DNA of 64,000 nucleotides from contig NZ_JBAJEX010000005.1 in assembly GCF_039822265.1 (NCBI RefSeq), positions 1 through 64,000 of the forward strand, given 5' to 3'. Below the pieces are notes generated by a model. The model was not told where the DNA came from, made no database searches, and saw nothing but the letters and a program-made list of their open reading frames with translations. The position numbers and the translations under genes were made by a program. The DNA is from Thiobacter sp. AK1 (GTDB taxonomy: Bacteria > Pseudomonadota > Gammaproteobacteria > Burkholderiales > Thiobacteraceae). The first letter of the stretch is position 1. Every line of letters starts with the position of its first letter. Positions 1-64,000 of this stretch are shown piece by piece.

Positions 1-701
1 TGGATGATGCCACCAACGAGCACTATTCGATGTTCTTCGTCGAGGAGGAAGGCACGGCATCCTCCTTTCTGGGGGTCAAGGAGGTGATCGAAGCCCGCGG
101 CCTGTTTGCCTCACTCTACACTGACCGCGGCAGCCACTACTGGCACACGCCAGAGGCCGGCGGCAAGGTGGACAAGCACAACCTCACCCAGTTCGGGCGG
201 GCGATGCGCCAGCTTGGCATCGAGATGATCCCCGCCTACTCGCCAGAGGCGCGCGGGCGGTCGGAGCGGATGTTTCGCACCCATCAGGATCGGCTGCCCA
301 AGGAGTTGGCCGCGGCGGGCATCACCGACATGGCGGCGGCCAATCGCTACCTCAGGGAAGTCTATTTGCCGGCCTTCAATGCCGAGTTCCTGCAGCCTGC
401 CCAGGAAGAAGGGTCAGCCTTTGTGCCCTGGATCGGGGGCGATCTGGATGACATCCTGTGCGAGCAGTAGGAGCGGGTGGTGGGGAAAGATAACTGTGTG
501 GCCTTCGAGGGGATGAAGCTGCAAATCCCCGCCGACCGCCACCGCATGCATTACGTCAAGGTGAAGGTGCGGGTGCACCGTTACCTGGATGGAAAAGTCG
601 CCCTCTTCCACGGCCCGCGCTGCCTGGCTCGTTACGATGCCCAAGGGCAGTTGCTCAAACCCAAGTTGCAGACTGCAGCAAAGGTCCGCCGCGGCACCTG
701 A
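1..701 (+). pseudogene. ISNCY-family DDE transposase, 5'-truncated by the window and interrupted by an in-frame TAG
   Basis: The reading frame starting at base 3 begins with DDATNEHYSMFF, which contains the first catalytic Asp. YTDRGSHYW follows (second Asp), then GRSERMFRTHQDRL (third acidic residue, Glu). This is an RNase-H-fold integrase core as in ISNCY-type transposases. The frame stops at TAG 468-470 but continues without any shift as ERVVGKDNCVAFEGMKLQIP and on to TGA at 699-701. The downstream piece is the usual C-terminal beta domain of these transposases. A single base change from GAG or CAG explains the stop. The element is therefore probably inactive unless the amber codon is suppressed; a sequencing error cannot be excluded. 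Confidence 0.8.
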
Positions 702-774
702 CTGTGGGACACCTTCCCACAGGGGAAAAGCGGACAGTTTACGTGCTTTAAGACCGGACAGTTCTATTTGTTGA
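1..774 (+). mobile_element. Right-hand part of an ISNCY-like insertion sequence
   Basis: The window opens inside an insertion sequence. It carries the C-terminal two thirds of a DDE transposase (frame from base 3 to the stop at 699-701). It then has a short non-coding tail with two copies of GGACAGTT (732-739 and 755-762), followed by TATTTGTTGACAAC. Subterminal repeats of this kind next to a transposase stop are typical of an IS end, so I place the right end near 774-778. The left end lies outside the window, so the inverted repeat and target duplication cannot be tested. The exact boundary is inferred. Confidence 0.6.
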
Positions 775-906
775 CAACACTTTTTTTCTTCACTGGGCGG
801 TCTCAAGCCCCGCCCACAGGAAGTTCACTGCCAGGCTTAAGGAAGGCCCTACAGCGGCGGTCCTGGACGGGCCGGAAAGACGGGCGAGGGCCTGTCGATG
901 GCCGGC
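775..906. other. Intergenic spacer between IS end and dnaE 3' end
   Basis: About 130 bases without a credible gene. It holds a T-tract (781-787) and a GGGCGG...CCGCCC inverted repeat (about 796-814). The runs flanking that hairpin do not have the orientation expected of an intrinsic terminator for the leftward dnaE transcript. Confidence 0.4.
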
Positions 907-3900
907 TCAGCCATAGAGGATGCTCACCGCATCCTCGCTAAGCCAGGCCCGCAGGCCTTCCAAGAGCCCGTCGTCCAGTTGAACCCGCCAGGCGTTGCCC
1001 AGCGCGAGCTCGCACTGCCCCACCCCATTGTGGTAGCGCACCAGTACCGGGCAGCCGGTCGGCTCCTCCGTGGGCGTGACGGCCTGGCGGTAGGGGGCGA
1101 GCAGTTCACGTAGCTTCTCCGCGCTGGCCTGACCGTTCATGGAAAGGCAAATGCCGCGCGCGAAACGGGTGCGCGCCTCGGTCATGCCATAGAGGCGCTC
1201 GGCACTGACGCGTAGCCCCCCGGAATATTCGTCCCGGCTCACCTTGCCCTCCACCACCAGGAGCTGGTCCTCGCGCAGCAGCTCCCGGTATTTCTCGTAG
1301 AGCTCGTTGAATACCGCGACTTCCACCTGGGCCTCGCCATCGTCCAAGACGACGAAAGCCATCTTGCCGCGGCGGGTCATCATCGTGCGGATGGAGTAGA
1401 TGATGCCCGCAAGGAGCTGTTTTTCCGGTTGCGGCGCGAGCTTGCCAAGGCGGGTCTTGACGAAGGCGGCCACCTCCTCGCGATAGGCGTCGAAGGGATG
1501 ACCGCTCAGATAGAAGCCCAGGCTTTTCTTTTCGTGTTGCAATAGCGCCTTCTTGGACCAGCGGGGCACGTCCACCAGGGCTTCTTCCGCGCGCGGGCCC
1601 TGGCTTTCCTCCAGCCCGAACAGGCTTGCCTGGCGGGCATGGGCCGCCGCCCGCTCTGCCGCTTCTAGGGCCTGGCCCACCGAGGCCAGAAGGCTCGCGC
1701 GGTGATCATTGATGCCATCGAAGGCGCCCGCCAGGATCAGCGCTTCGATCACGCGCCGGTTCACCTGACGGCGATCCACGCGCCGACAGAAGTCGAACAG
1801 ACCGGTGAAAGGTCCGCCCGCCTCGCGCGCGCGGACGATGGCCTCGATGGCGGCCTCGCCGGTGCCCTTGATCGCCCCCAGACCATAGCGGATGCGACGC
1901 CCATCCAGAGGCAGGAAGCGATAGTCGCTGGCGTTGATGTCCGGCGGCAAGATCTCTAGGCCGTTTTCCAGACAATCGCTGTAGAGGTTGAACACCTTGT
2001 CGGTGTCGCCCATGTCGGCGGTGAGGGTCGCCGCCATGAAGGCCGCGGGATGGTGGGCCTTGAGATAGGCGGTCTGGTAGGCCACCAGGGCATAAGCTGC
2101 CGAGTGGGACTTGTTGAAACCATACTCGGCAAACTTTTCCATTAGATTGAACAGCTCGGTGGCAAGCTTCTCGTCCACGCCCCGCTCTACCGCCCCTTGC
2201 ACGAAGATGGAACGGTGCTTGGCCATTTCCTCCGGCTTTTTCTTGCCCATGGCGCGCCGCAGCATGTCCGCGGCACCGAGGGTATAGCCGCCCAGGATCT
2301 GGGCGATCTGCATCACCTGTTCCTGATAGACGATGACGCCATAAGTAGGCTTGAGCACCGCTTCCAGCTTGGGATGCATGTAGTCCACCTTGGCCCGCCC
2401 GTGCTTGCGGTTGATGAAGTCGTCCACCATGCCCGACTGGAGCGGACCCGGACGAAATAAGGCCACCAAGGCGATAATGTCCTCGAAGGTGTCCGGCTTA
2501 AGACGCCGGATCAAGTCCTTCATGCCACGGCTTTCCAGCTGGAACACGGCAGTGGTGTTGCAAGCCTTGAGGAGCTCATAGGTAGCGGGATCATCGAGGG
2601 GAATGCTCTCGACGCGGAAGTGGGCATCAGCCGCCCCGAGCGCCAGCTCGCGCACGAATTTCACCGCCCAGTCGATGATGGTCAGGGTGCGCAGGCCCAA
2701 AAAGTCGAACTTCACCAGGCCCACTGCTTCCACATCGTCCTTGTCGAACTGACTCACCACCGAGTCCGATCCCTGGGCGCTATAAATGGGGCAGAAATCC
2801 GTGATGCGTCCCGGCGCAATCAGCACGCCGCCCGCGTGCATGCCCACGTTGCGCGTGAGTTCCTCCAGCTTACGCGCCAGGTCGATCAGGCTACGCACCT
2901 CTTCTTCATTCTCGTAGCGCTCCTTGAGCTGGGGCTCCATTTCCAGCGCCTTGTCGAGTGGCACTGGCTTCACCCCTTCCACCGGGATCAGCTTGGAGAG
3001 TTGGTCGCAAAAGTTGTAAGGCAGGTCCATCACCCGCCCCACGTCACGGATCACCGACTTGGACCCGAGCGTGCCGAAGGTGGCGATCTGGGACACGCTC
3101 TGTTCGCCATAGCGCCGGCGCACGTAGTCGATCACGCGGTCGCGCCCGTCCTGGCAGAAATCCACGTCGAAGTCCGGCATGGACACCCGTTCCGGGTTGA
3201 GGAAGCGCTCGAACAGGAGGTCGTAGCGCAATGGATCGAGGTCGGTGATACCCAGGCAGTAGGCCACCAGCGAGCCCGCACCCGAGCCACGACCCGGGCC
3301 CACCGGCACGCCGTTGTCCTTGGCCCAGTTGATGAAGTCGGCCACGATCAGGAAATAGCCCGGAAATCCCATCTGGATGATGGTCTGGGTCTCAAAGGCG
3401 AGCCGCTCCTCGTAGCGCGGGCGCACTGCTTCGCGCGCCGCGGCATCGGGATAGCGCTCGGCGAGCCTGCGCTCTAGCCCCCGGCGGGCTTCCTGCACCA
3501 GATATTCGTCCAGACTCACGCCAGGCGGCGTGGGAAACTGCGGCAGCTTGGGCTTGCCCAGCTCGATGGTGAAATTGCAGCGCTTGGCGATTTCCACGCT
3601 GTTGGCGAGGGCCTCAGGAACGTCCGCGAACAGCGCCGCCATCTCCGCCTGGGTCTTGAAATACTGTTCCTGGGTGAAGGGGCGCGGCCGGCGCGGGTCG
3701 CCCAGCACGTAACCTTCAGCGATACACACGCGCGCCTCGTGCGCCTGAAAATCGTCACGCCGCATGAACTGGATGGGATGTGTGGCCACGACCGGCAGGG
3801 CCAGCGCGCGCGCCAAGCTCAGCGCGAAATGCACATGGCTGTCTGCCTGGGGCGTGCCAGGCCGCTGCAGCTCCAGATAAAAGGCATTCGGGAACCACGC

Positions 3901-4380
3901 CGCCCACTCCATGGCGAGCTGGCGGGCTCGCTCCCAGTTCTGTGCGAGCAACGCCTGGCCCACATCGCCAAGATGGGCGCCAGACAGGGCGATCAGCCCT
4001 TCACCGCCGCCGGCGGCAAACCATTCCCGGCGCAGCTCCGCGCGACCCCGGTAGACATTCTCGCGGTAGGCGCGGGAAAGAAGTTCGCATAGCCGGTGAT
4101 AGCCCGAGCGGTTGCGGCACAGCAGCAGCAGGCGATGCGGCTGGTCACGGTTGGCCTCGTTGGTGACCCAGACATCGCAGCCGATGATGGGCTTCACGCC
4201 CCGGCTGCGGGCGGCCTTGTAAAACTTCACCAGCGCGAAGACGTTGCCGAGATCCGTGAGCGCCAGTGCCGGCATGGCATCCGCCCGCGCTTGCTCGACT
4301 GCATCGTCCACCCGCACGATGCCGTCCACTACGGAGAACTCGGAATGCAGGCGCAGATGGACGAAAGTGGGATCCGGCAT
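907..4380 (-). CDS. dnaE: DNA polymerase III subunit alpha
   Basis: Catalytic subunit of the replicative DNA polymerase, family C, 1157 aa with the chosen start (E. coli DnaE is 1160 aa). An N-terminal PHP domain begins with FVHLRLHSEFSVVDG near residue 6. The palm has GRGSGAGSLVAY, PDFDVDF near residue 400 (two catalytic Asp) and KFDFLGL (third Asp). The helix-hairpin-helix/tail region has FNKSHSAAYALVAYQTAYL, and a C-terminal OB fold contains RGKMAFVVLDDGEAQVEV. I chose the ATG at 4380 (MPDPTFVHLR) over an upstream ATG at 4431 because homologues begin a few residues before the PHP motif. No Shine-Dalgarno precedes it. It is divergent from yegQ/trhP across 56 bp. A housekeeping copy rather than the mutagenic DnaE2, judging by length and the conserved tail. 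Confidence 0.97.
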   Translation of the reverse strand: MPDPTFVHLRLHSEFSVVDGIVRVDDAVEQARADAMPALALTDLGNVFALVKFYKAARSRGVKPIIGCDVWVTNEANRDQPHRLLLLCRNRSGYHRLCELLSRAYRENVYRGRAELRREWFAAGGGEGLIALSGAHLGDVGQALLAQNWERARQLAMEWAAWFPNAFYLELQRPGTPQADSHVHFALSLARALALPVVATHPIQFMRRDDFQAHEARVCIAEGYVLGDPRRPRPFTQEQYFKTQAEMAALFADVPEALANSVEIAKRCNFTIELGKPKLPQFPTPPGVSLDEYLVQEARRGLERRLAERYPDAAAREAVRPRYEERLAFETQTIIQMGFPGYFLIVADFINWAKDNGVPVGPGRGSGAGSLVAYCLGITDLDPLRYDLLFERFLNPERVSMPDFDVDFCQDGRDRVIDYVRRRYGEQSVSQIATFGTLGSKSVIRDVGRVMDLPYNFCDQLSKLIPVEGVKPVPLDKALEMEPQLKERYENEEEVRSLIDLARKLEELTRNVGMHAGGVLIAPGRITDFCPIYSAQGSDSVVSQFDKDDVEAVGLVKFDFLGLRTLTIIDWAVKFVRELALGAADAHFRVESIPLDDPATYELLKACNTTAVFQLESRGMKDLIRRLKPDTFEDIIALVALFRPGPLQSGMVDDFINRKHGRAKVDYMHPKLEAVLKPTYGVIVYQEQVMQIAQILGGYTLGAADMLRRAMGKKKPEEMAKHRSIFVQGAVERGVDEKLATELFNLMEKFAEYGFNKSHSAAYALVAYQTAYLKAHHPAAFMAATLTADMGDTDKVFNLYSDCLENGLEILPPDINASDYRFLPLDGRRIRYGLGAIKGTGEAAIEAIVRAREAGGPFTGLFDFCRRVDRRQVNRRVIEALILAGAFDGINDHRASLLASVGQALEAAERAAAHARQASLFGLEESQGPRAEEALVDVPRWSKKALLQHEKKSLGFYLSGHPFDAYREEVAAFVKTRLGKLAPQPEKQLLAGIIYSIRTMMTRRGKMAFVVLDDGEAQVEVAVFNELYEKYRELLREDQLLVVEGKVSRDEYSGGLRVSAERLYGMTEARTRFARGICLSMNGQASAEKLRELLAPYRQAVTPTEEPTGCPVLVRYHNGVGQCELALGNAWRVQLDDGLLEGLRAWLSEDAVSILYG

Positions 4381-4436
4381 GGGGTAGAATTTTACTCTCT
4401 TTGCACCATCCACCTGCCCGTTTCCGCGCACTTCCC
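4381..4436. promoter_or_regulatory. Divergent dnaE / trhP promoter region
   Basis: The 56-bp gap between the two divergent starts contains TAGAATTTTA. This reads as TAGAAT (4385-4390) toward trhP and TAAAAT (4394-4389) toward dnaE. Both resemble sigma-70 -10 boxes; no convincing -35 box is visible on either side. If the leftward box is used, the dnaE message would have almost no leader. Inference from sequence only. Confidence 0.35.
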
Positions 4437-5783
4437 ATGCCGCCCAGCCCCGAACTGCTCTCCCCCGCCGGCAGCCTGGAAAAAATGCGCTACGCCTTCG
4501 CGTACGGCGCGGACGCGGTATATGCCGGCCAGCCGCGGTACAGCCTGCGCGTGCGCAACAACGAATTCGACTTGGACCAGTTGGCCGCCGGCATTAAGGA
4601 AGCACACCGGCTGGGCAAGAAGTTCTACGTGGCCAGCAACCTCATGCCCCACAACGCCAAGGTGAAGACCTATGCTGCCGACATGGCACCGGTCATCGCC
4701 ATGGGCCCCGACGCGTTGATCATGGCCGATCCCGGTTTGATCATGCTGGTGCGGGAAAAGTGGCCTGACATGCCCATCCATCTCTCGGTACAGGCCAACA
4801 CGGTGAACTACGCCGCAGTGCGCTTCTGGCAGCGCCTGGGCTTGAAGCGGGTGATCCTGTCGCGCGAGCTGTCCCTCGACGAGATCGCCGAGATCCGGCA
4901 ACGCTGCCCCGACATGGAACTGGAAGTGTTCGTGCACGGGGCACTGTGCATTGCCTATTCCGGTCGCTGTCTGCTTTCGGGCTATTTCAACCACCGCGAC
5001 CCCAACCAGGGCACCTGCACCAATGCCTGCCGCTGGGATTACAAGGTGCATGCGGCGGCCGAGACCGACAGCGGCGACTGGCAGAAAATCGACTTCGATT
5101 ACTCTTCCGCCTTTCAGGCGCCTGCCTTCGCGCAATGCGGTGGGCAGCCGCGCCATCCCCTTGCCGATCAGGTCTATCTGGTCGAGGAAGGTGAGCGACC
5201 CGGCGAGCTCATGCCCATCCTGGAGGACGAGCACGGCACTTATATCCTGAACTCGCGGGATCTGCGCGCCATCGAACACGTGGCCCGGCTGGTGGAAATT
5301 GGCGTAGATGCCCTCAAGATCGAGGGTCGCACCAAGTCCGTTTACTATGTGGCACGCACGGCCCAGGCCTATCGCCGCGCCATCGACGACGCCCACGCCG
5401 GCCGGCCCTTCGATCCTAGCCTGCTGGCGAGCCTGGAAGGGCTCGCCAATCGCGGCTATACCGACGGCTTCTACCAGCGCCATCACAGCGCGGAATACCA
5501 GAACTACCTACGCGGCCACTCGCAATCCGGACGTAGCCAGTACGTGGGCCGCGTCGCCACCCAGGATGCCGCCGGCTGGGCGGAAATCGAGGTGAAGAAT
5601 CGCTTCACACTGGGCGACTGGCTGGAACTGCTGACCCCCGCCGGCAATCACCGGCTCCTGCTCACGCACATGGAAGACTTGGACGGCGCGCCCCTAGAAG
5701 TTGCGCCAGGATCCGGCCACCGCGTGCGCATTCCGCTGCCGGTCCCGGCTCCCATGGGGCTGGTGGCAAGAATGCTGGCGTAG
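4437..5783 (+). CDS. trhP: Peptidase U32 family tRNA 5-hydroxyuridine synthesis protein (YegQ/TrhP)
   Basis: 448-aa member of the U32 'peptidase' family. E. coli YegQ (TrhP) takes part in prephenate-dependent hydroxylation of tRNA uridine-34. The N-terminal ELLSPAGSLEKMRYAFAYGA opens a TIM-barrel-like domain. Four conserved cysteines at 171, 178, 194 and 198 (in CIAYSGRC and GTCTNAC) match the iron-sulfur site inferred for this family. LKIEGRTKS and a C-terminal beta domain follow. The ATG at 4437 fits the homologue start; the frame is open further upstream only because it shadows dnaE. It converges on pgl with 43 bp between stops. Confidence 0.9.
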   Translation: MPPSPELLSPAGSLEKMRYAFAYGADAVYAGQPRYSLRVRNNEFDLDQLAAGIKEAHRLGKKFYVASNLMPHNAKVKTYAADMAPVIAMGPDALIMADPGLIMLVREKWPDMPIHLSVQANTVNYAAVRFWQRLGLKRVILSRELSLDEIAEIRQRCPDMELEVFVHGALCIAYSGRCLLSGYFNHRDPNQGTCTNACRWDYKVHAAAETDSGDWQKIDFDYSSAFQAPAFAQCGGQPRHPLADQVYLVEEGERPGELMPILEDEHGTYILNSRDLRAIEHVARLVEIGVDALKIEGRTKSVYYVARTAQAYRRAIDDAHAGRPFDPSLLASLEGLANRGYTDGFYQRHHSAEYQNYLRGHSQSGRSQYVGRVATQDAAGWAEIEVKNRFTLGDWLELLTPAGNHRLLLTHMEDLDGAPLEVAPGSGHRVRIPLPVPAPMGLVARMLA

Positions 5784-5826
5784 GCGCGCCCCCGTCCGCC
5801 GCGCGGCCAGACGAAGGCTTCGCCGG

Positions 5827-6525
5827 TTATGGGCCGAAAGTCTCCCCTGCGGCTGCCGCATCCAGAAACACATCGACACCCGTTGCCGGCCTGATGGCCG
5901 CCGCGGGAATGGACTCGCCGCGCCGCCAGCGCGCCACAGCTTCGCGCTTGGCTGCCCCCGTCACCAGAAACCACACGCCGCGCGCGCGAGACAGCCGCGC
6001 GGCGGAAAGGGAGACACGCGCCGGTGGCGGCTTGGGCGCATCCTCGATGGCCAACACGTCCGCGGCTGCGGGCCCCTCGCCCCAGTCCCGCTCCGGAAAG
6101 AGGCTGGCGGTATGCCCATCCTCTCCGAGCCCCAAAAGCACCAGGTCGAACTCGCCCATGCCCGCCAGTGCGCGTCGATAGGCTTCCACCGCGGCATGCA
6201 AGCCTCGCTCCGTGGGAATGACGTGAATCTGCGCAGGCGGAATCGGCACGTGGTCGAGCCAGGCCATACGCGCCATGACGCTGTTGCGCTCGGGGTGGGC
6301 CGCGGGCAGCACACGTTCGTCGCCGAACCAAATGTGCCAACGCGACCAGTCGGCGCGCGCATCCACCAGCGAGGTGTAGAGAAGTCGTGGCGTGGCACCG
6401 CCGGCCAACACCAGGTGGAAGGCGCCCCGCCCGCGGATGGCCGCATCGGCCGCAGCAAGCAAGCGCCGCCGCGCCTCGGCGGCCACAGTGGCGGCGTCCT
6501 TGAGCACGTGCCAACGTGTCTGCAT
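5827..6525 (-). CDS. pgl: 6-phosphogluconolactonase
   Basis: Hydrolyses 6-phosphogluconolactone to 6-phosphogluconate, second step of the oxidative pentose-phosphate pathway. 232 aa, DevB/SOL type. Phosphate-binding LVLAGGATPRLLY lies at 38-50, then IWFGDERVLP and LLGLGEDGHTASLFP, all hallmarks of the family. The start at 6525 (MQTRWHVLKD) gives the usual length. Seven bases separate it from the zwf stop, so it is the last gene of a gnd-zwf-pgl operon reading leftward. Confidence 0.93.
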   Translation of the reverse strand: MQTRWHVLKDAATVAAEARRRLLAAADAAIRGRGAFHLVLAGGATPRLLYTSLVDARADWSRWHIWFGDERVLPAAHPERNSVMARMAWLDHVPIPPAQIHVIPTERGLHAAVEAYRRALAGMGEFDLVLLGLGEDGHTASLFPERDWGEGPAAADVLAIEDAPKPPPARVSLSAARLSRARGVWFLVTGAAKREAVARWRRGESIPAAAIRPATGVDVFLDAAAAGETFGP

Positions 6526-6532
6526 CAGGCCA

Positions 6533-8020
6533 TCACACTTCGTTACGCCACTCTTGATCCTCGCCGTCGAACAGCCGGTTGGCCTCCTGCAGTCCCCAGC
6601 TGCCGGCAGGATAGGTGTGGATGTAATCGCGCTCCATGGCCCAGTGCTTGAGGATGGGGTCCACCACGCGCCAGGCCCATTCCACCTCGTCGTAACGCAA
6701 GAACAGGGTGCGGTCGCCCTCGATGACGTCCAAGAGCAGATTTTCGTAAGCATCCAGGGATTTGGCGCCGGGCTCCTGGTAGAAGGCGTTCATTTTCAGA
6801 ATCCGCGTCTGCATCTCCAACCCCGGTTGCTTGACGTGCACTTCCATATGCATGCTTTCCTCGGGCTGCAAGGACAGCACGATCCAGTTGGGCGCGATAG
6901 AGGTGAGCGGTGTTTCGCGAAACAGCTGCTGCGGCGGGTGTTTGAAGCGGATCGCGATCAGCGAGAGTTGCCGCGCCATGCGCTTGCCAGTGCGCAGATA
7001 GAACGGCACGTCGCGCCAACGCCAGTTGTCGATGTAGAACTTGGCGGCGACGAAGGTCTCGGTCACGGAGCCCGGCTCCACGCCCTCCTCGTCCTGGTAG
7101 CCCGGCACGGGTTCGCCATCGATAAACCCCGCCGCGTACTGGGCGCGGAAGGCATGGGCGTTGACCGAGCGCTTGGAAATAGGGCGGATGGAGCGCAGTA
7201 CTTTCACCTTCTCGTCGCGCACAGCGTCGGCGTCCATGTTGGCCGGCGGCTCCATGGCCACCACGGTGAGCAACTGCATGAGGTGATTCTGCAGCATGTC
7301 GCGCAGCGCACCGGCCCGCTCGTAATAATCGGCGCGCTTGCCAATGCCCACCTGCTCGGCGACGGTGATCTGCACGTGGTCGATGAAATTGCGGTTCCAC
7401 AAGGGTTCGATCAACGTATTGGCGAAGCGGAACACCAGCAGGTTCTGCACTGTTTCCTTGCCCAGGTAGTGGTCGATGCGATACACCTGCTCCTCGTCGA
7501 AATACCGGTGCAGCACCTGATTCAGCATCTCGGCGCTCTCGATGTCCTCGCCGAAGGGTTTTTCCACGACGATCCGATGCAGGCCGCGCGGCTTGTTCAG
7601 CCCGGCACGGTCCAGATTGTTGATCACCGCCGTGAATTCCGCTGGCTTGATGGCGAGATAAAACACGACGTTAGTGCAGGCGCCCATCTTGGGCGTAGCG
7701 AGCGCCTGCTTTAGCTTCTCGTAGTCCGCACGATTGTGCAGCTCGCCTTCAACATAGGTGAAACGCTGAGCGAATTTGTCGAACAAGGCCGGATCGAAGC
7801 GTTCCTTGAGCTTGCGCTCCAGCGCCTCGCGCATGAAGGCATGCCAGTCGGCATCCGTGAACGGCCGACGACCGAAGGCGAACAGGCTCATATGGGGCGG
7901 CAATCGTTGAGCCCCCTCCAGATGGTAGAGCGCAGGCAAAAGCTTGGTCTGGGACAGATTGCCCGTGGAGCCGAAGATGACGAAGCTGCAGGGTGTGTCG
8001 GGACCACCGTTCGCGTTCAT
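6533..8020 (-). CDS. zwf: Glucose-6-phosphate 1-dehydrogenase
   Basis: Oxidises glucose-6-phosphate to 6-phosphogluconolactone, producing NADPH. 495 aa, normal length. Dinucleotide-binding [14 protein letters not shown] lies near residue 16, VVEKPFGED at 152-159, and the active-site RIDHYLGKE at 181-189. The start codon overlaps the gnd stop by four bases (ATGA, 8017-8020), which implies translational coupling. Middle gene of gnd-zwf-pgl. Confidence 0.97.
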
Positions 8021-8934
8021 TTTTCCCCTCCGGTCTTCACCGCGTGCCCGCCGAAGCCCTTACGCATCATGGCCAGTAGACGTGCGGGGAAATCGTTGCG
8101 GCCTTGGGTAGCGAAGCGCATCATCAATGCCATCGTCATTACAGGCGTGGGCACACCCTGTTCCACCGCTTCCAGTGCCGTCCAGCGGCCCTCACCGGAA
8201 TCCGGCACATAAGGTGCGATGTCGGCCAGCTGCTGATCCTCGGCCAGCGCTTGCGCGGTGAGATCGAGCAGCCACGAACGCACCACGCTGCCATGGCGCC
8301 ATAGTTCGGCGATGGCGGCGAGGTTGAGTCCGAACTCGCTTTTCGCCTCGAGCAGGGCAAAACCTTCCGCCAGGGCCTGCATCATGCCGTACTCGATTCC
8401 GTTGTGGATCATCTTGGTGAAATGGCCTGCGCCCACGGGCCCGCAGTGCAGCCAACCGGTATCGGGTGTTGGCGCGAGCACGCGCATGTAGGGAATGACG
8501 CGCGCCGCCGCTTCGGGCTCGCCCCCAAACATCAAGCAATAGCCATTGCCAAGACCCCAGATGCCACCAGAAACGCCGCAGTCGATGAACTCAAGCCCCC
8601 GCGCCGCAAGCGCTTTCGCATGCCGGATCGCGTCGCGGTAATAGCCGTTGGCGCCATCGACAATGAGATCGCCAGGCGTAGCCAAGGCCGCCAGCCGCTC
8701 GATGGCCTCGTCGGTGGCTTGCCCTGCCGGCAACATCAGCCAGACGACGCGCGGTGCGGGCAGCGCCGCCAGCAGTTGCTCGAAACTCGCCGCGGCTTGA
8801 GCGCCGGTTTCACGCGCCAGGGCCTCGGTGACCTCGAAGCTGCGATTCCACGCCACCACCTCGATCCCGCCGCGCCGCAGACGGCGTGCCATATTGCCGC
8901 CCATGCGGCCCAAACCCACCATGCCTATCTTCAT
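8017..8934 (-). CDS. gnd: 6-phosphogluconate dehydrogenase, decarboxylating, short (YqeC/GndA-like) form
   Basis: Converts 6-phosphogluconate to ribulose-5-phosphate and CO2. 305 aa, i.e. the short class lacking the extra C-terminal helical half of the roughly 470-aa enzymes. N-terminal Rossmann motif GLGRMGGNM at 8-16, substrate loop [13 protein letters not shown], and catalytic Lys in [13 protein letters not shown]. After the second beta strand comes VVAWNRS; Asn-Arg-Ser at this position is typical of NADP-binding enzymes, whereas many short forms have an acidic residue, so NADP use is inferred. The ATG at 8934 has a good AGGAAA Shine-Dalgarno. A longer frame to 8976 is translated from a repeat element and rejected. 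First gene of the operon. Confidence 0.93.
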
Positions 8935-8950
8935 CAAGTTTCCTTTCCTG

Positions 8951-9096
8951 TTGAGCATTACGTAAGTAGATGACACCTTTGTGTCGTCCCCCCGAAAGCG
9001 GGGACCCAGAAGATGGCGAGGAATACTCTGGATTCCCGCTTTCCCGGGAGTGACAGTTTACTTACGCAGCCTGTCGACTACCGACGTAACGCTCAA
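8951..9096 (+). repeat. MITE-like element, copy A (146 bp, terminal inverted repeats)
   Basis: Begins TTGAGCATTACGTAAGTAG and ends in the inverted form (...CGTAACGCTCAA), giving imperfect terminal inverted repeats TTGAGCRTTACGT. Inside are two facing motifs related to the common CCCGCGAAAGCGGG repeat, so the whole element can fold into a long hairpin. It is flanked by TG on both sides (8949-8950, 9097-9098), possibly a 2-bp target duplication. A second copy in inverted orientation lies at 32195-32341, about 90% identical by eye. No coding capacity. It stops 16 bp before the gnd start codon. Confidence 0.85.
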
Positions 9097-9212
9097 TGAT
9101 TGCGCAAACGAGAGATTTGTCTTTTGCCCGTCTTTGCTGCGGCGCGCGCCGCACCGCGGCAAATCTGGGATAATTCAGCATCCACTATAGAAAAACAACA
9201 AGCGCCGCCGGA
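9097..9212 (+). promoter_or_regulatory. Upstream region of glgA
   Basis: Contains a perfect 14-bp palindrome GCGGCGCGCGCCGC (9139-9152) enclosed by TTTGC/GCAAA, and a GATAAT box (9169-9174) 38 bp before the glgA start that could serve as a -10 element. No recognisable -35. Assignment as promoter is tentative. Confidence 0.3.
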
Positions 9213-10667
9213 ATGCCTCTGTCCATTCTTTTCGTCACTTCGGAAATCCATCCCCTGATCAAGACCGGCGGGCTTGCCGATGTATCGGCCGCATTGCCAG
9301 CCGCACAGCGGGCATTGGGTGCCGATGCGCGGGTGCTGGTGCCGGGCTATCGTCAGGTGCTCGCCCGCCTGCCACAAGCCCGCCCCGTGGCCTGGTTCGA
9401 TCATCCCTACGTCACCGGACAGGTGGAGCTGCGGCAAGCGCACCTGCCAGGTCGTGACGTCCCCCTCTATATCGTCGTCTGGGATGCCTACTTTAACCGC
9501 GACGGCGGGCCCTACCAGGCTCCGGATGGGCGCGACTGGCCAGACAATGCCTTCCGCTTTGGCCTGCTCTCCCATGCCGCGGCCCTGCTCGCCTCGAACG
9601 CGAACCTGCTACCGGACTGGCGCCCCCATATCCTTCACTGCAATGACTGGCAGACGGGGCTTGCGCCTGCTTATCTGCACTACCTAGGTGGTGTGCCGAC
9701 GGTGATGACCATCCACAATCTCGCCTACCAGGGCAATTTCGACGCGGGGCTGCTCGAGCCGCTGCGCCTGCCGCCAGAAAGCTTCAGCTTGCATGGCCTG
9801 GAATATTACGGCCATCTCTCCTTCCTCAAGGCGGGACTTTACTACGCCGACTGGCTCACCACGGTGAGCCCCACCTACGCGCGAGAAATCCAGCACGAAA
9901 CGCTGGGCTTTGGCATGCATGGTCTGCTGTGGGCACGCCGCGAGCGGCTCACGGGCATCCTCAACGGCATCGACGTGCGCGAGTGGGATCCGGCCCATGA
10001 TCCCCACCTGCCCGCACCCTTCAGCGCCGATCATCTGGAGGGCAAACAGGTTTGCAAGCGCGTCCTGCAGGAACGCCTCGGGCTTGCCGCGCAGGCAAAC
10101 CGTCCGCTACTCGCCGTGATCTCCCGCATCACCTACCAGAAGGGATCCGATGTGGTGCTCGCCATTACGCCGGAAATCCTGCGCCTGGGCGCACAAGTCG
10201 CGGTGTTGGGCGCCGGCGAAACGGAGCTCGAGACGGCGCTACGCGCCTTGGCCACACGGTATCCGGGTCAGCTTTCCGTCACCATCGGCTTCGACGAGGG
10301 GCTGTCCCATCTCATGGAAGCAGGCGCCGACATCTTCCTCATGCCGTCCCGTTACGAACCCTGCGGCCTGAATCAGATGTACAGCCAGCGCTACGGCACG
10401 CCGCCGGTGGTGCATGCCACCGGCGGACTGGCCGACACCGTGGTCGACGCCAATCCTGAAAACCTCGCCGCCGGCACGGCCACCGGCTTCATCTTCCATG
10501 ACATGCACTACGCCACCGTGCTGGAAGGCGTCCGGCGTGCCCTGGATGCCTGGCAAGAGCGGCCGGTTTGGCGGCGCATCCAGCAGGCAGGCATGCGCAT
10601 GGATTTCTCCTGGGAAAAAAGTGCGCGCGCCTATCTCGACCTCTACCAGCGCCTGCTGGCGCGCTGA
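9213..10667 (+). CDS. glgA: Glycogen synthase (ADP-glucose type)
   Basis: GT5 glycosyltransferase that transfers glucose from ADP-glucose to the growing alpha-1,4-glucan. 484 aa, standard length. Substrate-binding KTGGLADV lies at 17-24. HNLAYQGNF is in the N-lobe, and the C-terminal GT-B half has ISRITYQKG and MPSRYEPCGLNQMYSQRYG with the family Glu pair. With glgP (11660-14215) it marks a glycogen storage cycle, though glgB and glgC are not in the window. Start at 9213 is the first ATG giving the canonical N-terminus. Confidence 0.96.
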   Translation: MPLSILFVTSEIHPLIKTGGLADVSAALPAAQRALGADARVLVPGYRQVLARLPQARPVAWFDHPYVTGQVELRQAHLPGRDVPLYIVVWDAYFNRDGGPYQAPDGRDWPDNAFRFGLLSHAAALLASNANLLPDWRPHILHCNDWQTGLAPAYLHYLGGVPTVMTIHNLAYQGNFDAGLLEPLRLPPESFSLHGLEYYGHLSFLKAGLYYADWLTTVSPTYAREIQHETLGFGMHGLLWARRERLTGILNGIDVREWDPAHDPHLPAPFSADHLEGKQVCKRVLQERLGLAAQANRPLLAVISRITYQKGSDVVLAITPEILRLGAQVAVLGAGETELETALRALATRYPGQLSVTIGFDEGLSHLMEAGADIFLMPSRYEPCGLNQMYSQRYGTPPVVHATGGLADTVVDANPENLAAGTATGFIFHDMHYATVLEGVRRALDAWQERPVWRRIQQAGMRMDFSWEKSARAYLDLYQRLLAR

Positions 10668-10728
10668 ACGACGACCCACGACGCGCCCGGACCGAGTATC
10701 ATTGCCCAAGCACCTTCCGGAACGCCCC

Positions 10729-11652
10729 ATGTCCCCGCCCTCCGTCGCCGATCTCGCCCGCGCCACCTTGCTCGCCCTGGCTGAGCGCCAGCTTCCCGCT
10801 ACGCCCGAGAATTACGCGCGCGTGTATGCCGAGATGGCGGGCAAGCCTGCCACCGCATCGCAGCAACCCCTCAGCCATGCCTCTAGCAACATCGTAGCGA
10901 TGGTGCGGCAGCTGGTGGACAGGATCATCCACCGCACAGCCAGCCTGAGCGAGGAATTGCAAGCCAGGAATGCGGACATCCGCGGCACGGTGGACGAGCT
11001 GGGTAGCGCCGAGGAGAAGGAACTGATCCTGCGCCTGGCGCAGGCCATCACGGAAAAGGCAGACTTGATCCACCTGTCGGTGGTGCAGACCCAGAACGAG
11101 CTGGCAGCAACCCGTTCCACCCTGGAGCGCATGGGCTGCGAGCTCAGCGAGACTCGCCAGTCGCTGCTGGAGGACGCCCTCACCGGCGCCCAAAACCGGC
11201 GCGGCATGGATGCGCTACTCATGCGTGAAGTGGCGCGCGTGCGCCGCCACGGCGGCCGCCTCACAGTGGCCATGATCGACATCGACCACTTCAAGGAAGT
11301 GAACGACCGGTTCGGTCACGATGCGGGCGATGCCCTGCTCGCCCACATCGGCATGGTGGCCCGCTCGGTGCTAAGGGAATCGGACGCCCTGGTGCGCTAC
11401 GGTGGCGAGGAGTTTCTGCTGATCCTGCCGGATGCCGACATCCAGGGAGCCGGGTTCGTAGTGGACCGACTGCGTGAGATGATCGCCCGCTCGCCCCTTC
11501 TCTACGACCAGCACCCCATCGCGATCACCTTCAGTTGCGGCATCGCCTGCCTCGCGGAGGGCGAGAACGGGCACAGCCTCGTGCTGCGGGCCGACCGGGC
11601 GCTCTATGACGCCAAGCGCGCCGGGCGCAATTGCACCCACATCGCGAACTAG
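10729..11652 (+). CDS. Diguanylate cyclase (GGEEF domain) with coiled N-terminal region
   Basis: 307 aa. Residues 1-145 are helical, charged and without a membrane segment. The catalytic domain from about 148 starts with DALTGAQNRRGMDALL, has metal-binding MIDIDHFKEVND at 182-193, and the active-site GGEEF at 225-229. RESD at 216-219, five residues before GGEEF, matches the c-di-GMP inhibitory I-site. All residues for synthesis of c-di-GMP from GTP are present, so it should be active, cytoplasmic and feedback inhibited. The ATG at 10729 follows glgA by 61 bp; co-transcription is possible. Confidence 0.9.
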   Translation: MSPPSVADLARATLLALAERQLPATPENYARVYAEMAGKPATASQQPLSHASSNIVAMVRQLVDRIIHRTASLSEELQARNADIRGTVDELGSAEEKELILRLAQAITEKADLIHLSVVQTQNELAATRSTLERMGCELSETRQSLLEDALTGAQNRRGMDALLMREVARVRRHGGRLTVAMIDIDHFKEVNDRFGHDAGDALLAHIGMVARSVLRESDALVRYGGEEFLLILPDADIQGAGFVVDRLREMIARSPLLYDQHPIAITFSCGIACLAEGENGHSLVLRADRALYDAKRAGRNCTHIAN

Positions 11653-11659
11653 GCGCGCT

Positions 11660-14215
11660 TCACAGCCAGACCATCAGTCCCATCTCCAGCGGATGGGTGA
11701 GCAAGGCGTGGGCCGGGTAGGCGCGGATGCGATAATCGAGCCGTCCACACAGGCTGGGCGCGAGATCCAAGACGAAGCGGTGCTCGCCCGTTTCCGAATC
11801 CACCCGGTCGAAGCTGAACCGGTAGTGGTGCGCGTCCTTGATGTGATACTTGTTGGCGCGCGTCATCAGCATCTCCACCACCACGTCTGCCGGATCCAGC
11901 CCATTGAGCCGGGCCGCCACTTCGAAGCGCACCTCGTCCCCGAAGCGGATGCGTCGCTTCGGCGTATCCACCCGCCGCAGGGCCACCCCACCCCAAGCCG
12001 CACGCACCCGCTCTTTCCAAGCCGCCAACGTGCGCGCGTTGGCAAAGCCGCTTTCCGCATAACGACGCCCTGCCTTGGCCGCGGGTAGATAGAACCGACT
12101 GACATACTCCCCCACCATGCGACCCGAATTGAAACGTGGCAGCAGCGTGGCAATGGAAGTCTTGGCCATCTTCACCCATTCCGGTGAATAGCCGAACTTG
12201 TCGCGCTTGTAGTAGAGCGGGATCACCTGGTCCTGAAGCAGCTCATAGAGCGTCTGGCTATCCTCCTTGTTGCGCCGGTACTCGTCCATGTTCTCTGGCG
12301 CCGGTTTGATGGCCCAGCCATTCTTGCCGTCATAGCCTTCGCCCCACCAGCCATCCAGCACAGACAGATTGAGCACGCCGTTGATGCCTGCTTTCATGCC
12401 CGATGTCCCGCTCGCCTCCAAGGGATAGATGGGATTGTTGAGCCAGACGTCCACGCCCGCCACCAGGCGCCGCGCCATGTTGAGGTCGTAGCCTTCGGCG
12501 AGCAGCACTTTGCCCACGAACTCGGGCATGTGCATGATGTGGTAAATCTGGCGGATCAGTTCCTGCCCTGGCTGGTCGGCGGGATGGGCCTTGCCGGCGA
12601 AGATGAACAGCACCGGCCGCTCGCCATCGGCGAGGATCTCGCGCAGCCAGTCCAGGTTCTCGAACAGCAAGGTCGCGCGCTTATAGGTGGCGAAGCGGCG
12701 CGCAAACCCGATGGTGAGCACGTTGGGATTGGCGGGATCTGCATGGCGAAACATGCGGTCCAGATGGGCCTGGGAACCGTGGTTACGCAGGTGCTGATGG
12801 GCAATGCGATGGCGCACCAACTGAAGCATCTGCGACTTGAGGGATTGGTGCACGCTCCAGAACAGATGATCCGGAATCTGGTCGATCTTGGCCCAGTAGC
12901 TCACGTCCGACATGCGGTGGCGCCATTCGTAGCCCAGGAACTGGTCGAACAGCTCGGCCCATTCCAGCGCCAGGAAGGTGGGCACGTGCACGCCGTTGGT
13001 GACGTAGCTCATGGGGTTTTCCGCGGGGTCAATCTGCGGCCAGAGATCGGCGCAGATGCGCGCGGACACCTCCCCATGTATGCGCGAAACACCGTTGTGA
13101 TGCCGAGAGCCACGGATGGCCAGCGCCGTCATATTGAAATCCGGCGCGTCATCCTTGCGCCCCAGCGCAATGAATTCCTCCCGGCTCAGACCGAGCTCCG
13201 GCAGGAAATCCCGGAAATAAGTCTCGATCATGTCCTGGGCGAAATGGTCGTGGCCGGCCGGCACCGGCGTGTGGGTGGTGAACACCGTGTTGACGGCCAC
13301 CGCCTCCAGCGCGCTGGCAAAATCCAGGCCACCGGCGCGCAGCATCCGGATGCGCTCTAGGATCAGGAAGGCGGCATGACCTTCGTTGATATGCCACACC
13401 GTGGGCTTGAGCCCCATGGCGGTCAGGGCACGCGGGCCACCAATGCCTAGGATGATTTCCTGGCGGATGCGGGTATGCCGGTCACCGCCATAGAGCTGGT
13501 GGGTGATGTCCCGGTCCTCTGGCGTGTTTTCTTCCAGATCCGTGTCCAGCAAAAGCAGCCGCACGTGCCCAATGGTGGCTTCCCACACCTTGACCGCTAC
13601 CTGCCGTCCGGCGAGGGGCACCTTTACGTGTAGCTCGCTACCATCGTCCTGGCGCACTGGTTGAACGGGCAGATCGTCGAAGTCGGCGTCGTAGTAAGTG
13701 GCGACCTGCTGGCCCTCGCTGTTGATGGTCTGCGTGAAATAGCCCTGGCGGTAGAGCAGGCCCACGGCGACGAAGGGCAGCCGCATGTCGCTCGCCGCCT
13801 TGCAATGATCCCCTGCCAGGATGCCCAAGCCACCCGAGTAGATGGGGAAGCTTTCGTGCAGTCCAAACTCGAAACAAAAATATGCCACCAGATCCTGCTC
13901 GCGCAGGGTTTCCTGTCCCGTAGGGCGCATGGGTTCCGCGTGATAGGTGTCGTAGGCAGACAGCACGCGGTTGTAGGTGGCGAGGAACACTTGATCGTCC
14001 ACCGCGTCCACCAGGCGCTGCTCGTCGATGCGGCGCAAGAACAGTTTGGGATTGTGCCCCACCGCATCCCACAGACCGGGATGCAGACGCGCGAACAAAG
14101 TACGCGTGGGACGGTCCCAGCTGTACCAGAGATTGGTGGCGAGTTCCTCGAGCCGCGCCAGGCGGCGCGGAATTTTCGGATTCACCTCGATGGTGAAGGT
14201 ATGGCCATTGCTCAT
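11660..14215 (-). CDS. glgP: Alpha-glucan (glycogen) phosphorylase
   Basis: Releases glucose-1-phosphate from glycogen or maltodextrin. 851 aa, GT35 of the type with an N-terminal DUF3417 segment (about 10-120, KIPRRLARLEELATNLWYSW). FEFGLHESFPIYSGGLGILAGD is in the N-lobe, HINEGHAAFLILE in the middle, and the pyridoxal-phosphate region EASGTSGMKAGINGVLNLS contains the Lys that binds the cofactor. Normal length for this subclass. Convergent with the diguanylate cyclase gene (7 bp between stops). Confidence 0.95.
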   Translation of the reverse strand: MSNGHTFTIEVNPKIPRRLARLEELATNLWYSWDRPTRTLFARLHPGLWDAVGHNPKLFLRRIDEQRLVDAVDDQVFLATYNRVLSAYDTYHAEPMRPTGQETLREQDLVAYFCFEFGLHESFPIYSGGLGILAGDHCKAASDMRLPFVAVGLLYRQGYFTQTINSEGQQVATYYDADFDDLPVQPVRQDDGSELHVKVPLAGRQVAVKVWEATIGHVRLLLLDTDLEENTPEDRDITHQLYGGDRHTRIRQEIILGIGGPRALTAMGLKPTVWHINEGHAAFLILERIRMLRAGGLDFASALEAVAVNTVFTTHTPVPAGHDHFAQDMIETYFRDFLPELGLSREEFIALGRKDDAPDFNMTALAIRGSRHHNGVSRIHGEVSARICADLWPQIDPAENPMSYVTNGVHVPTFLALEWAELFDQFLGYEWRHRMSDVSYWAKIDQIPDHLFWSVHQSLKSQMLQLVRHRIAHQHLRNHGSQAHLDRMFRHADPANPNVLTIGFARRFATYKRATLLFENLDWLREILADGERPVLFIFAGKAHPADQPGQELIRQIYHIMHMPEFVGKVLLAEGYDLNMARRLVAGVDVWLNNPIYPLEASGTSGMKAGINGVLNLSVLDGWWGEGYDGKNGWAIKPAPENMDEYRRNKEDSQTLYELLQDQVIPLYYKRDKFGYSPEWVKMAKTSIATLLPRFNSGRMVGEYVSRFYLPAAKAGRRYAESGFANARTLAAWKERVRAAWGGVALRRVDTPKRRIRFGDEVRFEVAARLNGLDPADVVVEMLMTRANKYHIKDAHHYRFSFDRVDSETGEHRFVLDLAPSLCGRLDYRIRAYPAHALLTHPLEMGLMVWL

Positions 14216-14310
14216 GACTGCTCCGCTCGTGAAGGCTCAATCGTGGAGGGATGCCACCGTCGGCGCGGCGCAAGCCTTGCGCCAAGCGCGCAACCGGCGC
14301 CGCGGCGGCA

Positions 14311-14862
14311 TCAAGCCTTGATGAAATGCTCCCGGTAATACTTGAGTTCGTTGATGGATTCGTAAATGTCGGCCAGCGCCGTGTGTTTGCCTTCCTTCAC
14401 CACACCCGAGGCAATCTCCGGCTTCCAGCGCTTGACCAGCTCTTTGAGCGTGCTCACGTCCAGGTTGCGGTAGTGGAAATAGGCTTCCAGTTTTGGCATG
14501 TAGCGGGCGAGGAAGCGACGGTCCTGGCAGATGGAATTGCCGCACATGGGCGACTTGCCCGCCGGCACCAGCGGCTCCAGGAAGGCAATCATCTGCGCCT
14601 CGACCTCTGCCTCGCTGAGGGTGGAGCCGCGCACCCGATCGATCAGCCCGCTCTTGCCATGGGTGCTCCTGTTCCAGTCATCCATGGCATCGAGCACCTC
14701 CTCCGGTTGGTGCACCGCCAGCGCCGGCGATTCCGCCAGCACGTTGAGCTGGGCATCGGTCACCACCAGCGCCACTTCGATGATGCGGTTTTGCTCCGGA
14801 TGCAGCCCGGTCATTTCCATGTCGATCCAGATCAGGTGATTCTCGTTTGGCGCCTGTGCCAT
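14311..14862 (-). CDS. orn: Oligoribonuclease
   Basis: DEDDh 3'-5' exonuclease that degrades 2-5 nt RNAs and pGpG, the product of c-di-GMP breakdown; relevant here because three GGDEF genes lie nearby. 183 aa. DMEMTGL near residue 14 supplies the first Asp/Glu, [15 protein letters not shown] the Asp in exo II, and [15 protein letters not shown] the exo III His and Asp. Start at 14862. Divergent from the M48 protease gene; the 44-bp gap holds a 14-bp palindrome (14876-14889). Confidence 0.96.
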
Positions 14863-14906
14863 AATTTCCGTTCTCTTCCGGGCCCGGAAAAACCCTTTTC
14901 CAAGCC
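14863..14906. promoter_or_regulatory. Divergent orn / M48 protease spacer with palindrome
   Basis: Contains the perfect palindrome TTCCGGGCCCGGAA (14876-14889) followed by an A/T-richer stretch. It could be an operator or part of a promoter, but no -35/-10 pair is clear. Confidence 0.3.
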
Positions 14907-16166
14907 ATGATTATCCCTGCGCAAATAGTGACGGCTGTATTCTTGTCCGCCTTGACGATCGCCGTGCTCCTGCAGTTGTGGCTCGCACGCCGTCACATCG
15001 CGCACATTCTAGCGCATCGCGATCGCGTGCCGGCGGCCTTTGCCGAACGCATCACCCTTGCGGACCATCAGAAAGCCGCGGACTACACCGTCGCCAGAAC
15101 ACGTCTGAACATGGTGCAGGCGGGGGTGGATGCGCTGCTGGTGCTCGCGCTCACCCTGGGTGGTGGCCTCGACGCGCTGGATGGCTTCTGGCGTAGCGTG
15201 ATGGAGACGGAACACATGCGCGGTCCGATCGTCATCATCAACGTGATGCTCCTGCTCGGTCTAGCGGAGCTGCCCTTCTCGGCCTACCGCACCTTCGTGA
15301 TCGATGCCCGTTTCGGCTTCAACCGCATGACGCCGGCGCTGTTCGTGGCGGATCTGGTGAAAGGCGCTCTGGTCATGCTTGTGCTGGGACTGCCCCTGCT
15401 TCTGGTGCTGCTGTGGCTGATGCACACCATGGGTGAGCACTGGTGGCTCTATGCCTGGGGTGTGTGGGTGGCCTTCAACCTGCTGGTGCTCTTCCTCTAT
15501 CCCACCGTGATCGCGCCCCTATTCAATCGCTTCACGCCGCTGCCCGAGGGCGCACTCAAACGGCGCATCGAAGCCTTGCTGCAACGCTGCGGCTTTACCC
15601 AGCGCGGCCTTTACGTGATGGACGGCTCGCGCCGCACCAGCCATGGCAACGCCTATTTCACCGGTCTGGGCAAAGCCAAGCGCATCGTCTTCTACGACAC
15701 CCTGCTGGAAAAGCTCTCACCGGAAGAGGTAGAAGCGGTGCTCGCCCACGAACTGGGCCATTTCAAGCACCGGCACGTGGTCAAGCGCCTGGCCTGGGTG
15801 TTCGCCGCCAGTCTCGCCGCACTCTGGCTGTTGGCTCACCTGATCGAGGCGGAAGGCTTCTTCGCGGGCTTGGGGGTGAGCCACCCTTCGGCCTATCTGG
15901 GACTTACCCTGTTCATGCTGGTGGCGCCGGTGTTCGGGTTCCTGCTGCACCCGCTCATCGCCCTCTATTCCCGCCGTCACGAGTTCGAGGCCGATGCCTT
16001 CGCCGCCCACCACGCCAGCGCCACCGCCCTCGTGCGCGCCCTCACCAAGCTCTACCAGGACAACGCCGCCACGCTCACCCCAGATTCGCTCTACTCCACC
16101 TTCTACGACTCACACCCACCCGCGGCGCTACGTATCGGCCGCCTGGAAACCGCTGCCACCCACTGA
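14907..16166 (+). CDS. M48 family CAAX prenyl protease-like zinc metallopeptidase (Ste24-like)
   Basis: 419-aa integral membrane zinc protease. Transmembrane stretches occur at the N-terminus, around residues 75-90, 105-125 and 145-200. The zinc-binding HEXXH reads [12 protein letters not shown], and the downstream Glu comes from [13 protein letters not shown]. An N-terminal CAAX protease extension ([14 protein letters not shown]) as in Ste24p distinguishes it from the shorter HtpX. Bacterial role not well defined; probably membrane protein quality control. The next gene, a cytochrome c, starts 11 bp after the stop. Confidence 0.9.
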
Positions 16167-16177
16167 AGGAGTTCGCC

Positions 16178-16483
16178 ATGCGTCTTCTGCCTCTCACCCT
16201 GCTTTTCATCACGGCCGCAGCCGTCCACGCCCAGCCCTTCGCGGGCGGCGACGTGCAAAAAGGCAAGGCCCTGCACGATGCCAAGTGCACTGCCTGTCAC
16301 ATTTCCCTCTTTGGTGGCGATGGCTCCGGCATTTACACGCGCGCCGACCGCAAGGTGAAAAGCGCCTCCGCCTTGGCTTCTCGTATCTCGGCCTGCAACG
16401 CCAATACCGGCGCCGGCTGGTTTCCCGAGGACGAGCGGCACGTGGGCGCCTATCTCAACCAGACTTTCTACCACTTCAAATGA
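16178..16483 (+). CDS. Small periplasmic monoheme cytochrome c
   Basis: 101 aa with a clear Sec signal peptide (about 1-18, cleavage near VHA-QP). One heme site CTACH at 37-41. No other strong Met ligand motif is obvious, so the sixth ligand is unassigned. It sits between the M48 protease and the pterin dehydratase with short gaps (11 and 10 bp), suggesting one transcript. Likely a soluble electron carrier; partner unknown. Confidence 0.85.
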   Translation: MRLLPLTLLFITAAAVHAQPFAGGDVQKGKALHDAKCTACHISLFGGDGSGIYTRADRKVKSASALASRISACNANTGAGWFPEDERHVGAYLNQTFYHFK

Positions 16484-16493
16484 GGAATCGAGC

Positions 16494-16835
16494 ATGAGCA
16501 CCGTCGTCTGCGATCTCACCAAGGGCCACTGCAAACCCTGCGAGGGAGGCGTACCGCCCCTCACGCCAGAGGAAATCCAAACCTACCTGGCTCAGGTGAA
16601 GGGCTGGGAACTGGACAATGGCGCCATCGCCAAGACCTATCAATTCAAGAACTACCACGAGACCATGGCCTTCGTGAACGCTACCGCCTGGATCTCCCAC
16701 CGCGAAGACCACCACCCGGACCTGGAAGTGGGGTACAACAAGGTCACCGTGCGCTACATCACCCACGCCATCGGCGGCCTGTCCGAAAACGACTTTATCT
16801 GCGCCGCCAAGATCGACGCGCTGTTCGATCTCTGA
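16494..16835 (+). CDS. phhB: Pterin-4a-carbinolamine dehydratase
   Basis: 113 aa, PCD/DCoH family. Dehydrates 4a-hydroxytetrahydrobiopterin, regenerating the pterin used by aromatic amino acid hydroxylases. The signature ISHREDHHPDLEVGYNKVTV carries the catalytic histidines, and THAIGGLSENDF follows. No phenylalanine hydroxylase gene is in the window, so the role may be general pterin recycling, as seen for many bacterial copies. The CXXC-like N-terminal CKPC is seen in many bacterial homologues. Confidence 0.9.
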   Translation: MSTVVCDLTKGHCKPCEGGVPPLTPEEIQTYLAQVKGWELDNGAIAKTYQFKNYHETMAFVNATAWISHREDHHPDLEVGYNKVTVRYITHAIGGLSENDFICAAKIDALFDL

Positions 16836-16845
16836 GCGGCGAACC

Positions 16846-17742
16846 ATGGCGCAAGGGCTCCTGCCGGGACGCGTCGTTGCCGCGCATGGCAAGCGCTACC
16901 AGGTCGAACTTGCCGACGGTCGCATTCTTGGCTGCGTCACACGCGGTAAGAAAACGGGCGTGGCCTGCGGCGACCGGGTACAGGTCCGACCCACCGGCAG
17001 CGCGCAAGGCGTGATCGAAAGCGTGGGGCCCCGTGAAAGTCTCCTCTATCGCTCCGATCCCTACCGCCAGAAGGTCCTTGCCGCCAATGTTACGCAAGTG
17101 ATCGTCGTGGTGGCGGCCGTGCCGAGCTTTTACGAAGAACTGGTCAACCGGGCCTTGGTGGCCGCCGAGGCCGCACATCTCAGGAGCGTGATCGTCCTCA
17201 ACAAGGCTGATCTATCGGAGACTGCGCAAGCGCAAGCCCGTCTGGCCCTGTACCACCAACTGGGTTATCCGCTGGTGAAGCTGTCCGCCACGCGCGATGT
17301 CTCGCCCCTGCACCCCCACCTCGCGCGCCAGGTGAGCGTGCTGGTGGGCCAGTCGGGCATGGGCAAATCAACCCTGGTGAACGCCCTGGTGCCGGGCGCC
17401 CACGCCGCCACGCGCGAAATTTCCCAGGCGCTCGACTCCGGCCGTCACACCACCACCCATGCCACGCTCTATCACTTGGATGGGGAAAGCGATCTCATCG
17501 ATTCTCCCGGCCTGCAGGAATTTGGCCTCTACCATCTAAGCCCGGAGGAAGTGGCGCAAGCCTTCGTCGAATTCCGGCCCTACCTGGGGCGCTGCCGTTT
17601 CCACAACTGCCGGCATCTAGTGGAACCGGGCTGTGCCATCCTCGAAGCTGCCGAGAACGGCACCCTCTCGCCGCGGCGGCTCACCGCCTATCAGGCCATT
17701 GTGCGCGAACACCTCGACTGGCAGGCACGGCGTTACGCTTAA
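16846..17742 (+). CDS. rsgA: Ribosome small-subunit-dependent GTPase A
   Basis: Circularly permuted GTPase that checks late 30S maturation. 298 aa. An OB fold at the N-terminus comes first, then G motifs in permuted order: NKADL (G4), GQSGMGKSTLVNAL (G1), TTTHA (G2) and DSPGLQEFGL (G3). The C-terminal zinc site is CRFHNCRHLVEPGC. Starts 10 bp after phhB. Standard length and all motifs present. Confidence 0.95.
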   Translation: MAQGLLPGRVVAAHGKRYQVELADGRILGCVTRGKKTGVACGDRVQVRPTGSAQGVIESVGPRESLLYRSDPYRQKVLAANVTQVIVVVAAVPSFYEELVNRALVAAEAAHLRSVIVLNKADLSETAQAQARLALYHQLGYPLVKLSATRDVSPLHPHLARQVSVLVGQSGMGKSTLVNALVPGAHAATREISQALDSGRHTTTHATLYHLDGESDLIDSPGLQEFGLYHLSPEEVAQAFVEFRPYLGRCRFHNCRHLVEPGCAILEAAENGTLSPRRLTAYQAIVREHLDWQARRYA

Positions 17743-17781
17743 GCTCGCGGAAGCCTCCCCATCACCGGAGAGCACACGCCC

Positions 17782-17847
17782 GATCGCAGCTAAAGCCCCA
17801 CAGGGTTGTCACCCGCCAGGCGGGTGAGAGGCGCTTTAGCGGCGATC
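17782..17847. repeat. Inverted repeat with nested hairpin (REP-like)
   Basis: Outer arms GATCGCAGCTAAAGC and GCTTTAGCGGCGATC flank a perfect 9-bp hairpin TCACCCGCC-A-GGCGGGTGA (17809-17827). It lies 40 bp after rsgA and 72 bp before moxR. The outer arms resemble the GCGGCTWAAGCCGC repeat core seen at 32380 and 39382. No U-tract follows, so it is not a classic terminator, though it may end or stabilise the rsgA message. Confidence 0.6.
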
Positions 17848-17918
17848 CCGCGCAATGTCACGATTTGCGTAAGCAGCGGAGGGCCTGCACGCGTGTTGAC
17901 CCGCTATACTTGCCAGCC

Positions 17919-18845
17919 ATGGAAGCCAACGCCCCACTGCCTGTCCGACTGGCCGCCGTCTTGCGTCAGGTGGGTGAAATCGTCCTGGGCAAGGAACGGG
18001 AAATCCGTCTGGCCTGCGCCTGTCTGCTGGCGCGCGGCCATCTCCTCATCGAGGATCTGCCTGGCATGGGCAAAACGACCCTGGCGCAGGCGTTGGCCCG
18101 CACCCTGGGACTCGCCTTCAACCGCATCCAGTTCACCGCCGATCTGTTGCCCGCCGACATCGTTGGTGTTTCCGTGTGGGACCGCCAGGAAAACCGTTTC
18201 GTCTTCCATTCTGGCCCAGTGTTCGCGCAGGTCGTGGTGGCCGACGAGATCAATCGCGCCACGCCCAAGGCGCAGAGCGCGCTGCTGGAAGCCATGGAGG
18301 AACGTCAGGTCACAGTAGATGGCATCACACGCCGCTTGCCGGAACCATTCTTCGTGATCGCCACCCAGAATCCCCAGCACCAGGTCGGGACCTTTCCGTT
18401 GCCGGAATCCCAGCTCGACCGTTTCCTGATGCGCTTAAGCCTAGGCTATCCCGAAGCCAGTGCAGAACGCGCGCTGTTGGCGGGAACGGAGCGGCGTACG
18501 CTACTGGCGCAACTGTCCCCCTTGTTCGATGCCGCGAGCCTGATCACCGCCCAGGAGGAGGCGGCCCGCCTGTTCGTCGCCGAGGCTTTGCTGGATTACG
18601 TCCAGGCCCTGCTCGCCCATTCCCGCAGCGGCCCCTACGGCACAGGATTGTCGCCCCGCGCGGGGCGAGGCCTGGTGCAAGCTGCGCGCGCCCACGCCTA
18701 CCTTTGCGGACGCGCGGCGGTGCTGCCGGAGGACGTGCAGGCCGTGCTGCCAGCGGTGGCCGGACACCGATTGCACGATCCCGCCGGCGCGCAAAGCGGC
18801 GAGGAACTGGCGGCTGCCCTGCTCGCCGCGGTCCCCCTGCCCTGA
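17919..18845 (+). CDS. MoxR family AAA+ ATPase
   Basis: 308 aa. Walker A DLPGMGKTT at 46-54, Walker B VVVADEINRA, sensor region ATQNPQHQVGTFPLPESQLDR, and a C-terminal AAA lid. MoxR proteins act as chaperones and are usually followed by DUF58 and transglutaminase genes, exactly the arrangement seen here. The client complex is not known. I chose the ATG at 17919 because the upstream extension is not conserved-looking. Confidence 0.92.
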   Translation: MEANAPLPVRLAAVLRQVGEIVLGKEREIRLACACLLARGHLLIEDLPGMGKTTLAQALARTLGLAFNRIQFTADLLPADIVGVSVWDRQENRFVFHSGPVFAQVVVADEINRATPKAQSALLEAMEERQVTVDGITRRLPEPFFVIATQNPQHQVGTFPLPESQLDRFLMRLSLGYPEASAERALLAGTERRTLLAQLSPLFDAASLITAQEEAARLFVAEALLDYVQALLAHSRSGPYGTGLSPRAGRGLVQAARAHAYLCGRAAVLPEDVQAVLPAVAGHRLHDPAGAQSGEELAAALLAAVPLP

Positions 18846-18855
18846 TGTTTCGCCC

Positions 18856-19803
18856 ATGCGCGGGATGGCCCTGTCTGCGCGGCTAGCGGCGCTTATGCAA
18901 CCCCTGTCCCGCGAAACCGGCCCGATCGCGCTCACGGCGCGGCGCATCTACATTCTTCCCACACGCCACGGGGTGCTGTTCGCGTTGTTCTTGCTCGCCA
19001 TGTTGGTGGGGGCCGTCAACTACGCCTTGAGCCTTGGCTTTCTGCTGGTGTTCCTGCTAGCGGGTGTGGCACTCGCGGCCATGCTCCACACCTGGCGCAA
19101 CCTGCGCGACGTGGTGGTAAGCCCGCTCGGTGCGACGCCCGCCTTCGCCGGCGGCGAGGCCCAGTTTCATTTCAGTCTGTCCGCGCCCTCCCCGCGCCCC
19201 GCCCTGGTGCTCGCCGCGGGGAGCGCCGCGGTTCGGGTCGATCTCGCAACAGTCACGCCGGTGAATTTGCCTGTGCCCGCACCATGTCGCGGACGGCTTG
19301 CGGCGCCGCGGCTTACCGTGTCCACCAGTTATCCCCTAGGCCTGTTCCGGGCCTGGGCCGTGCTGTATCCGGCGCTCACGACCCTGGTCTATCCCCGTCC
19401 CCTCGACCACGCCCGGCCGCCCCCGATCCCCGACACCGTAAACGGCGCTTGCCGCCGCCCGCTGGGCGAAGGCCGGGGCGATTTCGCCGGCCTGCGCCCC
19501 TTCGTGCCGGGCGATTCGCCCAGGGCTGTGGCGTGGAAGATGCTCGCCCGCGGCGGGCCGCTCGCCAGCAAGCGCTTCCACGGTGAGGCCGACACCACCC
19601 GTGCGCTCGACTGGGCTCATGCACCCGGGGACACGGAGACGAAGTTGTCTTGGCTTGCTCGGGCGGTACTCGATGCTGAACAGGCGGGCGTGCGCTACGG
19701 TCTTTCCCTTCCCGGGACGCGCATTCCGCCTGGGCACGGCAAAGCCCAGCGACAGGCGTGTCTGGCCGCGCTGGCCCTGTTTGGAAAGGCGGATCATGGC
19801 TGA
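18856..19803 (+). CDS. DUF58 domain-containing membrane protein
   Basis: 315 aa. Two transmembrane helices (about 38-57 and 60-78) follow a short N-terminus. A variable beta-rich segment then leads to the DUF58 core around 200-245 (GEGRGDFAGLRPFVPGDSPR...WKMLARGG). It starts 10 bp after moxR and overlaps the next gene by 8 bp, so all three are surely co-expressed. DUF58 proteins have a von Willebrand-like fold; function undetermined. Confidence 0.88.
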   Translation: MRGMALSARLAALMQPLSRETGPIALTARRIYILPTRHGVLFALFLLAMLVGAVNYALSLGFLLVFLLAGVALAAMLHTWRNLRDVVVSPLGATPAFAGGEAQFHFSLSAPSPRPALVLAAGSAAVRVDLATVTPVNLPVPAPCRGRLAAPRLTVSTSYPLGLFRAWAVLYPALTTLVYPRPLDHARPPPIPDTVNGACRRPLGEGRGDFAGLRPFVPGDSPRAVAWKMLARGGPLASKRFHGEADTTRALDWAHAPGDTETKLSWLARAVLDAEQAGVRYGLSLPGTRIPPGHGKAQRQACLAALALFGKADHG

Positions 19804-21805
19804 TACCCTCCTCGCAAGGCGCGAGAGCCTGGCGGTGGTGCTGGGTATCCTGCTGGTGGCGGCTGGACACGCGGCCCATCTGCCGCCGTGGCTTACGCTA
19901 TTGACGGCCACCCTGCTCGGCTGGCGCCTGGCCGCAAGCCAGGGCTGGGTGCCTTTGCCTGGCCGCGGTCTGTTGATCCTGCTCGCACTGGCCTGCGCCG
20001 CGTCCATCCTCGTCGCCTACCATACCCTGTTCGGCCGCGAGGCGGGGGTGGCCATGCTCACCCTCATGGTGGCGCTCAAGCTCATGGAGATGCGCACCCG
20101 GCGCGACGCCGTGCTGACGGTCTTTCTGGGCTGGTTTCTGGTACTCACCCATTTTCTCTATGGACAGGACATCCTGCTTGCCCTGTATCTGTTTACCGCC
20201 ACGGTCTGGTTGCTGGTGGCACTCGCGCTTCTCACCCATCCCGCCCAAAGTGTCCCGGCGGCGATGCGGCTTGCGCTCACCCTCACCATTCAGGCCCTGC
20301 CCCTCGTGGTGCTCTTGTTCGTGCTATTCCCGCGCCTGCCCGGGCCGCTGTGGGGGCTGCCCAAGGACACCTTTGCCGCGCGCAGCGGACTCGACGAAAT
20401 CATGCGTCCCGGGAGCATCAGCCGTCTCGTGCAATCGGACGAGGTGGTCTTCCGCGCCGAGTTCAAAGGCCCGCCGCCCCCTGCAGCCCAGCGCTACTGG
20501 CGCGGCCCGGTACTGGAAATTTTCGATGGTGCAAGCTGGCAGCCCCATCGCGGCGCCGCCGTGTTGCCGGCCGTGGAGGCGGACGGTCCGCCCATCGCCT
20601 ACAGCGTCACGCTGGAGCCCCACGGCAAACCCTGGGTGTTCGCGCTCGAGCTGCCCGACCCACTGGCGCTCGGGCCCCACATGCGCCTTGCGTCCACCTA
20701 CCAGCTTTTCGCAACACAACCGCTCACTCAGCGGCAGCGCTTTGATCTCCTCGCCCTGCCCCAGCACCGACTCGACGCCAACCCAGATCCGCACACCCTC
20801 GCCCGCGCGCTGCAACTGCCGCCTTCGGGCAACTCCCGCGCCCGGGCCCTGGCCGAGCAGATGCGGCGCACGGCGCACTCGGATGGGGAAGTGGTCGAAG
20901 CCGTGCTGCGGCTGTTCCGGGAGCAGGATTTCCGCTACACCCTCACCCCACCCCTGCTTGGGCCCGATGGCGTGGACGAATTCCTGTTCGACACGCGCCG
21001 TGGTTTTTGCGAGCACTACGCGGGGGCGTTCACGTTTCTGATGCGCGCCGCAGGCGTACCCGCTCGGGTGGTGACGGGCTATCAAGGGGGCGAGTTCAAC
21101 GAGCTGGGCGGCTATCTCATCGTCCGCCAGTCCGATGCCCATGCCTGGAGCGAAGTGTGGCTGCCGCAGCGAGGCTGGGTGCGGGTGGACCCCACCGCCG
21201 CCGTGGCCGCCTCACGCATCGAACGGGGCCCGTCCGCCGCCTTGCCGGCAGGGGAGCCCCTGCCCTACCTGCTGCGCAGCCAGCCGCTTTGGCTCAAAAC
21301 CCTGCGCCTTAAGTGGGACGCGCTCAACCACCGTTGGAACCTGTGGGTGATCGGCTTCGATCAGGAACGCCAGGTGGGGCTGTTCGCACGCATGGGGTTT
21401 GGCATCGTCTCCTGGCGTAAGCTCGCCTGGATGCTGCTGGTGGCGCTCGCGGCAAGCTTCATCCTGCTTGCCGCCCTCACCCTGCGTTTGCCGGCCCCAC
21501 GCGATCCCGTGCAAGCGGCGTGGCTACGCTTATGCCGCAAGCTTGCGCGGGCGGGGCTTCCGCGCGCACCCCAGGAAGGGCCACTGGCCTATGCCGAGCG
21601 GATCGGCAAGACGCGGCCCGAGCTGGCCGCGCCCCTCGCGGCGCTGGCGCGCCGCTATGCCGCGCTGCGCTACGGCGGAGAAAACGATCCCCACGCGGCG
21701 CGCGAGTTCGCGCGGCAGGCCGCCGCTTTCCCTGCGCCACGCCCTTGCGGCAAGCCTCACTCGACAGCATCCAGCGGCACCGGCCGTCCCACCGCCCAAC
21801 CCTGA
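19796..21805 (+). CDS. TgpA-like transglutaminase-domain membrane protein
   Basis: 669 aa. The N-terminal DUF3488 region has about five membrane helices (residues 8-190). A periplasmic transglutaminase-like domain holds Cys405 (RRGFCEHYAGAF), His449 (SDAHAWSEVW) and Asp465 (RVDPTAA). A further TM near 545-565 precedes a cytoplasmic DUF4129 tail. The same architecture is found in Pseudomonas TgpA. The catalytic triad is complete; the substrate is unknown. The ATG at 19796 overlaps the DUF58 gene by 8 bp. The 3' end overlaps the opposite-strand GGDEF-EAL gene by 49 bp. Confidence 0.92.
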   Translation: MADTLLARRESLAVVLGILLVAAGHAAHLPPWLTLLTATLLGWRLAASQGWVPLPGRGLLILLALACAASILVAYHTLFGREAGVAMLTLMVALKLMEMRTRRDAVLTVFLGWFLVLTHFLYGQDILLALYLFTATVWLLVALALLTHPAQSVPAAMRLALTLTIQALPLVVLLFVLFPRLPGPLWGLPKDTFAARSGLDEIMRPGSISRLVQSDEVVFRAEFKGPPPPAAQRYWRGPVLEIFDGASWQPHRGAAVLPAVEADGPPIAYSVTLEPHGKPWVFALELPDPLALGPHMRLASTYQLFATQPLTQRQRFDLLALPQHRLDANPDPHTLARALQLPPSGNSRARALAEQMRRTAHSDGEVVEAVLRLFREQDFRYTLTPPLLGPDGVDEFLFDTRRGFCEHYAGAFTFLMRAAGVPARVVTGYQGGEFNELGGYLIVRQSDAHAWSEVWLPQRGWVRVDPTAAVAASRIERGPSAALPAGEPLPYLLRSQPLWLKTLRLKWDALNHRWNLWVIGFDQERQVGLFARMGFGIVSWRKLAWMLLVALAASFILLAALTLRLPAPRDPVQAAWLRLCRKLARAGLPRAPQEGPLAYAERIGKTRPELAAPLAALARRYAALRYGGENDPHAAREFARQAAAFPAPRPCGKPHSTASSGTGRPTAQP

Positions 21806-24162
21806 GCGTAGTGCACCCCCAGCTCGCCTAGCATGGCGAGGATGGCCTCGCTCTCCACGTATTCCGCTACCGTGTGGATATTCATCACCCGCGCCACGTC
21901 GCGCACGGCCTCCACCATGGCGCGGTCCACCGGGTCTGCCACGATGCGGCGCACGAAGGAACCGTCAATCTTCACGAAATCGACGGGCAGGTTGCGCAGG
22001 TAGGCAAAGGAGGACAGCCCCGCGCCGAAGTCGTCCAGGCTGAAGCGGCAGCCCAGACGGCGCAAGCCTTCCATGAAGGTCACGGCCCGCTGCAAGTTGG
22101 CGATGGCCGCGGTCTCCGTGATCTCGAAGCAAATGCGCGCACAGGGCACGCCGTAGTGTTTGAGACGCGTCTTAACCCATTCCAGGAGACGATCGTCCGT
22201 GAGCGACTGGCCGGAGAGGTTGATGGACAAGCACAAATTCCCCGGATGCTGGGCGAGCCACTGGAAGGCGGTCTCGATCACCCAGCGGTCGATGCGCCCC
22301 ATGAGCTGGTAGCGTTCCGCGGCGGCCAGGAAGGCACCGGGCAGGGTCAGGCTGCCATCTTCCTCCTCGAGGCGCAGCAGCACCTCGCCGTGTCGCAGCG
22401 GCTCCTCGCCGGTCACCGCCCGGATGGGTTGCCAGAACAGGCGGAAACGGTTTTGGTCCAGGGCCGCGGCCAGTCGCGCCACCCAGTCCATCTCCTGGGC
22501 CCGGCGCTTGAAATCCACCGATTCCGCCACGTATTCCACGATGCGTCCCCGCCCCTCCTCCTTGGCCGCATAGCAGGCGGTGTCCGCCGCCGAGAGCAGT
22601 TCGGAGACGCCATGCCCGGGCCCGTCGATGGTCACCAGCCCGACGCTGGCGCCGGTGGTGAAGGTGCGGTCTTTCCATAGGAAGCGGTGGTTCTGGAGCA
22701 TGGTGAGCAGCGCCATCCCGATCTCCCGCGCCCGGGTGGCGCTGGTATAGGGCAAAAGCAAGCCAAACTCGTCGCCCCCCAAACGGGCCAGAACGTCATG
22801 CAGCCGCACCTGGGCCTGCATCTCCAGCGCCAGGCGCCGCAACAGCTCGTCACCGGCCACGTGGCCACAGGTATCGTTCACCACCTTGAATTGATCCAGG
22901 TCCACGTAGAGCAGGGCATGCTTGTCGCCGGGACGGGTCACCTCCAGCAACGCTTGCAGGCGCTGTTCGAACTCGGCGCGGTTGTAAAGGCCGGTGAGGG
23001 GATCGTGACTGGCCGCCCAGCGCAGCTTGGCCTGGAGGGTATGGGCCTCGGTGACATCGTGGAACACCAGCACCACGCCCAAGATGTCGCCGTCCCGGTC
23101 ACGAATGGGCGCGGCGGAATCCTCGATGTTGAGCTCGCGGCCATCGCGGCTGATGAGCAGGGTGTGATTGCCCAGCCCCACCACCTGCCCCGTGGCGAGC
23201 ACGGTTTCCACCGGATTGACAATGGGCACGCGGCGGGTCTCGTCCAAGATACGAAAGACCTGGGTGAGGGGTTTGCCGCGGGCTTCGTCTCTTCGCCAGC
23301 CGGTGAGGCGCTCGGCGACTGGATTCATGAAGCTCACCTGGCCTGCCACATCGGTGGTGATCACCGCATCGCCAATGGAAGTGAGGGTGACCTCGGCAAG
23401 CTCCTTCTCTTCCCACAGACGCGCCTCCAGTTCATCCCGCCGCGCCCGCTCCGTGCGCAGCGCCTGCACCATCACGCGGAAGTCACGCGCCAGCTGGCCC
23501 ACTTCGTCCGGCTGCTCATCACCCTCGATGCGCACTTCGAGATCGCCGCTCGCCACGGCATCGGCCGCGGTGGACAGACGCGCCAGCCGCCGCGTCACCG
23601 CCTGCGTCACACCCCAGGCCACCAGCCCGCCCAGCACGATGGCAAGCACGGTAAAACCCACCCCACGCCAGATGAGCCGGCTGATGGCGGCATCCAGGCT
23701 CGCCCGTGAAAACGCCACCCGCGCATAGCCCACGGTACGCCCTGCCACCTCGACTGGATAAACGGCATCCACGATGCCGCCGTGTTCCAGCACCTGTGGC
23801 CCCCCCACGCTCAACAGCCGGCGACTCACCTCGTCGCCCAGCACCTGGTCAAACAAGCTATCGTCGCTGCTGGCACGCACCCGTCCTTGGTCGTCTGTCA
23901 CCAGGGCGAAAGCGAGGTGAGGCACTTGGCGCAGGGCACCGGTGAGGGCATCCAGGGTATCCAGATCGCGGCTCACCAACGACGCGCCGCTACTCGTGGC
24001 AAGATTGCGCGCCAGCGCCCCCGCCTGACCGCGGAACTGTTCCCCCAACAGAATGCGCTCACGGTGAACGAAGTCAGCGGCGATGTAGGCCGACAGAGCG
24101 GCGTGCACCAGGATCACGCTGGCCAGAATGCGGCCACGCAAGGATTGCCAGAATCGCACCAT
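21757..24162 (-). CDS. Membrane-bound GGDEF-EAL c-di-GMP receptor enzyme with HAMP and PAS domains
   Basis: 801 aa. TM1 lies about 11-30, a periplasmic sensor about 31-165, TM2 about 166-188, HAMP 189-245 and PAS about 255-375. GGDEF spans about 383-545 with GGDEF at 462-466 and I-site RLHD five residues before it. EAL spans about 550-801. EAL residues look intact: E in GEVLLRL, N in SINLSGQS, E in EITETA, DDFGAG, K in VDFVKIDG and E in AEYVES. It could therefore make and degrade c-di-GMP. The upstream gene, 5 bp away on the same strand, encodes a periplasmic PhnD-like binding protein, so ligand sensing through that partner is inferred. Confidence 0.93.
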   Translation of the reverse strand: MVRFWQSLRGRILASVILVHAALSAYIAADFVHRERILLGEQFRGQAGALARNLATSSGASLVSRDLDTLDALTGALRQVPHLAFALVTDDQGRVRASSDDSLFDQVLGDEVSRRLLSVGGPQVLEHGGIVDAVYPVEVAGRTVGYARVAFSRASLDAAISRLIWRGVGFTVLAIVLGGLVAWGVTQAVTRRLARLSTAADAVASGDLEVRIEGDEQPDEVGQLARDFRVMVQALRTERARRDELEARLWEEKELAEVTLTSIGDAVITTDVAGQVSFMNPVAERLTGWRRDEARGKPLTQVFRILDETRRVPIVNPVETVLATGQVVGLGNHTLLISRDGRELNIEDSAAPIRDRDGDILGVVLVFHDVTEAHTLQAKLRWAASHDPLTGLYNRAEFEQRLQALLEVTRPGDKHALLYVDLDQFKVVNDTCGHVAGDELLRRLALEMQAQVRLHDVLARLGGDEFGLLLPYTSATRAREIGMALLTMLQNHRFLWKDRTFTTGASVGLVTIDGPGHGVSELLSAADTACYAAKEEGRGRIVEYVAESVDFKRRAQEMDWVARLAAALDQNRFRLFWQPIRAVTGEEPLRHGEVLLRLEEEDGSLTLPGAFLAAAERYQLMGRIDRWVIETAFQWLAQHPGNLCLSINLSGQSLTDDRLLEWVKTRLKHYGVPCARICFEITETAAIANLQRAVTFMEGLRRLGCRFSLDDFGAGLSSFAYLRNLPVDFVKIDGSFVRRIVADPVDRAMVEAVRDVARVMNIHTVAEYVESEAILAMLGELGVHYAQGWAVGRPVPLDAVE

Positions 24163-24167
24163 GACAG

Positions 24168-25073
24168 TCAGCGGGCGATCACTGGTTTGAGGGCGGCAGG
24201 CAGCCCGATCTCGGCGTCATAACGCTCGAGGAAGGCACGAAAGGGCCGGTAGGTCTCATCGCTGGCCCGTTCGAAGCGGTGCTGGCCCAGTTTGAAGCGG
24301 CTGGCATCCACCGTAGGATCGGCTGCCATCGCCGCCAACGTGGCCGCGACTTTCTCCTTGAGCGCCGCCGGCACGTCTGCCCGTGCGACGATGGCATTGT
24401 GCGGCGAGGGATCCGTCACGAATAGCACGGCAAGGCGCGCCGCCTTGTTCGGCTCGTCGCGCTGGAAGGCGCGCAGGAAGCGTACCGACACGCCGCAGGC
24501 GGCGGCATCGCCGGCGCCCGCATTGAGCAGGGCCGCCACCTGGGTGCCCGTGTATTGCAATCGCAAACTTTTCACGTCCACCCCATGACGGTGCAAATAC
24601 CAGAGGGGCAAGAGGGTCGCCGCCACCGCTGTCGCCGAGGGAAAGCACAGGGTCTCGCCCGACAGTTGCCTCAACCCAGTGATGCGGCCCTCACGGGTGA
24701 CCAGGGCGCCGCGGAAATCCTCGTCCGGAAAATTCTTGGCGATCACGTGGTAGCCCACGCGCTGGGCGATCAGGGTTTGAACCGGATTGGGCAGGGCGAA
24801 GTGGTAACGCCGGGCCACGAGCCGCGCCTCGAATTCGGAATAATCCTTCGCCCCCTCCAGCTGGAACTTCACGTTCGGAATGTGCTGCTCCAGGTAATCG
24901 AGTATGGGTTGATACGCGGCGACCAGCTCCTGGGGATTGAGATGGGGGTGAAAGCCAAATACGTAAGTCGCTTGCGCGCGTCCCCCCCCGGGGTTCACGG
25001 GCGTCGGGCGGTATTCCGCGGCATGGCTGGTGGCGAGGGCGAGAAAAAAGATTGCCGCCCAAAATCGTCGCAT
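24168..25073 (-). CDS. PhnD-like periplasmic substrate-binding protein, probable sensor partner
   Basis: 301 aa with a signal peptide (1-18, cleavage after SHA). The remainder is a PhnD/SsuA/transferrin-type binding fold: YVFGFHPHLNPQELVAAYQP, then LARRYHFALPNP-type first-domain motifs and FVTDPSPHNAIVARADVP in the C-terminal part. No permease or ATPase gene is adjacent; instead the gene is 5 bp upstream of the GGDEF-EAL membrane enzyme. A role as the ligand-binding half of a c-di-GMP signalling pair, like NspS with MbaA in Vibrio, is inferred. Ligand unknown; phosphonate binding is not implied by the fold. Confidence 0.85.
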   Translation of the reverse strand: MRRFWAAIFFLALATSHAAEYRPTPVNPGGGRAQATYVFGFHPHLNPQELVAAYQPILDYLEQHIPNVKFQLEGAKDYSEFEARLVARRYHFALPNPVQTLIAQRVGYHVIAKNFPDEDFRGALVTREGRITGLRQLSGETLCFPSATAVAATLLPLWYLHRHGVDVKSLRLQYTGTQVAALLNAGAGDAAACGVSVRFLRAFQRDEPNKAARLAVLFVTDPSPHNAIVARADVPAALKEKVAATLAAMAADPTVDASRFKLGQHRFERASDETYRPFRAFLERYDAEIGLPAALKPVIAR

Positions 25074-25359
25074 GGGTCTTCCCTTGTTCGTTTCGTGTCA
25101 CACCGCACCCCGTGCGGCCCGGACCTCATGCCAGACATGGTAGCAAAAGACATTTTGACGAAAAACCAAAAAGAGAATGAGGCCCAGCGAAGGGACGACT
25201 CGGATCGCAGTCAACGGCGTTTTTTGCTGCGCGGTGGAAGGCGCTTTGGCAGCGGTATGCCTGCGCTCAGGCGATCAGGAACGCGATGCGCGAAGAAGCA
25301 CGCCCATAAACCCTCGAATATCCCGAGTGGAACAGGGCCGCGCCTACGCCCCGGCCCCA
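25074..25359. other. Intergenic region, no gene seen
   Basis: 286 bases between the metal-efflux outer-membrane gene and the PhnD-like gene, both read leftward. Open frames here are extensions of antisense shadows. The leader of the PhnD-like gene holds an A/T-rich stretch (about 25140-25180) that could contain its promoter; no clear boxes. Confidence 0.4.
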
Positions 25360-26664
25360 TCAGGGCTGTGGCTTTTGCCCGCGCGGTACGTCAGGCAGCT
25401 GCTTCGGCGCGTGGTCATGCTCGTCGGGATCGATGGCCCAAAGGCGGTGGGCATCCAGAAGGAGCCGGTAGCGCGCCTCATTGGCCTCGAGGGTTGCGAG
25501 GCTTGCAGCCAGCCGCGCCTCGAGGGCGAGCCGGCGCGCAGTCAATACACCGGACAGGCCGCCTTCGCCCAAGGCATAGGCGCGAGCGGCCAGCGCCGCC
25601 GCCGCTTCCATTTCCCGCGCCGCCGAGGCCTGGGCCATCGCCGCGGCATACGCCGCCTGCGCGCCATGAAACAGGTTCTCGGCTTCCGCGGCGAGCTTGG
25701 CCGCAACCACAGCCTCGCGCTGAGCGGCCATGTCGGCTTCGGCGCGGCTTGCGTCCACTGCCGCGGCGCGCGCCGCACCGCCCAAGGGAACGGTCAGTGT
25801 CAGGCCAATGATGTGCTCCTCGCCGCCCCGCTCCCGCGCGGCGCGCACACCCACGGTGGGATCGGGTATACGCTCGGCCTCGGCCCGCGTCAGCGCCAGG
25901 CGCGCCCGCCGCGTTTCCGCCTGGGCGGCAGCCAGCTCATGGTTGTGGGCAAGCACCTCCTCGCGCCAGTACGCGCCATCGAATTCCACCGGGCGCGGTT
26001 GCGCGATCTGCACGGCATCCGGCAGGGTGAGGCCGGGGAAACGACGCATGAGTTCGGTGGCCGCTGCCTGCGCTCGGAAGCGGGCCTGGGCGCGATTGGC
26101 CTCGGCCTGGGCGAGGGCCGCCTGCGCCGCAAGGCGTTCCAGGCGAGGGGCATCGCCGGCGTGGATGCGCTTGTCCACCGCCACGAGTTGTTGTTGCAAC
26201 AAAGCCACCTGTTCCTCCCAGAGCGCGGCTTGGCTGCGCTCCTTGAGCCAGGCGAACCAACCTTTGAGCAAGCTCCGCGCCGCCTCGTGTAGCGCATCGC
26301 CCAGCGCCAGCCGGGCCTGGGTCACGCCTTGCTCGCCCAGGGCCCCATCCAACGCGGCCTTACCCGGCAGCCGTAGCGTCCGCTCCACAGCCAGGTCCCA
26401 CTCCCTGTATTGCGCGGTGGGCGCGGCACGCACATCCCGCTCTTGCCCCGTGACGCGCACCACGGTTTCGTGCGGTCCGGCAAGAAGACGTTTGCGGGTG
26501 GCTTCCTGCATGCCAATGCCGGCGCGGGCCGCCACCACACTCGGCACCCGCTCCAGCACTTGGCGCACCACCGACGGCGGCGGCAAATCGGGCACAGCCA
26601 ACTCCTCGGCGGCGTGGGCGGTGGCGACGATAAGCGTGAGCGACAGCAGGCACGCGCGTTTCAT
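25360..26664 (-). CDS. czcC: Heavy-metal efflux outer membrane protein, CzcC/TolC family
   Basis: 434 aa with a signal peptide (1-18). Two outer-membrane-efflux repeats rich in long Ala/Glu/Arg helices follow, as expected for a TolC-like tunnel. No lipobox. It forms the outer membrane channel of the tripartite RND pump encoded by the next genes upstream. The ATG at 26664 has GGAGG-like spacing and overlaps the DUF3240 stop by four bases. It is the last gene of the operon, an unusual position for czcC, which often comes first. Confidence 0.87.
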   Translation of the reverse strand: MKRACLLSLTLIVATAHAAEELAVPDLPPPSVVRQVLERVPSVVAARAGIGMQEATRKRLLAGPHETVVRVTGQERDVRAAPTAQYREWDLAVERTLRLPGKAALDGALGEQGVTQARLALGDALHEAARSLLKGWFAWLKERSQAALWEEQVALLQQQLVAVDKRIHAGDAPRLERLAAQAALAQAEANRAQARFRAQAAATELMRRFPGLTLPDAVQIAQPRPVEFDGAYWREEVLAHNHELAAAQAETRRARLALTRAEAERIPDPTVGVRAARERGGEEHIIGLTLTVPLGGAARAAAVDASRAEADMAAQREAVVAAKLAAEAENLFHGAQAAYAAAMAQASAAREMEAAAALAARAYALGEGGLSGVLTARRLALEARLAASLATLEANEARYRLLLDAHRLWAIDPDEHDHAPKQLPDVPRGQKPQP

Positions 26665-26963
26665 GCCAGCCTCCCGAAACCAGACACCGGCATGGTCCAC
26701 CAGGCGATCTCTGGACTAACGAGGCTCTCGCGCAGGTGTGCAAGCAAAGCATCGGCCTTGTCGCGCTCGGTGACGATTTGCACCATCACGCGCACCACGC
26801 GACCACGCACCTGCTCGGCGCTGCCGCGGTACACCACCCCTCGACCGTGACCGTCTACCACCTGGGTCGTGAATCCTGGCACCCATTCCGGATGTTCCAG
26901 CAAGTGGTCTACCAGGGCCTCCTCCAGGCTGCGGGGCAGGACGATGGTGAGACAAGTCATCAT
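26661..26963 (-). CDS. DUF3240 family small protein of metal RND operons
   Basis: 100 aa, soluble: MMTCLTIVLPRSLEEALVDH at the N-terminus, then VPGFTTQVVDGHG and VMVQIVTERDKADALLAHL. This pattern looks like a ferredoxin/PII-like fold, and DUF3240 proteins are found beside CzcA/CusA genes. Both ends overlap neighbours by four bases (ATGA with czcA, ATGA with czcC), so it is translated as part of the operon. A regulatory or metal-sensing role is inferred. The start may be either of two consecutive ATGs (26963 or 26960). Confidence 0.82.
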   Translation of the reverse strand: MMTCLTIVLPRSLEEALVDHLLEHPEWVPGFTTQVVDGHGRGVVYRGSAEQVRGRVVRVMVQIVTERDKADALLAHLRESLVSPEIAWWTMPVSGFGRLA

Positions 26964-29900
26964 GTCACGCGCTCCTTGGCGGATTCGACGCCGAAACGGG
27001 AGAAGAGGATGGGAAGCAGCACGAGGGTGAGTAGCGTGGAGGTGACCAGACCGCCAATGACCACGATGGCGAGCGGACGTTGGATCTCCGATCCGGGCCC
27101 GGTGGCAAACAGCAGCGGGACCAGGCCGAAGGCGGCGATGGAGGCCGTCATCAGCACGGGTCGCAGGCGACGCTGGGCGCCTTCCACCACGGCCTGCGCC
27201 AGGCTCATGCCCTGGGCGAGCAACTGGTTGAAATGACTCACCATCACCACGCCATTGAGCACCGCGATGCCAAGCAGTGCGATGAAGCCAACCGAAGCTG
27301 GCACCGAGAGATACTCCCCGGAGATCCAGAGGGCGCACACACCACCGATCATGGCGAAGGGAATGTTGGTGAGGACCAAAAGCGCCTGCCGCACGGAGCG
27401 GAAGGTGGCAAACAACAGGAGGAAGATGAGCAACAGCGCCACCGGCACGACGATGGATAGACGCGCCGCGGCACGCTGCTGGTTTTCGAACTGGCCGCCC
27501 CATTCGAGACGATAGCCAGCAGGCAGCGGCACACGTGCCGCCACCGCCGCCCTGGCATCGGTCACGAAGCCCACCAAATCCCGCCCGCGCACGTTAGACT
27601 GGATCACCGCCATGCGCGCCGCGTTTTCGTGTTCGATTTTCACCGGCCCATCCGTGCGGCGAATGTGCGCCACGGCGGAAAGCGGCACCTGGCCTGCCGG
27701 TGTCACCAGCTGCACGCGAGCGAGGGCATCCGCTCCCCGACGCAGGGCATCGTCACCACGCAGCAAAAGCGGCGTACGCCGGCCCGGTTCCACCACCACG
27801 CCCAGTATGCGGCCTTCCACCAGGGCACGCAGCGCGTTCTGGATGTCTTCCACGTTGAAACCCAGGCGCCCAGCCGCGAGGCGGTCGATATCGATTTGCA
27901 GATACTGCACCCCCTCGTTCTTTACCGTATAGACGTCCTGGCTGCCCGGCACCTGACGCAGCACCTGCTCGATTCTGCGCGCCAGTCCATCCAGGGTGGC
28001 GGCGTCCGGCCCGAACACCTTCACCGCCACGTCACCCCGCACGCCGGTGAGCATCTCTGACACCCGCATCTCGATGGGCTGCGTGAAATTCACCGCCACG
28101 CCCGGGAACGCTGCCATCACCTTGCGCAACTCATCGGTAAGCCATTCCTTGTCCGGCTTGCGCCACTCGTTGCGGGGTTTGAGCACGAGGAAGCTGTCGG
28201 TGTCGTTGAAACCCATGGGATCGAGCCCCAGCTCGTCGGAACCGGTGCGGGCGACGATGCCCCGCACTTCCGGCACCCGCGCGAGCACCGCCCGCTGCAC
28301 GGCGAGATCCAGGCGTGTGGACTCCTCTAGGCTAATGGAAGGCAGTTTCACCAGCTGCATGATGATGTCGCCCTCGTCCATGGTTGGCATGAAGGTTTTG
28401 CCGATGCGGGTGTACACGATGGCCGTGGCCGCGAGGAGGACCAGCGCCACCACCACGACCTGTTTCTGGTGGGCCAGTGCCCACGCCAATAGCGGCCGGT
28501 ACAGGGCAGACAGTTTGCGTGGTAGCCAGGGCTCGCCATGGCCCACGTGGGTGAGCAAAAACGACGAAGCCACCGGAATCACGGTGAGCGCGAGCAGCAA
28601 CGACGCGGACAGGGCGAACACGATCGCGAGCGCCACCGGGATGAACAGCTTGCCTTCCAATCCCTGTAGCGTGAGCAGCGGCAGGAAGACGATGACGATG
28701 ATGGCAATACCGGAGGCGACCGGGACGGCCACCTCACGCACCGCGCGATAGACGACATGGAGATGCGGCACGGGGCTTTCCGCACGGCGCTGGGCGAGAT
28801 GGGTCACTATGTTTTCCACCACTACCACCGCCGCATCCACCAGCATGCCTATGGCGATGGCCAGCCCGCCCAGACTCATGAGATTGGCCGACATGCCCGA
28901 AAGACGCATGAGGATGAAGGTGGCCAGGGCCGCCAGGGGCAATGTCAAGGCCACCACCAGCGCCGCGCGCAGATTGCCCAGAAACAAAAGCAGCAGCACC
29001 AGAACCAGCACGATGGCCTCCGCCAGCGCGCGCGCCACCGTGCCCACCGCTCGTTCCACCAGGTGGCCACGGTCGTAGAACACTTCGATTCTCACCCCGG
29101 GAGGCAGGCTTCTTTCGATTTCTTTGAGCTTGGCGCGCACACCCTGCACCACCTGCCGCGCATTGGCACCACGCAGGCCTAGTACCAGGCCTTGCGCGGC
29201 CTGGCCGCGTCCATCGCGGGTCACAGCGCCATAACGAGTGAGGCTACCCACCCGCACCGTGGCCACATCGCCCACCCGCACGACTTGGCCGTCGCGTCGC
29301 GTCACCACGATGGCCGCAAGATCTGCGAGGGTGCGCACCGCGCCCTCCGCGCGCACCACCAGCACTTCCTCGCCATCGTGGAGACGCCCGGCGCCGTCGT
29401 TGCGATTGTTGTTGACAAGCGCCGCTTCCAGCTCGGCCATGCTCACGCCCCGTGCCGAAAGCCGGACCGGATCCACCGCCACCTCGAAGGCGCGGGCGTA
29501 GCCCCCCAAGGTGTTGACGTCCGCCACACCAGGCAGGGTGCGCAACTGCGGACGGATCACCCATTCCAGCAGGCTGCGCCGCGCTTCGAGGCTCAGCCCC
29601 CCGCCCTCCACGGTAAACATGAACATCTCGCCCAGCGGCGTGGTGATAGGCGCAAGCCCCCCGCCCACACCCGGCGGCAGCGCGCCCAGAATGCCGTTTA
29701 GACGTTCCGCCACCTGCTGGCGCGCCCAGTAGATGTCGGTGCCGTCCTCGAAGTCGATGGTGATGTCCGCCAGCCCATACTTGGACACCGAGCGCAGCAC
29801 GCGTTGATGGGGAATACCCAGCATCTCCAGCTCGATGGGTGTCGTGATGCGCGCCTCCACTTCCTCCGGCGTCATGCCCGGCGCCTTCATTACCAGCTTC

Positions 29901-30040
29901 ACCTGGGTCGTGGAGACATCGGGAAAGGCGTCGATGGGCAGGTCGCGGAACGCGATCACGCCCGCCCCCACCAACAGCAAGGTGAGCACCCCCACAAGCA
30001 GACGCTGGCTGAGCGCGAATTCGGTGAGGCGGCCAAGCAT
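26960..30040 (-). CDS. czcA: Heavy-metal efflux RND transporter, CzcA/CusA family
   Basis: 1026-aa inner membrane proton-driven pump. TM1 is near 14-31, with DFEDGTDIYWARQQVAERL in the porter domain. The TM4 motif GMLVDAAVVVVEN sits at 398-410 (Asp402, Glu409). The Czc (Co/Zn/Cd) type typically has DFG before DGA in TM4, while this DAA form resembles the CusA-like pattern, so the metal is uncertain. Flanked by the adaptor gene (3 bp upstream) and DUF3240, giving the order B-A-DUF3240-C. Confidence 0.93.
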   Translation of the reverse strand: MLGRLTEFALSQRLLVGVLTLLLVGAGVIAFRDLPIDAFPDVSTTQVKLVMKAPGMTPEEVEARITTPIELEMLGIPHQRVLRSVSKYGLADITIDFEDGTDIYWARQQVAERLNGILGALPPGVGGGLAPITTPLGEMFMFTVEGGGLSLEARRSLLEWVIRPQLRTLPGVADVNTLGGYARAFEVAVDPVRLSARGVSMAELEAALVNNNRNDGAGRLHDGEEVLVVRAEGAVRTLADLAAIVVTRRDGQVVRVGDVATVRVGSLTRYGAVTRDGRGQAAQGLVLGLRGANARQVVQGVRAKLKEIERSLPPGVRIEVFYDRGHLVERAVGTVARALAEAIVLVLVLLLLFLGNLRAALVVALTLPLAALATFILMRLSGMSANLMSLGGLAIAIGMLVDAAVVVVENIVTHLAQRRAESPVPHLHVVYRAVREVAVPVASGIAIIVIVFLPLLTLQGLEGKLFIPVALAIVFALSASLLLALTVIPVASSFLLTHVGHGEPWLPRKLSALYRPLLAWALAHQKQVVVVALVLLAATAIVYTRIGKTFMPTMDEGDIIMQLVKLPSISLEESTRLDLAVQRAVLARVPEVRGIVARTGSDELGLDPMGFNDTDSFLVLKPRNEWRKPDKEWLTDELRKVMAAFPGVAVNFTQPIEMRVSEMLTGVRGDVAVKVFGPDAATLDGLARRIEQVLRQVPGSQDVYTVKNEGVQYLQIDIDRLAAGRLGFNVEDIQNALRALVEGRILGVVVEPGRRTPLLLRGDDALRRGADALARVQLVTPAGQVPLSAVAHIRRTDGPVKIEHENAARMAVIQSNVRGRDLVGFVTDARAAVAARVPLPAGYRLEWGGQFENQQRAAARLSIVVPVALLLIFLLLFATFRSVRQALLVLTNIPFAMIGGVCALWISGEYLSVPASVGFIALLGIAVLNGVVMVSHFNQLLAQGMSLAQAVVEGAQRRLRPVLMTASIAAFGLVPLLFATGPGSEIQRPLAIVVIGGLVTSTLLTLVLLPILFSRFGVESAKERVT

Positions 30041-30043
30041 GCG

Positions 30044-31147
30044 TCAGTCCTGGCCCACACCCGTAACCATGGCCTTCAGCGCCGCCACGCCCTTGACCGC
30101 GACTTGCGCCTGATCCGGCAAATTGCCGCTCACCACCACTTGCCCAGCCTCTTCCTCCAGCAGCGTGACCGGCATCATGGCAAAGCCTCCACGTGTCTTA
30201 ACGAAGACATGAGCCCGTCCCTGATGGCGTGCCACCGCCGCCGCTGGCAGTCGCCAGGCCCGCCCCGCTGCCGCGCTTTCCACGCGTGCCTCGACGAACT
30301 GACCGGGACGCAAGGCGCCAAGCCCAGTCGTCAGCTCCGCGCGCACCGGCAGCGATTGGCTGGCAGCGTCCATGCTCGCGCCCACCGCCACCACCCGTCC
30401 GCGCGCACCGTCCACGCTCACCCGCGCACCGGGGCGAATCGCCAATCCATCCGCCAAGCCTGCCTGCAACTCGATCCACAGGGGTGCCAAGCGCGCGATC
30501 CGGAACAGGGGCGTGTTGGCCTCCACCCGCTGCCCCGGCTGAACCAGCTGCTCCAGCACCACCCCCGCGGCGGGTGCAACGAGGTTAAGCGTGCCCGACA
30601 GGCCGCGCGCAGCCGTCAAGGCGGCGATGGCCGCCTCACTCATGCCGTACAGGCGCAACACCTGACGCCGCTCCGCATAAGCCGCCTGTGCCTGGGCGTG
30701 GGCCGCTTGCGCAGCCAAAAGCCGCCCCTCGGCGATGATGCCTTCGCGATGGAGAGCCTCCTCGCGACGCAAGGTCGTCTCCGCCAGGCCTAACTGGCTT
30801 GCCGCCTGCAGGTACTCGCGCTGTGCTTCAAGCAGCATGGGACTTGCCAGTACGGCCAGAGGCGTCCCCGCGCTCACCGTCTGCTGGGCCGCCACACGCA
30901 CTTGCTCCACCAACCCCGCCACGGGCGCGGCGACGACCCGGATCTGGGAAGGCGGGATGGTCACGCGGCCAGGCAGCAGGCGCACCGTCGCGGCCTGCGC
31001 AGCCGGCAACGCCTGGGTCACCACCCCCAGCGACTGCATCTGGGCCGGGGTAAGGGAAACCGCCAGCGGCGGCTCGGCCGCAGCCGCGGCAACAGGCAAG
31101 GCGAAGAGGAAGAAGACGACCATGCAAGAGACCCGGGCGACCCACAT
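30044..31147 (-). CDS. czcB: Efflux RND periplasmic adaptor subunit, CzcB family
   Basis: 367 aa with an N-terminal signal (about 1-23, ending AAAAA-EPP). Membrane-fusion features are present: a lipoyl-like half (GLVEQVRVAAQQTVSAGTPL), an alpha-helical hairpin at about 105-165, the second lipoyl half (VAPAAGVVLEQLVQPGQRV), a beta-barrel and a membrane-proximal domain. It links the inner-membrane pump to the outer channel. First gene of the leftward operon; no metal-responsive regulator is encoded nearby. Confidence 0.9.
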   Translation of the reverse strand: MWVARVSCMVVFFLFALPVAAAAAEPPLAVSLTPAQMQSLGVVTQALPAAQAATVRLLPGRVTIPPSQIRVVAAPVAGLVEQVRVAAQQTVSAGTPLAVLASPMLLEAQREYLQAASQLGLAETTLRREEALHREGIIAEGRLLAAQAAHAQAQAAYAERRQVLRLYGMSEAAIAALTAARGLSGTLNLVAPAAGVVLEQLVQPGQRVEANTPLFRIARLAPLWIELQAGLADGLAIRPGARVSVDGARGRVVAVGASMDAASQSLPVRAELTTGLGALRPGQFVEARVESAAAGRAWRLPAAAVARHQGRAHVFVKTRGGFAMMPVTLLEEEAGQVVVSGNLPDQAQVAVKGVAALKAMVTGVGQD

Positions 31148-31299
31148 GAACGGACCTTTCTGCGAACTGGGTTGGACTGCTTTCGGCCAATGATTTGGGA
31201 CCGGTTAGGCACTTATGGAGTGGAGCCACGCACCCACCCTAGCGAACGAAAGCAGCACGGCCGCCATTCTAGCCGCCCTGGTCAAAGAGCGGCTTACCG

Positions 31300-31328
31300 C
31301 TGGCTTAAGACAGCGAGTCTTAAGCCAG
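31300..31328 (-). terminator. Perfect 12-bp hairpin downstream of the spermidine-synthase-like gene
   Basis: CTGGCTTAAGAC, loop AGCGA, GTCTTAAGCCAG. It begins 21 bp after the stop of the gene at 31350-32186 and lies before czcB. No U-tract follows on either strand, so it may be a barrier, a Rho-independent-like end of low efficiency, or a member of the GGCTTAAGCC repeat family seen elsewhere in the window. Confidence 0.45.
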
Positions 31329-31349
31329 GCCGCGGCAGGCGTGAACGGG

Positions 31350-32186
31350 TCAGATCAGAAGTCGCCGCAGGTTGTGCAGATTGAGACGGCGCAGGCCATC
31401 GACCCACACGCGGAAATCCATGTCATGGCGCGCACCCAGTTCCAGCGCGCGCTGGCGCAGGTCGTCCCAGCGGGGATGATTGGGACTTCTGTTGAAGCAC
31501 AGAGCGACCACATTGCTGTGGCTGCCGGCAGGTAGCAGCAGCACGAGATCGTCGAAGACATGGAACAAGCGTTCCACCAGCGTGTTGAAGTTGCCGTCGC
31601 AGCTCCAGAGGTTGATCACCAGCATGCCGTCCTCGGCCAGGACGTTGCGACAGTCTCGATAGAATTCGGCAGTCGTGAGGGCTTCCACCTGGCAGTGTTC
31701 GTCGTAGCCGTCCACCATCAGGATATCCCACGGGCCGCGGTGCGCCCGCACATACTCGGCCCCGTCCGCCACCACCACGCGCAAGCGTCCATCGTCCGGC
31801 GGCACGTGGAAGAACTGGCGCGCCACGGTGACCACCTCCGGATCGATCTCGACCACCGTGGTGTCGGCCTCCGGTAGGTGCTTCCAGACCCACTTGGGCA
31901 GCGAGCCGCCACCCAACCCGATCATCAGAAAACGCCGCGGTGCGCGATGGAACAAAAGGCAGGCCAGCATGGCGCGTGTATAGGCGAGTTCCAGCTGGAA
32001 GGGCTGGTTCAGACGCATGGCGGACTGCACCGTGTCATTGCCCAGGTGCAGTGTGCGCACCCCATCCTTCTCGCTCACCTCCACCCGCGTGCCGGCGCGC
32101 GCCTGTCGGTGGATCCGCCACTTCGCCAAAAATCCCATGCGCCGCTTTATACCACCCGCCCGTGCCTCATCCAAGGACCGCCGCAT
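31350..32186 (-). CDS. Spermidine synthase-like class I methyltransferase-fold protein
   Basis: Up to 278 aa; a start at Met17 (32138) is equally likely and lies further from the upstream repeat element. The Rossmann core has FLMIGLGGGSLPKW, VVEIDPEVVTVARQFF and WDILMVDGYDEHCQ, matching the spermidine synthase superfamily. True SpeE enzymes have GGGDG and DCTDPIGP-like loops. Here the first Asp is Ser and the second loop differs, so polyamine synthesis is doubtful and a different small-molecule transfer is possible. No speD neighbour. Confidence 0.75.
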   Translation of the reverse strand: MRRSLDEARAGGIKRRMGFLAKWRIHRQARAGTRVEVSEKDGVRTLHLGNDTVQSAMRLNQPFQLELAYTRAMLACLLFHRAPRRFLMIGLGGGSLPKWVWKHLPEADTTVVEIDPEVVTVARQFFHVPPDDGRLRVVVADGAEYVRAHRGPWDILMVDGYDEHCQVEALTTAEFYRDCRNVLAEDGMLVINLWSCDGNFNTLVERLFHVFDDLVLLLPAGSHSNVVALCFNRSPNHPRWDDLRQRALELGARHDMDFRVWVDGLRRLNLHNLRRLLI

Positions 32187-32194
32187 GGCCGCTA

Positions 32195-32341
32195 TTGAGC
32201 GTTACGTAAGTCGTTGACAGGCTGCGTAAGTCAAACGTCATTCCCGCGAAAGCGGGAATCCAGGGTATGCCTCGCCATGTTCCTGGGTCCCCGCTTTCGC
32301 GGGGACGACACAAAGGTGTCACCTACTTACGTAATGCTCAA
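32195..32341 (-). repeat. MITE-like element, copy B (147 bp, inverted relative to copy A)
   Basis: Reverse complement of this segment aligns end to end with 8951-9096 at about 90% by eye, including TTGAGC ends and the internal CCCGCGAAAGCGGG motifs. Flanked by TA on both sides (32193-32194 and 32342-32343), as expected for a 2-bp target duplication at TA. It lies 8 bp from the longest start of the spermidine-synthase-like gene and 125 bp upstream of proS. Non-coding; a short frame reading SFPRKRESR through it is a common repeat artefact. Confidence 0.85.
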
Positions 32342-32379
32342 TAGAATGCCTACCGCAACTGCCGAAACCAGTGGCGGGA

Positions 32380-32393
32380 GCGGCTTAAGCCGC
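32380..32393. repeat. REP-like palindrome GCGGCTTAAGCCGC
   Basis: Perfect 14-bp palindrome. Its reverse-strand context (CGCGGCTTAAGCCGCTCCC) matches the repeat at 39380-39400 (CGCGGCTAAAGCCGCTCCC). It lies between MITE copy B and proS. Confidence 0.55.
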
Positions 32394-32430
32394 GATCTTA
32401 TCAATCAAGCCGGGCTCCGCGCTTCCGCGT

Positions 32431-32436
32431 TATAAT
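32431..32436 (+). promoter_or_regulatory. Candidate -10 box of proS
   Basis: Perfect TATAAT 30 bp upstream of the proS ATG. No good -35 hexamer lies 16-18 bp before it. No strong Shine-Dalgarno is seen in the short leader either. Confidence 0.45.
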
Positions 32437-32466
32437 TTCGGCCCTTTCTCATTCCACAACAAAATC

Positions 32467-34179
32467 ATGCGCGTCAGCCACTTTTTCTTGTCCACCCTCA
32501 AGGAAGCGCCTGCGGAAGCCGAGCTCGTATCGCACAAACTCATGCTGCGGGCGGGGCTCATCCGCCGCCTGGGCAGCGGTCTGTATACGTGGATGCCGCT
32601 GGGCTTGAGGGTGCTGCGCAAGGTGGAAGCCATCGTGCGCGAGGAAATGAACAAGGCCGGCGCCATCGAACTCCTGATGCCGGCGGTGCAGCCGGCGGAA
32701 TTGTGGCAGGAGACGGGACGCTGGGAGCTGTTCGGGCCGCAGATGCTCAAGATCAAGGATCGCCACCAACGTGACTATTGCTTCGGCCCGACCCACGAGG
32801 AAGTCATCACGGACATCGCGCGGCGAGAGATCCGCAGCTATCGCCAGCTGCCTGTGAACTTCTATCAGATCCAAACCAAGTTCCGCGACGAGATTCGTCC
32901 CCGCTTCGGCGTGATGCGCGCACGGGAATTCATCATGAAGGACGCCTATTCCTTCCACGCCGATTTGGCAAGCCTTGAGGCCACCTACCGCGTGATGTAC
33001 GAAACCTACACGCGCATCTTCGAGCGCCTGGGCCTGAAATTCCGTGCCGTGGCGGCGGACACCGGCGCCATCGGCGGCACCGGCTCCCATGAATTCCACG
33101 TGCTGGCGGATTCCGGCGAGGACGCCATCGCCTTCTGCCCCACCTCCGACTACGCGGCCAACGTGGAACTGGCCGAGGCGATGCCCCCCGCGACGCCGCG
33201 CCCCGCGCCGTCGCGCCCCATGCAGAAAGTCGCCACGCCGGGCGCCCATAGCATCGCCGAGGTCTGTGCTTTGCTGGACGTTCCGCCGCAGCAGGTGGTC
33301 AAGACCTTGATCGTGGAAGGCAGCCACGGCTTGGTCGCGCTGCTTTTGCGCGGCGATCACGAGCTCAACGAGGTCAAGGTGGGTAAGCTGCCGGAAGTCG
33401 GCCAGCTCAAGGGCTTCGCCTCCGACACCCGCATCCGTGAGGCGGTGGGCTGCGGCACTGGCTCCCTGGGACCGGTGGGACTCACGCTGCCCATGATCGC
33501 GGACCGCTCGGTGGCGGTGATGGCGGATTTCGTGTGCGGCGCCAACGAGGACGGCTTCCATCTCACGGGGGTGAATTTCGGCCGCGATCTGCCGGAGCCT
33601 CGGGTGGCGGACATCCGCAACGTGGTGGCAGGTGACCCGAGCCCCGACGGCAAGGGCTCGCTCATGATCTGCCGCGGCATCGAAGTAGGCCACATCTTCC
33701 AGTTGCGCACCAAATATTCGGAAGCCATGCACGCCACCTTCCTGGACGAGGAAGGCAAGGCACGCACGATGGAAATGGGGTGCTATGGCATCGGCGTGTC
33801 GCGCATCGTGGGGGCGGCCATCGAACAGAACCACGACGAGCGGGGCATCATCTTCCCGCGAGCCATGGCGCCCTTCGACCTGGCCATCGTGCCCATTGGG
33901 CTTTCCAAGTCTCACGCCGTGCGGGAAACTGTCGAAAAACTTTACAGTGAGCTTACCTTGGCGGGACTGGAAGTCCTTTTGGATGATAGAGATGAGCGAC
34001 CTGGCGTGATGTTTGCTGATATGGAGCTAATCGGCATTCCTCACCGCATCGTGGTGGGGGAGCGCAACCTCAAGGAAGGGCGCATCGAGTATCAGGGACG
34101 GCGCGATGTAACCGCCACCCCCTTAAGCCTCACCGAGGCGGTGGCCTTCCTGAAAACGAAAGTGCTGTCGGAGGTCTGA
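32467..34179 (+). CDS. proS: Prolyl-tRNA synthetase (bacterial type with editing domain)
   Basis: Charges tRNA-Pro. 570 aa, bacterial ProS length. Class II motif 1 region is [16 protein letters not shown], motif 2 [20 protein letters not shown], and motif 3 [17 protein letters not shown]. Between motifs 2 and 3 (about 225-385) lies the YbaK-like INS domain that deacylates Ala-tRNA-Pro ([20 protein letters not shown]). A C-terminal anticodon-binding domain follows. Start at the ATG 32467 ([15 protein letters not shown]) as in homologues. The next gene starts 5 bp after the stop. Confidence 0.97.
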
Positions 34180-34184
34180 ACAGG

Positions 34185-34826
34185 ATGAAGGGCTGGCGCG
34201 TCCTGCTTTTACTGGCGGCATTCGCTGTACCGGGCGTGAGTCTGGCCGGCGCCCAGGTCTATGAGGAGCTCTCCGCCAGCGTGCGTGCGGCTCTGTCCAA
34301 GAGTGTGGCCGACACGGCCGCGCCGCGTATCGTCACGCGCGATCCCCGGGAAGCAGAGGCCTGGCTTGCCGCCATGTCGAAACGGCTGGAACGCTTCATG
34401 CCGGATGCAGCCGAGCGGCGCGATTTCCTGGTGACGGTGCATTATGAGGCTACCCGCGCGGGCCTGGATCCACAGCTGGTGCTGGGTCTCATCCAGGTGG
34501 AGAGCGGCTTCCGCAAGTACGCCGTGTCCTCGGCCTCGGCGCGCGGCTACATGCAGGTGATGCCTTTCTGGGTGAAGCTCATCGGCACGCCGGAACACAA
34601 CCTGTTCCACCTGCGCACCAACCTGCGCTACGGCTGCACCATCCTGCGCCACTACCTGGACATGGAAAACGGCAATCTCTTCCGCGCCCTGGGCCGCTAC
34701 AACGGCAGCCTCGGCCAGCCCGACTATCCCAACATGGTGGTGGGCGCGTGGAAGACCCGCTGGGCGTGGAACTACGAGGAAAACCGGCGCACCGCGGGAC
34801 AGACGCTGCCGCGCCAGCCAGGTTGA
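34185..34826 (+). CDS. Periplasmic lytic transglycosylase (SLT domain)
   Basis: 213 aa with a signal peptide (about 1-22). The SLT domain from about 85 carries the catalytic Glu in GLIQVESGF, followed by SSASARGYMQVMPFW and ALGRYNGSLGQPDYP, typical of family 1 lytic transglycosylases. Cleaves peptidoglycan glycan strands with formation of anhydro-muropeptides. It starts 5 bp after proS, a frequent arrangement in betaproteobacteria. Converges with the HlyD-like gene (7 bp between stops). Confidence 0.92.
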   Translation: MKGWRVLLLLAAFAVPGVSLAGAQVYEELSASVRAALSKSVADTAAPRIVTRDPREAEAWLAAMSKRLERFMPDAAERRDFLVTVHYEATRAGLDPQLVLGLIQVESGFRKYAVSSASARGYMQVMPFWVKLIGTPEHNLFHLRTNLRYGCTILRHYLDMENGNLFRALGRYNGSLGQPDYPNMVVGAWKTRWAWNYEENRRTAGQTLPRQPG

Positions 34827-34833
34827 GGCCGCG

Positions 34834-35580
34834 TCACGGTAGCCGAATCACCGCAGGCGTGCCGGCCCGCAGGATGTCCTCAACCGGGAATACCACGTCG
34901 ATCGCATACTCGCCCTTGGGCCCTACCGGCTCCAATCCCACCAGCCGCACGCGGCCCGGATAGCGGCGTCCCTCCACTTCTACCTCCACCGCTTGTCCCG
35001 GCTTGAGCGTCCTGACCTCGGGCAGTGCCACCAGCCCGCGCGCCACCATCTCACCCGTCCGCGCCAGCACGATGAGAGGCTCCGGCTTCAATTGGCTGGC
35101 CACTGCCTGCCCGGGTTCCACCTGACGCTTGAGCACGACACCGTCGAAGGGTGCGCGCACTGTGGTATCCCTAAGCTGCTTGTTAAGCGCGGCCAGACGC
35201 GCACGCGCTGCCGTAAGCTGCGCCTGGGCGCGGGCATGGCGTAACTGCGCCGCCTCCAGCTCGGTGGCCGCGATCACAGTGCGGTTGTAGAGCTCCTGTA
35301 CGCGATCTAGGTTCCGTTTGGCATCCTTTTCTTCCTCCTGGGCCTGAGCAACACTGGCCTGACCCTCGGCCACCTGCGCGCTGAAGGCCGTGGCGTCCAG
35401 GCTTACGAGCACCTGGCCCTTCTTTACCCGGTCACCAGGCTTAACCGCGACCGTTTGCACGATGCCGGAGACGGCCGTGCCCAGTTCCACACGCTGCGCC
35501 CAGTGTAGGCTTGCCGCCAGATCCGCGGCCCAGACCGGCACGGCGAAAAGCCCAAGCAGCCAAAAGGAATGCTTGATCAC
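34834..35580 (-). CDS. HlyD/RND-type periplasmic adaptor protein
   Basis: 248 aa, short for an adaptor. Signal peptide 1-18 (VWA-AD). Lipoyl halves are GIVQTVAVKPGDRVKKGQVL and VRAPFDGVVLKRQVEPGQAV, with a helical hairpin between (about 70-135) and a small beta domain at the end. It overlaps the TolC-like gene by four bases. No inner-membrane pump gene is adjacent, so the partner transporter must be elsewhere or the protein works with another system. Confidence 0.87.
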   Translation of the reverse strand: MIKHSFWLLGLFAVPVWAADLAASLHWAQRVELGTAVSGIVQTVAVKPGDRVKKGQVLVSLDATAFSAQVAEGQASVAQAQEEEKDAKRNLDRVQELYNRTVIAATELEAAQLRHARAQAQLTAARARLAALNKQLRDTTVRAPFDGVVLKRQVEPGQAVASQLKPEPLIVLARTGEMVARGLVALPEVRTLKPGQAVEVEVEGRRYPGRVRLVGLEPVGPKGEYAIDVVFPVEDILRAGTPAVIRLP

Positions 35581-36890
35581 GGTTGTGCTCCTTTGCTCTG
35601 TGCGAGTTGGGCAAGGGGACGGCCCACCAGGGCCTCGATCTTGGCCAGCGCCAGGGCGAGGCGATATTCCACGCTGCGGCTAGCGAGCTTGGCCTCCATG
35701 GTCTTGGCCATGGAATCGCCCAGGTTGGTGCGATATTCCATTTCGTACTGGCCGCGCGCGCGCTCCAGGGCGAGATCGCGAAAATCAGCCTCCACCTTGG
35801 CGGCGCGCCTGGCAATGCGGCGCAAATGGTCAGCATCCAACCAAGCCGCGAGCAAGGCCTGAGTGAGATCCCGCTTGAGCTGCTCACGCTCCGCCTGCAG
35901 CTTCTGGAACTGTGCCTGTTCCCGCGCCAGCGCAGCAGACACCGTGCGCCCCTGGTAGAAGGGCCAGGAGAGCACCACGCCCGCGCGCACCTGATCACGG
36001 CCACTCAAGGGACGCTGGGCATAGTCGGCAAGCTCCAGCTCCGCGTCTAGGCGCGGGTTGCGTTCGGCGCGAATGGCCTCCAGGCGCTGTTGCGACGCAG
36101 CCAGCAACTGCTGCTGGGCCTTGAGGCGTGGATTGTTCTCCAGCATGGCGGCAACCAGCACCTCATAATCAGGTAGGGGACGCTCGTTATCCGGCAGCGC
36201 CGGGTCCTCCAGTTCGGAGGGTAACTCGCCCGGCCGGTTCATGGCATCGGCGAGTAGCGCCCGCGCAAGACGCTGGCGCTTTTCGCTCTCCGCGCGGCGT
36301 ACGAGCCACGCCTGGGAACGCGCCTCCAGTTCGGCCACGTCCACCTGGGAGAGAAGCTTCTGCTCGGCGCGATCGCGCGCCTGATCGAAGGCCACATAGG
36401 CGACTGCCAGATATTCGTTGTCCACCGTATAGCGCAGATCGGCCAGCAACACGTCGAAGTAGCGGGCCATGATGTCCAGCCGGCGCTGGTCGCGCCGATC
36501 CATCAGGCCGAGCTCACGCGCCTCCAGCGTAAGACGGGCGGCTTCCTCGCCGCGCTGCGTGCGCCCGAAATCCCATAGGTTCTTGCGCGCCACCAGGCGG
36601 ACGCTATTGTCCGAGATGAAATCAGTGTCGGTTGCACGCAACGCAGGCTGCACCCGCTGCAGGCGGCCTTCCAGAGTCAGGCTGGCGTCACTGCGCGTCC
36701 CTGCCAACTCGAGCTCGGCCGCCGCCAGGGAACGCTCGGCCCGTGCGGCTTCCAGTTCGGGATGGGGGGCATCGGCGGCCTTGAGCGCTTCGGCCAAGGT
36801 GAGCACTCCGCCTTGCGCGGCCACAGTGGCTGTCTCAAACAGACAACACAGGGCCGCCAGCATGCCCAGACCATGTAGGACGAACCTCAT
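35577..36890 (-). CDS. TolC family outer membrane efflux protein
   Basis: 437 aa with a signal peptide (about 1-25). Two OEP repeats of long amphipathic helices rich in Arg, Glu and Ala. Both ends overlap neighbours by four bases (thioredoxin gene upstream, adaptor gene downstream), so all belong to one operon. Outer membrane channel; substrate unknown. Confidence 0.88.
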   Translation of the reverse strand: MRFVLHGLGMLAALCCLFETATVAAQGGVLTLAEALKAADAPHPELEAARAERSLAAAELELAGTRSDASLTLEGRLQRVQPALRATDTDFISDNSVRLVARKNLWDFGRTQRGEEAARLTLEARELGLMDRRDQRRLDIMARYFDVLLADLRYTVDNEYLAVAYVAFDQARDRAEQKLLSQVDVAELEARSQAWLVRRAESEKRQRLARALLADAMNRPGELPSELEDPALPDNERPLPDYEVLVAAMLENNPRLKAQQQLLAASQQRLEAIRAERNPRLDAELELADYAQRPLSGRDQVRAGVVLSWPFYQGRTVSAALAREQAQFQKLQAEREQLKRDLTQALLAAWLDADHLRRIARRAAKVEADFRDLALERARGQYEMEYRTNLGDSMAKTMEAKLASRSVEYRLALALAKIEALVGRPLAQLAQSKGAQP

Positions 36891-37405
36891 TGTGCGGCGG
36901 CCTGGGTCTTGTACACGTTGAATGGGGTGGTCTTGTAAAGGCCTTCCACCACGTAGCGGCCCAAGAGCAGGAATTCCTTGGGGTCCTTGGCCACGCCGGT
37001 GAAACGGTACATGGGATTGCCATCGAGATCGAAGAACAGGAACACCGGCGTGGCGCGCACGCGGTTTTCAGCCGCGAATGCCTTTTCTGTGGTCTGCTTG
37101 CCTTTGAAGTCCACCATGGCCAGCTCGTTCTTGATGTCGATGGAGTAGATCAGAAAGTGCTTCTTGAAGTAGTCCTGCACTTCGCTCTGATTGAGGATGG
37201 TCTCCTTCATGCGATGGCACCAGGGACAGTCCTCCTGCTCGAACATGAGCAGGATGCCCTTCTTGCCCTCCGCCCGGGCAGTGGCCAGCTCGGCTTTGAA
37301 ATCGCCCAACTTTTGGTCGAAGAAATACTGATTCACGTCCCGCTTCTCGGCGAGCGTCGCGAAACTGACCAGCATCAGGCCGGCGAAGAAAAGCGCGCGC
37401 AGCAT
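36887..37405 (-). CDS. SoxW-like periplasmic thioredoxin
   Basis: 172 aa with a signal peptide (1-19). Redox motif CPWC at 60-63 in FEQEDCPWCHRMKETIL, followed by TPVFLFFDLDGN with the cis-proline. The Cys-Pro-Trp-Cys and length match the SoxW group of thioredoxin-like proteins associated with sulfur-oxidising bacteria. The start at 37405 has an AGGAG site; the longer frame lacks support. It lies between the TlpA-like gene and tolC. Probably keeps a periplasmic thiol reduced, but the partner is unknown. Confidence 0.87.
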   Translation of the reverse strand: MLRALFFAGLMLVSFATLAEKRDVNQYFFDQKLGDFKAELATARAEGKKGILLMFEQEDCPWCHRMKETILNQSEVQDYFKKHFLIYSIDIKNELAMVDFKGKQTTEKAFAAENRVRATPVFLFFDLDGNPMYRFTGVAKDPKEFLLLGRYVVEGLYKTTPFNVYKTQAAAQ

Positions 37406-37430
37406 GGGTGTCTCCTCTTGTCGTGGGCGC

Positions 37431-37892
37431 CTATTTTTTTGCCGGCGCCGATTTGCGGGCAATGTAGCTTTCCACCGCGGCGCGTGTCAACGCGCCCACA
37501 TTGTAGGCGGCGAGCCGGCCTTCGGGATCGTATAAATAGGTGGTGGGCAGGCCTTGCACCTGACCGATCTGACCGGCGATCTGGGGGTTACCCAGAACGA
37601 TGGGGAAGGTCACGAACAAATCGTCGGCAAATTTCTTCACGTATTCCGGATCGCGCCAGTCCATGGCAATGCCGATCACCACCAAATCCTTGCGGGTCTC
37701 GTGCAGTTTCTGCAGATCCGGCATTTCCTCGAGACAAGGTGGACACCAGGTGGCCCAGAAGTTGACCAGCACCCATTTGCCCCGGTAATCGGCGAGGCGA
37801 TGAGTTTTGCCCTGGGTATCGGTCAGGGTGAAGGCCGAACTCGCGAGGGGCGCAAGTCCCAGCAAAAGAACGGCAAGGAGACGTCGCAACAT
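37431..37892 (-). CDS. TlpA/ResA-like thiol-disulfide oxidoreductase
   Basis: 153 aa with a signal peptide (1-20). Thioredoxin fold with CPPC at 50-53 (NFWATWCPPCLEEMP) and GLPTTYLYDPEGR with the cis-Pro. The Cys-Pro-Pro-Cys site and AhpC/TSA-like front end suit reduction of apocytochrome c or a related thiol. First gene of the operon TlpA - SoxW-like - TolC - HlyD-like; 25 bp separate it from the next gene. Divergent from the aspartase/fumarase gene. Confidence 0.9.
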   Translation of the reverse strand: MLRRLLAVLLLGLAPLASSAFTLTDTQGKTHRLADYRGKWVLVNFWATWCPPCLEEMPDLQKLHETRKDLVVIGIAMDWRDPEYVKKFADDLFVTFPIVLGNPQIAGQIGQVQGLPTTYLYDPEGRLAAYNVGALTRAAVESYIARKSAPAKK

Positions 37893-37938
37893 GGTCCTGC
37901 TCCCTTAAAATGTGACTTTTTGCCGGAACCCAGCCACC

Positions 37939-39324
37939 ATGAATTACCGCATCGAAAAAGACTCTTTGGGCGAATTCAAAGTTCCCGCAGACGCCTGGTA
38001 CGGCATCCAGACGGCGCGCGCCGTGGAGAATTTTCCCATTTCCGGGCGCAAGCCGGACGTGGATTTTATCAAGGCCCATGTGCTCATCAAGCTCGCGGCG
38101 GCGCGCGCCAACTGCCAGCCGGGGTGGCTGGATGCCCAACGCCGCGATGCCATCGTCGCCGCCTGCGAACGCATTCTTGCCGGTGAGTTTCTCGATCAGT
38201 TCGTGGTGGACCGCTTCCAGGCGGGAGCGGGCACCAGCCACAACATGAACACCAACGAGGTAATCGCCAACCTGGCCAACGTGGCGCTGGGCGGGAAGAA
38301 AGGCGAGTACAAGCCCATCCATCCCAACGACCACGTGAACATGGGCCAGAGCACCAACGACACCATTCCCACTGCGATTCGTCTGGCCTGTCTGGCGAAG
38401 TTGCCGCGTCTTAAAGCCGCGGTGGAAACCATGGCGGCGGAATTCGAGCGCATCGGGCGCGAGGAACGCGATACAGTGAAAAGCGCCCGCACCCATTTGC
38501 AGGATGCCGTCCCTACCACCATCGGGCGCGAATTCGCGGCCTACGGCTGGATACTGCGCCGGGTGATCACAGAACTGGAAGCCGTGCGGCCGCGCCTGTG
38601 CGAAATCGGCCTGGGAGGCTCAGCGGCGGGCACCGGGCTCAACACCGCGCCGGGCTATCCCCAGCGGGTCGCGGAGGAACTCGCGCGTCTGACGGGAGAA
38701 CCCATCGTGGCAAGCGATCTCACCGCCCAGATGCAATCCATGTACGACCTGCAGCGCCTGTCGGGGGCCATCCGTAGCCTCGCGCTGGAACTTACGCGCA
38801 TCAGCAACGACATTCGCCTCCTCGCCTCGGGACCGCGCACCGGGCTAGGCGAGATCACCCTACCGCCGGTGCAGCCGGGCTCCAGCATCATGCCGGGCAA
38901 GGTGAATCCGGTGATGTTCGAGATGCTCAATCAGGTCTGCTACCAGGTGCTGGGACAGGATGCGGCGGTGGCCTGGATGACCCAGGCGGGCCAGCTGGAA
39001 CTCAATGTCATGATGCCGGCGTTGGGCTCCGCCCTGTTCGATGCCATGGACTGGCTCACCCATGCCGTCGCGGCGGCCACGGAAAGGAACCTGAAAGGGC
39101 TGAAGGTGAACCGGGCGCGTTGCTACGAATTCATCCATGCCAGCGTGGGGCTCGCGACGCTGCTCAACCCCCGCATCGGCTATATGAAGGCCGCGGAAAT
39201 CGCCAAGGAATCGGAAAAGACCGGTAAGCCGGTGCGGGAGATCGTCGCCGCCCACGGCATCATGAGCGCGGAAGCATTCGACGCCCTGGTGCTTAAGGCG
39301 GCGCGCGACGGGCGGATCGATTGA
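37939..39324 (+). CDS. aspA: Aspartate ammonia-lyase / fumarase superfamily enzyme, probably aspartase
   Basis: 461 aa, normal length. The superfamily signature GSSIMPGKVNP lies at 314-324. The N-terminus (RIEKDSLGEFKVPADAWYG, then TARAVENFPISG) resembles aspartase more than class II fumarase. The GK in the signature, however, is the fumarase-like form, where AspA usually has AK. Both enzymes form fumarate, from aspartate or malate respectively; I favour aspartase with moderate confidence. ATG at 37939. Confidence 0.8.
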   Translation: MNYRIEKDSLGEFKVPADAWYGIQTARAVENFPISGRKPDVDFIKAHVLIKLAAARANCQPGWLDAQRRDAIVAACERILAGEFLDQFVVDRFQAGAGTSHNMNTNEVIANLANVALGGKKGEYKPIHPNDHVNMGQSTNDTIPTAIRLACLAKLPRLKAAVETMAAEFERIGREERDTVKSARTHLQDAVPTTIGREFAAYGWILRRVITELEAVRPRLCEIGLGGSAAGTGLNTAPGYPQRVAEELARLTGEPIVASDLTAQMQSMYDLQRLSGAIRSLALELTRISNDIRLLASGPRTGLGEITLPPVQPGSSIMPGKVNPVMFEMLNQVCYQVLGQDAAVAWMTQAGQLELNVMMPALGSALFDAMDWLTHAVAAATERNLKGLKVNRARCYEFIHASVGLATLLNPRIGYMKAAEIAKESEKTGKPVREIVAAHGIMSAEAFDALVLKAARDGRID

Positions 39325-39342
39325 TGGGGGCATTGCGACTAA

Positions 39343-39400
39343 AGCCGCGCCCGCAGCCCCCTGCCACGGTTGTGAAGACTCGCGGCTAAAGCCGCTCCCA
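39343..39400. repeat. REP-like repeats (GCGACTAAAGCCGC and GCGGCTAAAGCCGC)
   Basis: Two tandem copies of the same short repeat, one degenerate (about 39347-39360) and one clean (39382-39395), the latter followed by GCTCCCACACC. The core is an interrupted palindrome. Located in the 92-bp spacer after aspA. Confidence 0.55.
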
Positions 39401-39416
39401 CACCACCCCTGGCGCG

Positions 39417-40301
39417 CTAACGCGCCTTGGTGTGCCCGGGCGCATTGGCGCTCATGCCGGGTGCGGCACCGGCGGCATGGGTGAGTCCAACGGGGGTCAT
39501 CGGGGCTTTGCTACCACCTTGTCCGCCCCCCATGGGTGCGCCCTCGGCCTTGGCCACGTGACTGTCCGGCTTAAGCTCGCGCGTGCCATAGACCACGCCG
39601 CCGCCACTTGCCGCCGTGGTAATGCCTTTTCCGTAAGCATGGCGGTGGCTGCTCGCCTGCTCGACCTTGGCAGCGCGGGGAACAGCCACGGCGGCCGTCC
39701 TGCCAGCGGCGAAGTTGTGATTGGCAGCCTTCATGCTGCTCACGACAGGACCCAGCTTGAAGCCATTGGCCTGGGCGATTTGCCCCCAGCCCATGCCGGC
39801 GGCGCGCTGGTTGAGGATACCCTCCAGGGTGACGGTCTGGGTGCTCACCGTGCCGTCCGGTGCAACCTTGGTCACCGTGAAGCTGCCACCGGTGAGTGCG
39901 GCCTTCAGCACTTCTGGCGTGGGATCCGTGATGCCGTACTGGGCGAGCTGGGTCTTGGCCAGACTCAGGCTGATGTAGGTATTGCCATAGCCCATGGGCC
40001 GGGTGGGGGGCGTGATGGTTGTGGTCGTGGTGGTGCCGGCGGCCGAGACGCCGCTGAGGGTAATGGGCGTGCCGCTACGCAGGCCTGAGATCAGGGCCTC
40101 GGCGTTTTCCTGGGAGCCGGCAAATTGGGCGAAATCCCGGGCGAAGCGACTCGTCACCTCAGTCGCCGGTTGGCTTGAGGTGAGCTTGTCCGTCGTCGCA
40201 GCCTCGCGTTTAAGGTCCGCATCTGTCCCCGCCCAGGCATGACCCATGCCCATGAACAGCAGACCGAGGGCAATGTTTCGCATCACGTGACGTGTGACCA
40301 T
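39417..40301 (-). CDS. Secreted hypothetical protein, low-complexity C-terminus
   Basis: 294 aa with a signal peptide (about 1-24, HAWA-GT). Contains a Thr run (TTTTTTIT, about residue 88) and a middle segment with ISLSLAKTQLAQYGITDPTP and LNQRAAGMGWGQIAQANG. A Gly/His/Ala/Pro-rich tail has no hydrophobic core. I do not recognise a family. The ATG at 40301 has a GGAG site (AAAGGAGCC). Its stop is followed by REP-like repeats. The DUF3568 lipoprotein gene lies upstream on the same strand, 31 bp away; co-transcription is likely. Confidence 0.75.
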   Translation of the reverse strand: MVTRHVMRNIALGLLFMGMGHAWAGTDADLKREAATTDKLTSSQPATEVTSRFARDFAQFAGSQENAEALISGLRSGTPITLSGVSAAGTTTTTTITPPTRPMGYGNTYISLSLAKTQLAQYGITDPTPEVLKAALTGGSFTVTKVAPDGTVSTQTVTLEGILNQRAAGMGWGQIAQANGFKLGPVVSSMKAANHNFAAGRTAAVAVPRAAKVEQASSHRHAYGKGITTAASGGGVVYGTRELKPDSHVAKAEGAPMGGGQGGSKAPMTPVGLTHAAGAAPGMSANAPGHTKAR

Positions 40302-40332
40302 GGATGGCTCCTTTCGCGTGTTGCAGCCGGCG

Positions 40333-40728
40333 TCAGAGGAAACGCTCGGTCTGCATGATGATTTCGGTGGCCGTCGCACTGTCCTTGAACAGCCCTTGGG
40401 ACGCCGTGACCCGCATGCGGGTGGTGTTGGGGCTTAAGGCTTCCAGCTCGATGTCGATGTCGCGATCGGCCGCCTTGGCCTTGATCGCCTCGCCATTATC
40501 GATCTTGGATGTCTGAGCGACCTTGATCTGCATCCTATTGAGAGCCTTGAGGCTGGCCGTCTTCACCCTGGGCAGGGGCTCGGCGAAGGTGCGGTAGGTG
40601 ATCCCGCTCAAGGTGTGGGATACCCCCGCCGAGGCGCCCACCCCCAAAGCCGTCAAGGCGGCGGCCTCGCAGCCGCCCAAAATCAAGGCAGCCGAGCCGA
40701 TCAGGGCCAGGTTGCGTATGGGCTTCAT
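40333..40728 (-). CDS. DUF3568 lipoprotein
   Basis: 131 aa. Lipoprotein signal with lipobox LGGC (Cys20), then LTALGVGASAGVSHTLSGIT, a short hydrophobic stretch. The rest is a small alpha/beta domain (TASLKALNRMQIKVAQ and DIDIELEALSPNTTRMRV). This pattern belongs to DUF3568, a family seen mainly in beta- and deltaproteobacteria. Function unknown. Divergent from the next gene, with 117 bp between starts. Confidence 0.85.
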   Translation of the reverse strand: MKPIRNLALIGSAALILGGCEAAALTALGVGASAGVSHTLSGITYRTFAEPLPRVKTASLKALNRMQIKVAQTSKIDNGEAIKAKAADRDIDIELEALSPNTTRMRVTASQGLFKDSATATEIIMQTERFL

Positions 40729-40845
40729 GTCTTACTCCTCAAAATTTGCGCCAGCCTGTCAACCGGGCGAAAGGCGGCGCGTTACTGACCTTAGCACGGT
40801 CCCCGTGCGCCTTCGTTTAACGATTGTTTAAGAAAGGACTTTAGC

Positions 40846-41055
40846 ATGAGCAAATTCTTCGCTTCCCTGATCGCCGCCTCCTTCGCCCTGGCCACCAGCG
40901 CCTTTGCCGCCGATGCTGCCGCGCCGGCCGAACCCGCCGCCGCGCCGGCCAAGACGGCCAGCGCCCCGGCCAAGAAGCAGGCCCACAAACGCGCCCACAA
41001 GCGTGCCCACAAGCCTGCCGCTTCCGGCGAAGGCAACGCGCCCGCGGCCAAGTAA
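40846..41055 (+). CDS. Small secreted Ala/Lys/His-rich protein
   Basis: 69 aa with a signal peptide (1-21, FA-AD). The mature part is Ala/Pro-rich, then has HKRAHKRAHKP, a short His-Lys-Arg repeat, and a final Gly/Asn/Ala tail. No known domain. A good terminator follows at 41080. A GAAAGG Shine-Dalgarno lies upstream of the ATG at 40846. Metal or nucleic-acid binding by the basic/His repeat is possible but unsupported. Confidence 0.75.
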   Translation: MSKFFASLIAASFALATSAFAADAAAPAEPAAAPAKTASAPAKKQAHKRAHKRAHKPAASGEGNAPAAK

Positions 41056-41079
41056 GCAGGCTCGATTCGGCGTAGAATC

Positions 41080-41114
41080 ACAGGCGATGACTTTGTCATC
41101 GCCTGTTTCGTTTC
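41080..41114 (+). terminator. Intrinsic terminator after the small Ala/Lys/His-rich gene
   Basis: Perfect 12-bp stem ACAGGCGATGAC / GTCATCGCCTGT with a 3-base loop TTT, followed by TTCGTTTC. It lies 24 bp after the stop at 41055 and before psiF. Confidence 0.8.
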
Positions 41115-41144
41115 AACCGTATTCGATCTGGAGGAGAAACCGTC

Positions 41145-41456
41145 ATGAAAAAAATCCTGCTCGCCCTGACCTTGGCGCTCACCACCCTCTCCGTTGCCCA
41201 TGCCAGGGAAGAAAAAGCCCCCACCCCGCAACAGGAGCGCATGCGTCACTGTAACGAGGAGGCGGGCAAGCAAGGCCTGAAAGGAGACGAGCGCAAGTCC
41301 TTCATGAGCCAGTGTCTGAAGGGTGGTAGCCAGCCCGCCGCGGCGCGCACCGAACAGCAGCAGCGCATGGCCGACTGCAACCGTGAAGCAAAGGAAAAAG
41401 GCCTCAAAGGTGAGGAGCGCAAGAAATTCATGAGCCAGTGCCTGAAGAAGAAATAA
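41145..41456 (+). CDS. psiF: PsiF repeat family protein
   Basis: 103 aa with a signal peptide (1-20). Two tandem PsiF repeats of about 35 residues, each with RMxxCN...GLKGxERKxFMSQCL, carrying two Cys each. Induced by phosphate starvation in E. coli, but the biochemical role is unknown. An AGGAG site precedes the ATG. The 3' end overlaps comEC on the other strand by 29 bp. Confidence 0.92.
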   Translation: MKKILLALTLALTTLSVAHAREEKAPTPQQERMRHCNEEAGKQGLKGDERKSFMSQCLKGGSQPAAARTEQQQRMADCNREAKEKGLKGEERKKFMSQCLKKK

Positions 41457-43818
41457 GTTCCGTCTCGGTTGCCCCGCTACGCCAGTAGCGGGGATGCACC
41501 TTTCTTTCCTCGGCCACGTCGATGCCGCTCGGTCCGAGCCGGAAGATCACCGCTCCACTCTCGTCACTGCGCAGTAGCCGGCTGCCAAACAACCGGTAGC
41601 GTTCCACCACCTCCGCCTTGGGATGACCGAAGCGGTTGCGGTAGCCCACGGTAAACACCGCCCAGTCTGGTGCCACGCTGGCGATGAATTCGACGCTGGA
41701 GGAGGTGCGACTGCCGTGATGGGGCACCACCAGGACATCGCTTGCCAGCGTGCGACCCAGCCGGCTCACCAGTTCCCGCTCCGCGCGGGCCTCGATATCC
41801 GCAGCGATGATCAGACGTCTGCCGGCAGCCTCCACCTGCAGCACACAGCCGCGGTCATTGGCCTTGCGGTATGTGGCGAGCGCCTGCGCCGAGGGGTGGA
41901 GAAGACGGAAGTCCACACCATCCCAGCGCCACTGCGTGCCCGCCCGGCAAGGCTGGGCATCCGTCCGCCGCAGTCGCAGAGGGTCTTCGGCAGGCAAAGA
42001 AGCCATGAACCAGCCAACGGGCACGCCGTCGAGCACTGCACCGGCGCTGCCCGCGTGATCGTTGTCAGCGTGAGACACCACCAGCCCATCCAGTCGCCTC
42101 ACACCCATGGCGCGCAGGTAAGGCAGGACGATGCGGCTGCCACTATCCACATCGCTGTCGAAGCGCGGGCCGGCGTCGAACAGCAGTGCATGTTCGCGCG
42201 TGCGCAGCACCACCGCTAGACCCTGCCCCACGTCCAGCACCGTGGCCTCCACCACACCCGTCGGAAGGGGCGGTGGCGCGAGCAGAAACAGGGGCAGAAA
42301 AGCACACGCGCCCGCCCAGCGTCCGGGAAAGCCCCGCGGCGCGAGCAGCCAGGCCGCGCCGAGGCTCGCCACTAGCGCCGTCCATAACGGGGGCGCGTGC
42401 TGTTGCCAGACCGCAGCGGGCAGCGCCGCGAGCCAGGCGAGCGGTAGCATGCCCAGTGCGAATAACGCATGGGCGAGGTGCAAGGGCGCCGCGAGTCCGA
42501 GAAAGGCGCCGATGAGGACCAGGGGCACCACTAGGAAACTCACCAGAGGAATGGCCCAGGCATTGGCCAGGGGCGAGACCAGCGAGGTTTGCTGGAACAG
42601 CACCATAAGCGGCGGAATGAGGCCCACCGTCACCGCCCACTGCACCTGCGCCGCCTCCAGGAGACGCCCCGGCCGCGCGAGGCGATGACTTGCCACGTAG
42701 AAGATGAGAGCCACGGCGCCGAACGACAGCCAAAACCCCGCTGCCTTGATCGCCCATGGATCGAGCAGCACCACCACAGCGAGGGCGAAGGCGAGCACGC
42801 GCGATGGCGAAGTGTAGCGGTCGCGCCAAACCGCCAGAGCGGCCGCCACGACCATGTAGAACGTACGCTGCGCGGGTACCGCAAAGCCGGTGAGGAGGGC
42901 ATAGGCGAAGGCCGCGGTTACACCGCCGATGAGCGCGACTTTCTTCGCGGGCCACAGCTGGGTCAGGCGCGCGCTTCGCCGCCATCCCCACTGGACCAGG
43001 GCGAACACAAGCCCCGAAAAGAGCGTGACGTGCAGCCCGGAAATGGCCACCAGATGATTGATTCCGGTGCGGGTGAACACCCGCCACTGATCTTGGGGAA
43101 TGCTCCCCTGATCGCCGATGGCAAGGGCGATCAGAACGCCTGCATACGGCGCGCCCGCCAACGCCTCACGCATTTGACGGGCGATGTGGTCCCGGGCCCG
43201 TTCCACCAAATAGGCGGGGCGAATGACCAAGCTGTCGATGCGGAAGTTCTCGGGGTCTTTGCGCACGTAGCCGGTGGCACGGATGCCGCGCTCCAGCAGA
43301 TAGTATTCGTAATCGAAGCCGTAGGGATTGGCCGTGCCATGGGGCCGCTTCAGGCGCACACGGAACTGCCAGCGCTCGCCAGCACGCAGCCGCGCTGGAT
43401 CGAGATGTGCGCCTTCCTCCGCTTCCTCGCCGCGCCGGAACCAGAAGAGCTGGATGCCATGCGGCACCTGTGCGCCCGGGGTGAGCACCTGTTCCACGTC
43501 GAAGGCAAAACGCAATCCTCGTTCGCTCACCTGGGGCAGTCCCGCCACGACCCCCACGACCTGGATGTCGCGTCCTTCCCACGCCGGGGGCAAAGTATCC
43601 GCCAGCCGGAGCGCCGCACGCCAGCCGGCATAGGAGTAGCCCGCAGCAAAAGCTGCGGCCAGTAGCATGATCCACGCAAGCAGGCGGCTATGCGGGAGCA
43701 GCGCCAGCCCTGCGACCACAGCGGGCACGATCCAGAGGGCGGCTGTCCAGCTCGGCAGCAGCGCCTGCTGCTGCAACCACGCAACGCCCAGGACAAACGC
43801 TACAATGAGCGCTCTCAC
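41428..43818 (-). CDS. comEC: DNA internalization competence protein ComEC/Rec2
   Basis: Inner-membrane channel for single-stranded DNA uptake. 796 aa from a GTG start (VRALIVAFVLGVAWLQ). An N-terminal DUF4131 segment (about 30-220) is followed by the competence domain with some ten TM helices, including TRTGINHLVAISGLHV. A C-terminal metallo-beta-lactamase domain carries VSHADNDHAGSAGA and VVPHHGSRTSSS. I prefer the GTG at 43818, which matches homologue starts and avoids overlap with the divergent DUF2062 gene; an ATG at 43836 is possible. No other competence gene is in the window. Confidence 0.93.
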   Translation of the reverse strand: MRALIVAFVLGVAWLQQQALLPSWTAALWIVPAVVAGLALLPHSRLLAWIMLLAAAFAAGYSYAGWRAALRLADTLPPAWEGRDIQVVGVVAGLPQVSERGLRFAFDVEQVLTPGAQVPHGIQLFWFRRGEEAEEGAHLDPARLRAGERWQFRVRLKRPHGTANPYGFDYEYYLLERGIRATGYVRKDPENFRIDSLVIRPAYLVERARDHIARQMREALAGAPYAGVLIALAIGDQGSIPQDQWRVFTRTGINHLVAISGLHVTLFSGLVFALVQWGWRRSARLTQLWPAKKVALIGGVTAAFAYALLTGFAVPAQRTFYMVVAAALAVWRDRYTSPSRVLAFALAVVVLLDPWAIKAAGFWLSFGAVALIFYVASHRLARPGRLLEAAQVQWAVTVGLIPPLMVLFQQTSLVSPLANAWAIPLVSFLVVPLVLIGAFLGLAAPLHLAHALFALGMLPLAWLAALPAAVWQQHAPPLWTALVASLGAAWLLAPRGFPGRWAGACAFLPLFLLAPPPLPTGVVEATVLDVGQGLAVVLRTREHALLFDAGPRFDSDVDSGSRIVLPYLRAMGVRRLDGLVVSHADNDHAGSAGAVLDGVPVGWFMASLPAEDPLRLRRTDAQPCRAGTQWRWDGVDFRLLHPSAQALATYRKANDRGCVLQVEAAGRRLIIAADIEARAERELVSRLGRTLASDVLVVPHHGSRTSSSVEFIASVAPDWAVFTVGYRNRFGHPKAEVVERYRLFGSRLLRSDESGAVIFRLGPSGIDVAEERKVHPRYWRSGATETELISSSGTGS

Positions 43819-43827
43819 ATCGCCCCC

Positions 43828-44376
43828 ATGAAGCATCACCTGCGTAAATATCTCCCCGACGCCAAGCATGTGCGCGAACACCGCGCGGTGCGCTGGCTGG
43901 CTCCCCTCCTCCATCACCCCAACCTCTGGCACTTTAACCGCCGGTCGGTGGCGGGCGGCGTGGCGGTGGGACTGTTCACCGGCCTCATCCCGGGACCGGT
44001 GCAGATGCTGTTTGCCGCGATTCTCTCGGTGGTGTTCCGGGTAAACCTACCCGTGGCGGTACTCACCACCCTCTACACCAACCCGTTCACCTTCGTGCCC
44101 CTGTACTTGATCGCCTACAAGATCGGGCGCTGGATCTATCCCAACTCCGGCCCCCAGGTATCTGGCTTCGAGTTCGACTGGCAGGGCAACTGGCTGGCGG
44201 CCATTCCCGCCTTCTTCCATTGGGTCGCCTCGCTGGGCCCCACACTGCTGGTTGGCGTGCTGATCCTGGGCGCCAGCCTGGCGCTTCTCGGCTACTTTAC
44301 GGTGCGCCTGCTGTGGCGGCTGGGAGTGGTGCTCCAGTGGCGGCGCCGCCAACGCAGGAATGTACCACGGTCATGA
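43828..44376 (+). CDS. DUF2062 domain-containing membrane protein
   Basis: 182 aa. RRSVAGGVAVGLFTGLIPGP, then FRVNLPVAVLTTLYTNPFTF and a membrane segment (VPLYLIAYKIGRW), match the DUF2062 family. Two or three transmembrane helices; a final TM lies near 140-165, followed by an Arg-rich cytoplasmic tail. Divergent from comEC with only 9 bp between starts. Function unknown. Confidence 0.88.
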   Translation: MKHHLRKYLPDAKHVREHRAVRWLAPLLHHPNLWHFNRRSVAGGVAVGLFTGLIPGPVQMLFAAILSVVFRVNLPVAVLTTLYTNPFTFVPLYLIAYKIGRWIYPNSGPQVSGFEFDWQGNWLAAIPAFFHWVASLGPTLLVGVLILGASLALLGYFTVRLLWRLGVVLQWRRRQRRNVPRS

Positions 44377-44472
44377 CGCAAGCATCATGACCCTGGCAGC
44401 AGCCGAAAGAGCCGGAACTAAGGAAATACAACGAAGCAGTATTAGACGGCGGCAGTCAACGCCAAACGAACG

Positions 44473-45987
44473 TTAGACGCGACATTCGCCCGCGAACTGG
44501 ACCTCGCCGCTCTCGTCCACGCTCTCGAGATAGACGTCGTAGCCCCAGAGGCGGGCGATATGTTTGAGCATTTCCGGCGTGGTTTCGCCCAAGGGCCGGC
44601 GCTCGTGCATGAAGTGGCGCAGGGTGAGGGAGCGGTCGCCGTAGAGGTCCACCTCCCACACTTGGATGTTGGGTTCGCGCTGACCTAGGTTGTATTGATC
44701 GGCGAGCCAGCGCCGCACCTGCTGATAACCGGCCTCGTCGTGGATGGCTGCCACTTCCAGTTGCTCTTCGCGGTCGTCGTCCGCCACGGCGAACAGGCGC
44801 ATCTCGCGGATGAGGTGCGGCGAGAGATATTGGGCGATGAAGCTTTCGTCCTTGAAGTTGCGCATGGCGAAGTCCAATACCTTGCGCCAGTCGGCGCCCG
44901 CCAGCTCTGGGAACCAGCGGCGGTCTTCCTCCGTGGGGTGCTCGCAAATGCGGCGGATGTCGCGGAATAAGTTGAAGCCCAGCGCGTAAGGATTGATGCC
45001 GCTATACGCCCGGCTGTAGAAGGGCGGTTGATAGACGACATTCGTGTGGGACTGCAGGAACTCGATCATGAAGCCATCGGTGAGCCGCCCCTCCTCGTAG
45101 AGATGGTTGAGCAGGGTGTAATGCCAGAAGGTTGCCCAACCCTCGTTCATCACCTGGGTCTGGCGCTGCGGGTAGAAATACTGGGCGATCTTGCGCACGA
45201 TGCGCACGAGCTCCCGCTGCCAGGGCGCGAGGCGCGGCGCGTGTTTTTCGATGAAGTAAAGCAGGTTCTCCTGCGGCTCGGCCGGGAAGCGTTCCTCCCG
45301 TTGCTCCCGCTCAGCGGCTTCCTTCACCGGCAGGGTGCGCCAGAGTAGGTTCACCTGCGATTGCAGATATTCCTCCCGTTCACGTTGGCGCGCCTGCTCC
45401 TTGGCCATCGACAGCCGCGCCGGACGCTTGTAGCGGTCCACGCCATAGTTCATCAGCGCATGACAGGAATCAAGGATTTCCTCTACTGCTTCTTCGCCAT
45501 AACGTTCCTCGCACTCGGCGACGAAGTTGCGCGCAAAAACCAGGTAATCCAAGATGGCCTCGGCATCGGTCCAGGTGCGGAACAGGTAGTTGCCCTTGAA
45601 GAAGGAGTTGTGGCCGTAGCAGGCATGGGCGATTACCAGTGCCTGCATGGTCATGGTGTTCTCCTCCATCAGATAGGCGATGCAGGGGTTGGAATTGATG
45701 ACAATCTCGTAGGCGAGCCCCATCTGTCCCCGTTTGTAGCTCTTCTGTGTGGCCATGAAGTGCTTGCCGAAGGACCAGTGGTGGTAGCCCACGGGCATGC
45801 CCACAGAAGAGTAGGCATCGATCATCTGTTCCGAGGTGATGATCTCGATCTGGTTGGGATAGGTATCCAGCCCATAATGAGCCGCGACGCGAGCGATCTC
45901 CCGGTCATAGGCGCGCAGGAGATCGAAGTTCCAGTCGGAGCCTTCGGAAATGGGTCGGCGTTCACCCACGGGCGCGTCCTCCTTCAT
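44473..45987 (-). CDS. SpoVR family protein
   Basis: 504 aa, soluble. SpoVR/YcgB family: SDWNFDLLRAYDREIARVA, YDLDTYPNQIEIITSEQM-type front end, and HACYGHNSFFKGNYLFRTW, with NEGWATFWHYTLLNHLYEEG further on. Belongs to the widespread prkA-yeaH-spoVR stress module; function unclear. The ATG at 45987 overlaps the yeaH stop by four bases. Last gene of the operon. Confidence 0.93.
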   Translation of the reverse strand: MKEDAPVGERRPISEGSDWNFDLLRAYDREIARVAAHYGLDTYPNQIEIITSEQMIDAYSSVGMPVGYHHWSFGKHFMATQKSYKRGQMGLAYEIVINSNPCIAYLMEENTMTMQALVIAHACYGHNSFFKGNYLFRTWTDAEAILDYLVFARNFVAECEERYGEEAVEEILDSCHALMNYGVDRYKRPARLSMAKEQARQREREEYLQSQVNLLWRTLPVKEAAEREQREERFPAEPQENLLYFIEKHAPRLAPWQRELVRIVRKIAQYFYPQRQTQVMNEGWATFWHYTLLNHLYEEGRLTDGFMIEFLQSHTNVVYQPPFYSRAYSGINPYALGFNLFRDIRRICEHPTEEDRRWFPELAGADWRKVLDFAMRNFKDESFIAQYLSPHLIREMRLFAVADDDREEQLEVAAIHDEAGYQQVRRWLADQYNLGQREPNIQVWEVDLYGDRSLTLRHFMHERRPLGETTPEMLKHIARLWGYDVYLESVDESGEVQFAGECRV

Positions 45988-47252
45988 GACGTGACCTTCT
46001 TGCGGAACAGTTCGCGGAACACGGGGTAGATGTCCTCCAAGCCGCGGATGCGCTGCATGGCGAACTGGTGGGCATAAAGCGACTTCACGTATTCGTACTC
46101 GTGCCACAGGCTCTGGGGATGTTCCGACTCGATCTCCACATAGGCGTAGTACTGCACCACGGGCAGGATGGAGTGGAGCAGAAGGTCGCGGCAGCGCGGC
46201 GAATCCCCTTCCCAATTGTCGCCGTCTGACGCCTGGGCGCAGTAGATGTTCCAAGCAGCGCTGGGATAGCGCTCACGGATGATCTCGTACATGAGCTCCA
46301 GCGCACTGGATGCCACCGTACCGCCCGTTTCCCGCGAATGGAAAAAGTCCTCTTCGTCCACTTCCATGGCCACGGTGTGGTGGCGAATGAACACCAGGTC
46401 GATCTTTTCGTAGCTGCGGGTGAGGAACAGGTAGAGCAGCATGAAGAAGCGCTTGGCGATGTTTTTGCGCTGCTCGTCCATGGAGCCCGACACGTCCATG
46501 ATGCAAAACATCACTGCCTGACTAGTGGGCTGGGGCTGATCGATGCGGTGGGCATAGCGCAGGTCCCAAGTATCCAGGAAAGGAACCGCCGCCACCCGCG
46601 CGCGCAGATCCTCGATCTCCTCACGCAGTGCCTCGGCTTCAGGGCTGGCAGCGAGACCCCGCGCCTTAAGTTCCTCTAGCGCCTCTTCCGCCTCACGCAG
46701 GCGGTGCCGCGCGCCAGCGGACATGGCGAGCCGGCGGCCTATGGCCTGTTTCATGGAACGCACCACGTGCAGGTTCGCGGGATTGCCCTGGCTCACGAAG
46801 CCGGCCCGCACACGCTTGACCTCCGGCACGGCGGTGAGCTGCTTCTTCACCAGATCGGGCAAGGCCAGGTCCTCGAAGAAGTAATTCATGAACTCTTCGC
46901 GTGAGAGCTCGAACACAAATTCGTCCAAGCCTTCACCATCGGGCGAGCCCCCGCCGCCGCCCTGGCCCGCGCCGCCTTCGGGACGGTCGATGCGGTCGCC
47001 GGTGACGAACTCGCGGTTGCCCGGATGGACGATGACCCGCCGGCCACCCGGACCGTGATGGAAAACCGGCTCCGAGAGATCTTTCGCGGGGATGGAAATT
47101 TTCTCGCCCCGTTCTAGGTCGGCCACCTTACGGCCTGACACCGCCTCCCGCACCGCCTGCCGAATCTGGCTCTTGAAACGGCGCAGGAAGCGCTGGCGAT
47201 TGACGGCGCTGCGATTCTTGCCAGAGAGACGGCGATCGACGAACTGACTCAT
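45984..47252 (-). CDS. yeaH: YeaH/YhbH family protein (DUF444, VWA-like)
   Basis: 422 aa. The N-terminal half is basic with a Gly-rich stretch (GGAGQGGGGGSPDGEG). The C-terminal half holds a von Willebrand A-like metal site (CIMDVSGSMDEQRKN). The family is co-transcribed with prkA; in E. coli yeaGH respond to nitrogen and stationary-phase stress. The start at 47252 (MSQFVDRRLSGKNRSAVNRQ) is the usual N-terminus. Ten bases separate it from the prkA stop. Confidence 0.94.
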   Translation of the reverse strand: MSQFVDRRLSGKNRSAVNRQRFLRRFKSQIRQAVREAVSGRKVADLERGEKISIPAKDLSEPVFHHGPGGRRVIVHPGNREFVTGDRIDRPEGGAGQGGGGGSPDGEGLDEFVFELSREEFMNYFFEDLALPDLVKKQLTAVPEVKRVRAGFVSQGNPANLHVVRSMKQAIGRRLAMSAGARHRLREAEEALEELKARGLAASPEAEALREEIEDLRARVAAVPFLDTWDLRYAHRIDQPQPTSQAVMFCIMDVSGSMDEQRKNIAKRFFMLLYLFLTRSYEKIDLVFIRHHTVAMEVDEEDFFHSRETGGTVASSALELMYEIIRERYPSAAWNIYCAQASDGDNWEGDSPRCRDLLLHSILPVVQYYAYVEIESEHPQSLWHEYEYVKSLYAHQFAMQRIRGLEDIYPVFRELFRKKVTS

Positions 47253-47262
47253 GCCGGCGGCC

Positions 47263-49182
47263 TTAGGAGGTTTTCCTCGCACGCAGATACCATTCGGCCA
47301 AGAGGCGCACCTGTTTCTCCGTGTAGCCCTTGGCCACCATGCGCTGCACGAATTCCTGGTGCTTCTTCTGCTCCTCGCTGGACGCCTTGGCGTTGAAGGA
47401 AATCACGGGCAGCAGGTCCTCGGTGCTGGAAAACATGCGCTTCTCGATCACCGCGCGCAGCTTCTCGTAACTCGTCCAGGCCGGGTTCTTGCCGTGGTTC
47501 TGGGCCCGCGCCCGTAGCACGAAATTCACCACTTCGTGGCGGAAATCCTTGGGATTGGCGATCCCGGCGGGTTTCTCGATCTTCTCCAGCTCGGCGTTGA
47601 GTTGGGCGCGGTCCAGCATCTCACCCGTATCCGGGTCGCGGTATTCCTGATCCTGGATCCACATGTCGGCATAGGTGACATAGCGGTCGAAGATGTTCTG
47701 CCCATACTCAGAATAGGACTCGAGGTAAGCCGTCTGCAGTTCCTTCTCGATGAACTCCACGTAACGGGGCGCCAGGTATTCCTTGATGAACGCAATGTAG
47801 CGACTCTCCACCTCAGGCGGCAGCTGCTCCTGCTCGATCTGGTTTTCCAGCACGTAGAGCAGATGCACCGGGTTGGCAGCGATCTCGCTGTGGTCGAAGT
47901 TGAACACCTTGGACAAGATCTTGAAGGCGAAGCGCGTGGAAATCCCGGTCATGCCCTCGTCCACGCCAGCGAAGTCGCGGTATTCCTGGTAGCTCTTGGC
48001 TTTGGGATCGGTGTCCTTCAGGTTCTCGCCGTCGTACACGCGCATCTTGCTATAGATGCTGGAATTCTCGGGCTCCTTGAGGCGGGTGAGCACCGAGAAC
48101 TGCGCCAGCATGGTGAGCGTGCCCGGTGCACAGGGCGCCTCCGCGAGCGAGCTGTTCCTGAGCAGTTTCTCGTAGATCTTCACCTCGTCCGATACGCGCA
48201 GGCAGTAGGGCACCTTGACGATGTAGATGCGGTCGAGGAAGGCTTCGTTGTTCTTGTTGTTCTTGAAGGCCTGCCATTCGCTTTCGTTGGAGTGGGCGAG
48301 GATGATGCCATCGAAAGGGATGGCGCCAAAACCCTCGGTGCCCTTGTAGTTGCCTTCCTGGGTCGCCGTGAGCAGGGGATGCAGCACCTTGATCGGCGCC
48401 TTGAACATCTCCACGAATTCCAGCAGGCCCTGGTTGGCCAGGCACAGGCCGCCCGAGTAGCTGTAAGCATCCGGATCGTCCTGGGAGTATTTCTCCAGCT
48501 TGCGAATATCCACTTTGCCCACCAGGGAGGAAATGTCCTGGTTGTTTTCGTCGCCGGGTTCGGTCTTGGCAATTCCCACCTGGCCCAGCACCGAAGGCCA
48601 GCGCTTGACCACACGAAACTTGGTGATGTCGCCGTTGTACTCGTGCAGCCGCTTGACCGCCCAGGGCGAGAGCACCTTGTTCAGGTAACGGCGGGGGATG
48701 CCGTATTCCTGCTCCAGGATCTCGCCGTCCTCGTCCGCAGAGAACAGTGCCAGGGGCGAATCGTTCACGGGCGAGCCCTTCAGGGCATAGAAGGGCACCC
48801 GCTCCATGAGATGCTTGAGCTTTTCCGCCAGCGAGCTCTTGCCACCGCCCACCGGTCCCAGCAGGTAGAGGATCTGCTTCTTCTCTTCCAACCCCTGCGC
48901 GGCATGGCGGAAATAGGAGACGATCTGCTCGATGGTCTCCTCCATGCCGTAGAAATCCTTGAAGGCGGGATAGCGCTTGATGACCTTGTTGGAAAAGATG
49001 CGCGACAGCCGCGGATCTTGCCGGGTGTCTATGAGCTCCGGCTCGCCGATCGCCGCCAGCATGCGCTCCGCAGCGCTGGCGTAGGCCATGCGGTCGTTCT
49101 TGCAGAGATTGAGATACTCGTCGAGGGAGTATTCCTCCTCCTCACGACGGTAGCGGGCAATGTACTGACTGAACAGGCTCAT
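47263..49182 (-). CDS. prkA: PrkA family serine protein kinase / AAA+ protein
   Basis: 639 aa. N-terminal PrkA AAA domain with Walker A GPVGGGKS at 109-116 and an IILAHSNESEWQAF sensor region. A C-terminal PrkA kinase-like domain follows (HSEIAANPVHLLYVLENQIEQ onward). Homologue of E. coli YeaG and Bacillus PrkA; phosphorylation of stress targets is reported for the family. I chose the ATG at 49182 (MSLFSQYIARYRREE); the longer frame runs into non-conserved sequence. First gene of prkA-yeaH-spoVR. Confidence 0.95.
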   Translation of the reverse strand: MSLFSQYIARYRREEEEYSLDEYLNLCKNDRMAYASAAERMLAAIGEPELIDTRQDPRLSRIFSNKVIKRYPAFKDFYGMEETIEQIVSYFRHAAQGLEEKKQILYLLGPVGGGKSSLAEKLKHLMERVPFYALKGSPVNDSPLALFSADEDGEILEQEYGIPRRYLNKVLSPWAVKRLHEYNGDITKFRVVKRWPSVLGQVGIAKTEPGDENNQDISSLVGKVDIRKLEKYSQDDPDAYSYSGGLCLANQGLLEFVEMFKAPIKVLHPLLTATQEGNYKGTEGFGAIPFDGIILAHSNESEWQAFKNNKNNEAFLDRIYIVKVPYCLRVSDEVKIYEKLLRNSSLAEAPCAPGTLTMLAQFSVLTRLKEPENSSIYSKMRVYDGENLKDTDPKAKSYQEYRDFAGVDEGMTGISTRFAFKILSKVFNFDHSEIAANPVHLLYVLENQIEQEQLPPEVESRYIAFIKEYLAPRYVEFIEKELQTAYLESYSEYGQNIFDRYVTYADMWIQDQEYRDPDTGEMLDRAQLNAELEKIEKPAGIANPKDFRHEVVNFVLRARAQNHGKNPAWTSYEKLRAVIEKRMFSSTEDLLPVISFNAKASSEEQKKHQEFVQRMVAKGYTEKQVRLLAEWYLRARKTS

Positions 49183-49408
49183 GAAGCACCCCCGTTGCAC
49201 GATGGAGAACCGCGACCCTCGCGGCAAACGACTGCCGCCCTGCGGGAATTTGGCACCGATCCTTGGACCGGGCCGAACGGGATTGGTGCCACGCACCCAC
49301 GTGCTCATTATCGGCCAGTTTCGCGCCGACTTGATCAAAATAATCTTTGCCGGCATGAACACCCTTTCATGCCGGCGAAGAGCAGGCGCCCGGGTGGGCT
49401 GACGGTGC
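49183..49408. promoter_or_regulatory. prkA upstream region
   Basis: Reading leftward toward prkA it has TTGATC (49338-49333) and GATAAT (49312-49307) with a 20-base spacer, a weak promoter match. A second imperfect inverted repeat GGCACCGATCC / GGATTGGTGCC (about 49252-49290) lies between this and the start and could be an operator. Inference only. Confidence 0.3.
49349..49376 (-). terminator. Hairpin downstream of cytochrome c5 gene
   Basis: Perfect 10-bp stem GCCGGCATGA / TCATGCCGGC with an 8-base loop, 33 bp past the cytochrome stop. On the leftward strand it is followed by AAAGATTATTTTGATC, moderately U-rich, so it is a plausible terminator separating it from prkA. Confidence 0.55.
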
Positions 49409-49732
49409 TCACTCGCGCAAGCGCGCTCCCGACTGGTTGAGCAGATAGACCACGGCACGCTCCACTTCCTCATCGCTCAAGGCCGGATTGCCGCCGCGCG
49501 GCGGCATGCCACGGATGCCGCGAATGGCCATTTTCACCATCATCCGCTTACCCTCCCGGATGCGGGGCGCCCAAGCCTTTTTGTCGCCGATTTTGGGCGC
49601 CCCGGCGGCGCCGGTATCGTGACAGGCCGCGCAGGTGGCGCGATAAACTGCTTCGCCACTGCGCTGCGTCTCTCCCACAGCCGAGGCCAGGGGACTTAAG
49701 ATGAGGAAAAGCAAAACCCATGTATGACGCAT
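49409..49732 (-). CDS. Cytochrome c5-like periplasmic protein
   Basis: 107 aa with a signal peptide (1-18). One heme site CAACH at 34-38 (YRATCAACHDTGAAGAPKIG). GMPPRGGNPALSDEE supplies the likely Met axial ligand, and there is a C-terminal helix. Class I cytochrome of the c5 type. The ATG at 49732 (MRHTWVLLFL) fits the signal peptide; the longer frame does not. Divergent from the gene at 49834. Confidence 0.9.
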   Translation of the reverse strand: MRHTWVLLFLILSPLASAVGETQRSGEAVYRATCAACHDTGAAGAPKIGDKKAWAPRIREGKRMMVKMAIRGIRGMPPRGGNPALSDEEVERAVVYLLNQSGARLRE

Positions 49733-49833
49733 GACCGCTCCCTTGGCCAAGACACGACTCGATGGAGCACGGCTTGCCGGCCCACACCGAGCCGCCCATA
49801 ATCCCGGCTCCATCTGCTGTAGGAAATCATTCC

Positions 49834-50070
49834 ATGAAAGGCTTGCATCTGGAAGAATCGGCGGGTGTGGCGGAACGCTACGCCGTGGTGTATGCGCCGG
49901 GCAAGAACCGCAAGCGGTTTCCGGAAAACTGCGTTTATGTCAAAGCAAGCGAGGCCGAGGCGCGCCGCGAGGCCAATCCGGCCCAGGGGCGCTACGCTGC
50001 GGTGGTGATTGGCCCTTCCCGCTCCAGCGAAGGTTTCCGGCTGTTTTATCTCAAGGCCTGGTTGGACTGA
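49834..50070 (+). CDS. Small conserved-looking hypothetical protein
   Basis: 78 aa, soluble, no signal or TM. Mixed alpha/beta pattern: AERYAVVYAPGKNRKRFPEN, then ASEAEARREANPAQGRYAAV, then GPSRSSEGFRLFYLKAWLD. I do not recognise a named family. ATG at 49834, following a TAGGAAATC stretch. Stands alone between a cytochrome and a GGDEF-like gene. Confidence 0.65.
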   Translation: MKGLHLEESAGVAERYAVVYAPGKNRKRFPENCVYVKASEAEARREANPAQGRYAAVVIGPSRSSEGFRLFYLKAWLD

Positions 50071-50353
50071 GTCCGCTTCCATAAGGCCGGCCAGCACACC
50101 GATTCGCCGGCTCGCCGCCCCGCGGCTGGGCGGCCGCTGCCGAAACCAGTGCGCCGCTGGCAATGCACGCGCCCGTTTTCGATCCCCAGGTCCAGGCCTT
50201 AAGGCCGTGTCGAATTTTCGCCCGGACCGTCACGCGACCGGCGGGGCCCATGCCGATATACCCACAACGAACTGATCGGCAAGAGTCTTTTCGCGTGGTT
50301 GGGCGGGTATCGTTTTTGCTAGTGCCACTGCGCTTGCGCCCCGTCGTCTTGTC
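50071..50353. other. Intergenic region, no gene seen
   Basis: 283 bases. It contains the palindrome GGCCTTAAGGCC (50195-50206) and a 15-base string CTGCCGAAACCAGTG (50137-50151) that also occurs at 32359-32373. Nothing else recognisable. Confidence 0.4.
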
Positions 50354-51256
50354 ATGCCCGGCCGTCCCAGCCTGCGCCTCATTCTGGTTGCCGCCTTCCT
50401 CGTGGTGGCCTGGGTTCCTCTCATGCTACTTCCCCTTGGCTGGCCGCTCGCCCTCGGTGTGGCCACGACGCTCGCCCTACTCTGCGGCCTGGCGCTGGCC
50501 CACTACCTGACACGGGCCACGGCGCGGCTCAGAACGACCATCGAGCGGCTACCGGATAGCGGTTTTCGCTCCGCCTTCAGCCCACTGCCCCGCTGCGCCC
50601 CGCGCGAATGGGAGACCTTGCAGCGCGCAATCGCCGACTCTGCCCGTGACACCGCAAAGCGCCTCGCCGAGCGTGAGGCGCGCATCGACGAACTCGCGCG
50701 ACAACTGGCGGAAGCCACTCGCAACTTGGAACAGGCCAACCAAGCGCTGGCGGCGCGCGCCTTCTTGGACGAGCTCACCCATCTGCCCAACCGACGCGCC
50801 TTGTGGCGACGCTTGATGGAGTTGGAGCGGGCGCATCCAGCGAGTTACTTGCCGGTGCAGGTGCTGCTATTCCGGCTGAAGGGTCGCAACGCCATCCAAG
50901 CGCGCCATGGCCCCGATGTCGCCGACGCGGTGCGCGCCGAGGTGGCACGCCGCATCCAGGCGGCCAGCCGAGCAGGGGAGTTCGTCGCGCGCTACGACGA
51001 AGACGAATTCGTGCTGCTGCTTTGGCGCTGCCCGGCCACGCTCGCCCAAGAACGCGCCAAAACCCTGGGCGAGGCGGTGATCGCTTCCCCATTATGGGTG
51101 GCGGGGCAACCTATCGAGCCCGGCATCGACGTCACTTGCGCCCAGTGCAACGACCGCCTCTCCCGCCCCGCCTTCGTCCGCCTGCTAAAGCTCGCAGGCG
51201 AGGCCGCCAACCCTTGGTCGGGCGAGCTTTCGACCGGACCTTCCGGGGCCTTCTGA
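50354..51256 (+). CDS. Membrane-anchored degenerate GGDEF domain protein
   Basis: 300 aa. Two TM helices (about 8-28 and 32-50), a helical linker with a coiled coil (about 95-135), then a GGDEF-fold domain beginning AFLDELTHLPNRRALWRRLM. The active site is YDEDEF instead of GGDEF, and the metal Asp region reads LFRLKGRNAIQARHG where active enzymes have DxDxFK. It is thus almost certainly unable to make c-di-GMP and may be a sensor or scaffold. Next to the mrfAB pair but probably separate from it. Confidence 0.83.
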   Translation: MPGRPSLRLILVAAFLVVAWVPLMLLPLGWPLALGVATTLALLCGLALAHYLTRATARLRTTIERLPDSGFRSAFSPLPRCAPREWETLQRAIADSARDTAKRLAEREARIDELARQLAEATRNLEQANQALAARAFLDELTHLPNRRALWRRLMELERAHPASYLPVQVLLFRLKGRNAIQARHGPDVADAVRAEVARRIQAASRAGEFVARYDEDEFVLLLWRCPATLAQERAKTLGEAVIASPLWVAGQPIEPGIDVTCAQCNDRLSRPAFVRLLKLAGEAANPWSGELSTGPSGAF

Positions 51257-51309
51257 CATGAACGATCGTTCGATATACTGGGGCACGCGCCACGCCCAGG
51301 AACGATGTC

Positions 51310-53730
51310 ATGCCCGCACCCGCCTTTGCCCCAGATAATCCTTCCCCATCCCACCCCAACACCACCACCGGCCTCGATGGCTTCATCGCCCGGCTCACCC
51401 AAAAATACCGCGGTCGGATCACTGGGTGCCTGTCCCTGCCCGCAAGAGCGGCGCGTCATGCGGCGTTTCCTCCTGGCCTGGATGCGCGCCTGATGGCCGC
51501 ACTCACCGCGCGGGGCATCCAGCAGCTATATAGCCACCAGCGGGAAACCTGGGACCACGTGGCAGCAGGCCGGCATGCCGTGGTGGTGACCCCCACCGCC
51601 TCCGGCAAGTCCCTGTGTTACAACCTGCCGGTGTTGGACGCCGCACTCAAGACTGGCGCCAAGGCCCTTTATCTCTTCCCCACCAAGGCGCTGGCTCAGG
51701 ATCAGGTGGCACAGCTCATGGCGCTCAACGAGGCGGGCCACCTGGGCGTGCGCGCCTACACCTTCGACGGTGACACACCCGGCGATGCGCGCAAGGCCGT
51801 GCGCACGCGCGGCGACATCGTCGTCACCAATCCCGACATGCTGCACCAGGGCATCCTGCCCCATCACACCAAGTGGGCGCAGTTCTTCGAGAGCCTGCGA
51901 TATGTGGTGATCGACGAGATGCACATCTACCGCGGCGTGTTCGGCGCCCACGTGGCCAATGTGATTCGCCGCCTGCTGCGCGTGTGCCGCTTCTATGGCA
52001 GCGAGCCGGTGTTCATCCTTTCCTCCGCCACCATCGCCAACCCGCAGCAGCTGGCCGAGGCCCTAATCGGCGCACCGGTGGCCGCCGTCACCGAAAGCGG
52101 CGCGCCCACTGGGCAGAAGCATCTCCTGCTGTGGAATCCGCCGGTGATCAACCCGGACCTGGGCATCCGCGCATCCAGCCGTTCCCAGACCACGCGCATC
52201 GCCCGCATGGCGGTGAAGGCAGGCTTCAAGACCATCGTCTTCGCCAACACCCGGCTGATGGTGGAGGTGATCACCAAGTACCTGAAGGACGTATTCGACC
52301 GCGACCCACGCAAACCGGCCCGCGTCACCGCCTATCGCGGCGGCTACCTGCCCACGGAGCGGCGCGCGGCGGAAGCGCATTTGCGCGCCGGTAAGATCGA
52401 CTGCGTCATCGCCACTTCAGCCCTGGAGCTGGGCGTGGACATCGGCTCGCTGGATGTGTGTGTGCTCAATGGTTACCCCGGCACCATCGCCGCCACCTGG
52501 CAGCGCTTGGGACGCGCCGGACGTCGCAACCGCGCAGCACTCGGCGTGCTGGTGGCAGGCAGCGATCCCCTCGACCAATACGTGGTGCGGCACCCGGAAT
52601 TCTTCTTCGGCCAGTCGCCCGAGCATGCGCGCATCGACCCGGACCAGTTGCTGATTCTCATGGATCACGTGCGCTGTGCCGCCTTCGAACTGCCCTTCGT
52701 CATGGGCGAACGCTTCGGCAAGGAAAAGCTGGAAGACCTGCTCGCCTATCTGGAAGAACAGGGCGTGCTACACAAGGAAGGCGAGCAGTGGCACTGGATG
52801 GCCGAGGGTTATCCCGCCAACAGCGTGTCCCTGCGCAGCGTGGCGGAGGGCAACTTCGTGGTGGTGGACACCACCGACGGCAAGCGGGAGGTGATCGCCG
52901 AGGTGGATTATTCTTCCGCGGCGCTCACCCTCTACGAAGGGGCGATCTACATGGTGCAAGCCGCACCTTACCAGGTGGAACGGCTGGATTGGACCGGGCG
53001 CAAGGCCTTCGTCACTCGAACCCGCGCCGACTATTACACCGATGCCATCGACTACACCAAGCTCAAGGTGCTGGAGGCCTTCGAACGAGCGGACGCCGCC
53101 ACCCGCGGCGAAGTGCATCTGCTGCGGCGCGTGGCAGGTTACAAGAAGATTCGCTACTACACCCACGAGAACGTGGGTTATGGCACCGTCAATCTGCCCG
53201 ATCAGGAAATGCACACCACTGCGGTGTGGTGGACCTTGGATCCGGCACGGCTCGCCGCTGCCTTCCCCAGTCGCTGGCAGGCCCTGGACGGCTTTCTTGG
53301 CGCGGCCTACGCCATGCACCACGTGGCGGCCCTGCTCACCATGGCCGAGCCGCACGACCTGGGACGCGCCGTGGGCGATGCCGGTAGCACCTGGTTCGCC
53401 ACCGTCGGCGCCGACGGTCGCGGCGCCCCCAAGGCCTTCGACGGCGAAACCGTGGACCTCGATCGACTCAGCCGCGAATTCCGCCCCACCGTCTTCCTTT
53501 ACGACAACTACCCGGGTGGCATCGGCTTGTCGGCGCCGCTATTCGATCTGCGGCGCGAAGTGGTGCGCCGCGCGCGCGACCTGGTCGCTGCCTGCGAGTG
53601 CGCCCACGGCTGCCCGGCCTGTATCGGGCCGATTCTCGCCTCGGATGAGCAACGCGGATTCTCGCCCAAGGGGGCGGCGCTCGAGGTGCTGGAACTGTTC
53701 GCTCTAGACGAGCGCCATGAATCTGCGTGA
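51310..53730 (+). CDS. mrfA: DEXH superfamily 2 helicase with DUF1998, MrfA/YprA-like
   Basis: 806 aa. SF2 helicase core: PTASGKSLCYNLP (Walker A), VVIDEMHIYRG (DEMH box), SSATIANP (motif III), and ATSALELGVDIGSLD with RLGRAGRRNRAALG (motifs V/VI). The C-terminal DUF1998 has a four-Cys cluster CECAHGCPAC near residue 763. Bacillus MrfA is a helicase of this type that repairs mitomycin-C lesions with the exonuclease MrfB. The next gene overlaps by 14 bp and looks like MrfB, supporting this assignment. ATG at 51310. Confidence 0.9.
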   Translation: MPAPAFAPDNPSPSHPNTTTGLDGFIARLTQKYRGRITGCLSLPARAARHAAFPPGLDARLMAALTARGIQQLYSHQRETWDHVAAGRHAVVVTPTASGKSLCYNLPVLDAALKTGAKALYLFPTKALAQDQVAQLMALNEAGHLGVRAYTFDGDTPGDARKAVRTRGDIVVTNPDMLHQGILPHHTKWAQFFESLRYVVIDEMHIYRGVFGAHVANVIRRLLRVCRFYGSEPVFILSSATIANPQQLAEALIGAPVAAVTESGAPTGQKHLLLWNPPVINPDLGIRASSRSQTTRIARMAVKAGFKTIVFANTRLMVEVITKYLKDVFDRDPRKPARVTAYRGGYLPTERRAAEAHLRAGKIDCVIATSALELGVDIGSLDVCVLNGYPGTIAATWQRLGRAGRRNRAALGVLVAGSDPLDQYVVRHPEFFFGQSPEHARIDPDQLLILMDHVRCAAFELPFVMGERFGKEKLEDLLAYLEEQGVLHKEGEQWHWMAEGYPANSVSLRSVAEGNFVVVDTTDGKREVIAEVDYSSAALTLYEGAIYMVQAAPYQVERLDWTGRKAFVTRTRADYYTDAIDYTKLKVLEAFERADAATRGEVHLLRRVAGYKKIRYYTHENVGYGTVNLPDQEMHTTAVWWTLDPARLAAAFPSRWQALDGFLGAAYAMHHVAALLTMAEPHDLGRAVGDAGSTWFATVGADGRGAPKAFDGETVDLDRLSREFRPTVFLYDNYPGGIGLSAPLFDLRREVVRRARDLVAACECAHGCPACIGPILASDEQRGFSPKGAALEVLELFALDERHESA

Positions 53731-54970
53731 CCGTCTGCAAAAGCTCACGGGCCAGCGTGGCGTCGAGCCTTACGCGACAGTTGCCCCCACCCAGCAAAGC
53801 CTCGCGGAGCGTCTCGCCCGGCTCGGCCGGAGTCCCACACGCTTGAGCGACGAGGAGGTGGCCGCAGTCCTCGGGGGGATATGCCTCGCCGAGGGGCTGA
53901 TCGTGGTGGAGCGTACCGTTGCCCTCAGTACCCTGCACGGTTCCCGCGTCCTGTGGGAGATCATGCACGCGCCCCTGCATCGCCTCGATGGCGGTGCCGT
54001 CGATCCCCGTGAGCTGCTCTTCCTCGACACCGAAACCACGGGACTGGCCGGCGGCACCGGCACGCTACCTTTTCTGCTGGGGCTGGCGCGCATCGAAAAA
54101 GACAGCCTGCGCCTACGTCAGTTTTTCCTCACCGGCTTCAAGGGCGAGAAGGCGCTGCTCAACGAAGCCCTGCCCTGGTACCGGGAGGCTGCCCATCTGG
54201 TCAGCTTCAACGGCAAGACCTTCGATCTGCCCCTTCTAGTGAGCCGCTATCGTCTGGCGCGCCTGCCCGATCCCTTCGCCAGCCTGGGCCATCTCGATCT
54301 TCTCTATCCCACCCGCACCGCCTTCGCGCATAGCTGGCCCGACTGTCGGCTGCAGACGGCAGAGCAGCGCCTGCTCGACTTCCACCGCCGTGACGATCTG
54401 CCCGGCCATCTGGTGCCGCAGGTGTGGTTCGATTTCGTGCGTGCGGGGCACCTCACCCAGGTGCCCGCCATCCTGGAACACAACCGTTTGGACCTCACGA
54501 GCCTCGTGGCCCTTGCGGCCCGGCTCGCGAAACTGTTTGCGCAACCGGAGCATCCGGAAGCGGACGTGCTCGCCATCGCCCGTGCCTATCGCCGCCGGGG
54601 GGAGGAAGACACCGCCCACGCCCATCTCCTGGGGCGCCACGCCGATCTCACGATCGACGGCCAATTGGAATTGGCCCGGCTTTTCCGGCGGCGCGGCGAC
54701 TGGCCAGCCGCAGTGGCAATCTGGCAAGCGCTCGCCGCCCAGGCTTGCCCCGAGGCCATCGAGTGCCTCGCCAAGCACCACGAACACATGGCGAAAGACC
54801 CCGCCACCGCTTTGGCTTACGCGCACCAGCTCGCCCGCTTGCGTCCGGGCCCCAGCACCCAAAAGCGGATCGAGCGGCTCGAGAGCCGACTCGCCCGCCA
54901 GTCCGGCCCGACGCGCGGGAATGCGTCCCTACCCTTGGGTTCGGGTAAAGCGCACGTCAAGCTGCCGTGA
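53717..54970 (+). CDS. mrfB: DEDD exonuclease with TPR-like tail, MrfB/YprB-like
   Basis: 417 aa. RNase-H-like exonuclease domain about 95-265. ExoI LFLDTETTGLAGGTGTLPF holds Asp104 and Glu106, ExoII is SFNGKTFDLPLL, and the final motif is EHNRLDLTSLVAL. The C-terminal part (about 275-390) has helical repeats resembling TPRs (LARLFRRRGDWPAAVAIWQ). Matches the 3'-5' exonuclease of the MrfAB repair pathway. It overlaps the helicase gene by 14 bp, so the two are coupled. Confidence 0.88.
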   Translation: MNLRDRLQKLTGQRGVEPYATVAPTQQSLAERLARLGRSPTRLSDEEVAAVLGGICLAEGLIVVERTVALSTLHGSRVLWEIMHAPLHRLDGGAVDPRELLFLDTETTGLAGGTGTLPFLLGLARIEKDSLRLRQFFLTGFKGEKALLNEALPWYREAAHLVSFNGKTFDLPLLVSRYRLARLPDPFASLGHLDLLYPTRTAFAHSWPDCRLQTAEQRLLDFHRRDDLPGHLVPQVWFDFVRAGHLTQVPAILEHNRLDLTSLVALAARLAKLFAQPEHPEADVLAIARAYRRRGEEDTAHAHLLGRHADLTIDGQLELARLFRRRGDWPAAVAIWQALAAQACPEAIECLAKHHEHMAKDPATALAYAHQLARLRPGPSTQKRIERLESRLARQSGPTRGNASLPLGSGKAHVKLP

Positions 54971-55136
54971 AGTTCTCGTGATCCCGGCGGTTTTTGCCCC
55001 ATCCGCCGCCCGGTTTCCCTTGTCATGCCTGGCAACGTGAACTACGTTTATGGAGCCTTAGCTCCACCCCCACGCGCCCCATGGGTGCTGGGGCTTGGGC
55101 AGGGCATCATCGCACAACCATAAACGGAGGACGACA
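54971..55136 (+). promoter_or_regulatory. Upstream region of sorA
   Basis: Two small inverted repeats: AACGT-GAACT-ACGTT (55034-55048) and TGGAGC-CTTA-GCTCCA (55051-55066), about 70-100 bp before the sorA start. Possible operator sites; no clear promoter boxes. A strong GGAGG at 55126-55130 serves the GTG start. Confidence 0.35.
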
Positions 55137-56390
55137 GTGGACCAGGATTCTGAGATGAAAGCGAAACCCGGGTGGGATCCCTCCCGCCGGCGTTTTCTTC
55201 GCGGTGGGGCCGCCTTGGGCGGCCTCGCGCTATTTGGACGCAGCGCGTTGAGCGCGGCGGCTGAAAAAACCATCGAGCTACCGATGGTCAATGGTCGGCG
55301 TGAGCTGGCGACCTACCCGCAGAAACGTGAGCTCATCCTCATGACCGCGCGGCCGGTGCAGTTGGAAACGCCGATGTCCGTGTTCAACGAAGGCGTGTTC
55401 ACGCCCAACGACGCCTTCTTCGTGCGCTGGCATTTGGCCGATGTGCCCACCACCGTGGATGCGGCGACGTTTCGCATCAAGGTACACGGTCTGGTCAAAC
55501 AGCCCCTCAGCCTGAGCGTGGAGGATCTCAAAAACAATTTCGAGCAGGTGGAACTCGCCGCCGTCTGCCAATGTTCCGGAAACAGCCGTGGCCTGTTCAA
55601 CCCGCGCGTGCCGGGTGGTCAATGGGCCAACGGTGCCATGGGCAACGCGCTGTGGAAAGGCGTGCGCCTGCGCGACATCCTCAACAAGGCCGGCATCCAA
55701 GCCGGTGCGGTGCAGGTGCGTTTCGATGGCGCCGATGGCCCCGTGCTGCCCGCCACGCCAGACTTCATCAAGGCCCTGGACATGGACATCGCCCTGGGCG
55801 AGGACGTGATCGTGGCCTACGCCATGAACGGCGAGCCGCTGCCCTTGCTCAACGGCTATCCGGTGCGGCTGGTGGTGCCCGGCTGGTATGCCACCTACTG
55901 GGTGAAGATGCTCAACGACGTGGAAGTGATCGGCAAGGTGGACGAGAATTTCTGGATGAAGCCCGCCTACCGCATCCCGGACAATCCCTGCGCCTGCATG
56001 GAGCCGGGGCAGCAAGGGGTGAAAATGGTGCCCATCAACCGCATGAACGTGCGCTCCTTCATCACCAGTGTGGCCGACGGTGCCAGGATCAAGGGTGGAC
56101 ACACCTACGAAGTCAAGGGCATCGCCTTCGACGGGGGCTTTGGCATTGCCCGCGTGCTGTTCTCGGCGGATGGCGGCAAGACCTGGACCGAGACGCGCCT
56201 GGGCAAGGATCATGGCAAATACAGCTTCCGCGAATGGCGCGCCGCCTTCACTCCCAAGCGCGGCCAACACTACGAGCTGGCGTGCCTGGCGATCAACACC
56301 ATCGGCGAGTCGCAGCGCTTCACGCCGCGCTGGAATCCTGCCGGCTACATGCGCAATGTCGTCGAAACCGTGCGGGTCACCGCCGTCTGA
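55137..56390 (+). CDS. sorA: Sulfite dehydrogenase molybdopterin subunit, SorA-like
   Basis: Periplasmic molybdenum enzyme oxidising sulfite to sulfate, passing electrons to SorB/cytochrome c. 417 aa from the GTG at 55137, supported by a well-spaced GGAGG. Twin-arginine signal RRRFLRGGAALGG at 17-29. Catalytic residues expected from Starkeya SorA are visible: Arg and His in FVRWHLADVP, the Mo-ligand Cys146 in CQCSGNSRG, and Tyr in GWYATYWVK. A C-terminal Mo-co dimerisation domain follows (about 310-417). sorB is 13 bp downstream. SoxC is an alternative within the same superfamily, but no sox genes are near. Confidence 0.9.
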   Translation: MDQDSEMKAKPGWDPSRRRFLRGGAALGGLALFGRSALSAAAEKTIELPMVNGRRELATYPQKRELILMTARPVQLETPMSVFNEGVFTPNDAFFVRWHLADVPTTVDAATFRIKVHGLVKQPLSLSVEDLKNNFEQVELAAVCQCSGNSRGLFNPRVPGGQWANGAMGNALWKGVRLRDILNKAGIQAGAVQVRFDGADGPVLPATPDFIKALDMDIALGEDVIVAYAMNGEPLPLLNGYPVRLVVPGWYATYWVKMLNDVEVIGKVDENFWMKPAYRIPDNPCACMEPGQQGVKMVPINRMNVRSFITSVADGARIKGGHTYEVKGIAFDGGFGIARVLFSADGGKTWTETRLGKDHGKYSFREWRAAFTPKRGQHYELACLAINTIGESQRFTPRWNPAGYMRNVVETVRVTAV

Positions 56391-56403
56391 GGGGGAAGCG
56401 AAC

Positions 56404-56733
56404 ATGAACAAACGACTGCGCCTCATCCTCGTCATGGCCGGCATGCTCACGGCGAGCACAGGCCAAGTCCTCGCCGCACCATCGGCGACCGAAGCCAAGA
56501 TCACCCTGCCGCCGGAGCAGGCCCGCTTCAAACCCGGGCCGGGCATGGAAACGGCTGCCCGCAACTGCATGATCTGTCACTCCGTCGATTACATCTACAT
56601 GCAGCCGCCTCTGACGCGGGAACAGTGGCATGCCGAAGTCGTGAAGATGAAAAAGGTGTTCGGCGCACCCATACCGGACAATGAGGTGGACACGGTGGTC
56701 GACTACCTGATGTCGCAAAACGGCAAGAAATGA
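56404..56733 (+). CDS. sorB: Sulfite dehydrogenase cytochrome c subunit, SorB-like
   Basis: 109 aa with a signal peptide (about 1-25). One heme site CMICH at 55-59 (AARNCMICHSVDYIY), and a later Met (MSQNGKK or YMQPP) as possible axial ligand. A small monoheme cytochrome directly behind a SorA-type subunit is the hallmark of sulfite:cytochrome c oxidoreductase. The stop converges with the gene at 56780. Confidence 0.9.
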   Translation: MNKRLRLILVMAGMLTASTGQVLAAPSATEAKITLPPEQARFKPGPGMETAARNCMICHSVDYIYMQPPLTREQWHAEVVKMKKVFGAPIPDNEVDTVVDYLMSQNGKK

Positions 56734-56779
56734 GCCGCCCCGGCGCGGCGGATGGGTGCCTCGCCGCCGCGCCGCCCCC

Positions 56780-57598
56780 TCACCGCGCCGGCTCACTGAC
56801 GCGCGGCTGCCACTCGTCCAGCGTCCAGTAGCGCAGGAAGCTTCGCCCTTGCCGCTGGATCTTTTCCGGGCCCCGCCCCGCGCCGTCGATGATGCGGCGC
56901 AGAATCGCGTCATCCATGAGCCGACGGCCTTCGCGAAACGGAATGGTGGAAAGTTCGATGCGCCAGGGATGCGCGCCATCGCGCCGGCCGAAGGACAGCT
57001 CGAAATCCAGCACGGCGATGAGCTGCGCCCGCGTGAAGTTCTTGAGCTCCGCCAGCATGGCCAGCGATTCCGCACGCTGGGTGGCCACGAAGCGGTCGCG
57101 CACATAGGCGAAATGCGGCCCAACCACCAGCAGATAGCCGCGACATTGGTCGCCGTGGGCTACGCCCACTTCCACGTCGTGGAAGCGCAGCCCCACCACC
57201 CCGCCCTCGGGGCCGGCGAGACGTTCCCACACCGCGGTTTCCCGACCGTCCAGGCAGAATTCCCGCAGCACCGCCCCCTCGGCTCGCATGCGGCGCAGGA
57301 AAGCTTGCCCGCGCTGGGGCAGGTAGTCGAGCTGGCGGCGGCGGTGCAGGACGTCTTCCGCGGCGATACACGCGCCCGCTACACCGCCCTGGTGGGCGAG
57401 CACCATCAGCTCCTCATCGCTGAACTGTTCCCAAGAAGCCCGCCCGGAGAAATCCGGCCGGTCGGCAGGAATGTCGATCATGGCGTGCAGGCGCGTGGTC
57501 TGCAGCCACAGGCTGTGGGTATCGGCGGTGCGCTTGCGCCAGGCGCCCAGGTAGGCGGCGGGAACGTCGGTGTTGTTGGGGGGCAGCGTGATGGCCAT
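56780..57598 (-). CDS. Conserved-looking hypothetical protein
   Basis: 272 aa from the ATG at 57598 (MAITLPPNN), soluble, no signal or TM. Features: TDTHSLWLQTTRLHAMIDIP-like front end, DYLPQRGQAFLRRMRAEGA and GGVVGLRFHDVEVGVAHGDQ. I cannot place it in a family; it looks like a lipocalin- or Heme-binding-like beta-rich protein, but this is speculation. It lies 4 bp downstream of the AEC transporter stop and shares its strand, so it is probably co-transcribed. Confidence 0.7.
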   Translation of the reverse strand: MAITLPPNNTDVPAAYLGAWRKRTADTHSLWLQTTRLHAMIDIPADRPDFSGRASWEQFSDEELMVLAHQGGVAGACIAAEDVLHRRRQLDYLPQRGQAFLRRMRAEGAVLREFCLDGRETAVWERLAGPEGGVVGLRFHDVEVGVAHGDQCRGYLLVVGPHFAYVRDRFVATQRAESLAMLAELKNFTRAQLIAVLDFELSFGRRDGAHPWRIELSTIPFREGRRLMDDAILRRIIDGAGRGPEKIQRQGRSFLRYWTLDEWQPRVSEPAR

Positions 57599-57602
57599 GA
57601 TC

Positions 57603-58481
57603 TCAGGACAGGGCAAAAGCCAATACTACCGGCATCACCGCCAGCGACGCCAGATTGCCCAGCAGGACGATGGACGCCACCTTCTCCGGCTCCTGCCGGT
57701 ACTGTTCCGCCATCAGGTAGTTGAGCACCGCCGGCGGCAGCGCACCGAACACCAGCAGCATGGATTGCTGCTGGGGCGTGAGGGGAAGCAGGGGCGCCAC
57801 CAGGCCCACCATGAGGACGCCCGTGGCCGGCGCGACGATGCCGCTCACCGCGCCGAGCCGCCAGTCCCGGAAGGAGACCTGATTGAGCCTCACCCCCAAT
57901 GCGAACAAGAGCATGGGGATGGAGGCATCCCCCACCATCTTGATGGCGGTGTAAAGGGGCACAGGCACCGCCGCGCCACTGAAACTCACCGCCACGCCCA
58001 AGACGGTGGCCGCCATCACCGGTGTCTTGAGCAATGCCAGCGGATGCAGGCGATGGGCGAGTAGGTAAGGGCCCAGGGAGAAGTGCAGAATCATCTCCAC
58101 CAGGAACAAGACGATGGCCGCACCCAAAGCCTGCTCGCCGAAGGCCAAGACCAGGAGGGGGATGCCCATGTTGCCCGAGTTGTTGAACATCATGGGCGGC
58201 ACGAAAGTCTTGCCATCCACCCCCATGAGGCGCGCCACCGGCCAGGCCAGAAGGCCCGAACCCAGGATCACCGCCACACCGCCCACGGCCAGCGGCCAGT
58301 AGTGGGCGAAATCGAAGGACTTTGAGGCCAGCGCAGCGAACACCAGGGCCGGCACCAGCACGTCCATGCTGATCTGGTTGGTGACCTGGATGTCCGGCCG
58401 CTTGACGCGCCCATACCACCAGCCCAGGCCGATGACGGCGAACACGGGAAAGACGATGGAAAAAATGCGCAGGGCCAGCAT
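57603..58481 (-). CDS. AEC family transporter (auxin-efflux-carrier fold)
   Basis: 292 aa, about ten TM helices in two inverted halves. MFNNSGNMGIPLLVLAFGEQA in the first half and GALPPAVLNYLMAEQYRQEPE in the second match AEC/MdcF-type permeases. The substrate may be an organic acid; undetermined. ATG at 58481. Between SQR and the hypothetical gene, all leftward. Confidence 0.88.
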   Translation of the reverse strand: MLALRIFSIVFPVFAVIGLGWWYGRVKRPDIQVTNQISMDVLVPALVFAALASKSFDFAHYWPLAVGGVAVILGSGLLAWPVARLMGVDGKTFVPPMMFNNSGNMGIPLLVLAFGEQALGAAIVLFLVEMILHFSLGPYLLAHRLHPLALLKTPVMAATVLGVAVSFSGAAVPVPLYTAIKMVGDASIPMLLFALGVRLNQVSFRDWRLGAVSGIVAPATGVLMVGLVAPLLPLTPQQQSMLLVFGALPPAVLNYLMAEQYRQEPEKVASIVLLGNLASLAVMPVVLAFALS

Positions 58482-58519
58482 CCGCGCATTTTACGGGACA
58501 CCGGGACCGGCCCAGGGTG

Positions 58520-59791
58520 CTATTTCAGGCGCTGGATGCCCAAGGCCTTGAGCATGTATTTTTCGTAGATGGGTTCGGAATTGCCGGTCTTCATCTTGCG
58601 CAGGAAATACTTCTCGAAGGCCGCCTTGGCCAGGTGCACCCATTTGCCCTGCTTGGCCCAGGTCACGTTGCGCGGCGGGATCTGGGGAATCGCCACGAAG
58701 GCCGCGCCCGTGTCGCCCATGTCGGCCAGGCAAATGGTGCTCCAGGTGCCGGTATGGGTGGGCGGCAGGCCCGCCAGCTCATCGGCGATGTTGTGGGCGA
58801 TGGCCGAGACCATGGACTCGATCATGTAGCCGGTCTTGGGTGTGCCGGTGGGCACCGGCGTCACCTCCACCGGAGGAATGGCGATTCCCACGCCCGCGGC
58901 GTAGATGTTGGGATAGCGGGGGCTGCGCTGCTGTTCGTCCACGACCACGAAGCCCGCGGCGTTGGTGAGGCCTACCACCTGCGCCACCGCCTCCACGCCG
59001 CGGAAGGCGGGCAGCATCATGGCGTATTTGAAGTCCAGCACCTGCTCGCGGATCTTCTCACCGAGGTCGTTGTATTCCTCGATGTGCATGCGGTTGGGCT
59101 CCACCGCCGTCACCTTGGCGTGGGTGATCCACTTGATGTGGCGCTGGCGCATTTCCGCTTCCAATAGCCCCTTGGAGTCCCCTACTCCGCCCAGCCCCAT
59201 GTGGCCCACGTAAGGTTCGGGCGTGACGTAGGTGATGGGCACCTTGTGGCGCAGCTTGCGCCGGCGCAGGTCGGTCTCCAGCGCCATGGCGTATTCGTAG
59301 GCCGGCCCGAAGCAGGAAGCGCCGGGCAGGGCGCCCACGATGACCGGGCCCGGGTCCTCGAGGAAGGCTTGATAGGCGCCATAGGCGCGCTCCGCATGGG
59401 CCAGGGTGCATACGGAATGGGTGTGGCCGGTCTCGGGGCCGGCACCGGGCGTGAGCTCGAAGGCCAGGCGCGGCCCGGTGGTGAGCACCAGATAGTCGTA
59501 GTCCACCGTGCCGCCATCGGCCAGGGTGAGGCGCTGGGCGGTGGGGTCGATATGCTCCACGCGGCGGGCGATGAACTCGATGCCCTTCTTTTCCAGGTAG
59601 GGACGTAGGGGAAAGCTCACATGACTGGCATCGCGCCAGCCCAGGGCCACCCAGGGATTGGAAGGCACGAACTGGAAGTGCTCGTGGGCATTGATGAGGG
59701 TGACGCGATGCGCCTTACCCAGCAGGGCGCGGATCTCGTAGGCGGCCGGTGTGCCGCCAGTGCCCGCGCCGATGATGACGATATGGGCCAT
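58520..59791 (-). CDS. sqr: Sulfide:quinone oxidoreductase
   Basis: 423-aa peripheral membrane flavoprotein that oxidises sulfide to sulfane sulfur and reduces quinone. FAD-binding IVIIGAGTGGTPAAYEI at the N-terminus. The three cysteines expected of SQR are present: Cys128 (HSVCTLA), Cys160 (PGASCFGPAYEY) and Cys354 (TICLADMGD), close to the positions in Acidithiobacillus SQR. A C-terminal amphipathic region (WVHLAKAAFEKYFLRKM) is likely the membrane anchor. The start at 59791 (MAHIVIIGAG) fits the Rossmann motif. The gene upstream encodes a small conserved protein 35 bp away. Confidence 0.92.
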   Translation of the reverse strand: MAHIVIIGAGTGGTPAAYEIRALLGKAHRVTLINAHEHFQFVPSNPWVALGWRDASHVSFPLRPYLEKKGIEFIARRVEHIDPTAQRLTLADGGTVDYDYLVLTTGPRLAFELTPGAGPETGHTHSVCTLAHAERAYGAYQAFLEDPGPVIVGALPGASCFGPAYEYAMALETDLRRRKLRHKVPITYVTPEPYVGHMGLGGVGDSKGLLEAEMRQRHIKWITHAKVTAVEPNRMHIEEYNDLGEKIREQVLDFKYAMMLPAFRGVEAVAQVVGLTNAAGFVVVDEQQRSPRYPNIYAAGVGIAIPPVEVTPVPTGTPKTGYMIESMVSAIAHNIADELAGLPPTHTGTWSTICLADMGDTGAAFVAIPQIPPRNVTWAKQGKWVHLAKAAFEKYFLRKMKTGNSEPIYEKYMLKALGIQRLK

Positions 59792-59826
59792 GTGGGTTCC
59801 TGGTCGGGAGTCGTTGCGAAAAAAGC

Positions 59827-60219
59827 TCACGCGGCCCGGCGCAAGCCCTGCACCCAAGCCTCCATGGCCGCATTGGCAGGCGGCATGGGTGCTTCCATGA
59901 AGCTCACCACGAATTTGCTGCCCAAGTCCGCCACGCCGATGGCGCGCGGCCGCACGGCCAACACCTGGGGATTGGGCAGGGCGAAGCCAAAGCAGAAGAT
60001 GACGTCCACCGCTGCCTTGATCTCCGGGTTGATCTCGCCGCCGATGCCTTGGGTATGGGCGTAGTGGTCGAACACGCCGATGAACTGCACCTTGGGGTTT
60101 TCCGCGATCTTCTGCTTGAGATAGGCCACCACCTCGTCGACGCTCTGGGCCGCTGTCTCGCTCTTGTCGATCTCGGCGACATAGACGGGGTATTTTTCCT
60201 GCAACAGGGTGTGCTTCAT
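59827..60219 (-). CDS. Small conserved protein (resembles DUF6858 family)
   Basis: 130 aa, soluble. Conserved-looking motifs: KYPVYVAEIDKSET, IGVFDHYAHTQGI, VIFCFGFALPNPQVLAVRP and FMEAPMPPANAAMEAWVQGL. I recall similar proteins under the name DUF6858 in sulfur-using bacteria, but cannot confirm it here. No metal or redox site is obvious apart from one Cys and two His. Starts at 60219; SQR follows 35 bp downstream, so a link to sulfide metabolism is inferred. Confidence 0.72.
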   Translation of the reverse strand: MKHTLLQEKYPVYVAEIDKSETAAQSVDEVVAYLKQKIAENPKVQFIGVFDHYAHTQGIGGEINPEIKAAVDVIFCFGFALPNPQVLAVRPRAIGVADLGSKFVVSFMEAPMPPANAAMEAWVQGLRRAA

Positions 60220-60262
60220 GAATGTCTCCTGGACATGAAAGGAAGTGGAATGCTTCGATGCT

Positions 60263-60283
60263 GCCGTTCCTACTCGGAACGGC
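60263..60283 (-). terminator. Hairpin directly after the truncated hemoglobin stop
   Basis: Perfect 8-bp stem GCCGTTCC / GGAACGGC with a 5-base loop, one base after the globin stop (60284-60286). No U-tract follows on the leftward strand. It may end the cyd operon, protect its 3' end, or attenuate into the downstream genes. Confidence 0.45.
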
Positions 60284-60766
60284 CTAAACCTGCCCCACGC
60301 CGCCGTGGCGCGGCCTGGGGTCGGCATGCGGGTTAGGCGGGAAGGGGGGATGATCGCAGGATTGCCGACCCTCGCCCTGGTTGCGCAGGTGTTCCGCCAG
60401 TTCGGCAAAGCGCATCTCGAGGGCGCGCCGCAGGCTCACGTCGGCGACCGTCTCTTCCAGGGCGAGGCGCATGCACAAAAGCCACTCGTCACGCGCTTGC
60501 GGACCGATGGCATAGGGCAGGTGACGCCGCCGCAGCATGGGATGCCCGTGCTTTTCCAGGTAGCGCGGCGGCCCGCCCAGCCAGCCCGAGAGAAAATCGA
60601 ACAGCTTCTCCGCCGAGCCGCTCAGGTCGGCGGGATGGAGCTTCCGCGCGGCATAGGCTTCCGGCAGGGTGTCCATGAGGGTATAGAAGCGCGTCACCAG
60701 GCGGCGCAGCCCCGCATCCCCGCCGATGCGCTCATAGGGAGAAGAAACATCCGGTTTCGTGTGCAT
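60284..60766 (-). CDS. Group II truncated hemoglobin
   Basis: 160 aa. YERIGGDAGLRRLVTRFYTLMD opens the globin. LSGWLGGPPRYLEKHGHPML leads to the F-helix region and the proximal His in RRRHLPYAIG, and RDEWLLCM is typical of group II (TrHbO/YjbI). A 30-residue Pro/His-rich C-terminal extension is extra. It could bind O2 or NO. Three bases from the YbgE-like gene, so it belongs to the cyd operon. Confidence 0.9.
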   Translation of the reverse strand: MHTKPDVSSPYERIGGDAGLRRLVTRFYTLMDTLPEAYAARKLHPADLSGSAEKLFDFLSGWLGGPPRYLEKHGHPMLRRRHLPYAIGPQARDEWLLCMRLALEETVADVSLRRALEMRFAELAEHLRNQGEGRQSCDHPPFPPNPHADPRPRHGGVGQV

Positions 60767-60769
60767 GAA

Positions 60770-61048
60770 TCAACCCATGAAATAACGAAGGTAAAAAGAA
60801 AACCCGAGTCCCATGCCCAGCCAGGCTGGGATGGGGCCCAGCAGTAACCGCACAACGGGGTGCCGCGGCACGAAGCCCACGCCGTGCACGAAGCCCGCGG
60901 ACAATCCCCACATCACCAGCATGAGCAGGCCGTGACTCACCGCGCCGCCCTCAGGTGTGGTGAGGGCACGCGGCGCCAGGGTCACGAGCAGCATCAGGGT
61001 GAAGGCGCCCAGCAGGGACAGACCCCGCGCCAAGGCAGAGGCAGCCAT
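60770..61048 (-). CDS. ybgE: YbgE-like cyd operon membrane protein
   Basis: 92 aa with three TM helices (about 12-30, 40-62, 68-88). GFVHGVGFVPRHPVVRLLLG, then a PIPAWLGMGLGF tail, resembles the E. coli YbgE protein encoded behind cydABX. Two bases separate it from the upstream flavoprotein gene and three from the globin. The start at 61048 (MAASALARG) avoids deep overlap with the flavoprotein. Role unclear; associated with the bd oxidase. Confidence 0.8.
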   Translation of the reverse strand: MAASALARGLSLLGAFTLMLLVTLAPRALTTPEGGAVSHGLLMLVMWGLSAGFVHGVGFVPRHPVVRLLLGPIPAWLGMGLGFSFYLRYFMG

Positions 61049-61050
61049 GG

Positions 61051-62184
61051 TCAGCTCCGGTAGGGACGCAGGTAGAGCCACTCGAAGAAGCGCTTGGCCC
61101 AGTGGAACAGACGACAGGGCGGCAGAATGAGAGCGCGCGTCTCGCTACGATAGACCAGGATGCCGCGATCCAGCGTATCAACGATGCAGATGAGCTCGGG
61201 CTTGAAGCGCGCGCTCGCGGGCCGACCATCGAGGGCGGCAAGCAGGTTTTGCACGGCCGTCTTCGCCTGTAGATCCGCCATGTGAGCCTGCTTGGGCAGC
61301 CAGTCGGGGCCCGGATAGCTGCCGGCATCGCCCGCCACGAACACCTTGTCCGCTCCTTCCACCCGGCAATGGCCATCGGCCTTGAAGAAGCCCCCTTCCG
61401 ACAGGGGAAGCCCCGATTCCGCCGCCCACGCGGGGCCGGTCATGCCCGGCATGAACAGGATCAGGTCGGCCGCGATGTCGCCGCCTTCGGTCTTCACCCG
61501 GTCCGCCTCGAAGCCGAGCACCTTGTGACCCAGATGGGTGGCGATGTCGCGCCGGGCCATCTCGCGCAAAAGGCCCGCCACGGCCTTCTCCCCCAGCCGC
61601 TTGCCCGGCTCCTTGGCCGCGTTGAAGAACACCAGCTTGAAGCGGCTGCGCCGCCCCTGACGGCGCAGCAGGGTGTCGATGCCGAACAAGAGCTCGAACA
61701 TGGGGCCGCCGCGCATCGCGCCCTGCTCCTTGGGATGGGTGCCGAAGCCGAAGGCGAGGGTGCCGCCGTCCATCGCCGCCAACCGGTCGCGGATCGCCTC
61801 TGCCGCGGCCACGCCCTCGCACACGGTGAGCGCATGCTCGATGCCGGGCAGACTCTTCAGGAAGCGGCCGCCGCTGGCAATGAGCAGGGCGTCGTTTTCC
61901 ACCTCCCCCCGATCGGTGATCACCCGGCGCCCGCCCTCGGCCAGTCCAATGACCCGTCCTGCATGGAAGCGCACATCGAGGCGCGCGAGGAAATCCCGCA
62001 GATCGATGGACAGCGCATCCCCCGTGCGCAGGCCCGAGGGAATCCAGATGAGGCTAGGGAAGTAGAGCAGCCGGGGCTCGGGAGCGATCAGGGTGAGCTC
62101 CACGTGGGGTGCGCGCGCACGCAGTTCACGCACCGCGGTGAGGGCGGCGAAACCGCTGCCGATGATGCTCACGCGTCGGCTCAT
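61051..62184 (-). CDS. FAD-dependent NAD(P)H/quinone-type oxidoreductase
   Basis: 377 aa, Pyr_redox_2 fold of the SQR/type-II NADH dehydrogenase superfamily. FAD motif VSIIGSGFAALTAVRELRA at 5-23, LLIASGGRFLKSLPG, and the second dinucleotide region with GFGTHPKEQGAMRGG. FVAGDAGSYPG is the FAD-ribityl Asp motif, and a C-terminal RLFHWAKRFFEWLYLRP helix is probably membrane-binding. The SQR cysteine near residue 160 is absent, so sulfide oxidation is unlikely; NADH or another donor to quinone is inferred. The start overlaps the cydX stop by four bases. Confidence 0.85.
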   Translation of the reverse strand: MSRRVSIIGSGFAALTAVRELRARAPHVELTLIAPEPRLLYFPSLIWIPSGLRTGDALSIDLRDFLARLDVRFHAGRVIGLAEGGRRVITDRGEVENDALLIASGGRFLKSLPGIEHALTVCEGVAAAEAIRDRLAAMDGGTLAFGFGTHPKEQGAMRGGPMFELLFGIDTLLRRQGRRSRFKLVFFNAAKEPGKRLGEKAVAGLLREMARRDIATHLGHKVLGFEADRVKTEGGDIAADLILFMPGMTGPAWAAESGLPLSEGGFFKADGHCRVEGADKVFVAGDAGSYPGPDWLPKQAHMADLQAKTAVQNLLAALDGRPASARFKPELICIVDTLDRGILVYRSETRALILPPCRLFHWAKRFFEWLYLRPYRS

Positions 62185-62306
62185 TGGCTCGCCTGCTTGC
62201 GCTTTTGCTCGTCCGTGGCGCATTCCTTGGCGTCACACATCATGGCGCTCAGGGCCGCAAGCAGCACGGCCATGGTGACCCCCAGTATCCAGGCGAAATA
62301 CCACAT
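62181..62306 (-). CDS. cydX: Cytochrome bd oxidase small subunit CydX
   Basis: 41 aa: MWYFAWILGVTMAVLLAALS, then AMMCDAKECATDEQKRKQ. The MWYFAWILG start and a single TM helix are the CydX signature. AAAGGAG stands seven bases upstream of the ATG at 62306. It lies 15 bp after cydB and its TGA overlaps the next start (ATGA), so it is translationally coupled to the flavoprotein. The short tail with two Cys and charged residues is longer than in E. coli CydX. Confidence 0.9.
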   Translation of the reverse strand: MWYFAWILGVTMAVLLAALSAMMCDAKECATDEQKRKQASQ

Positions 62307-62321
62307 GGCGTTCTCCTTTGC

Positions 62322-63461
62322 TCAGTAAACCGATTTGTCGTGGGTGCGGATGTAGTCCGTGGTCACCTTGCCCCACATGACCGTGTAGGCCCAGGCGGTG
62401 TAGAACACGATGAGGGGCATGAACACCACCGTCGCACCCAGCATCAGGCCCAGGGTCAGGGGTGAAGACACGCTGTCCCACACCGTGAGGCTGGAACGCG
62501 GGTCCAGGGACGAGGGCATGACGAAGGGGAACATGGACACGCCGGCGGTGCCGATGATGGCCGCGCAGGTCACGCTGGAGGCGACGAAGGCCAGCCCCGG
62601 CCGGTTGCGCCAGGCGAACAAAAGCCCCAAGGCGCCGGCGAGGAAGGCGGTGGTGGGCACGAAGCGGGTCCAGGGATAATGGCCGTAATTGGCCAGCCAA
62701 GCACCGGCCTCGCGCACCACCGTCTTGTCCAGAGGATCGGGCATGGCATTGGGATTCACCGTGCTGGTGATGACGTAGCCGTCGATGCCCTTACTCAGCC
62801 ATAAGCCGGCCAGCCCGAAGGTGATCAAGGTGAGGGCCCCGAAGATCAGGCTCGCCACGCGGGTGCGGCGGTAGATATCGCCCTCACTGCGCATCATCAG
62901 GTAATTTGCGCCCTGGAAGGTAAGCATGGACAGGCTCACCACACCGGCGAGCAGGCCGAAGGGATTGAGCAGTTGCCAGAAGCTGCCGGTATAGGTGGAC
63001 ACCAGGCTGTCGTCGAAGCGGAACGGCACACCCTGCAGGAGATTGCCGAAGGCCACGCCGAAGATGATGGGCGGCACCGCCCCGCCGACGAACAGACCCC
63101 AGTCCCACGTGGCGCGCCAGGTAGGGTTCTGGATCTTGGATCGGTAATCGAAGCCAACCGGCCGGAAAAAGAGCGCCCACAGGGCCGCCATCATGGCCCA
63201 GTAGAAGCCGGAGAAGGCGGTGGCATACACCAGCGGCCAAGCAGCGAAGATGGCGCCGCCGGCGGTGATGAACCAGACCTGGTTGCCATCCCAGTGGGGC
63301 GCGACGGTATTGATCACCGCGCGCCGTTCCAGGTCGTTTCTGCCCACGAAGGGCAGCAGCGTGCCCACGCCCATGTCGTGGCCGTCCATGATGGCGAAGC
63401 CCACCAAGAGCACGCCTACCAGCAGCCACCAGATCAGTTTCAGGGTTGCGTATTCCAGCAT
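62322..63461 (-). CDS. cydB: Cytochrome bd ubiquinol oxidase subunit II
   Basis: 379 aa, eight or nine TM helices. FAIMDGHDMGVGTLLPFVGR, APHWDGNQVWFITAGGAIF and GWLLVYATAFSGFYWA-like regions fit CydB. The start at 63461 (MLEYATLKLIWWLL) is the usual N-terminus; a longer frame upstream is non-coding. Ten bases after cydA, 15 before cydX. Confidence 0.95.
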   Translation of the reverse strand: MLEYATLKLIWWLLVGVLLVGFAIMDGHDMGVGTLLPFVGRNDLERRAVINTVAPHWDGNQVWFITAGGAIFAAWPLVYATAFSGFYWAMMAALWALFFRPVGFDYRSKIQNPTWRATWDWGLFVGGAVPPIIFGVAFGNLLQGVPFRFDDSLVSTYTGSFWQLLNPFGLLAGVVSLSMLTFQGANYLMMRSEGDIYRRTRVASLIFGALTLITFGLAGLWLSKGIDGYVITSTVNPNAMPDPLDKTVVREAGAWLANYGHYPWTRFVPTTAFLAGALGLLFAWRNRPGLAFVASSVTCAAIIGTAGVSMFPFVMPSSLDPRSSLTVWDSVSSPLTLGLMLGATVVFMPLIVFYTAWAYTVMWGKVTTDYIRTHDKSVY

Positions 63462-63471
63462 GGTTTTCTCC

Positions 63472-64000
63472 TCAGATCTTGGCCGCGGGTGCCGTGGCAG
63501 GCACCGCGCCGCCGCCGGTTTTTTCGTGGTGGTATTTACCGAGCCCAAGGCTGGAAGGCCCGAGCCGCGCGTACTTCACCATCAGATAAAGCTCGATCAC
63601 CAAAAGCAGCGTGTAGAAGCCGATGAAGCCGGCCAGCGAGCCGTAGATCGCCCCGGGGGTCAGATTGGACACGGACAGATGGGTGGGCAGCACACCGTAG
63701 ATGGTCCAAGGCTGGCGGCCATACTCCGCCACGAACCAGCCCAGCTCTGCGGCGATCCAGGGCATGGGAATGAACCACAGGGCCCATTTGAGCAGCCAGG
63801 TCTTGCTGATGAAGGTGCCCTTGACCGAGTAGTAAAGCGCCAGGGTGAACAGGGCGAGGAAGGCAAAGCCCAGCGCCACCATCAGGCGAAAGCTCCAAAA
63901 CAGGGGCGCGACGCGCGGGATGGTGTCCTCCACCGCCTGCTGGATCATCTCCGGCGTGGCCTTCGACACATCGGGTGTGTATTTCTTGAGCAGCAGGCCG
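63472..64000 (-). CDS. cydA: Cytochrome bd ubiquinol oxidase subunit I, C-terminal part
   Basis: The frame is open from the stop at 63472 to the window edge, so only the C-terminal roughly 176 residues are visible. AELGWFVAEYGRQPWTIYGV contains the conserved GRQPW near the heme region, followed by FIGFYTLLLVIELYLMVKYA and a short soluble tail. The N-terminal half, including heme b and quinol ligands, lies outside. An internal Met at 63969 is not the start. Heads the cyd operon. Confidence 0.94.
   Translation of the reverse strand, partial: GLLLKKYTPDVSKATPEMIQQAVEDTIPRVAPLFWSFRLMVALGFAFLALFTLALYYSVKGTFISKTWLLKWALWFIPMPWIAAELGWFVAEYGRQPWTIYGVLPTHLSVSNLTPGAIYGSLAGFIGFYTLLLVIELYLMVKYARLGPSSLGLGKYHHEKTGGGAVPATAPAAKI

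Follow-up and report, generated by a model that had tools for sequence, protein, structure and literature searches.

The best match among described systems for the gene pair analysed here comes from Xanthomonas citri, in which the PhnD-fold protein XAC2383 and the diguanylate cyclase XAC2382 form a pair; the two proteins reportedly interact, the binding protein is said to modulate the cyclase, and pairs homologous to this one are said to occur with other outputs in several phyla. Teixeira et al. 2018 (J Biol Chem 293:10767, doi 10.1074/jbc.RA118.003475), to which this account is attributed, appears among the references of PMC10380989. AioX and ArrX are PF12974 arsenic sensors coupled to membrane kinases (Badilla et al. 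2018, PMC5908839), and the ligand residues of AioX are Tyr88, Cys106, Tyr131, Ser161, Ser163, His192 and Asp210 (PMC5908839). In NspS-MbaA of Vibrio cholerae and Sinorhizobium meliloti the binding-protein gene lies directly upstream of, and overlaps, that of a GGDEF-EAL receptor with two transmembrane helices (PMC9993111).

The present pair lies in the window, which is the whole 64,000-nucleotide stretch of DNA that was analysed (Thiobacter sp. AK1, contig NZ_JBAJEX010000005.1). It consists of a PhnD-fold protein of family PF12974 without a transporter, whose gene adjoins that of a receptor with two transmembrane helices, a periplasmic Cache domain and a c-di-GMP output. By fold, gene order and domain content, it is of the same kind as XAC2383-XAC2382. 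Nevertheless, its output is GGDEF-EAL with a PAS domain, whereas XAC2382 is a cyclase alone, and the window protein is nearer to PtxB than to XAC2383 and belongs to a subclade that has diverged, with changes in the pocket. As in AioX-AioS-AioR and ArrX-ArrS-ArrR, a PF12974 fold would sense together with a membrane receptor, and 40 of 78 relatives are indeed kinase-coupled; unlike AioX and ArrX, the window protein has no equivalents of Cys106, S161/S163 and His192, the output is c-di-GMP, and the partner is a GGDEF-EAL protein in place of the histidine kinase and XSR cluster of AioX, ArrX and ArxX. NspS-MbaA shares the position of the binding-protein gene directly upstream of a GGDEF-EAL receptor with two transmembrane helices, but NspS is a PotD-like polyamine-binding protein of a different Pfam family, whereas only PF12974 was matched here, and NspS-MbaA is a functional analogue, not the nearest relative. 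The phosphonate and phosphite importer proteins PhnD, PtxB and HtxB share the fold and the Pfam family; in contrast to these, the present protein has no permease or ATPase, its S-T-S and His positions are replaced and it scores below the PhnD equivalog cut-off.

A search of the openly accessible literature for PhnD together with GGDEF found nothing, and the link to XAC2383 was recognised via structure 5ub3. The preliminary description of the locus had presented it as a different binding fold in the role of NspS; the coupling stands but the novelty does not, XAC2383-XAC2382 and AioX/ArrX having preceded it. The arrangement is real but not the first case, and the altered pocket is its distinctive part.

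The gene pair and its predicted structure

Features of the window bearing on the binding protein, its receptor and their neighbours
Feature	Position	Strand	Remarks
Periplasmic solute-binding protein	24168..25073	-	PF12974 (PhnD/PtxB-type class II fold), 301 aa, start ATG
Membrane receptor TM-single Cache-TM-HAMP-PAS-GGDEF-EAL	21757..24162	-	801 aa, start ATG
Receptor sCache_3_2 domain, residues 42-163	23674..24039	-	Pfam; where the binding protein presumably docks
Receptor GGDEF domain, residues 384-539	22546..23013	-	Pfam; RLHD I-site and GGDEF intact
Receptor EAL domain, residues 563-794	21781..22476	-	Pfam; EVL/N/E/DD/K/E/Q motifs present
CusA/CzcA-type (CzcCBA-type) heavy-metal RND efflux operon	25360..31147	-	Membrane-fusion protein, RND pump, DUF3240, outer-membrane protein
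TgpA-type transglutaminase	19583-21805	+	Flanking gene

Both genes of the pair are read from one strand, and the stop codon of the binding-protein gene (24168-24170) is separated by 5 bp from the receptor ATG (24160-24162). PF12974 is the sole Pfam family matched by the binding protein (7e-43), and its N-terminus, MRRFWAAIFFLALATSHA-AEY, resembles a Sec signal as judged by eye. The AlphaFold model of the binding protein (pLDDT 90) gave Foldseek matches to PtxB, PhnD, ArrX, AioX and XAC2383, with TM-scores of 0.71-0.74 against importer proteins of the PhnD/PtxB/HtxB type. The XAC2383 structures 5ub3-5ub7 are matched in both fold and profile; by profile comparison PtxB (E 1e-21) is closer than XAC2383 (E 4e-10), and XAC2383 was not the top match in several PDB queries. 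In four other members of the family (L039, L040, L041 and L042) the N-terminus is lipobox-like (LAGC, LASGC or LAAC), and to judge from these residues their binding proteins, though not that of the window, may be membrane-anchored.

Hydropathy places two transmembrane segments in the receptor, at about residues 10-32 and 160-190, and an extracytoplasmic part of about 130 residues, while Pfam borders for HAMP (186-236) and PAS (260-370) fall between those of the Cache and GGDEF domains given in the table. The model of residues 1-250 (pLDDT 94.5) matched the single-Cache sensor domains of WalK, CitA, DcuS and DctB. The I-site RLHD (453) is followed after five residues by GGDEF (462), and the EAL motifs are EVL 593, N648, E680, D710/D711, K731, E767 and Q787; by its motifs, the receptor appears to have the intact A-site, I-site and EAL catalytic residues expected of bifunctional GGDEF-EAL enzymes. 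These results agree with the preliminary description, which had claimed a PhnD-like fold, a stop codon 5 bp before the receptor, a membrane GGDEF-EAL enzyme with HAMP, PAS, I-site and all EAL key residues, and a periplasmic domain of about 135 residues; the signal peptide that it also claimed is borne out as far as the Sec-like N-terminus goes.

Conservation of the pair and exchange of outputs

With the binding protein as the only query, 84,980 species genomes were scanned; 303 relatives were identified, and 80 loci were retrieved, mostly from metagenome-assembled genomes, of Beta-, Gamma- and Alphaproteobacteria, Campylobacterota, Desulfobulbales, Nitrospirae and other groups. The same pair, which it had been proposed to seek in other genomes, was found at nearly every locus: a receptor gene lies immediately 3' of the binding-protein gene in 78 of the 80, a frequency that far exceeds chance, with 77 receptors starting within -53 to +21 bp and the two genes commonly overlapping by 4 bp. 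Of the two exceptions, one (L132) reaches the contig end and the other (L118) is without an ORF. The best matches in 60 relatives are likewise followed by receptor genes. In an independent, class-wide draw of 274 genomes, with receptors tested by a sensor HMM, the close family was present at nine loci in eight other genomes and had an adjacent receptor at all nine, and the next tier of relatives had one at 10 of 13 loci; the close family forms a clade separate from both this tier and the paralogues in the window's own genome. At three loci from other members of the window's taxonomic family (L044, L045 and L047) two PF12974-like genes flank a single GGDEF-EAL gene.

The sensor region of the window receptor, comprising two transmembrane helices, Cache and HAMP, was matched in BLAST by 76 of the 78 receptors, whose outputs are 40 kinases, 22 GGDEF and 12 GGDEF-EAL proteins, with four cut off or without assignment. 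Pfam analysis of 51 receptors (that of the window, that of its congener and 49 from the 80-locus scan) identified sCache_3_2 in 48, HAMP in 47, HATPase in 29, GGDEF in 21 and EAL in 13. At least 13 switches of output type are needed on the tree of binding proteins, and binding-protein and sensor distances are correlated (r = 0.74; the permutation maximum was 0.18), a co-divergence that is owed in part to the common ancestry of neighbouring genes. The binding protein thus keeps its sensor while the output is swapped, as would be expected if it acts via the periplasmic domain. Most of the close homologues are kinase-coupled, so that a c-di-GMP output need not have been the original role. At L166:1255-3584 a GGDEF receptor adjoins a binding protein that, among solved structures, is closest to ArrX and AioX, which suggests that relatives of the arsenic sensors also feed c-di-GMP enzymes.

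It is highly probable that the products of the two genes form a single bipartite receptor with a c-di-GMP output. The binding protein, presumably secreted, has a cleft that would receive a small molecule, and one state of the protein would dock on the Cache domain of the receptor; the signal would then pass the second transmembrane helix and HAMP, perhaps modified by PAS, and shift the balance between synthesis by GGDEF and breakdown by EAL. In this scheme we infer the secretion, the docking, the ligand dependence and the direction of the c-di-GMP response. The Cache domain could itself be able to bind ligand, its single-Cache fold being related to CitA and DcuS, a kind of domain that can bind small molecules directly, and this raises the possibility that the receptor senses the ligand on its own, with the binding protein serving only for its delivery or buffering. 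This scenario is quite improbable: the co-divergence and near-invariable pairing fit a protein-protein interface better, and the residues best conserved in the sensor (D66, E72, G93, A97, D110, P136, G145 and R148) have no known tie to a ligand site.

Binding pocket, gene neighbourhood and ligand

The pocket was mapped by HMMER profile alignments to PtxB, 3n5l and the ArrX sequence, at about 20% identity with the motifs well aligned. The S-T-S helix start corresponds to Ala149-Leu/Val150-Ala151, the His to Gln178 and Cys106 to Asn96, and among 63 homologues these residues are found in 62 (Ala149), 62 (Leu/Val150), 63 (Ala151), 63 (Gln178) and 63 (Asn96). Hence, throughout the family, A-L/V-A, Gln and Asn stand in place of the oxyanion-binding S-T-S, His and Cys of PhnD and AioX, and where AioX, ArrX and ArxX have Cys106, S161, S163 and His192 the window protein has Asn96, Ala149, Ala151 and Gln178. 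Since these positions are replaced, binding of phosphonate or arsenic is unlikely, and from the residues present the ligand is probably not a phosphonate. The window protein, that of its congener and that of a Sulfuricella (L067), all with GGDEF-EAL partners, form a supported subclade on a long branch that has gained C143, C193 and R198 and lost the E179 and W196 of the family. A dithiol site formed by C143 and C193 was considered and rejected, both residues lying in second-lobe β-strands of the model, off the mapped ligand positions.

Upstream of the pair, and 286 bp away from the binding-protein gene, the RND efflux operon runs on the same strand; its PII-like DUF3240 gene separates the genes for the pump and the outer-membrane protein. 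Operon and pair occur in the same order in the congener (genome G001, locus L038); a functional link between the two is possible. In a Helicobacteraceae metagenome-assembled genome (L070:3825-8888), arsC-arsR-arsB lies directly upstream of a related binding-protein/GGDEF-EAL pair. All-against-all comparison of the flanking ORFs identified no ligand-suggesting neighbour common to the family, the recurring neighbours being chiefly response regulators, which accompany kinases, and housekeeping synteny in Gallionellaceae. The CzcA neighbour is confined to the window's genus, bar a weak RND match in L088, and ars genes were found in L070 only; the efflux operon and ars neighbours are therefore hints, and a ligand identity drawn from gene neighbourhood was rejected given their presence in only one or two lineages. 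A promoter scan upstream of the pair found nothing above chance.

These neighbours, together with the relationship to AioX and ArrX and the family-unusual cysteines C143 and C193, raise the possibility of a sensor for arsenic or heavy metals, of the AioX/ArrX kind and linked with the CzcCBA operon, a role that would be compatible with a bipartite receptor. However, this is very unlikely for three reasons: first, the arsenite-binding Cys106 of AioX is here an invariant Asn96, and its S-N-S and His are A-V-A and Gln; second, the two cysteines are not at mapped ligand positions; third, the pair follows a CusA/CzcA operon only in the window and its congener and arsenic genes only in L070. A broader proposal for the subclade, itself unlikely, is that it constitutes a c-di-GMP receptor for a ligand beyond the known PF12974 repertoire, such as a thiophilic metal species, with a pocket (A-V-A, Gln178, Ser196 and Arg198, with C143/C193 nearby) rebuilt from the oxyanion site, and that it would link metal efflux to biofilm behaviour.

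Search for a transporter partner and significance

The genome (2.54 Mb in 32 contigs, 99.97% complete) contains seven PF12974 genes and nine PF00528 matches, and across the whole genome no PF00528 permease lies within 9 kb of any of the seven. No PhnE scored above the cut-off in the genome, the sole PhnE-like match (30.8 against 216.7 bits) belonging to a pair of permeases encoded on another contig. The binding protein scores 53.7 bits against the PhnD equivalog TIGR03431, for which the cut-off is 261, and the PhnCE permease/ATPase partner expected of a PhnD importer protein was not found. No ABC permease or ATPase gene adjoins the pair, which is flanked by the TgpA-type transglutaminase and the CzcCBA-type operon, as the claim of an orphan binding protein required; a transporter operon with a close paralogue elsewhere, which had been named as grounds for abandoning that claim, was likewise absent from the vicinity of all seven PF12974 genes.

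The other six PF12974 genes have varied surroundings. One follows a GGDEF gene by 12 bp (L050:4761-7205), so that the order of the pair is reversed; another has a histidine kinase gene after it; a third is three genes ahead of a GGDEF-EAL gene, from which rsmE and a gshA-like gene separate it; and two are without an obvious signalling neighbour. The sixth is fused in one ORF to a transmembrane segment and a coiled coil, with no kinase domain in frame (L053:6411-7676), and is perhaps a truncated TtrS-like sensor.

That the binding protein is instead an orphan part of an ABC importer encoded elsewhere, its receptor neighbour being coincidental or only co-expressed, accords with the classical role of PF12974 proteins as PhnD/PtxB importer components and with the nine PF00528 matches, but is scarcely credible when none of these lies near a PF12974 gene, the PhnE-like match is sub-threshold and distant, and the receptor adjacency at 78 of 80 loci in several phyla would be left unexplained. 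Given the conserved adjacency, the common sensor module and the lack of a transporter near any PF12974 gene, the functional coupling of the orphan binding protein to its receptor, as first proposed from the window, is well supported.

Annotation routinely labels PF12974 proteins as parts of phosphonate importers. In summary, a large PF12974 clade is consistently paired with Cache receptors that have interchangeable kinase or c-di-GMP outputs and is without the phosphonate pocket, and for hundreds of genes the importer label is probably wrong. Identification of the ligand would reveal the signal fed into a receptor module that is frequent among iron-, sulfur- and methane-oxidising bacteria, and the swapped outputs on one sensor provide a natural set for how binding proteins drive Cache receptors.

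Follow-up and report, generated by a model that had tools for sequence, protein, structure and literature searches.

Four genes lie on the minus strand at 34834-37892 of the window, the 64,000-nucleotide stretch of Thiobacter sp. AK1 DNA that was analysed. In the order of transcription they encode a TlpA/ResA-like periplasmic thiol-disulfide protein (37431..37892, 153 residues), a SoxW-like Thioredoxin_2 protein (36887..37405, 172 residues, with a CPWC motif), a TolC-like outer-membrane factor (35577..36890, 437 residues) and an HlyD-like periplasmic adaptor (34834..35580, 248 residues, with a GTG start). This leftward arrangement had been proposed in a first-pass annotation made from the sequence, and the Pfam and NCBIfam families agree with it: AhpC-TSA for the TlpA-like protein (1.6e-23), Thioredoxin_2 for the SoxW-like protein, OEP (PF02321) over two stretches of the TolC-like protein (1.8e-33), and TIGR01730 (6.5e-41) with HlyD_3/HlyD_D23 for the adaptor. 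The 4-bp overlaps that it had claimed among the last three genes are present at both the SoxW/TolC and the TolC/HlyD junctions. The gap between the TlpA-like and SoxW-like genes is 25 bp when the ATG at 37405, which is preceded by a purine-rich stretch, is used as the SoxW start; the mechanical open reading frame opens at a TTG at 37462. Each of the four products has a signal-like N-terminus and is without a second hydrophobic helix.

The TlpA-like protein has an AhpC-TSA/Redoxin fold with WCPPC, as in the TlpA/ResA group, is ResA-like by NCBIfam and matches ResA in the PDB (4nmu, 1.3e-21). Its N-terminus carries a hydrophobic stretch, as judged by a KD19 value of 2.12 rather than by a cleavage prediction. 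Both cysteines of the CxxC motif are kept in all 35 aligned relatives of the TlpA-like protein and in all 39 of the SoxW-like protein. The latter has the thioredoxin fold (Thioredoxin_2, 1.7e-18, scored on the longer open reading frame 36887-37462), the CxxC and the signal-like N-terminus of a SoxW-like protein, and its best PDB sequence match is 4fyb, a DsbC-named thiol-disulfide protein. The name given to it at first therefore holds as a statement of resemblance and of fold but not of identity, given that no SoxW-specific NCBIfam profile matches it. In 13 genomes, proteins of the cluster match it at E values of 1.1e-58 or better and other Thioredoxin_2 proteins at 1.8e-20 or worse, such that by sequence the two groups appear clearly separate. 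A DsbD-type membrane reductase is encoded in all 13 genomes tested. The likeness to the SoxW of the Sox system is that of a periplasmic-type thioredoxin in a sulfur oxidiser, but the operon gene lies outside the sox cluster, with soxB on contig C2 and the operon on contig C5 of genome G000. A second Thioredoxin_2-like open frame (G000:C9:38571-39401, 359 residues, with two tandem matches to SoxW) lies on the contig that carries dsrA, some 17 kb away from that gene.

Conservation of the cluster and its occurrence in sulfur oxidisers

The adaptor was searched for in 60 relatives, and the TolC-like protein was then searched for in 300 genomes of the order at E<=1e-40, of which 37, that of the window included, encode it. 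In all 37, the SoxW-like, TolC-like and HlyD-like genes lie in this order on one strand by tblastn, and in 34 the TlpA-like gene adjoins them, the exceptions being G044, G070 and G088. A search for the same gene order had been suggested as a check on the operon, and the operon passes it: because each of the 36 other TolC-bearing genomes shows the same order, in several different neighbourhoods, the cluster is kept together far beyond chance. It is found in eight families (f1, f15, f29, f35, f36, f44, f46 and f48), and its neighbours include fumC, a lytic transglycosylase gene and proS in some genomes and unrelated housekeeping genes in others. General synteny with fumC, proS and the lytic transglycosylase gene was rejected as the sole cause, given that several families keep the cluster without such neighbours.

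A set of 79 loci was assembled from the window, the 36 other genomes of the order, the loci L047 and L049, and 40 further loci of family f44, which we take to be the Thiobacillaceae; L045, L046 and L048 were omitted as duplicates of G007, G008 and G288. Of 111 TolC-bearing f44 genomes, 8 were already in the set, and the 40 were hand-picked from the remaining 103 for contig room. With starts picked by script, the SoxW-TolC junction overlaps by 4 or 1 bp at 69 of the 79 loci and the TolC-HlyD junction at 48, and the TlpA-like gene was not found beside the cluster at 6. Because only two of 398 genomes sampled across the phylum, that of the window and G052, have the TolC-like protein (E<=1e-25), the system is narrow. 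The five named cluster loci in a contig scan include Sulfuricella sp., Sulfuriferula multivorans and a Hydrogenophilales MAG. No publication on the operon or on a lipoyl-hairpin-only adaptor was found in a literature search that did not extend to bioRxiv or to most subscription papers.

Of the 300 genomes in the sample of the order, 142 have soxB and 64 have dsrA. All 37 operon-bearing genomes have soxB and 32 have dsrA (those without it are G056, G128, G166, G201 and G230), as compared with 105 and 32 of the remaining 263, with Fisher p values of 6e-14 for soxB and 3e-20 for dsrA from genomes that are related, so that the trials are not independent. The association with soxB is confounded by relatedness and disappears inside f44. 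The TolC-like protein is present in 111 of the 117 genomes of this family, soxB in 108 and dsrA in 106; soxB is kept in 5 of the 6 genomes without the TolC-like protein, and none was seen in 8 of the 111 with it. Three genomes of f35, which we take to be Sulfuriferula, are soxB-positive without this TolC (G043, G087 and G259). Because the soxB link vanishes in f44 and these f35 genomes are without the TolC-like protein, the operon marks sulfur-oxidiser lineages, yet not every sulfur oxidiser needs it. TolC/HlyD genes go up on elemental sulfur in a Sulfurovum transcriptome, according to the available portion of that study (PMC10045233); as support for a link to sulfur, this rise is suggestive only.

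Other genes near the operon were also read. The region 55095-63548 encodes a SorA-family sulfite dehydrogenase above the NCBIfam cut-off, two flavoproteins like sulfide:quinone reductases below that cut-off, a DUF6858 protein and, at 62322-63548, what reads as a cytochrome bd-like subunit. A 320-residue exported-looking protein with no Pfam match at E<=0.001 is encoded at 39417-40379 on the minus strand, and relatives of it occur at 8 of 9 f1 loci.

Full and short forms of the adaptor

The adaptor of the window consists of a signal-like N-terminus, a lipoyl domain, a hairpin and a beta-barrel, without a membrane-proximal domain, and TIGR01730 matches it over model positions 16-237 of 322. Full-form adaptors of about 243-262 residues are thus already without the membrane-proximal domain. 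At 34 of the 79 loci the adaptor is shorter still (163-181 residues), in that the beta-barrel is absent and the lipoyl domain and hairpin are left. The lipoyl-hairpin assignment comes from TIGR01730 and, for the short form, from a structural model and its VIA alignment. The AlphaFold2 model of a Sulfuriferula short form has a lipoyl domain and a hairpin (pLDDT 79, pTM 0.62, with the five models ranging from 56.7 to 79.3), and VIA-align superimposes it on residues 56-209 of AcrA with a Z of 16.5 and an rmsd of 2.0 over 154 aligned residues. The model of the window adaptor was poor (pLDDT 63, pTM 0.38) and was left out of fold searches. A second hydrophobic helix is absent from all six adaptors tested, full and short.

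Short adaptors are found in all five f35 loci, in UBA11351, in all seven g115 loci, in 20 of 21 loci of g97, presumably Thiobacillus, and in one g325 locus. By these assignments, they occur in Thiobacillus, Sulfuriferula and their kin, in at least four genera. The remaining g97 locus, L121, has a 204-residue adaptor with an odd, unrelated-looking tail. The short forms have lost an N-terminal strand together with the C-terminal part, as expected if a whole discontinuous barrel domain had been removed. For the 36 adaptors with 206 residues or fewer, a scan of the 2.5 kb downstream of the gene found no barrel-coding sequence (best E 0.011); the 36 include L121 and also L135, which runs off its contig, neither being a clean short form. 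An assembly fault was rejected as the source of the short adaptor, given that open frames recur at 34 of the 79 loci. In the TolC tree, where L121 was counted as short to give 35 short adaptors, the short form requires two changes, and a single origin may also be possible. Among 19 Thiobacillus sequences, with L121 omitted, the median dN/dS of the short adaptor is 0.206 (129 of 171 pairs with dS<1.2), and the same comparison gives 0.186 for TolC, 0.148 for SoxW and 0.153 for TlpA. By this low value, the short adaptor is a working gene under purifying selection.

The end of the adaptor that would meet TolC is retained. For the TolC-like protein itself, a search of PDB sequences at E<=0.01 gave no match. 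According to the accessible text of PMC3391258, a RxxxLxxxxxxS motif serves in adaptor docking on TolC, and some MacA activity is retained when Ala is substituted at the third, permissive site. In the alignment of 79 adaptors the Arg and Leu are invariant and the Ser is present in 63; the hairpin tip of the window adaptor reads R93-x3-L97-x6-A104 (35269..35304, minus strand), with Ala104 at the Ser position. The innermost residue of the gating ring of MacA is Gln209, as stated in the part of PMC5768738 that is available. A phmmer alignment to 5nik_D (offset +45) places Leu164 of the window adaptor at this site (codon at 35089..35091, minus strand), and of the 79 adaptors in this column 39 have Cys, 29 Leu, 8 Phe and 1 Ile, with 2 gaps. 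If the adaptor forms hexamers as MacA does, hydrophobic or cysteine side chains would line the gate as a ring, unlike the Gln209 of MacA. The gate cysteine is found only in f44, in all sampled genera except g115, and is absent from the window. At all 21 g97 loci (L102-L121 and L090) it stands in the lipoyl half in an ADCQP or AECQP sequence, and in the L102 adaptor it is residue 160.

The absent pump and a candidate exit duct

No inner-membrane transporter gene lies in the operon of the window. The first-pass annotation had called the pump missing here, which is correct for the operon but too narrow, given that the absence is not local: no pump adjoins the cluster anywhere examined, and at 39 loci the 9 kb around it contain no transporter gene that keeps a constant position. 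A LolD-like ATPase cluster, so named by a reading of the sequence, occurs at 6 of the 39 loci at scattered distances. RND pumps are encoded elsewhere in all 30 operon-bearing genomes examined. The RND set at 25360-31147 of the window (minus strand; adaptor at 30044-31147, CusA/CzcA-type permease at 26960-30040, OEP protein at 25360-26700) was rejected as the missing pump, given that it comes with an adaptor and an OEP protein of its own. When its permease and adaptor were searched for at 19 cluster loci, only L031, of the same genus, had the set, and a weak match at L044 (23%) was to a different RND-like gene.

What is missing also extends to the adaptor. In the RND and MacB assemblies treated in the accessible part of PMC8277102, lipoyl domains do not contact the transporter, unlike beta-barrels. 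Of the domains that contact transporters, the window adaptor has the barrel region and not the membrane-proximal domain, and the adaptors of 34 of the 79 loci are without the barrel as well, so that nothing is left of the regions through which known adaptors make contact with a pump. The absence of a pump, as read from these sequences, is mirrored in adaptor anatomy over many genera. The operon adaptor has in common with MacA and the AcrA/MexA-type adaptors, which work with TolC/OprM, a lipoyl and hairpin core, the RLS motif and an outer-membrane factor as partner; it differs from them in the missing membrane-proximal domain, the barrel loss and the absence of a pump from its operon.

We tentatively favour a reading, which we consider quite possible, in which the operon forms an exit duct from TolC and a minimal adaptor that gates it; this duct would be loaded from the periplasm, be coupled to thioredoxins and probably carry a sulfur cargo. 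The products would be a two-part duct, consisting of the TolC-like channel and a minimal adaptor cap, and two periplasmic thioredoxins. The hairpin tips of the adaptor would dock on TolC, and its lipoyl ring would form a hydrophobic or cysteine gate that opens to the periplasm and does not sit on a pump. The thioredoxins, for which DsbD is the probable reductant, would handle the cargo or maintain its reduced state, and the cargo leaving the periplasm would most likely be a sulfur compound of the Sox or Dsr pathways, such as a persulfide, polysulfide or thiol. We infer the absence of a pump from the working complex, the gate function, the cargo, its direction and DsbD as the reductant. Capping of TolC for a periplasmic cargo is suggested because the adaptor keeps its TolC end and loses its pump end and the operon never has a pump; a sulfur or thiol cargo is suggested by the thioredoxins and by the distribution among sulfur oxidisers. 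A more specific form, which we hold to be doubtful, is a duct free of any pump with a hexameric lipoyl-hairpin cap, whose hydrophobic or six-cysteine gate would pass sulfane sulfur, as persulfide or polysulfide, or a thiol out of the periplasm, and in which TlpA and SoxW would load the cargo or switch the gate via thiol exchange. The earlier idea of export or handling of a thiol, persulfide or metal-thiol compound survives in part: it is reasonable to link the operon to thiols or sulfane sulfur, because it is conserved and tracks sulfur oxidisers, but export of such a compound and a role for metals are conjecture.

Counting against the duct are the RND pumps encoded elsewhere, such that a partner in trans is possible, and the window adaptor, which keeps its barrel and has Ala104 at its tip. 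The confounding of the sulfur link by relatedness, the restriction of the gate cysteine to f44 and the 6 loci without an adjoining TlpA-like gene count against it as well. The same pumps and the same retained barrel keep open a somewhat unlikely alternative, that of ordinary tripartite efflux with an RND, MacB-like or MFS pump encoded elsewhere, an adaptor that is merely shortened, and thioredoxins that protect or mature the complex. Adaptors without a membrane-proximal domain are known, as reported for the MFS adaptor EmrA (PMC4158417). However, EmrA retains a barrel and a membrane helix and has a long hairpin, as far as the available part of PMC13328181 describes it, whereas the operon adaptor has a signal-like N-terminus, a short hairpin and no pump, and the six adaptors tested here are without the second helix. 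Ordinary tripartite efflux is also at variance with a pump that never adjoins the cluster and with the loss, without a downstream barrel gene, of the domain that contacts the transporter in studied systems.

That the thioredoxins serve envelope redox maintenance, in cytochrome c maturation or copper-thiol chemistry, with TolC-HlyD exporting by-products or metal complexes, would fit the closeness of TlpA to ResA-type proteins and the DsbC-named match of the SoxW-like protein. It is nevertheless improbable: cytochrome c maturation (ccm) is widely distributed, far more so than an operon found in two of 398 genomes across the phylum, and by eye the adaptor has no metal-binding motif, its gate being Leu, Phe, Ile or Cys. 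We regard as very improbable that the short adaptors are decaying remnants, with TolC and the thioredoxins kept for unrelated reasons; one locus, L093, does have a broken adaptor frame, but against decay stand the open short frames in at least four genera, the dN/dS value, the invariant Arg and Leu of the RLS motif and the gene overlaps that are kept.

If the more specific, pump-free form of the duct is correct, Thiobacillus and its relatives would have a redox-gated means of exporting zero-valent sulfur, or a thiol that mobilises sulfur, through their outer membrane. How zero-valent sulfur or mobilising thiols cross the outer membrane in sulfur oxidisers is, to our knowledge, an open question, for which the conserved operon offers defined genes. 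The parts of the operon belong to known families, and the new point is the reduction of the adaptor. An adaptor with the TolC-binding half alone would mean that TolC and its adaptor can function as a pair without a pump, a point of relevance to the evolution of tripartite exporters and to the role of an adaptor by itself. Another atypical adaptor with a domain missing is BesA of Borrelia, for which the loss is the opposite one: as reported in PMC3807786, BesA is without a hairpin, whereas the short form in the operon keeps the hairpin and loses the barrel.
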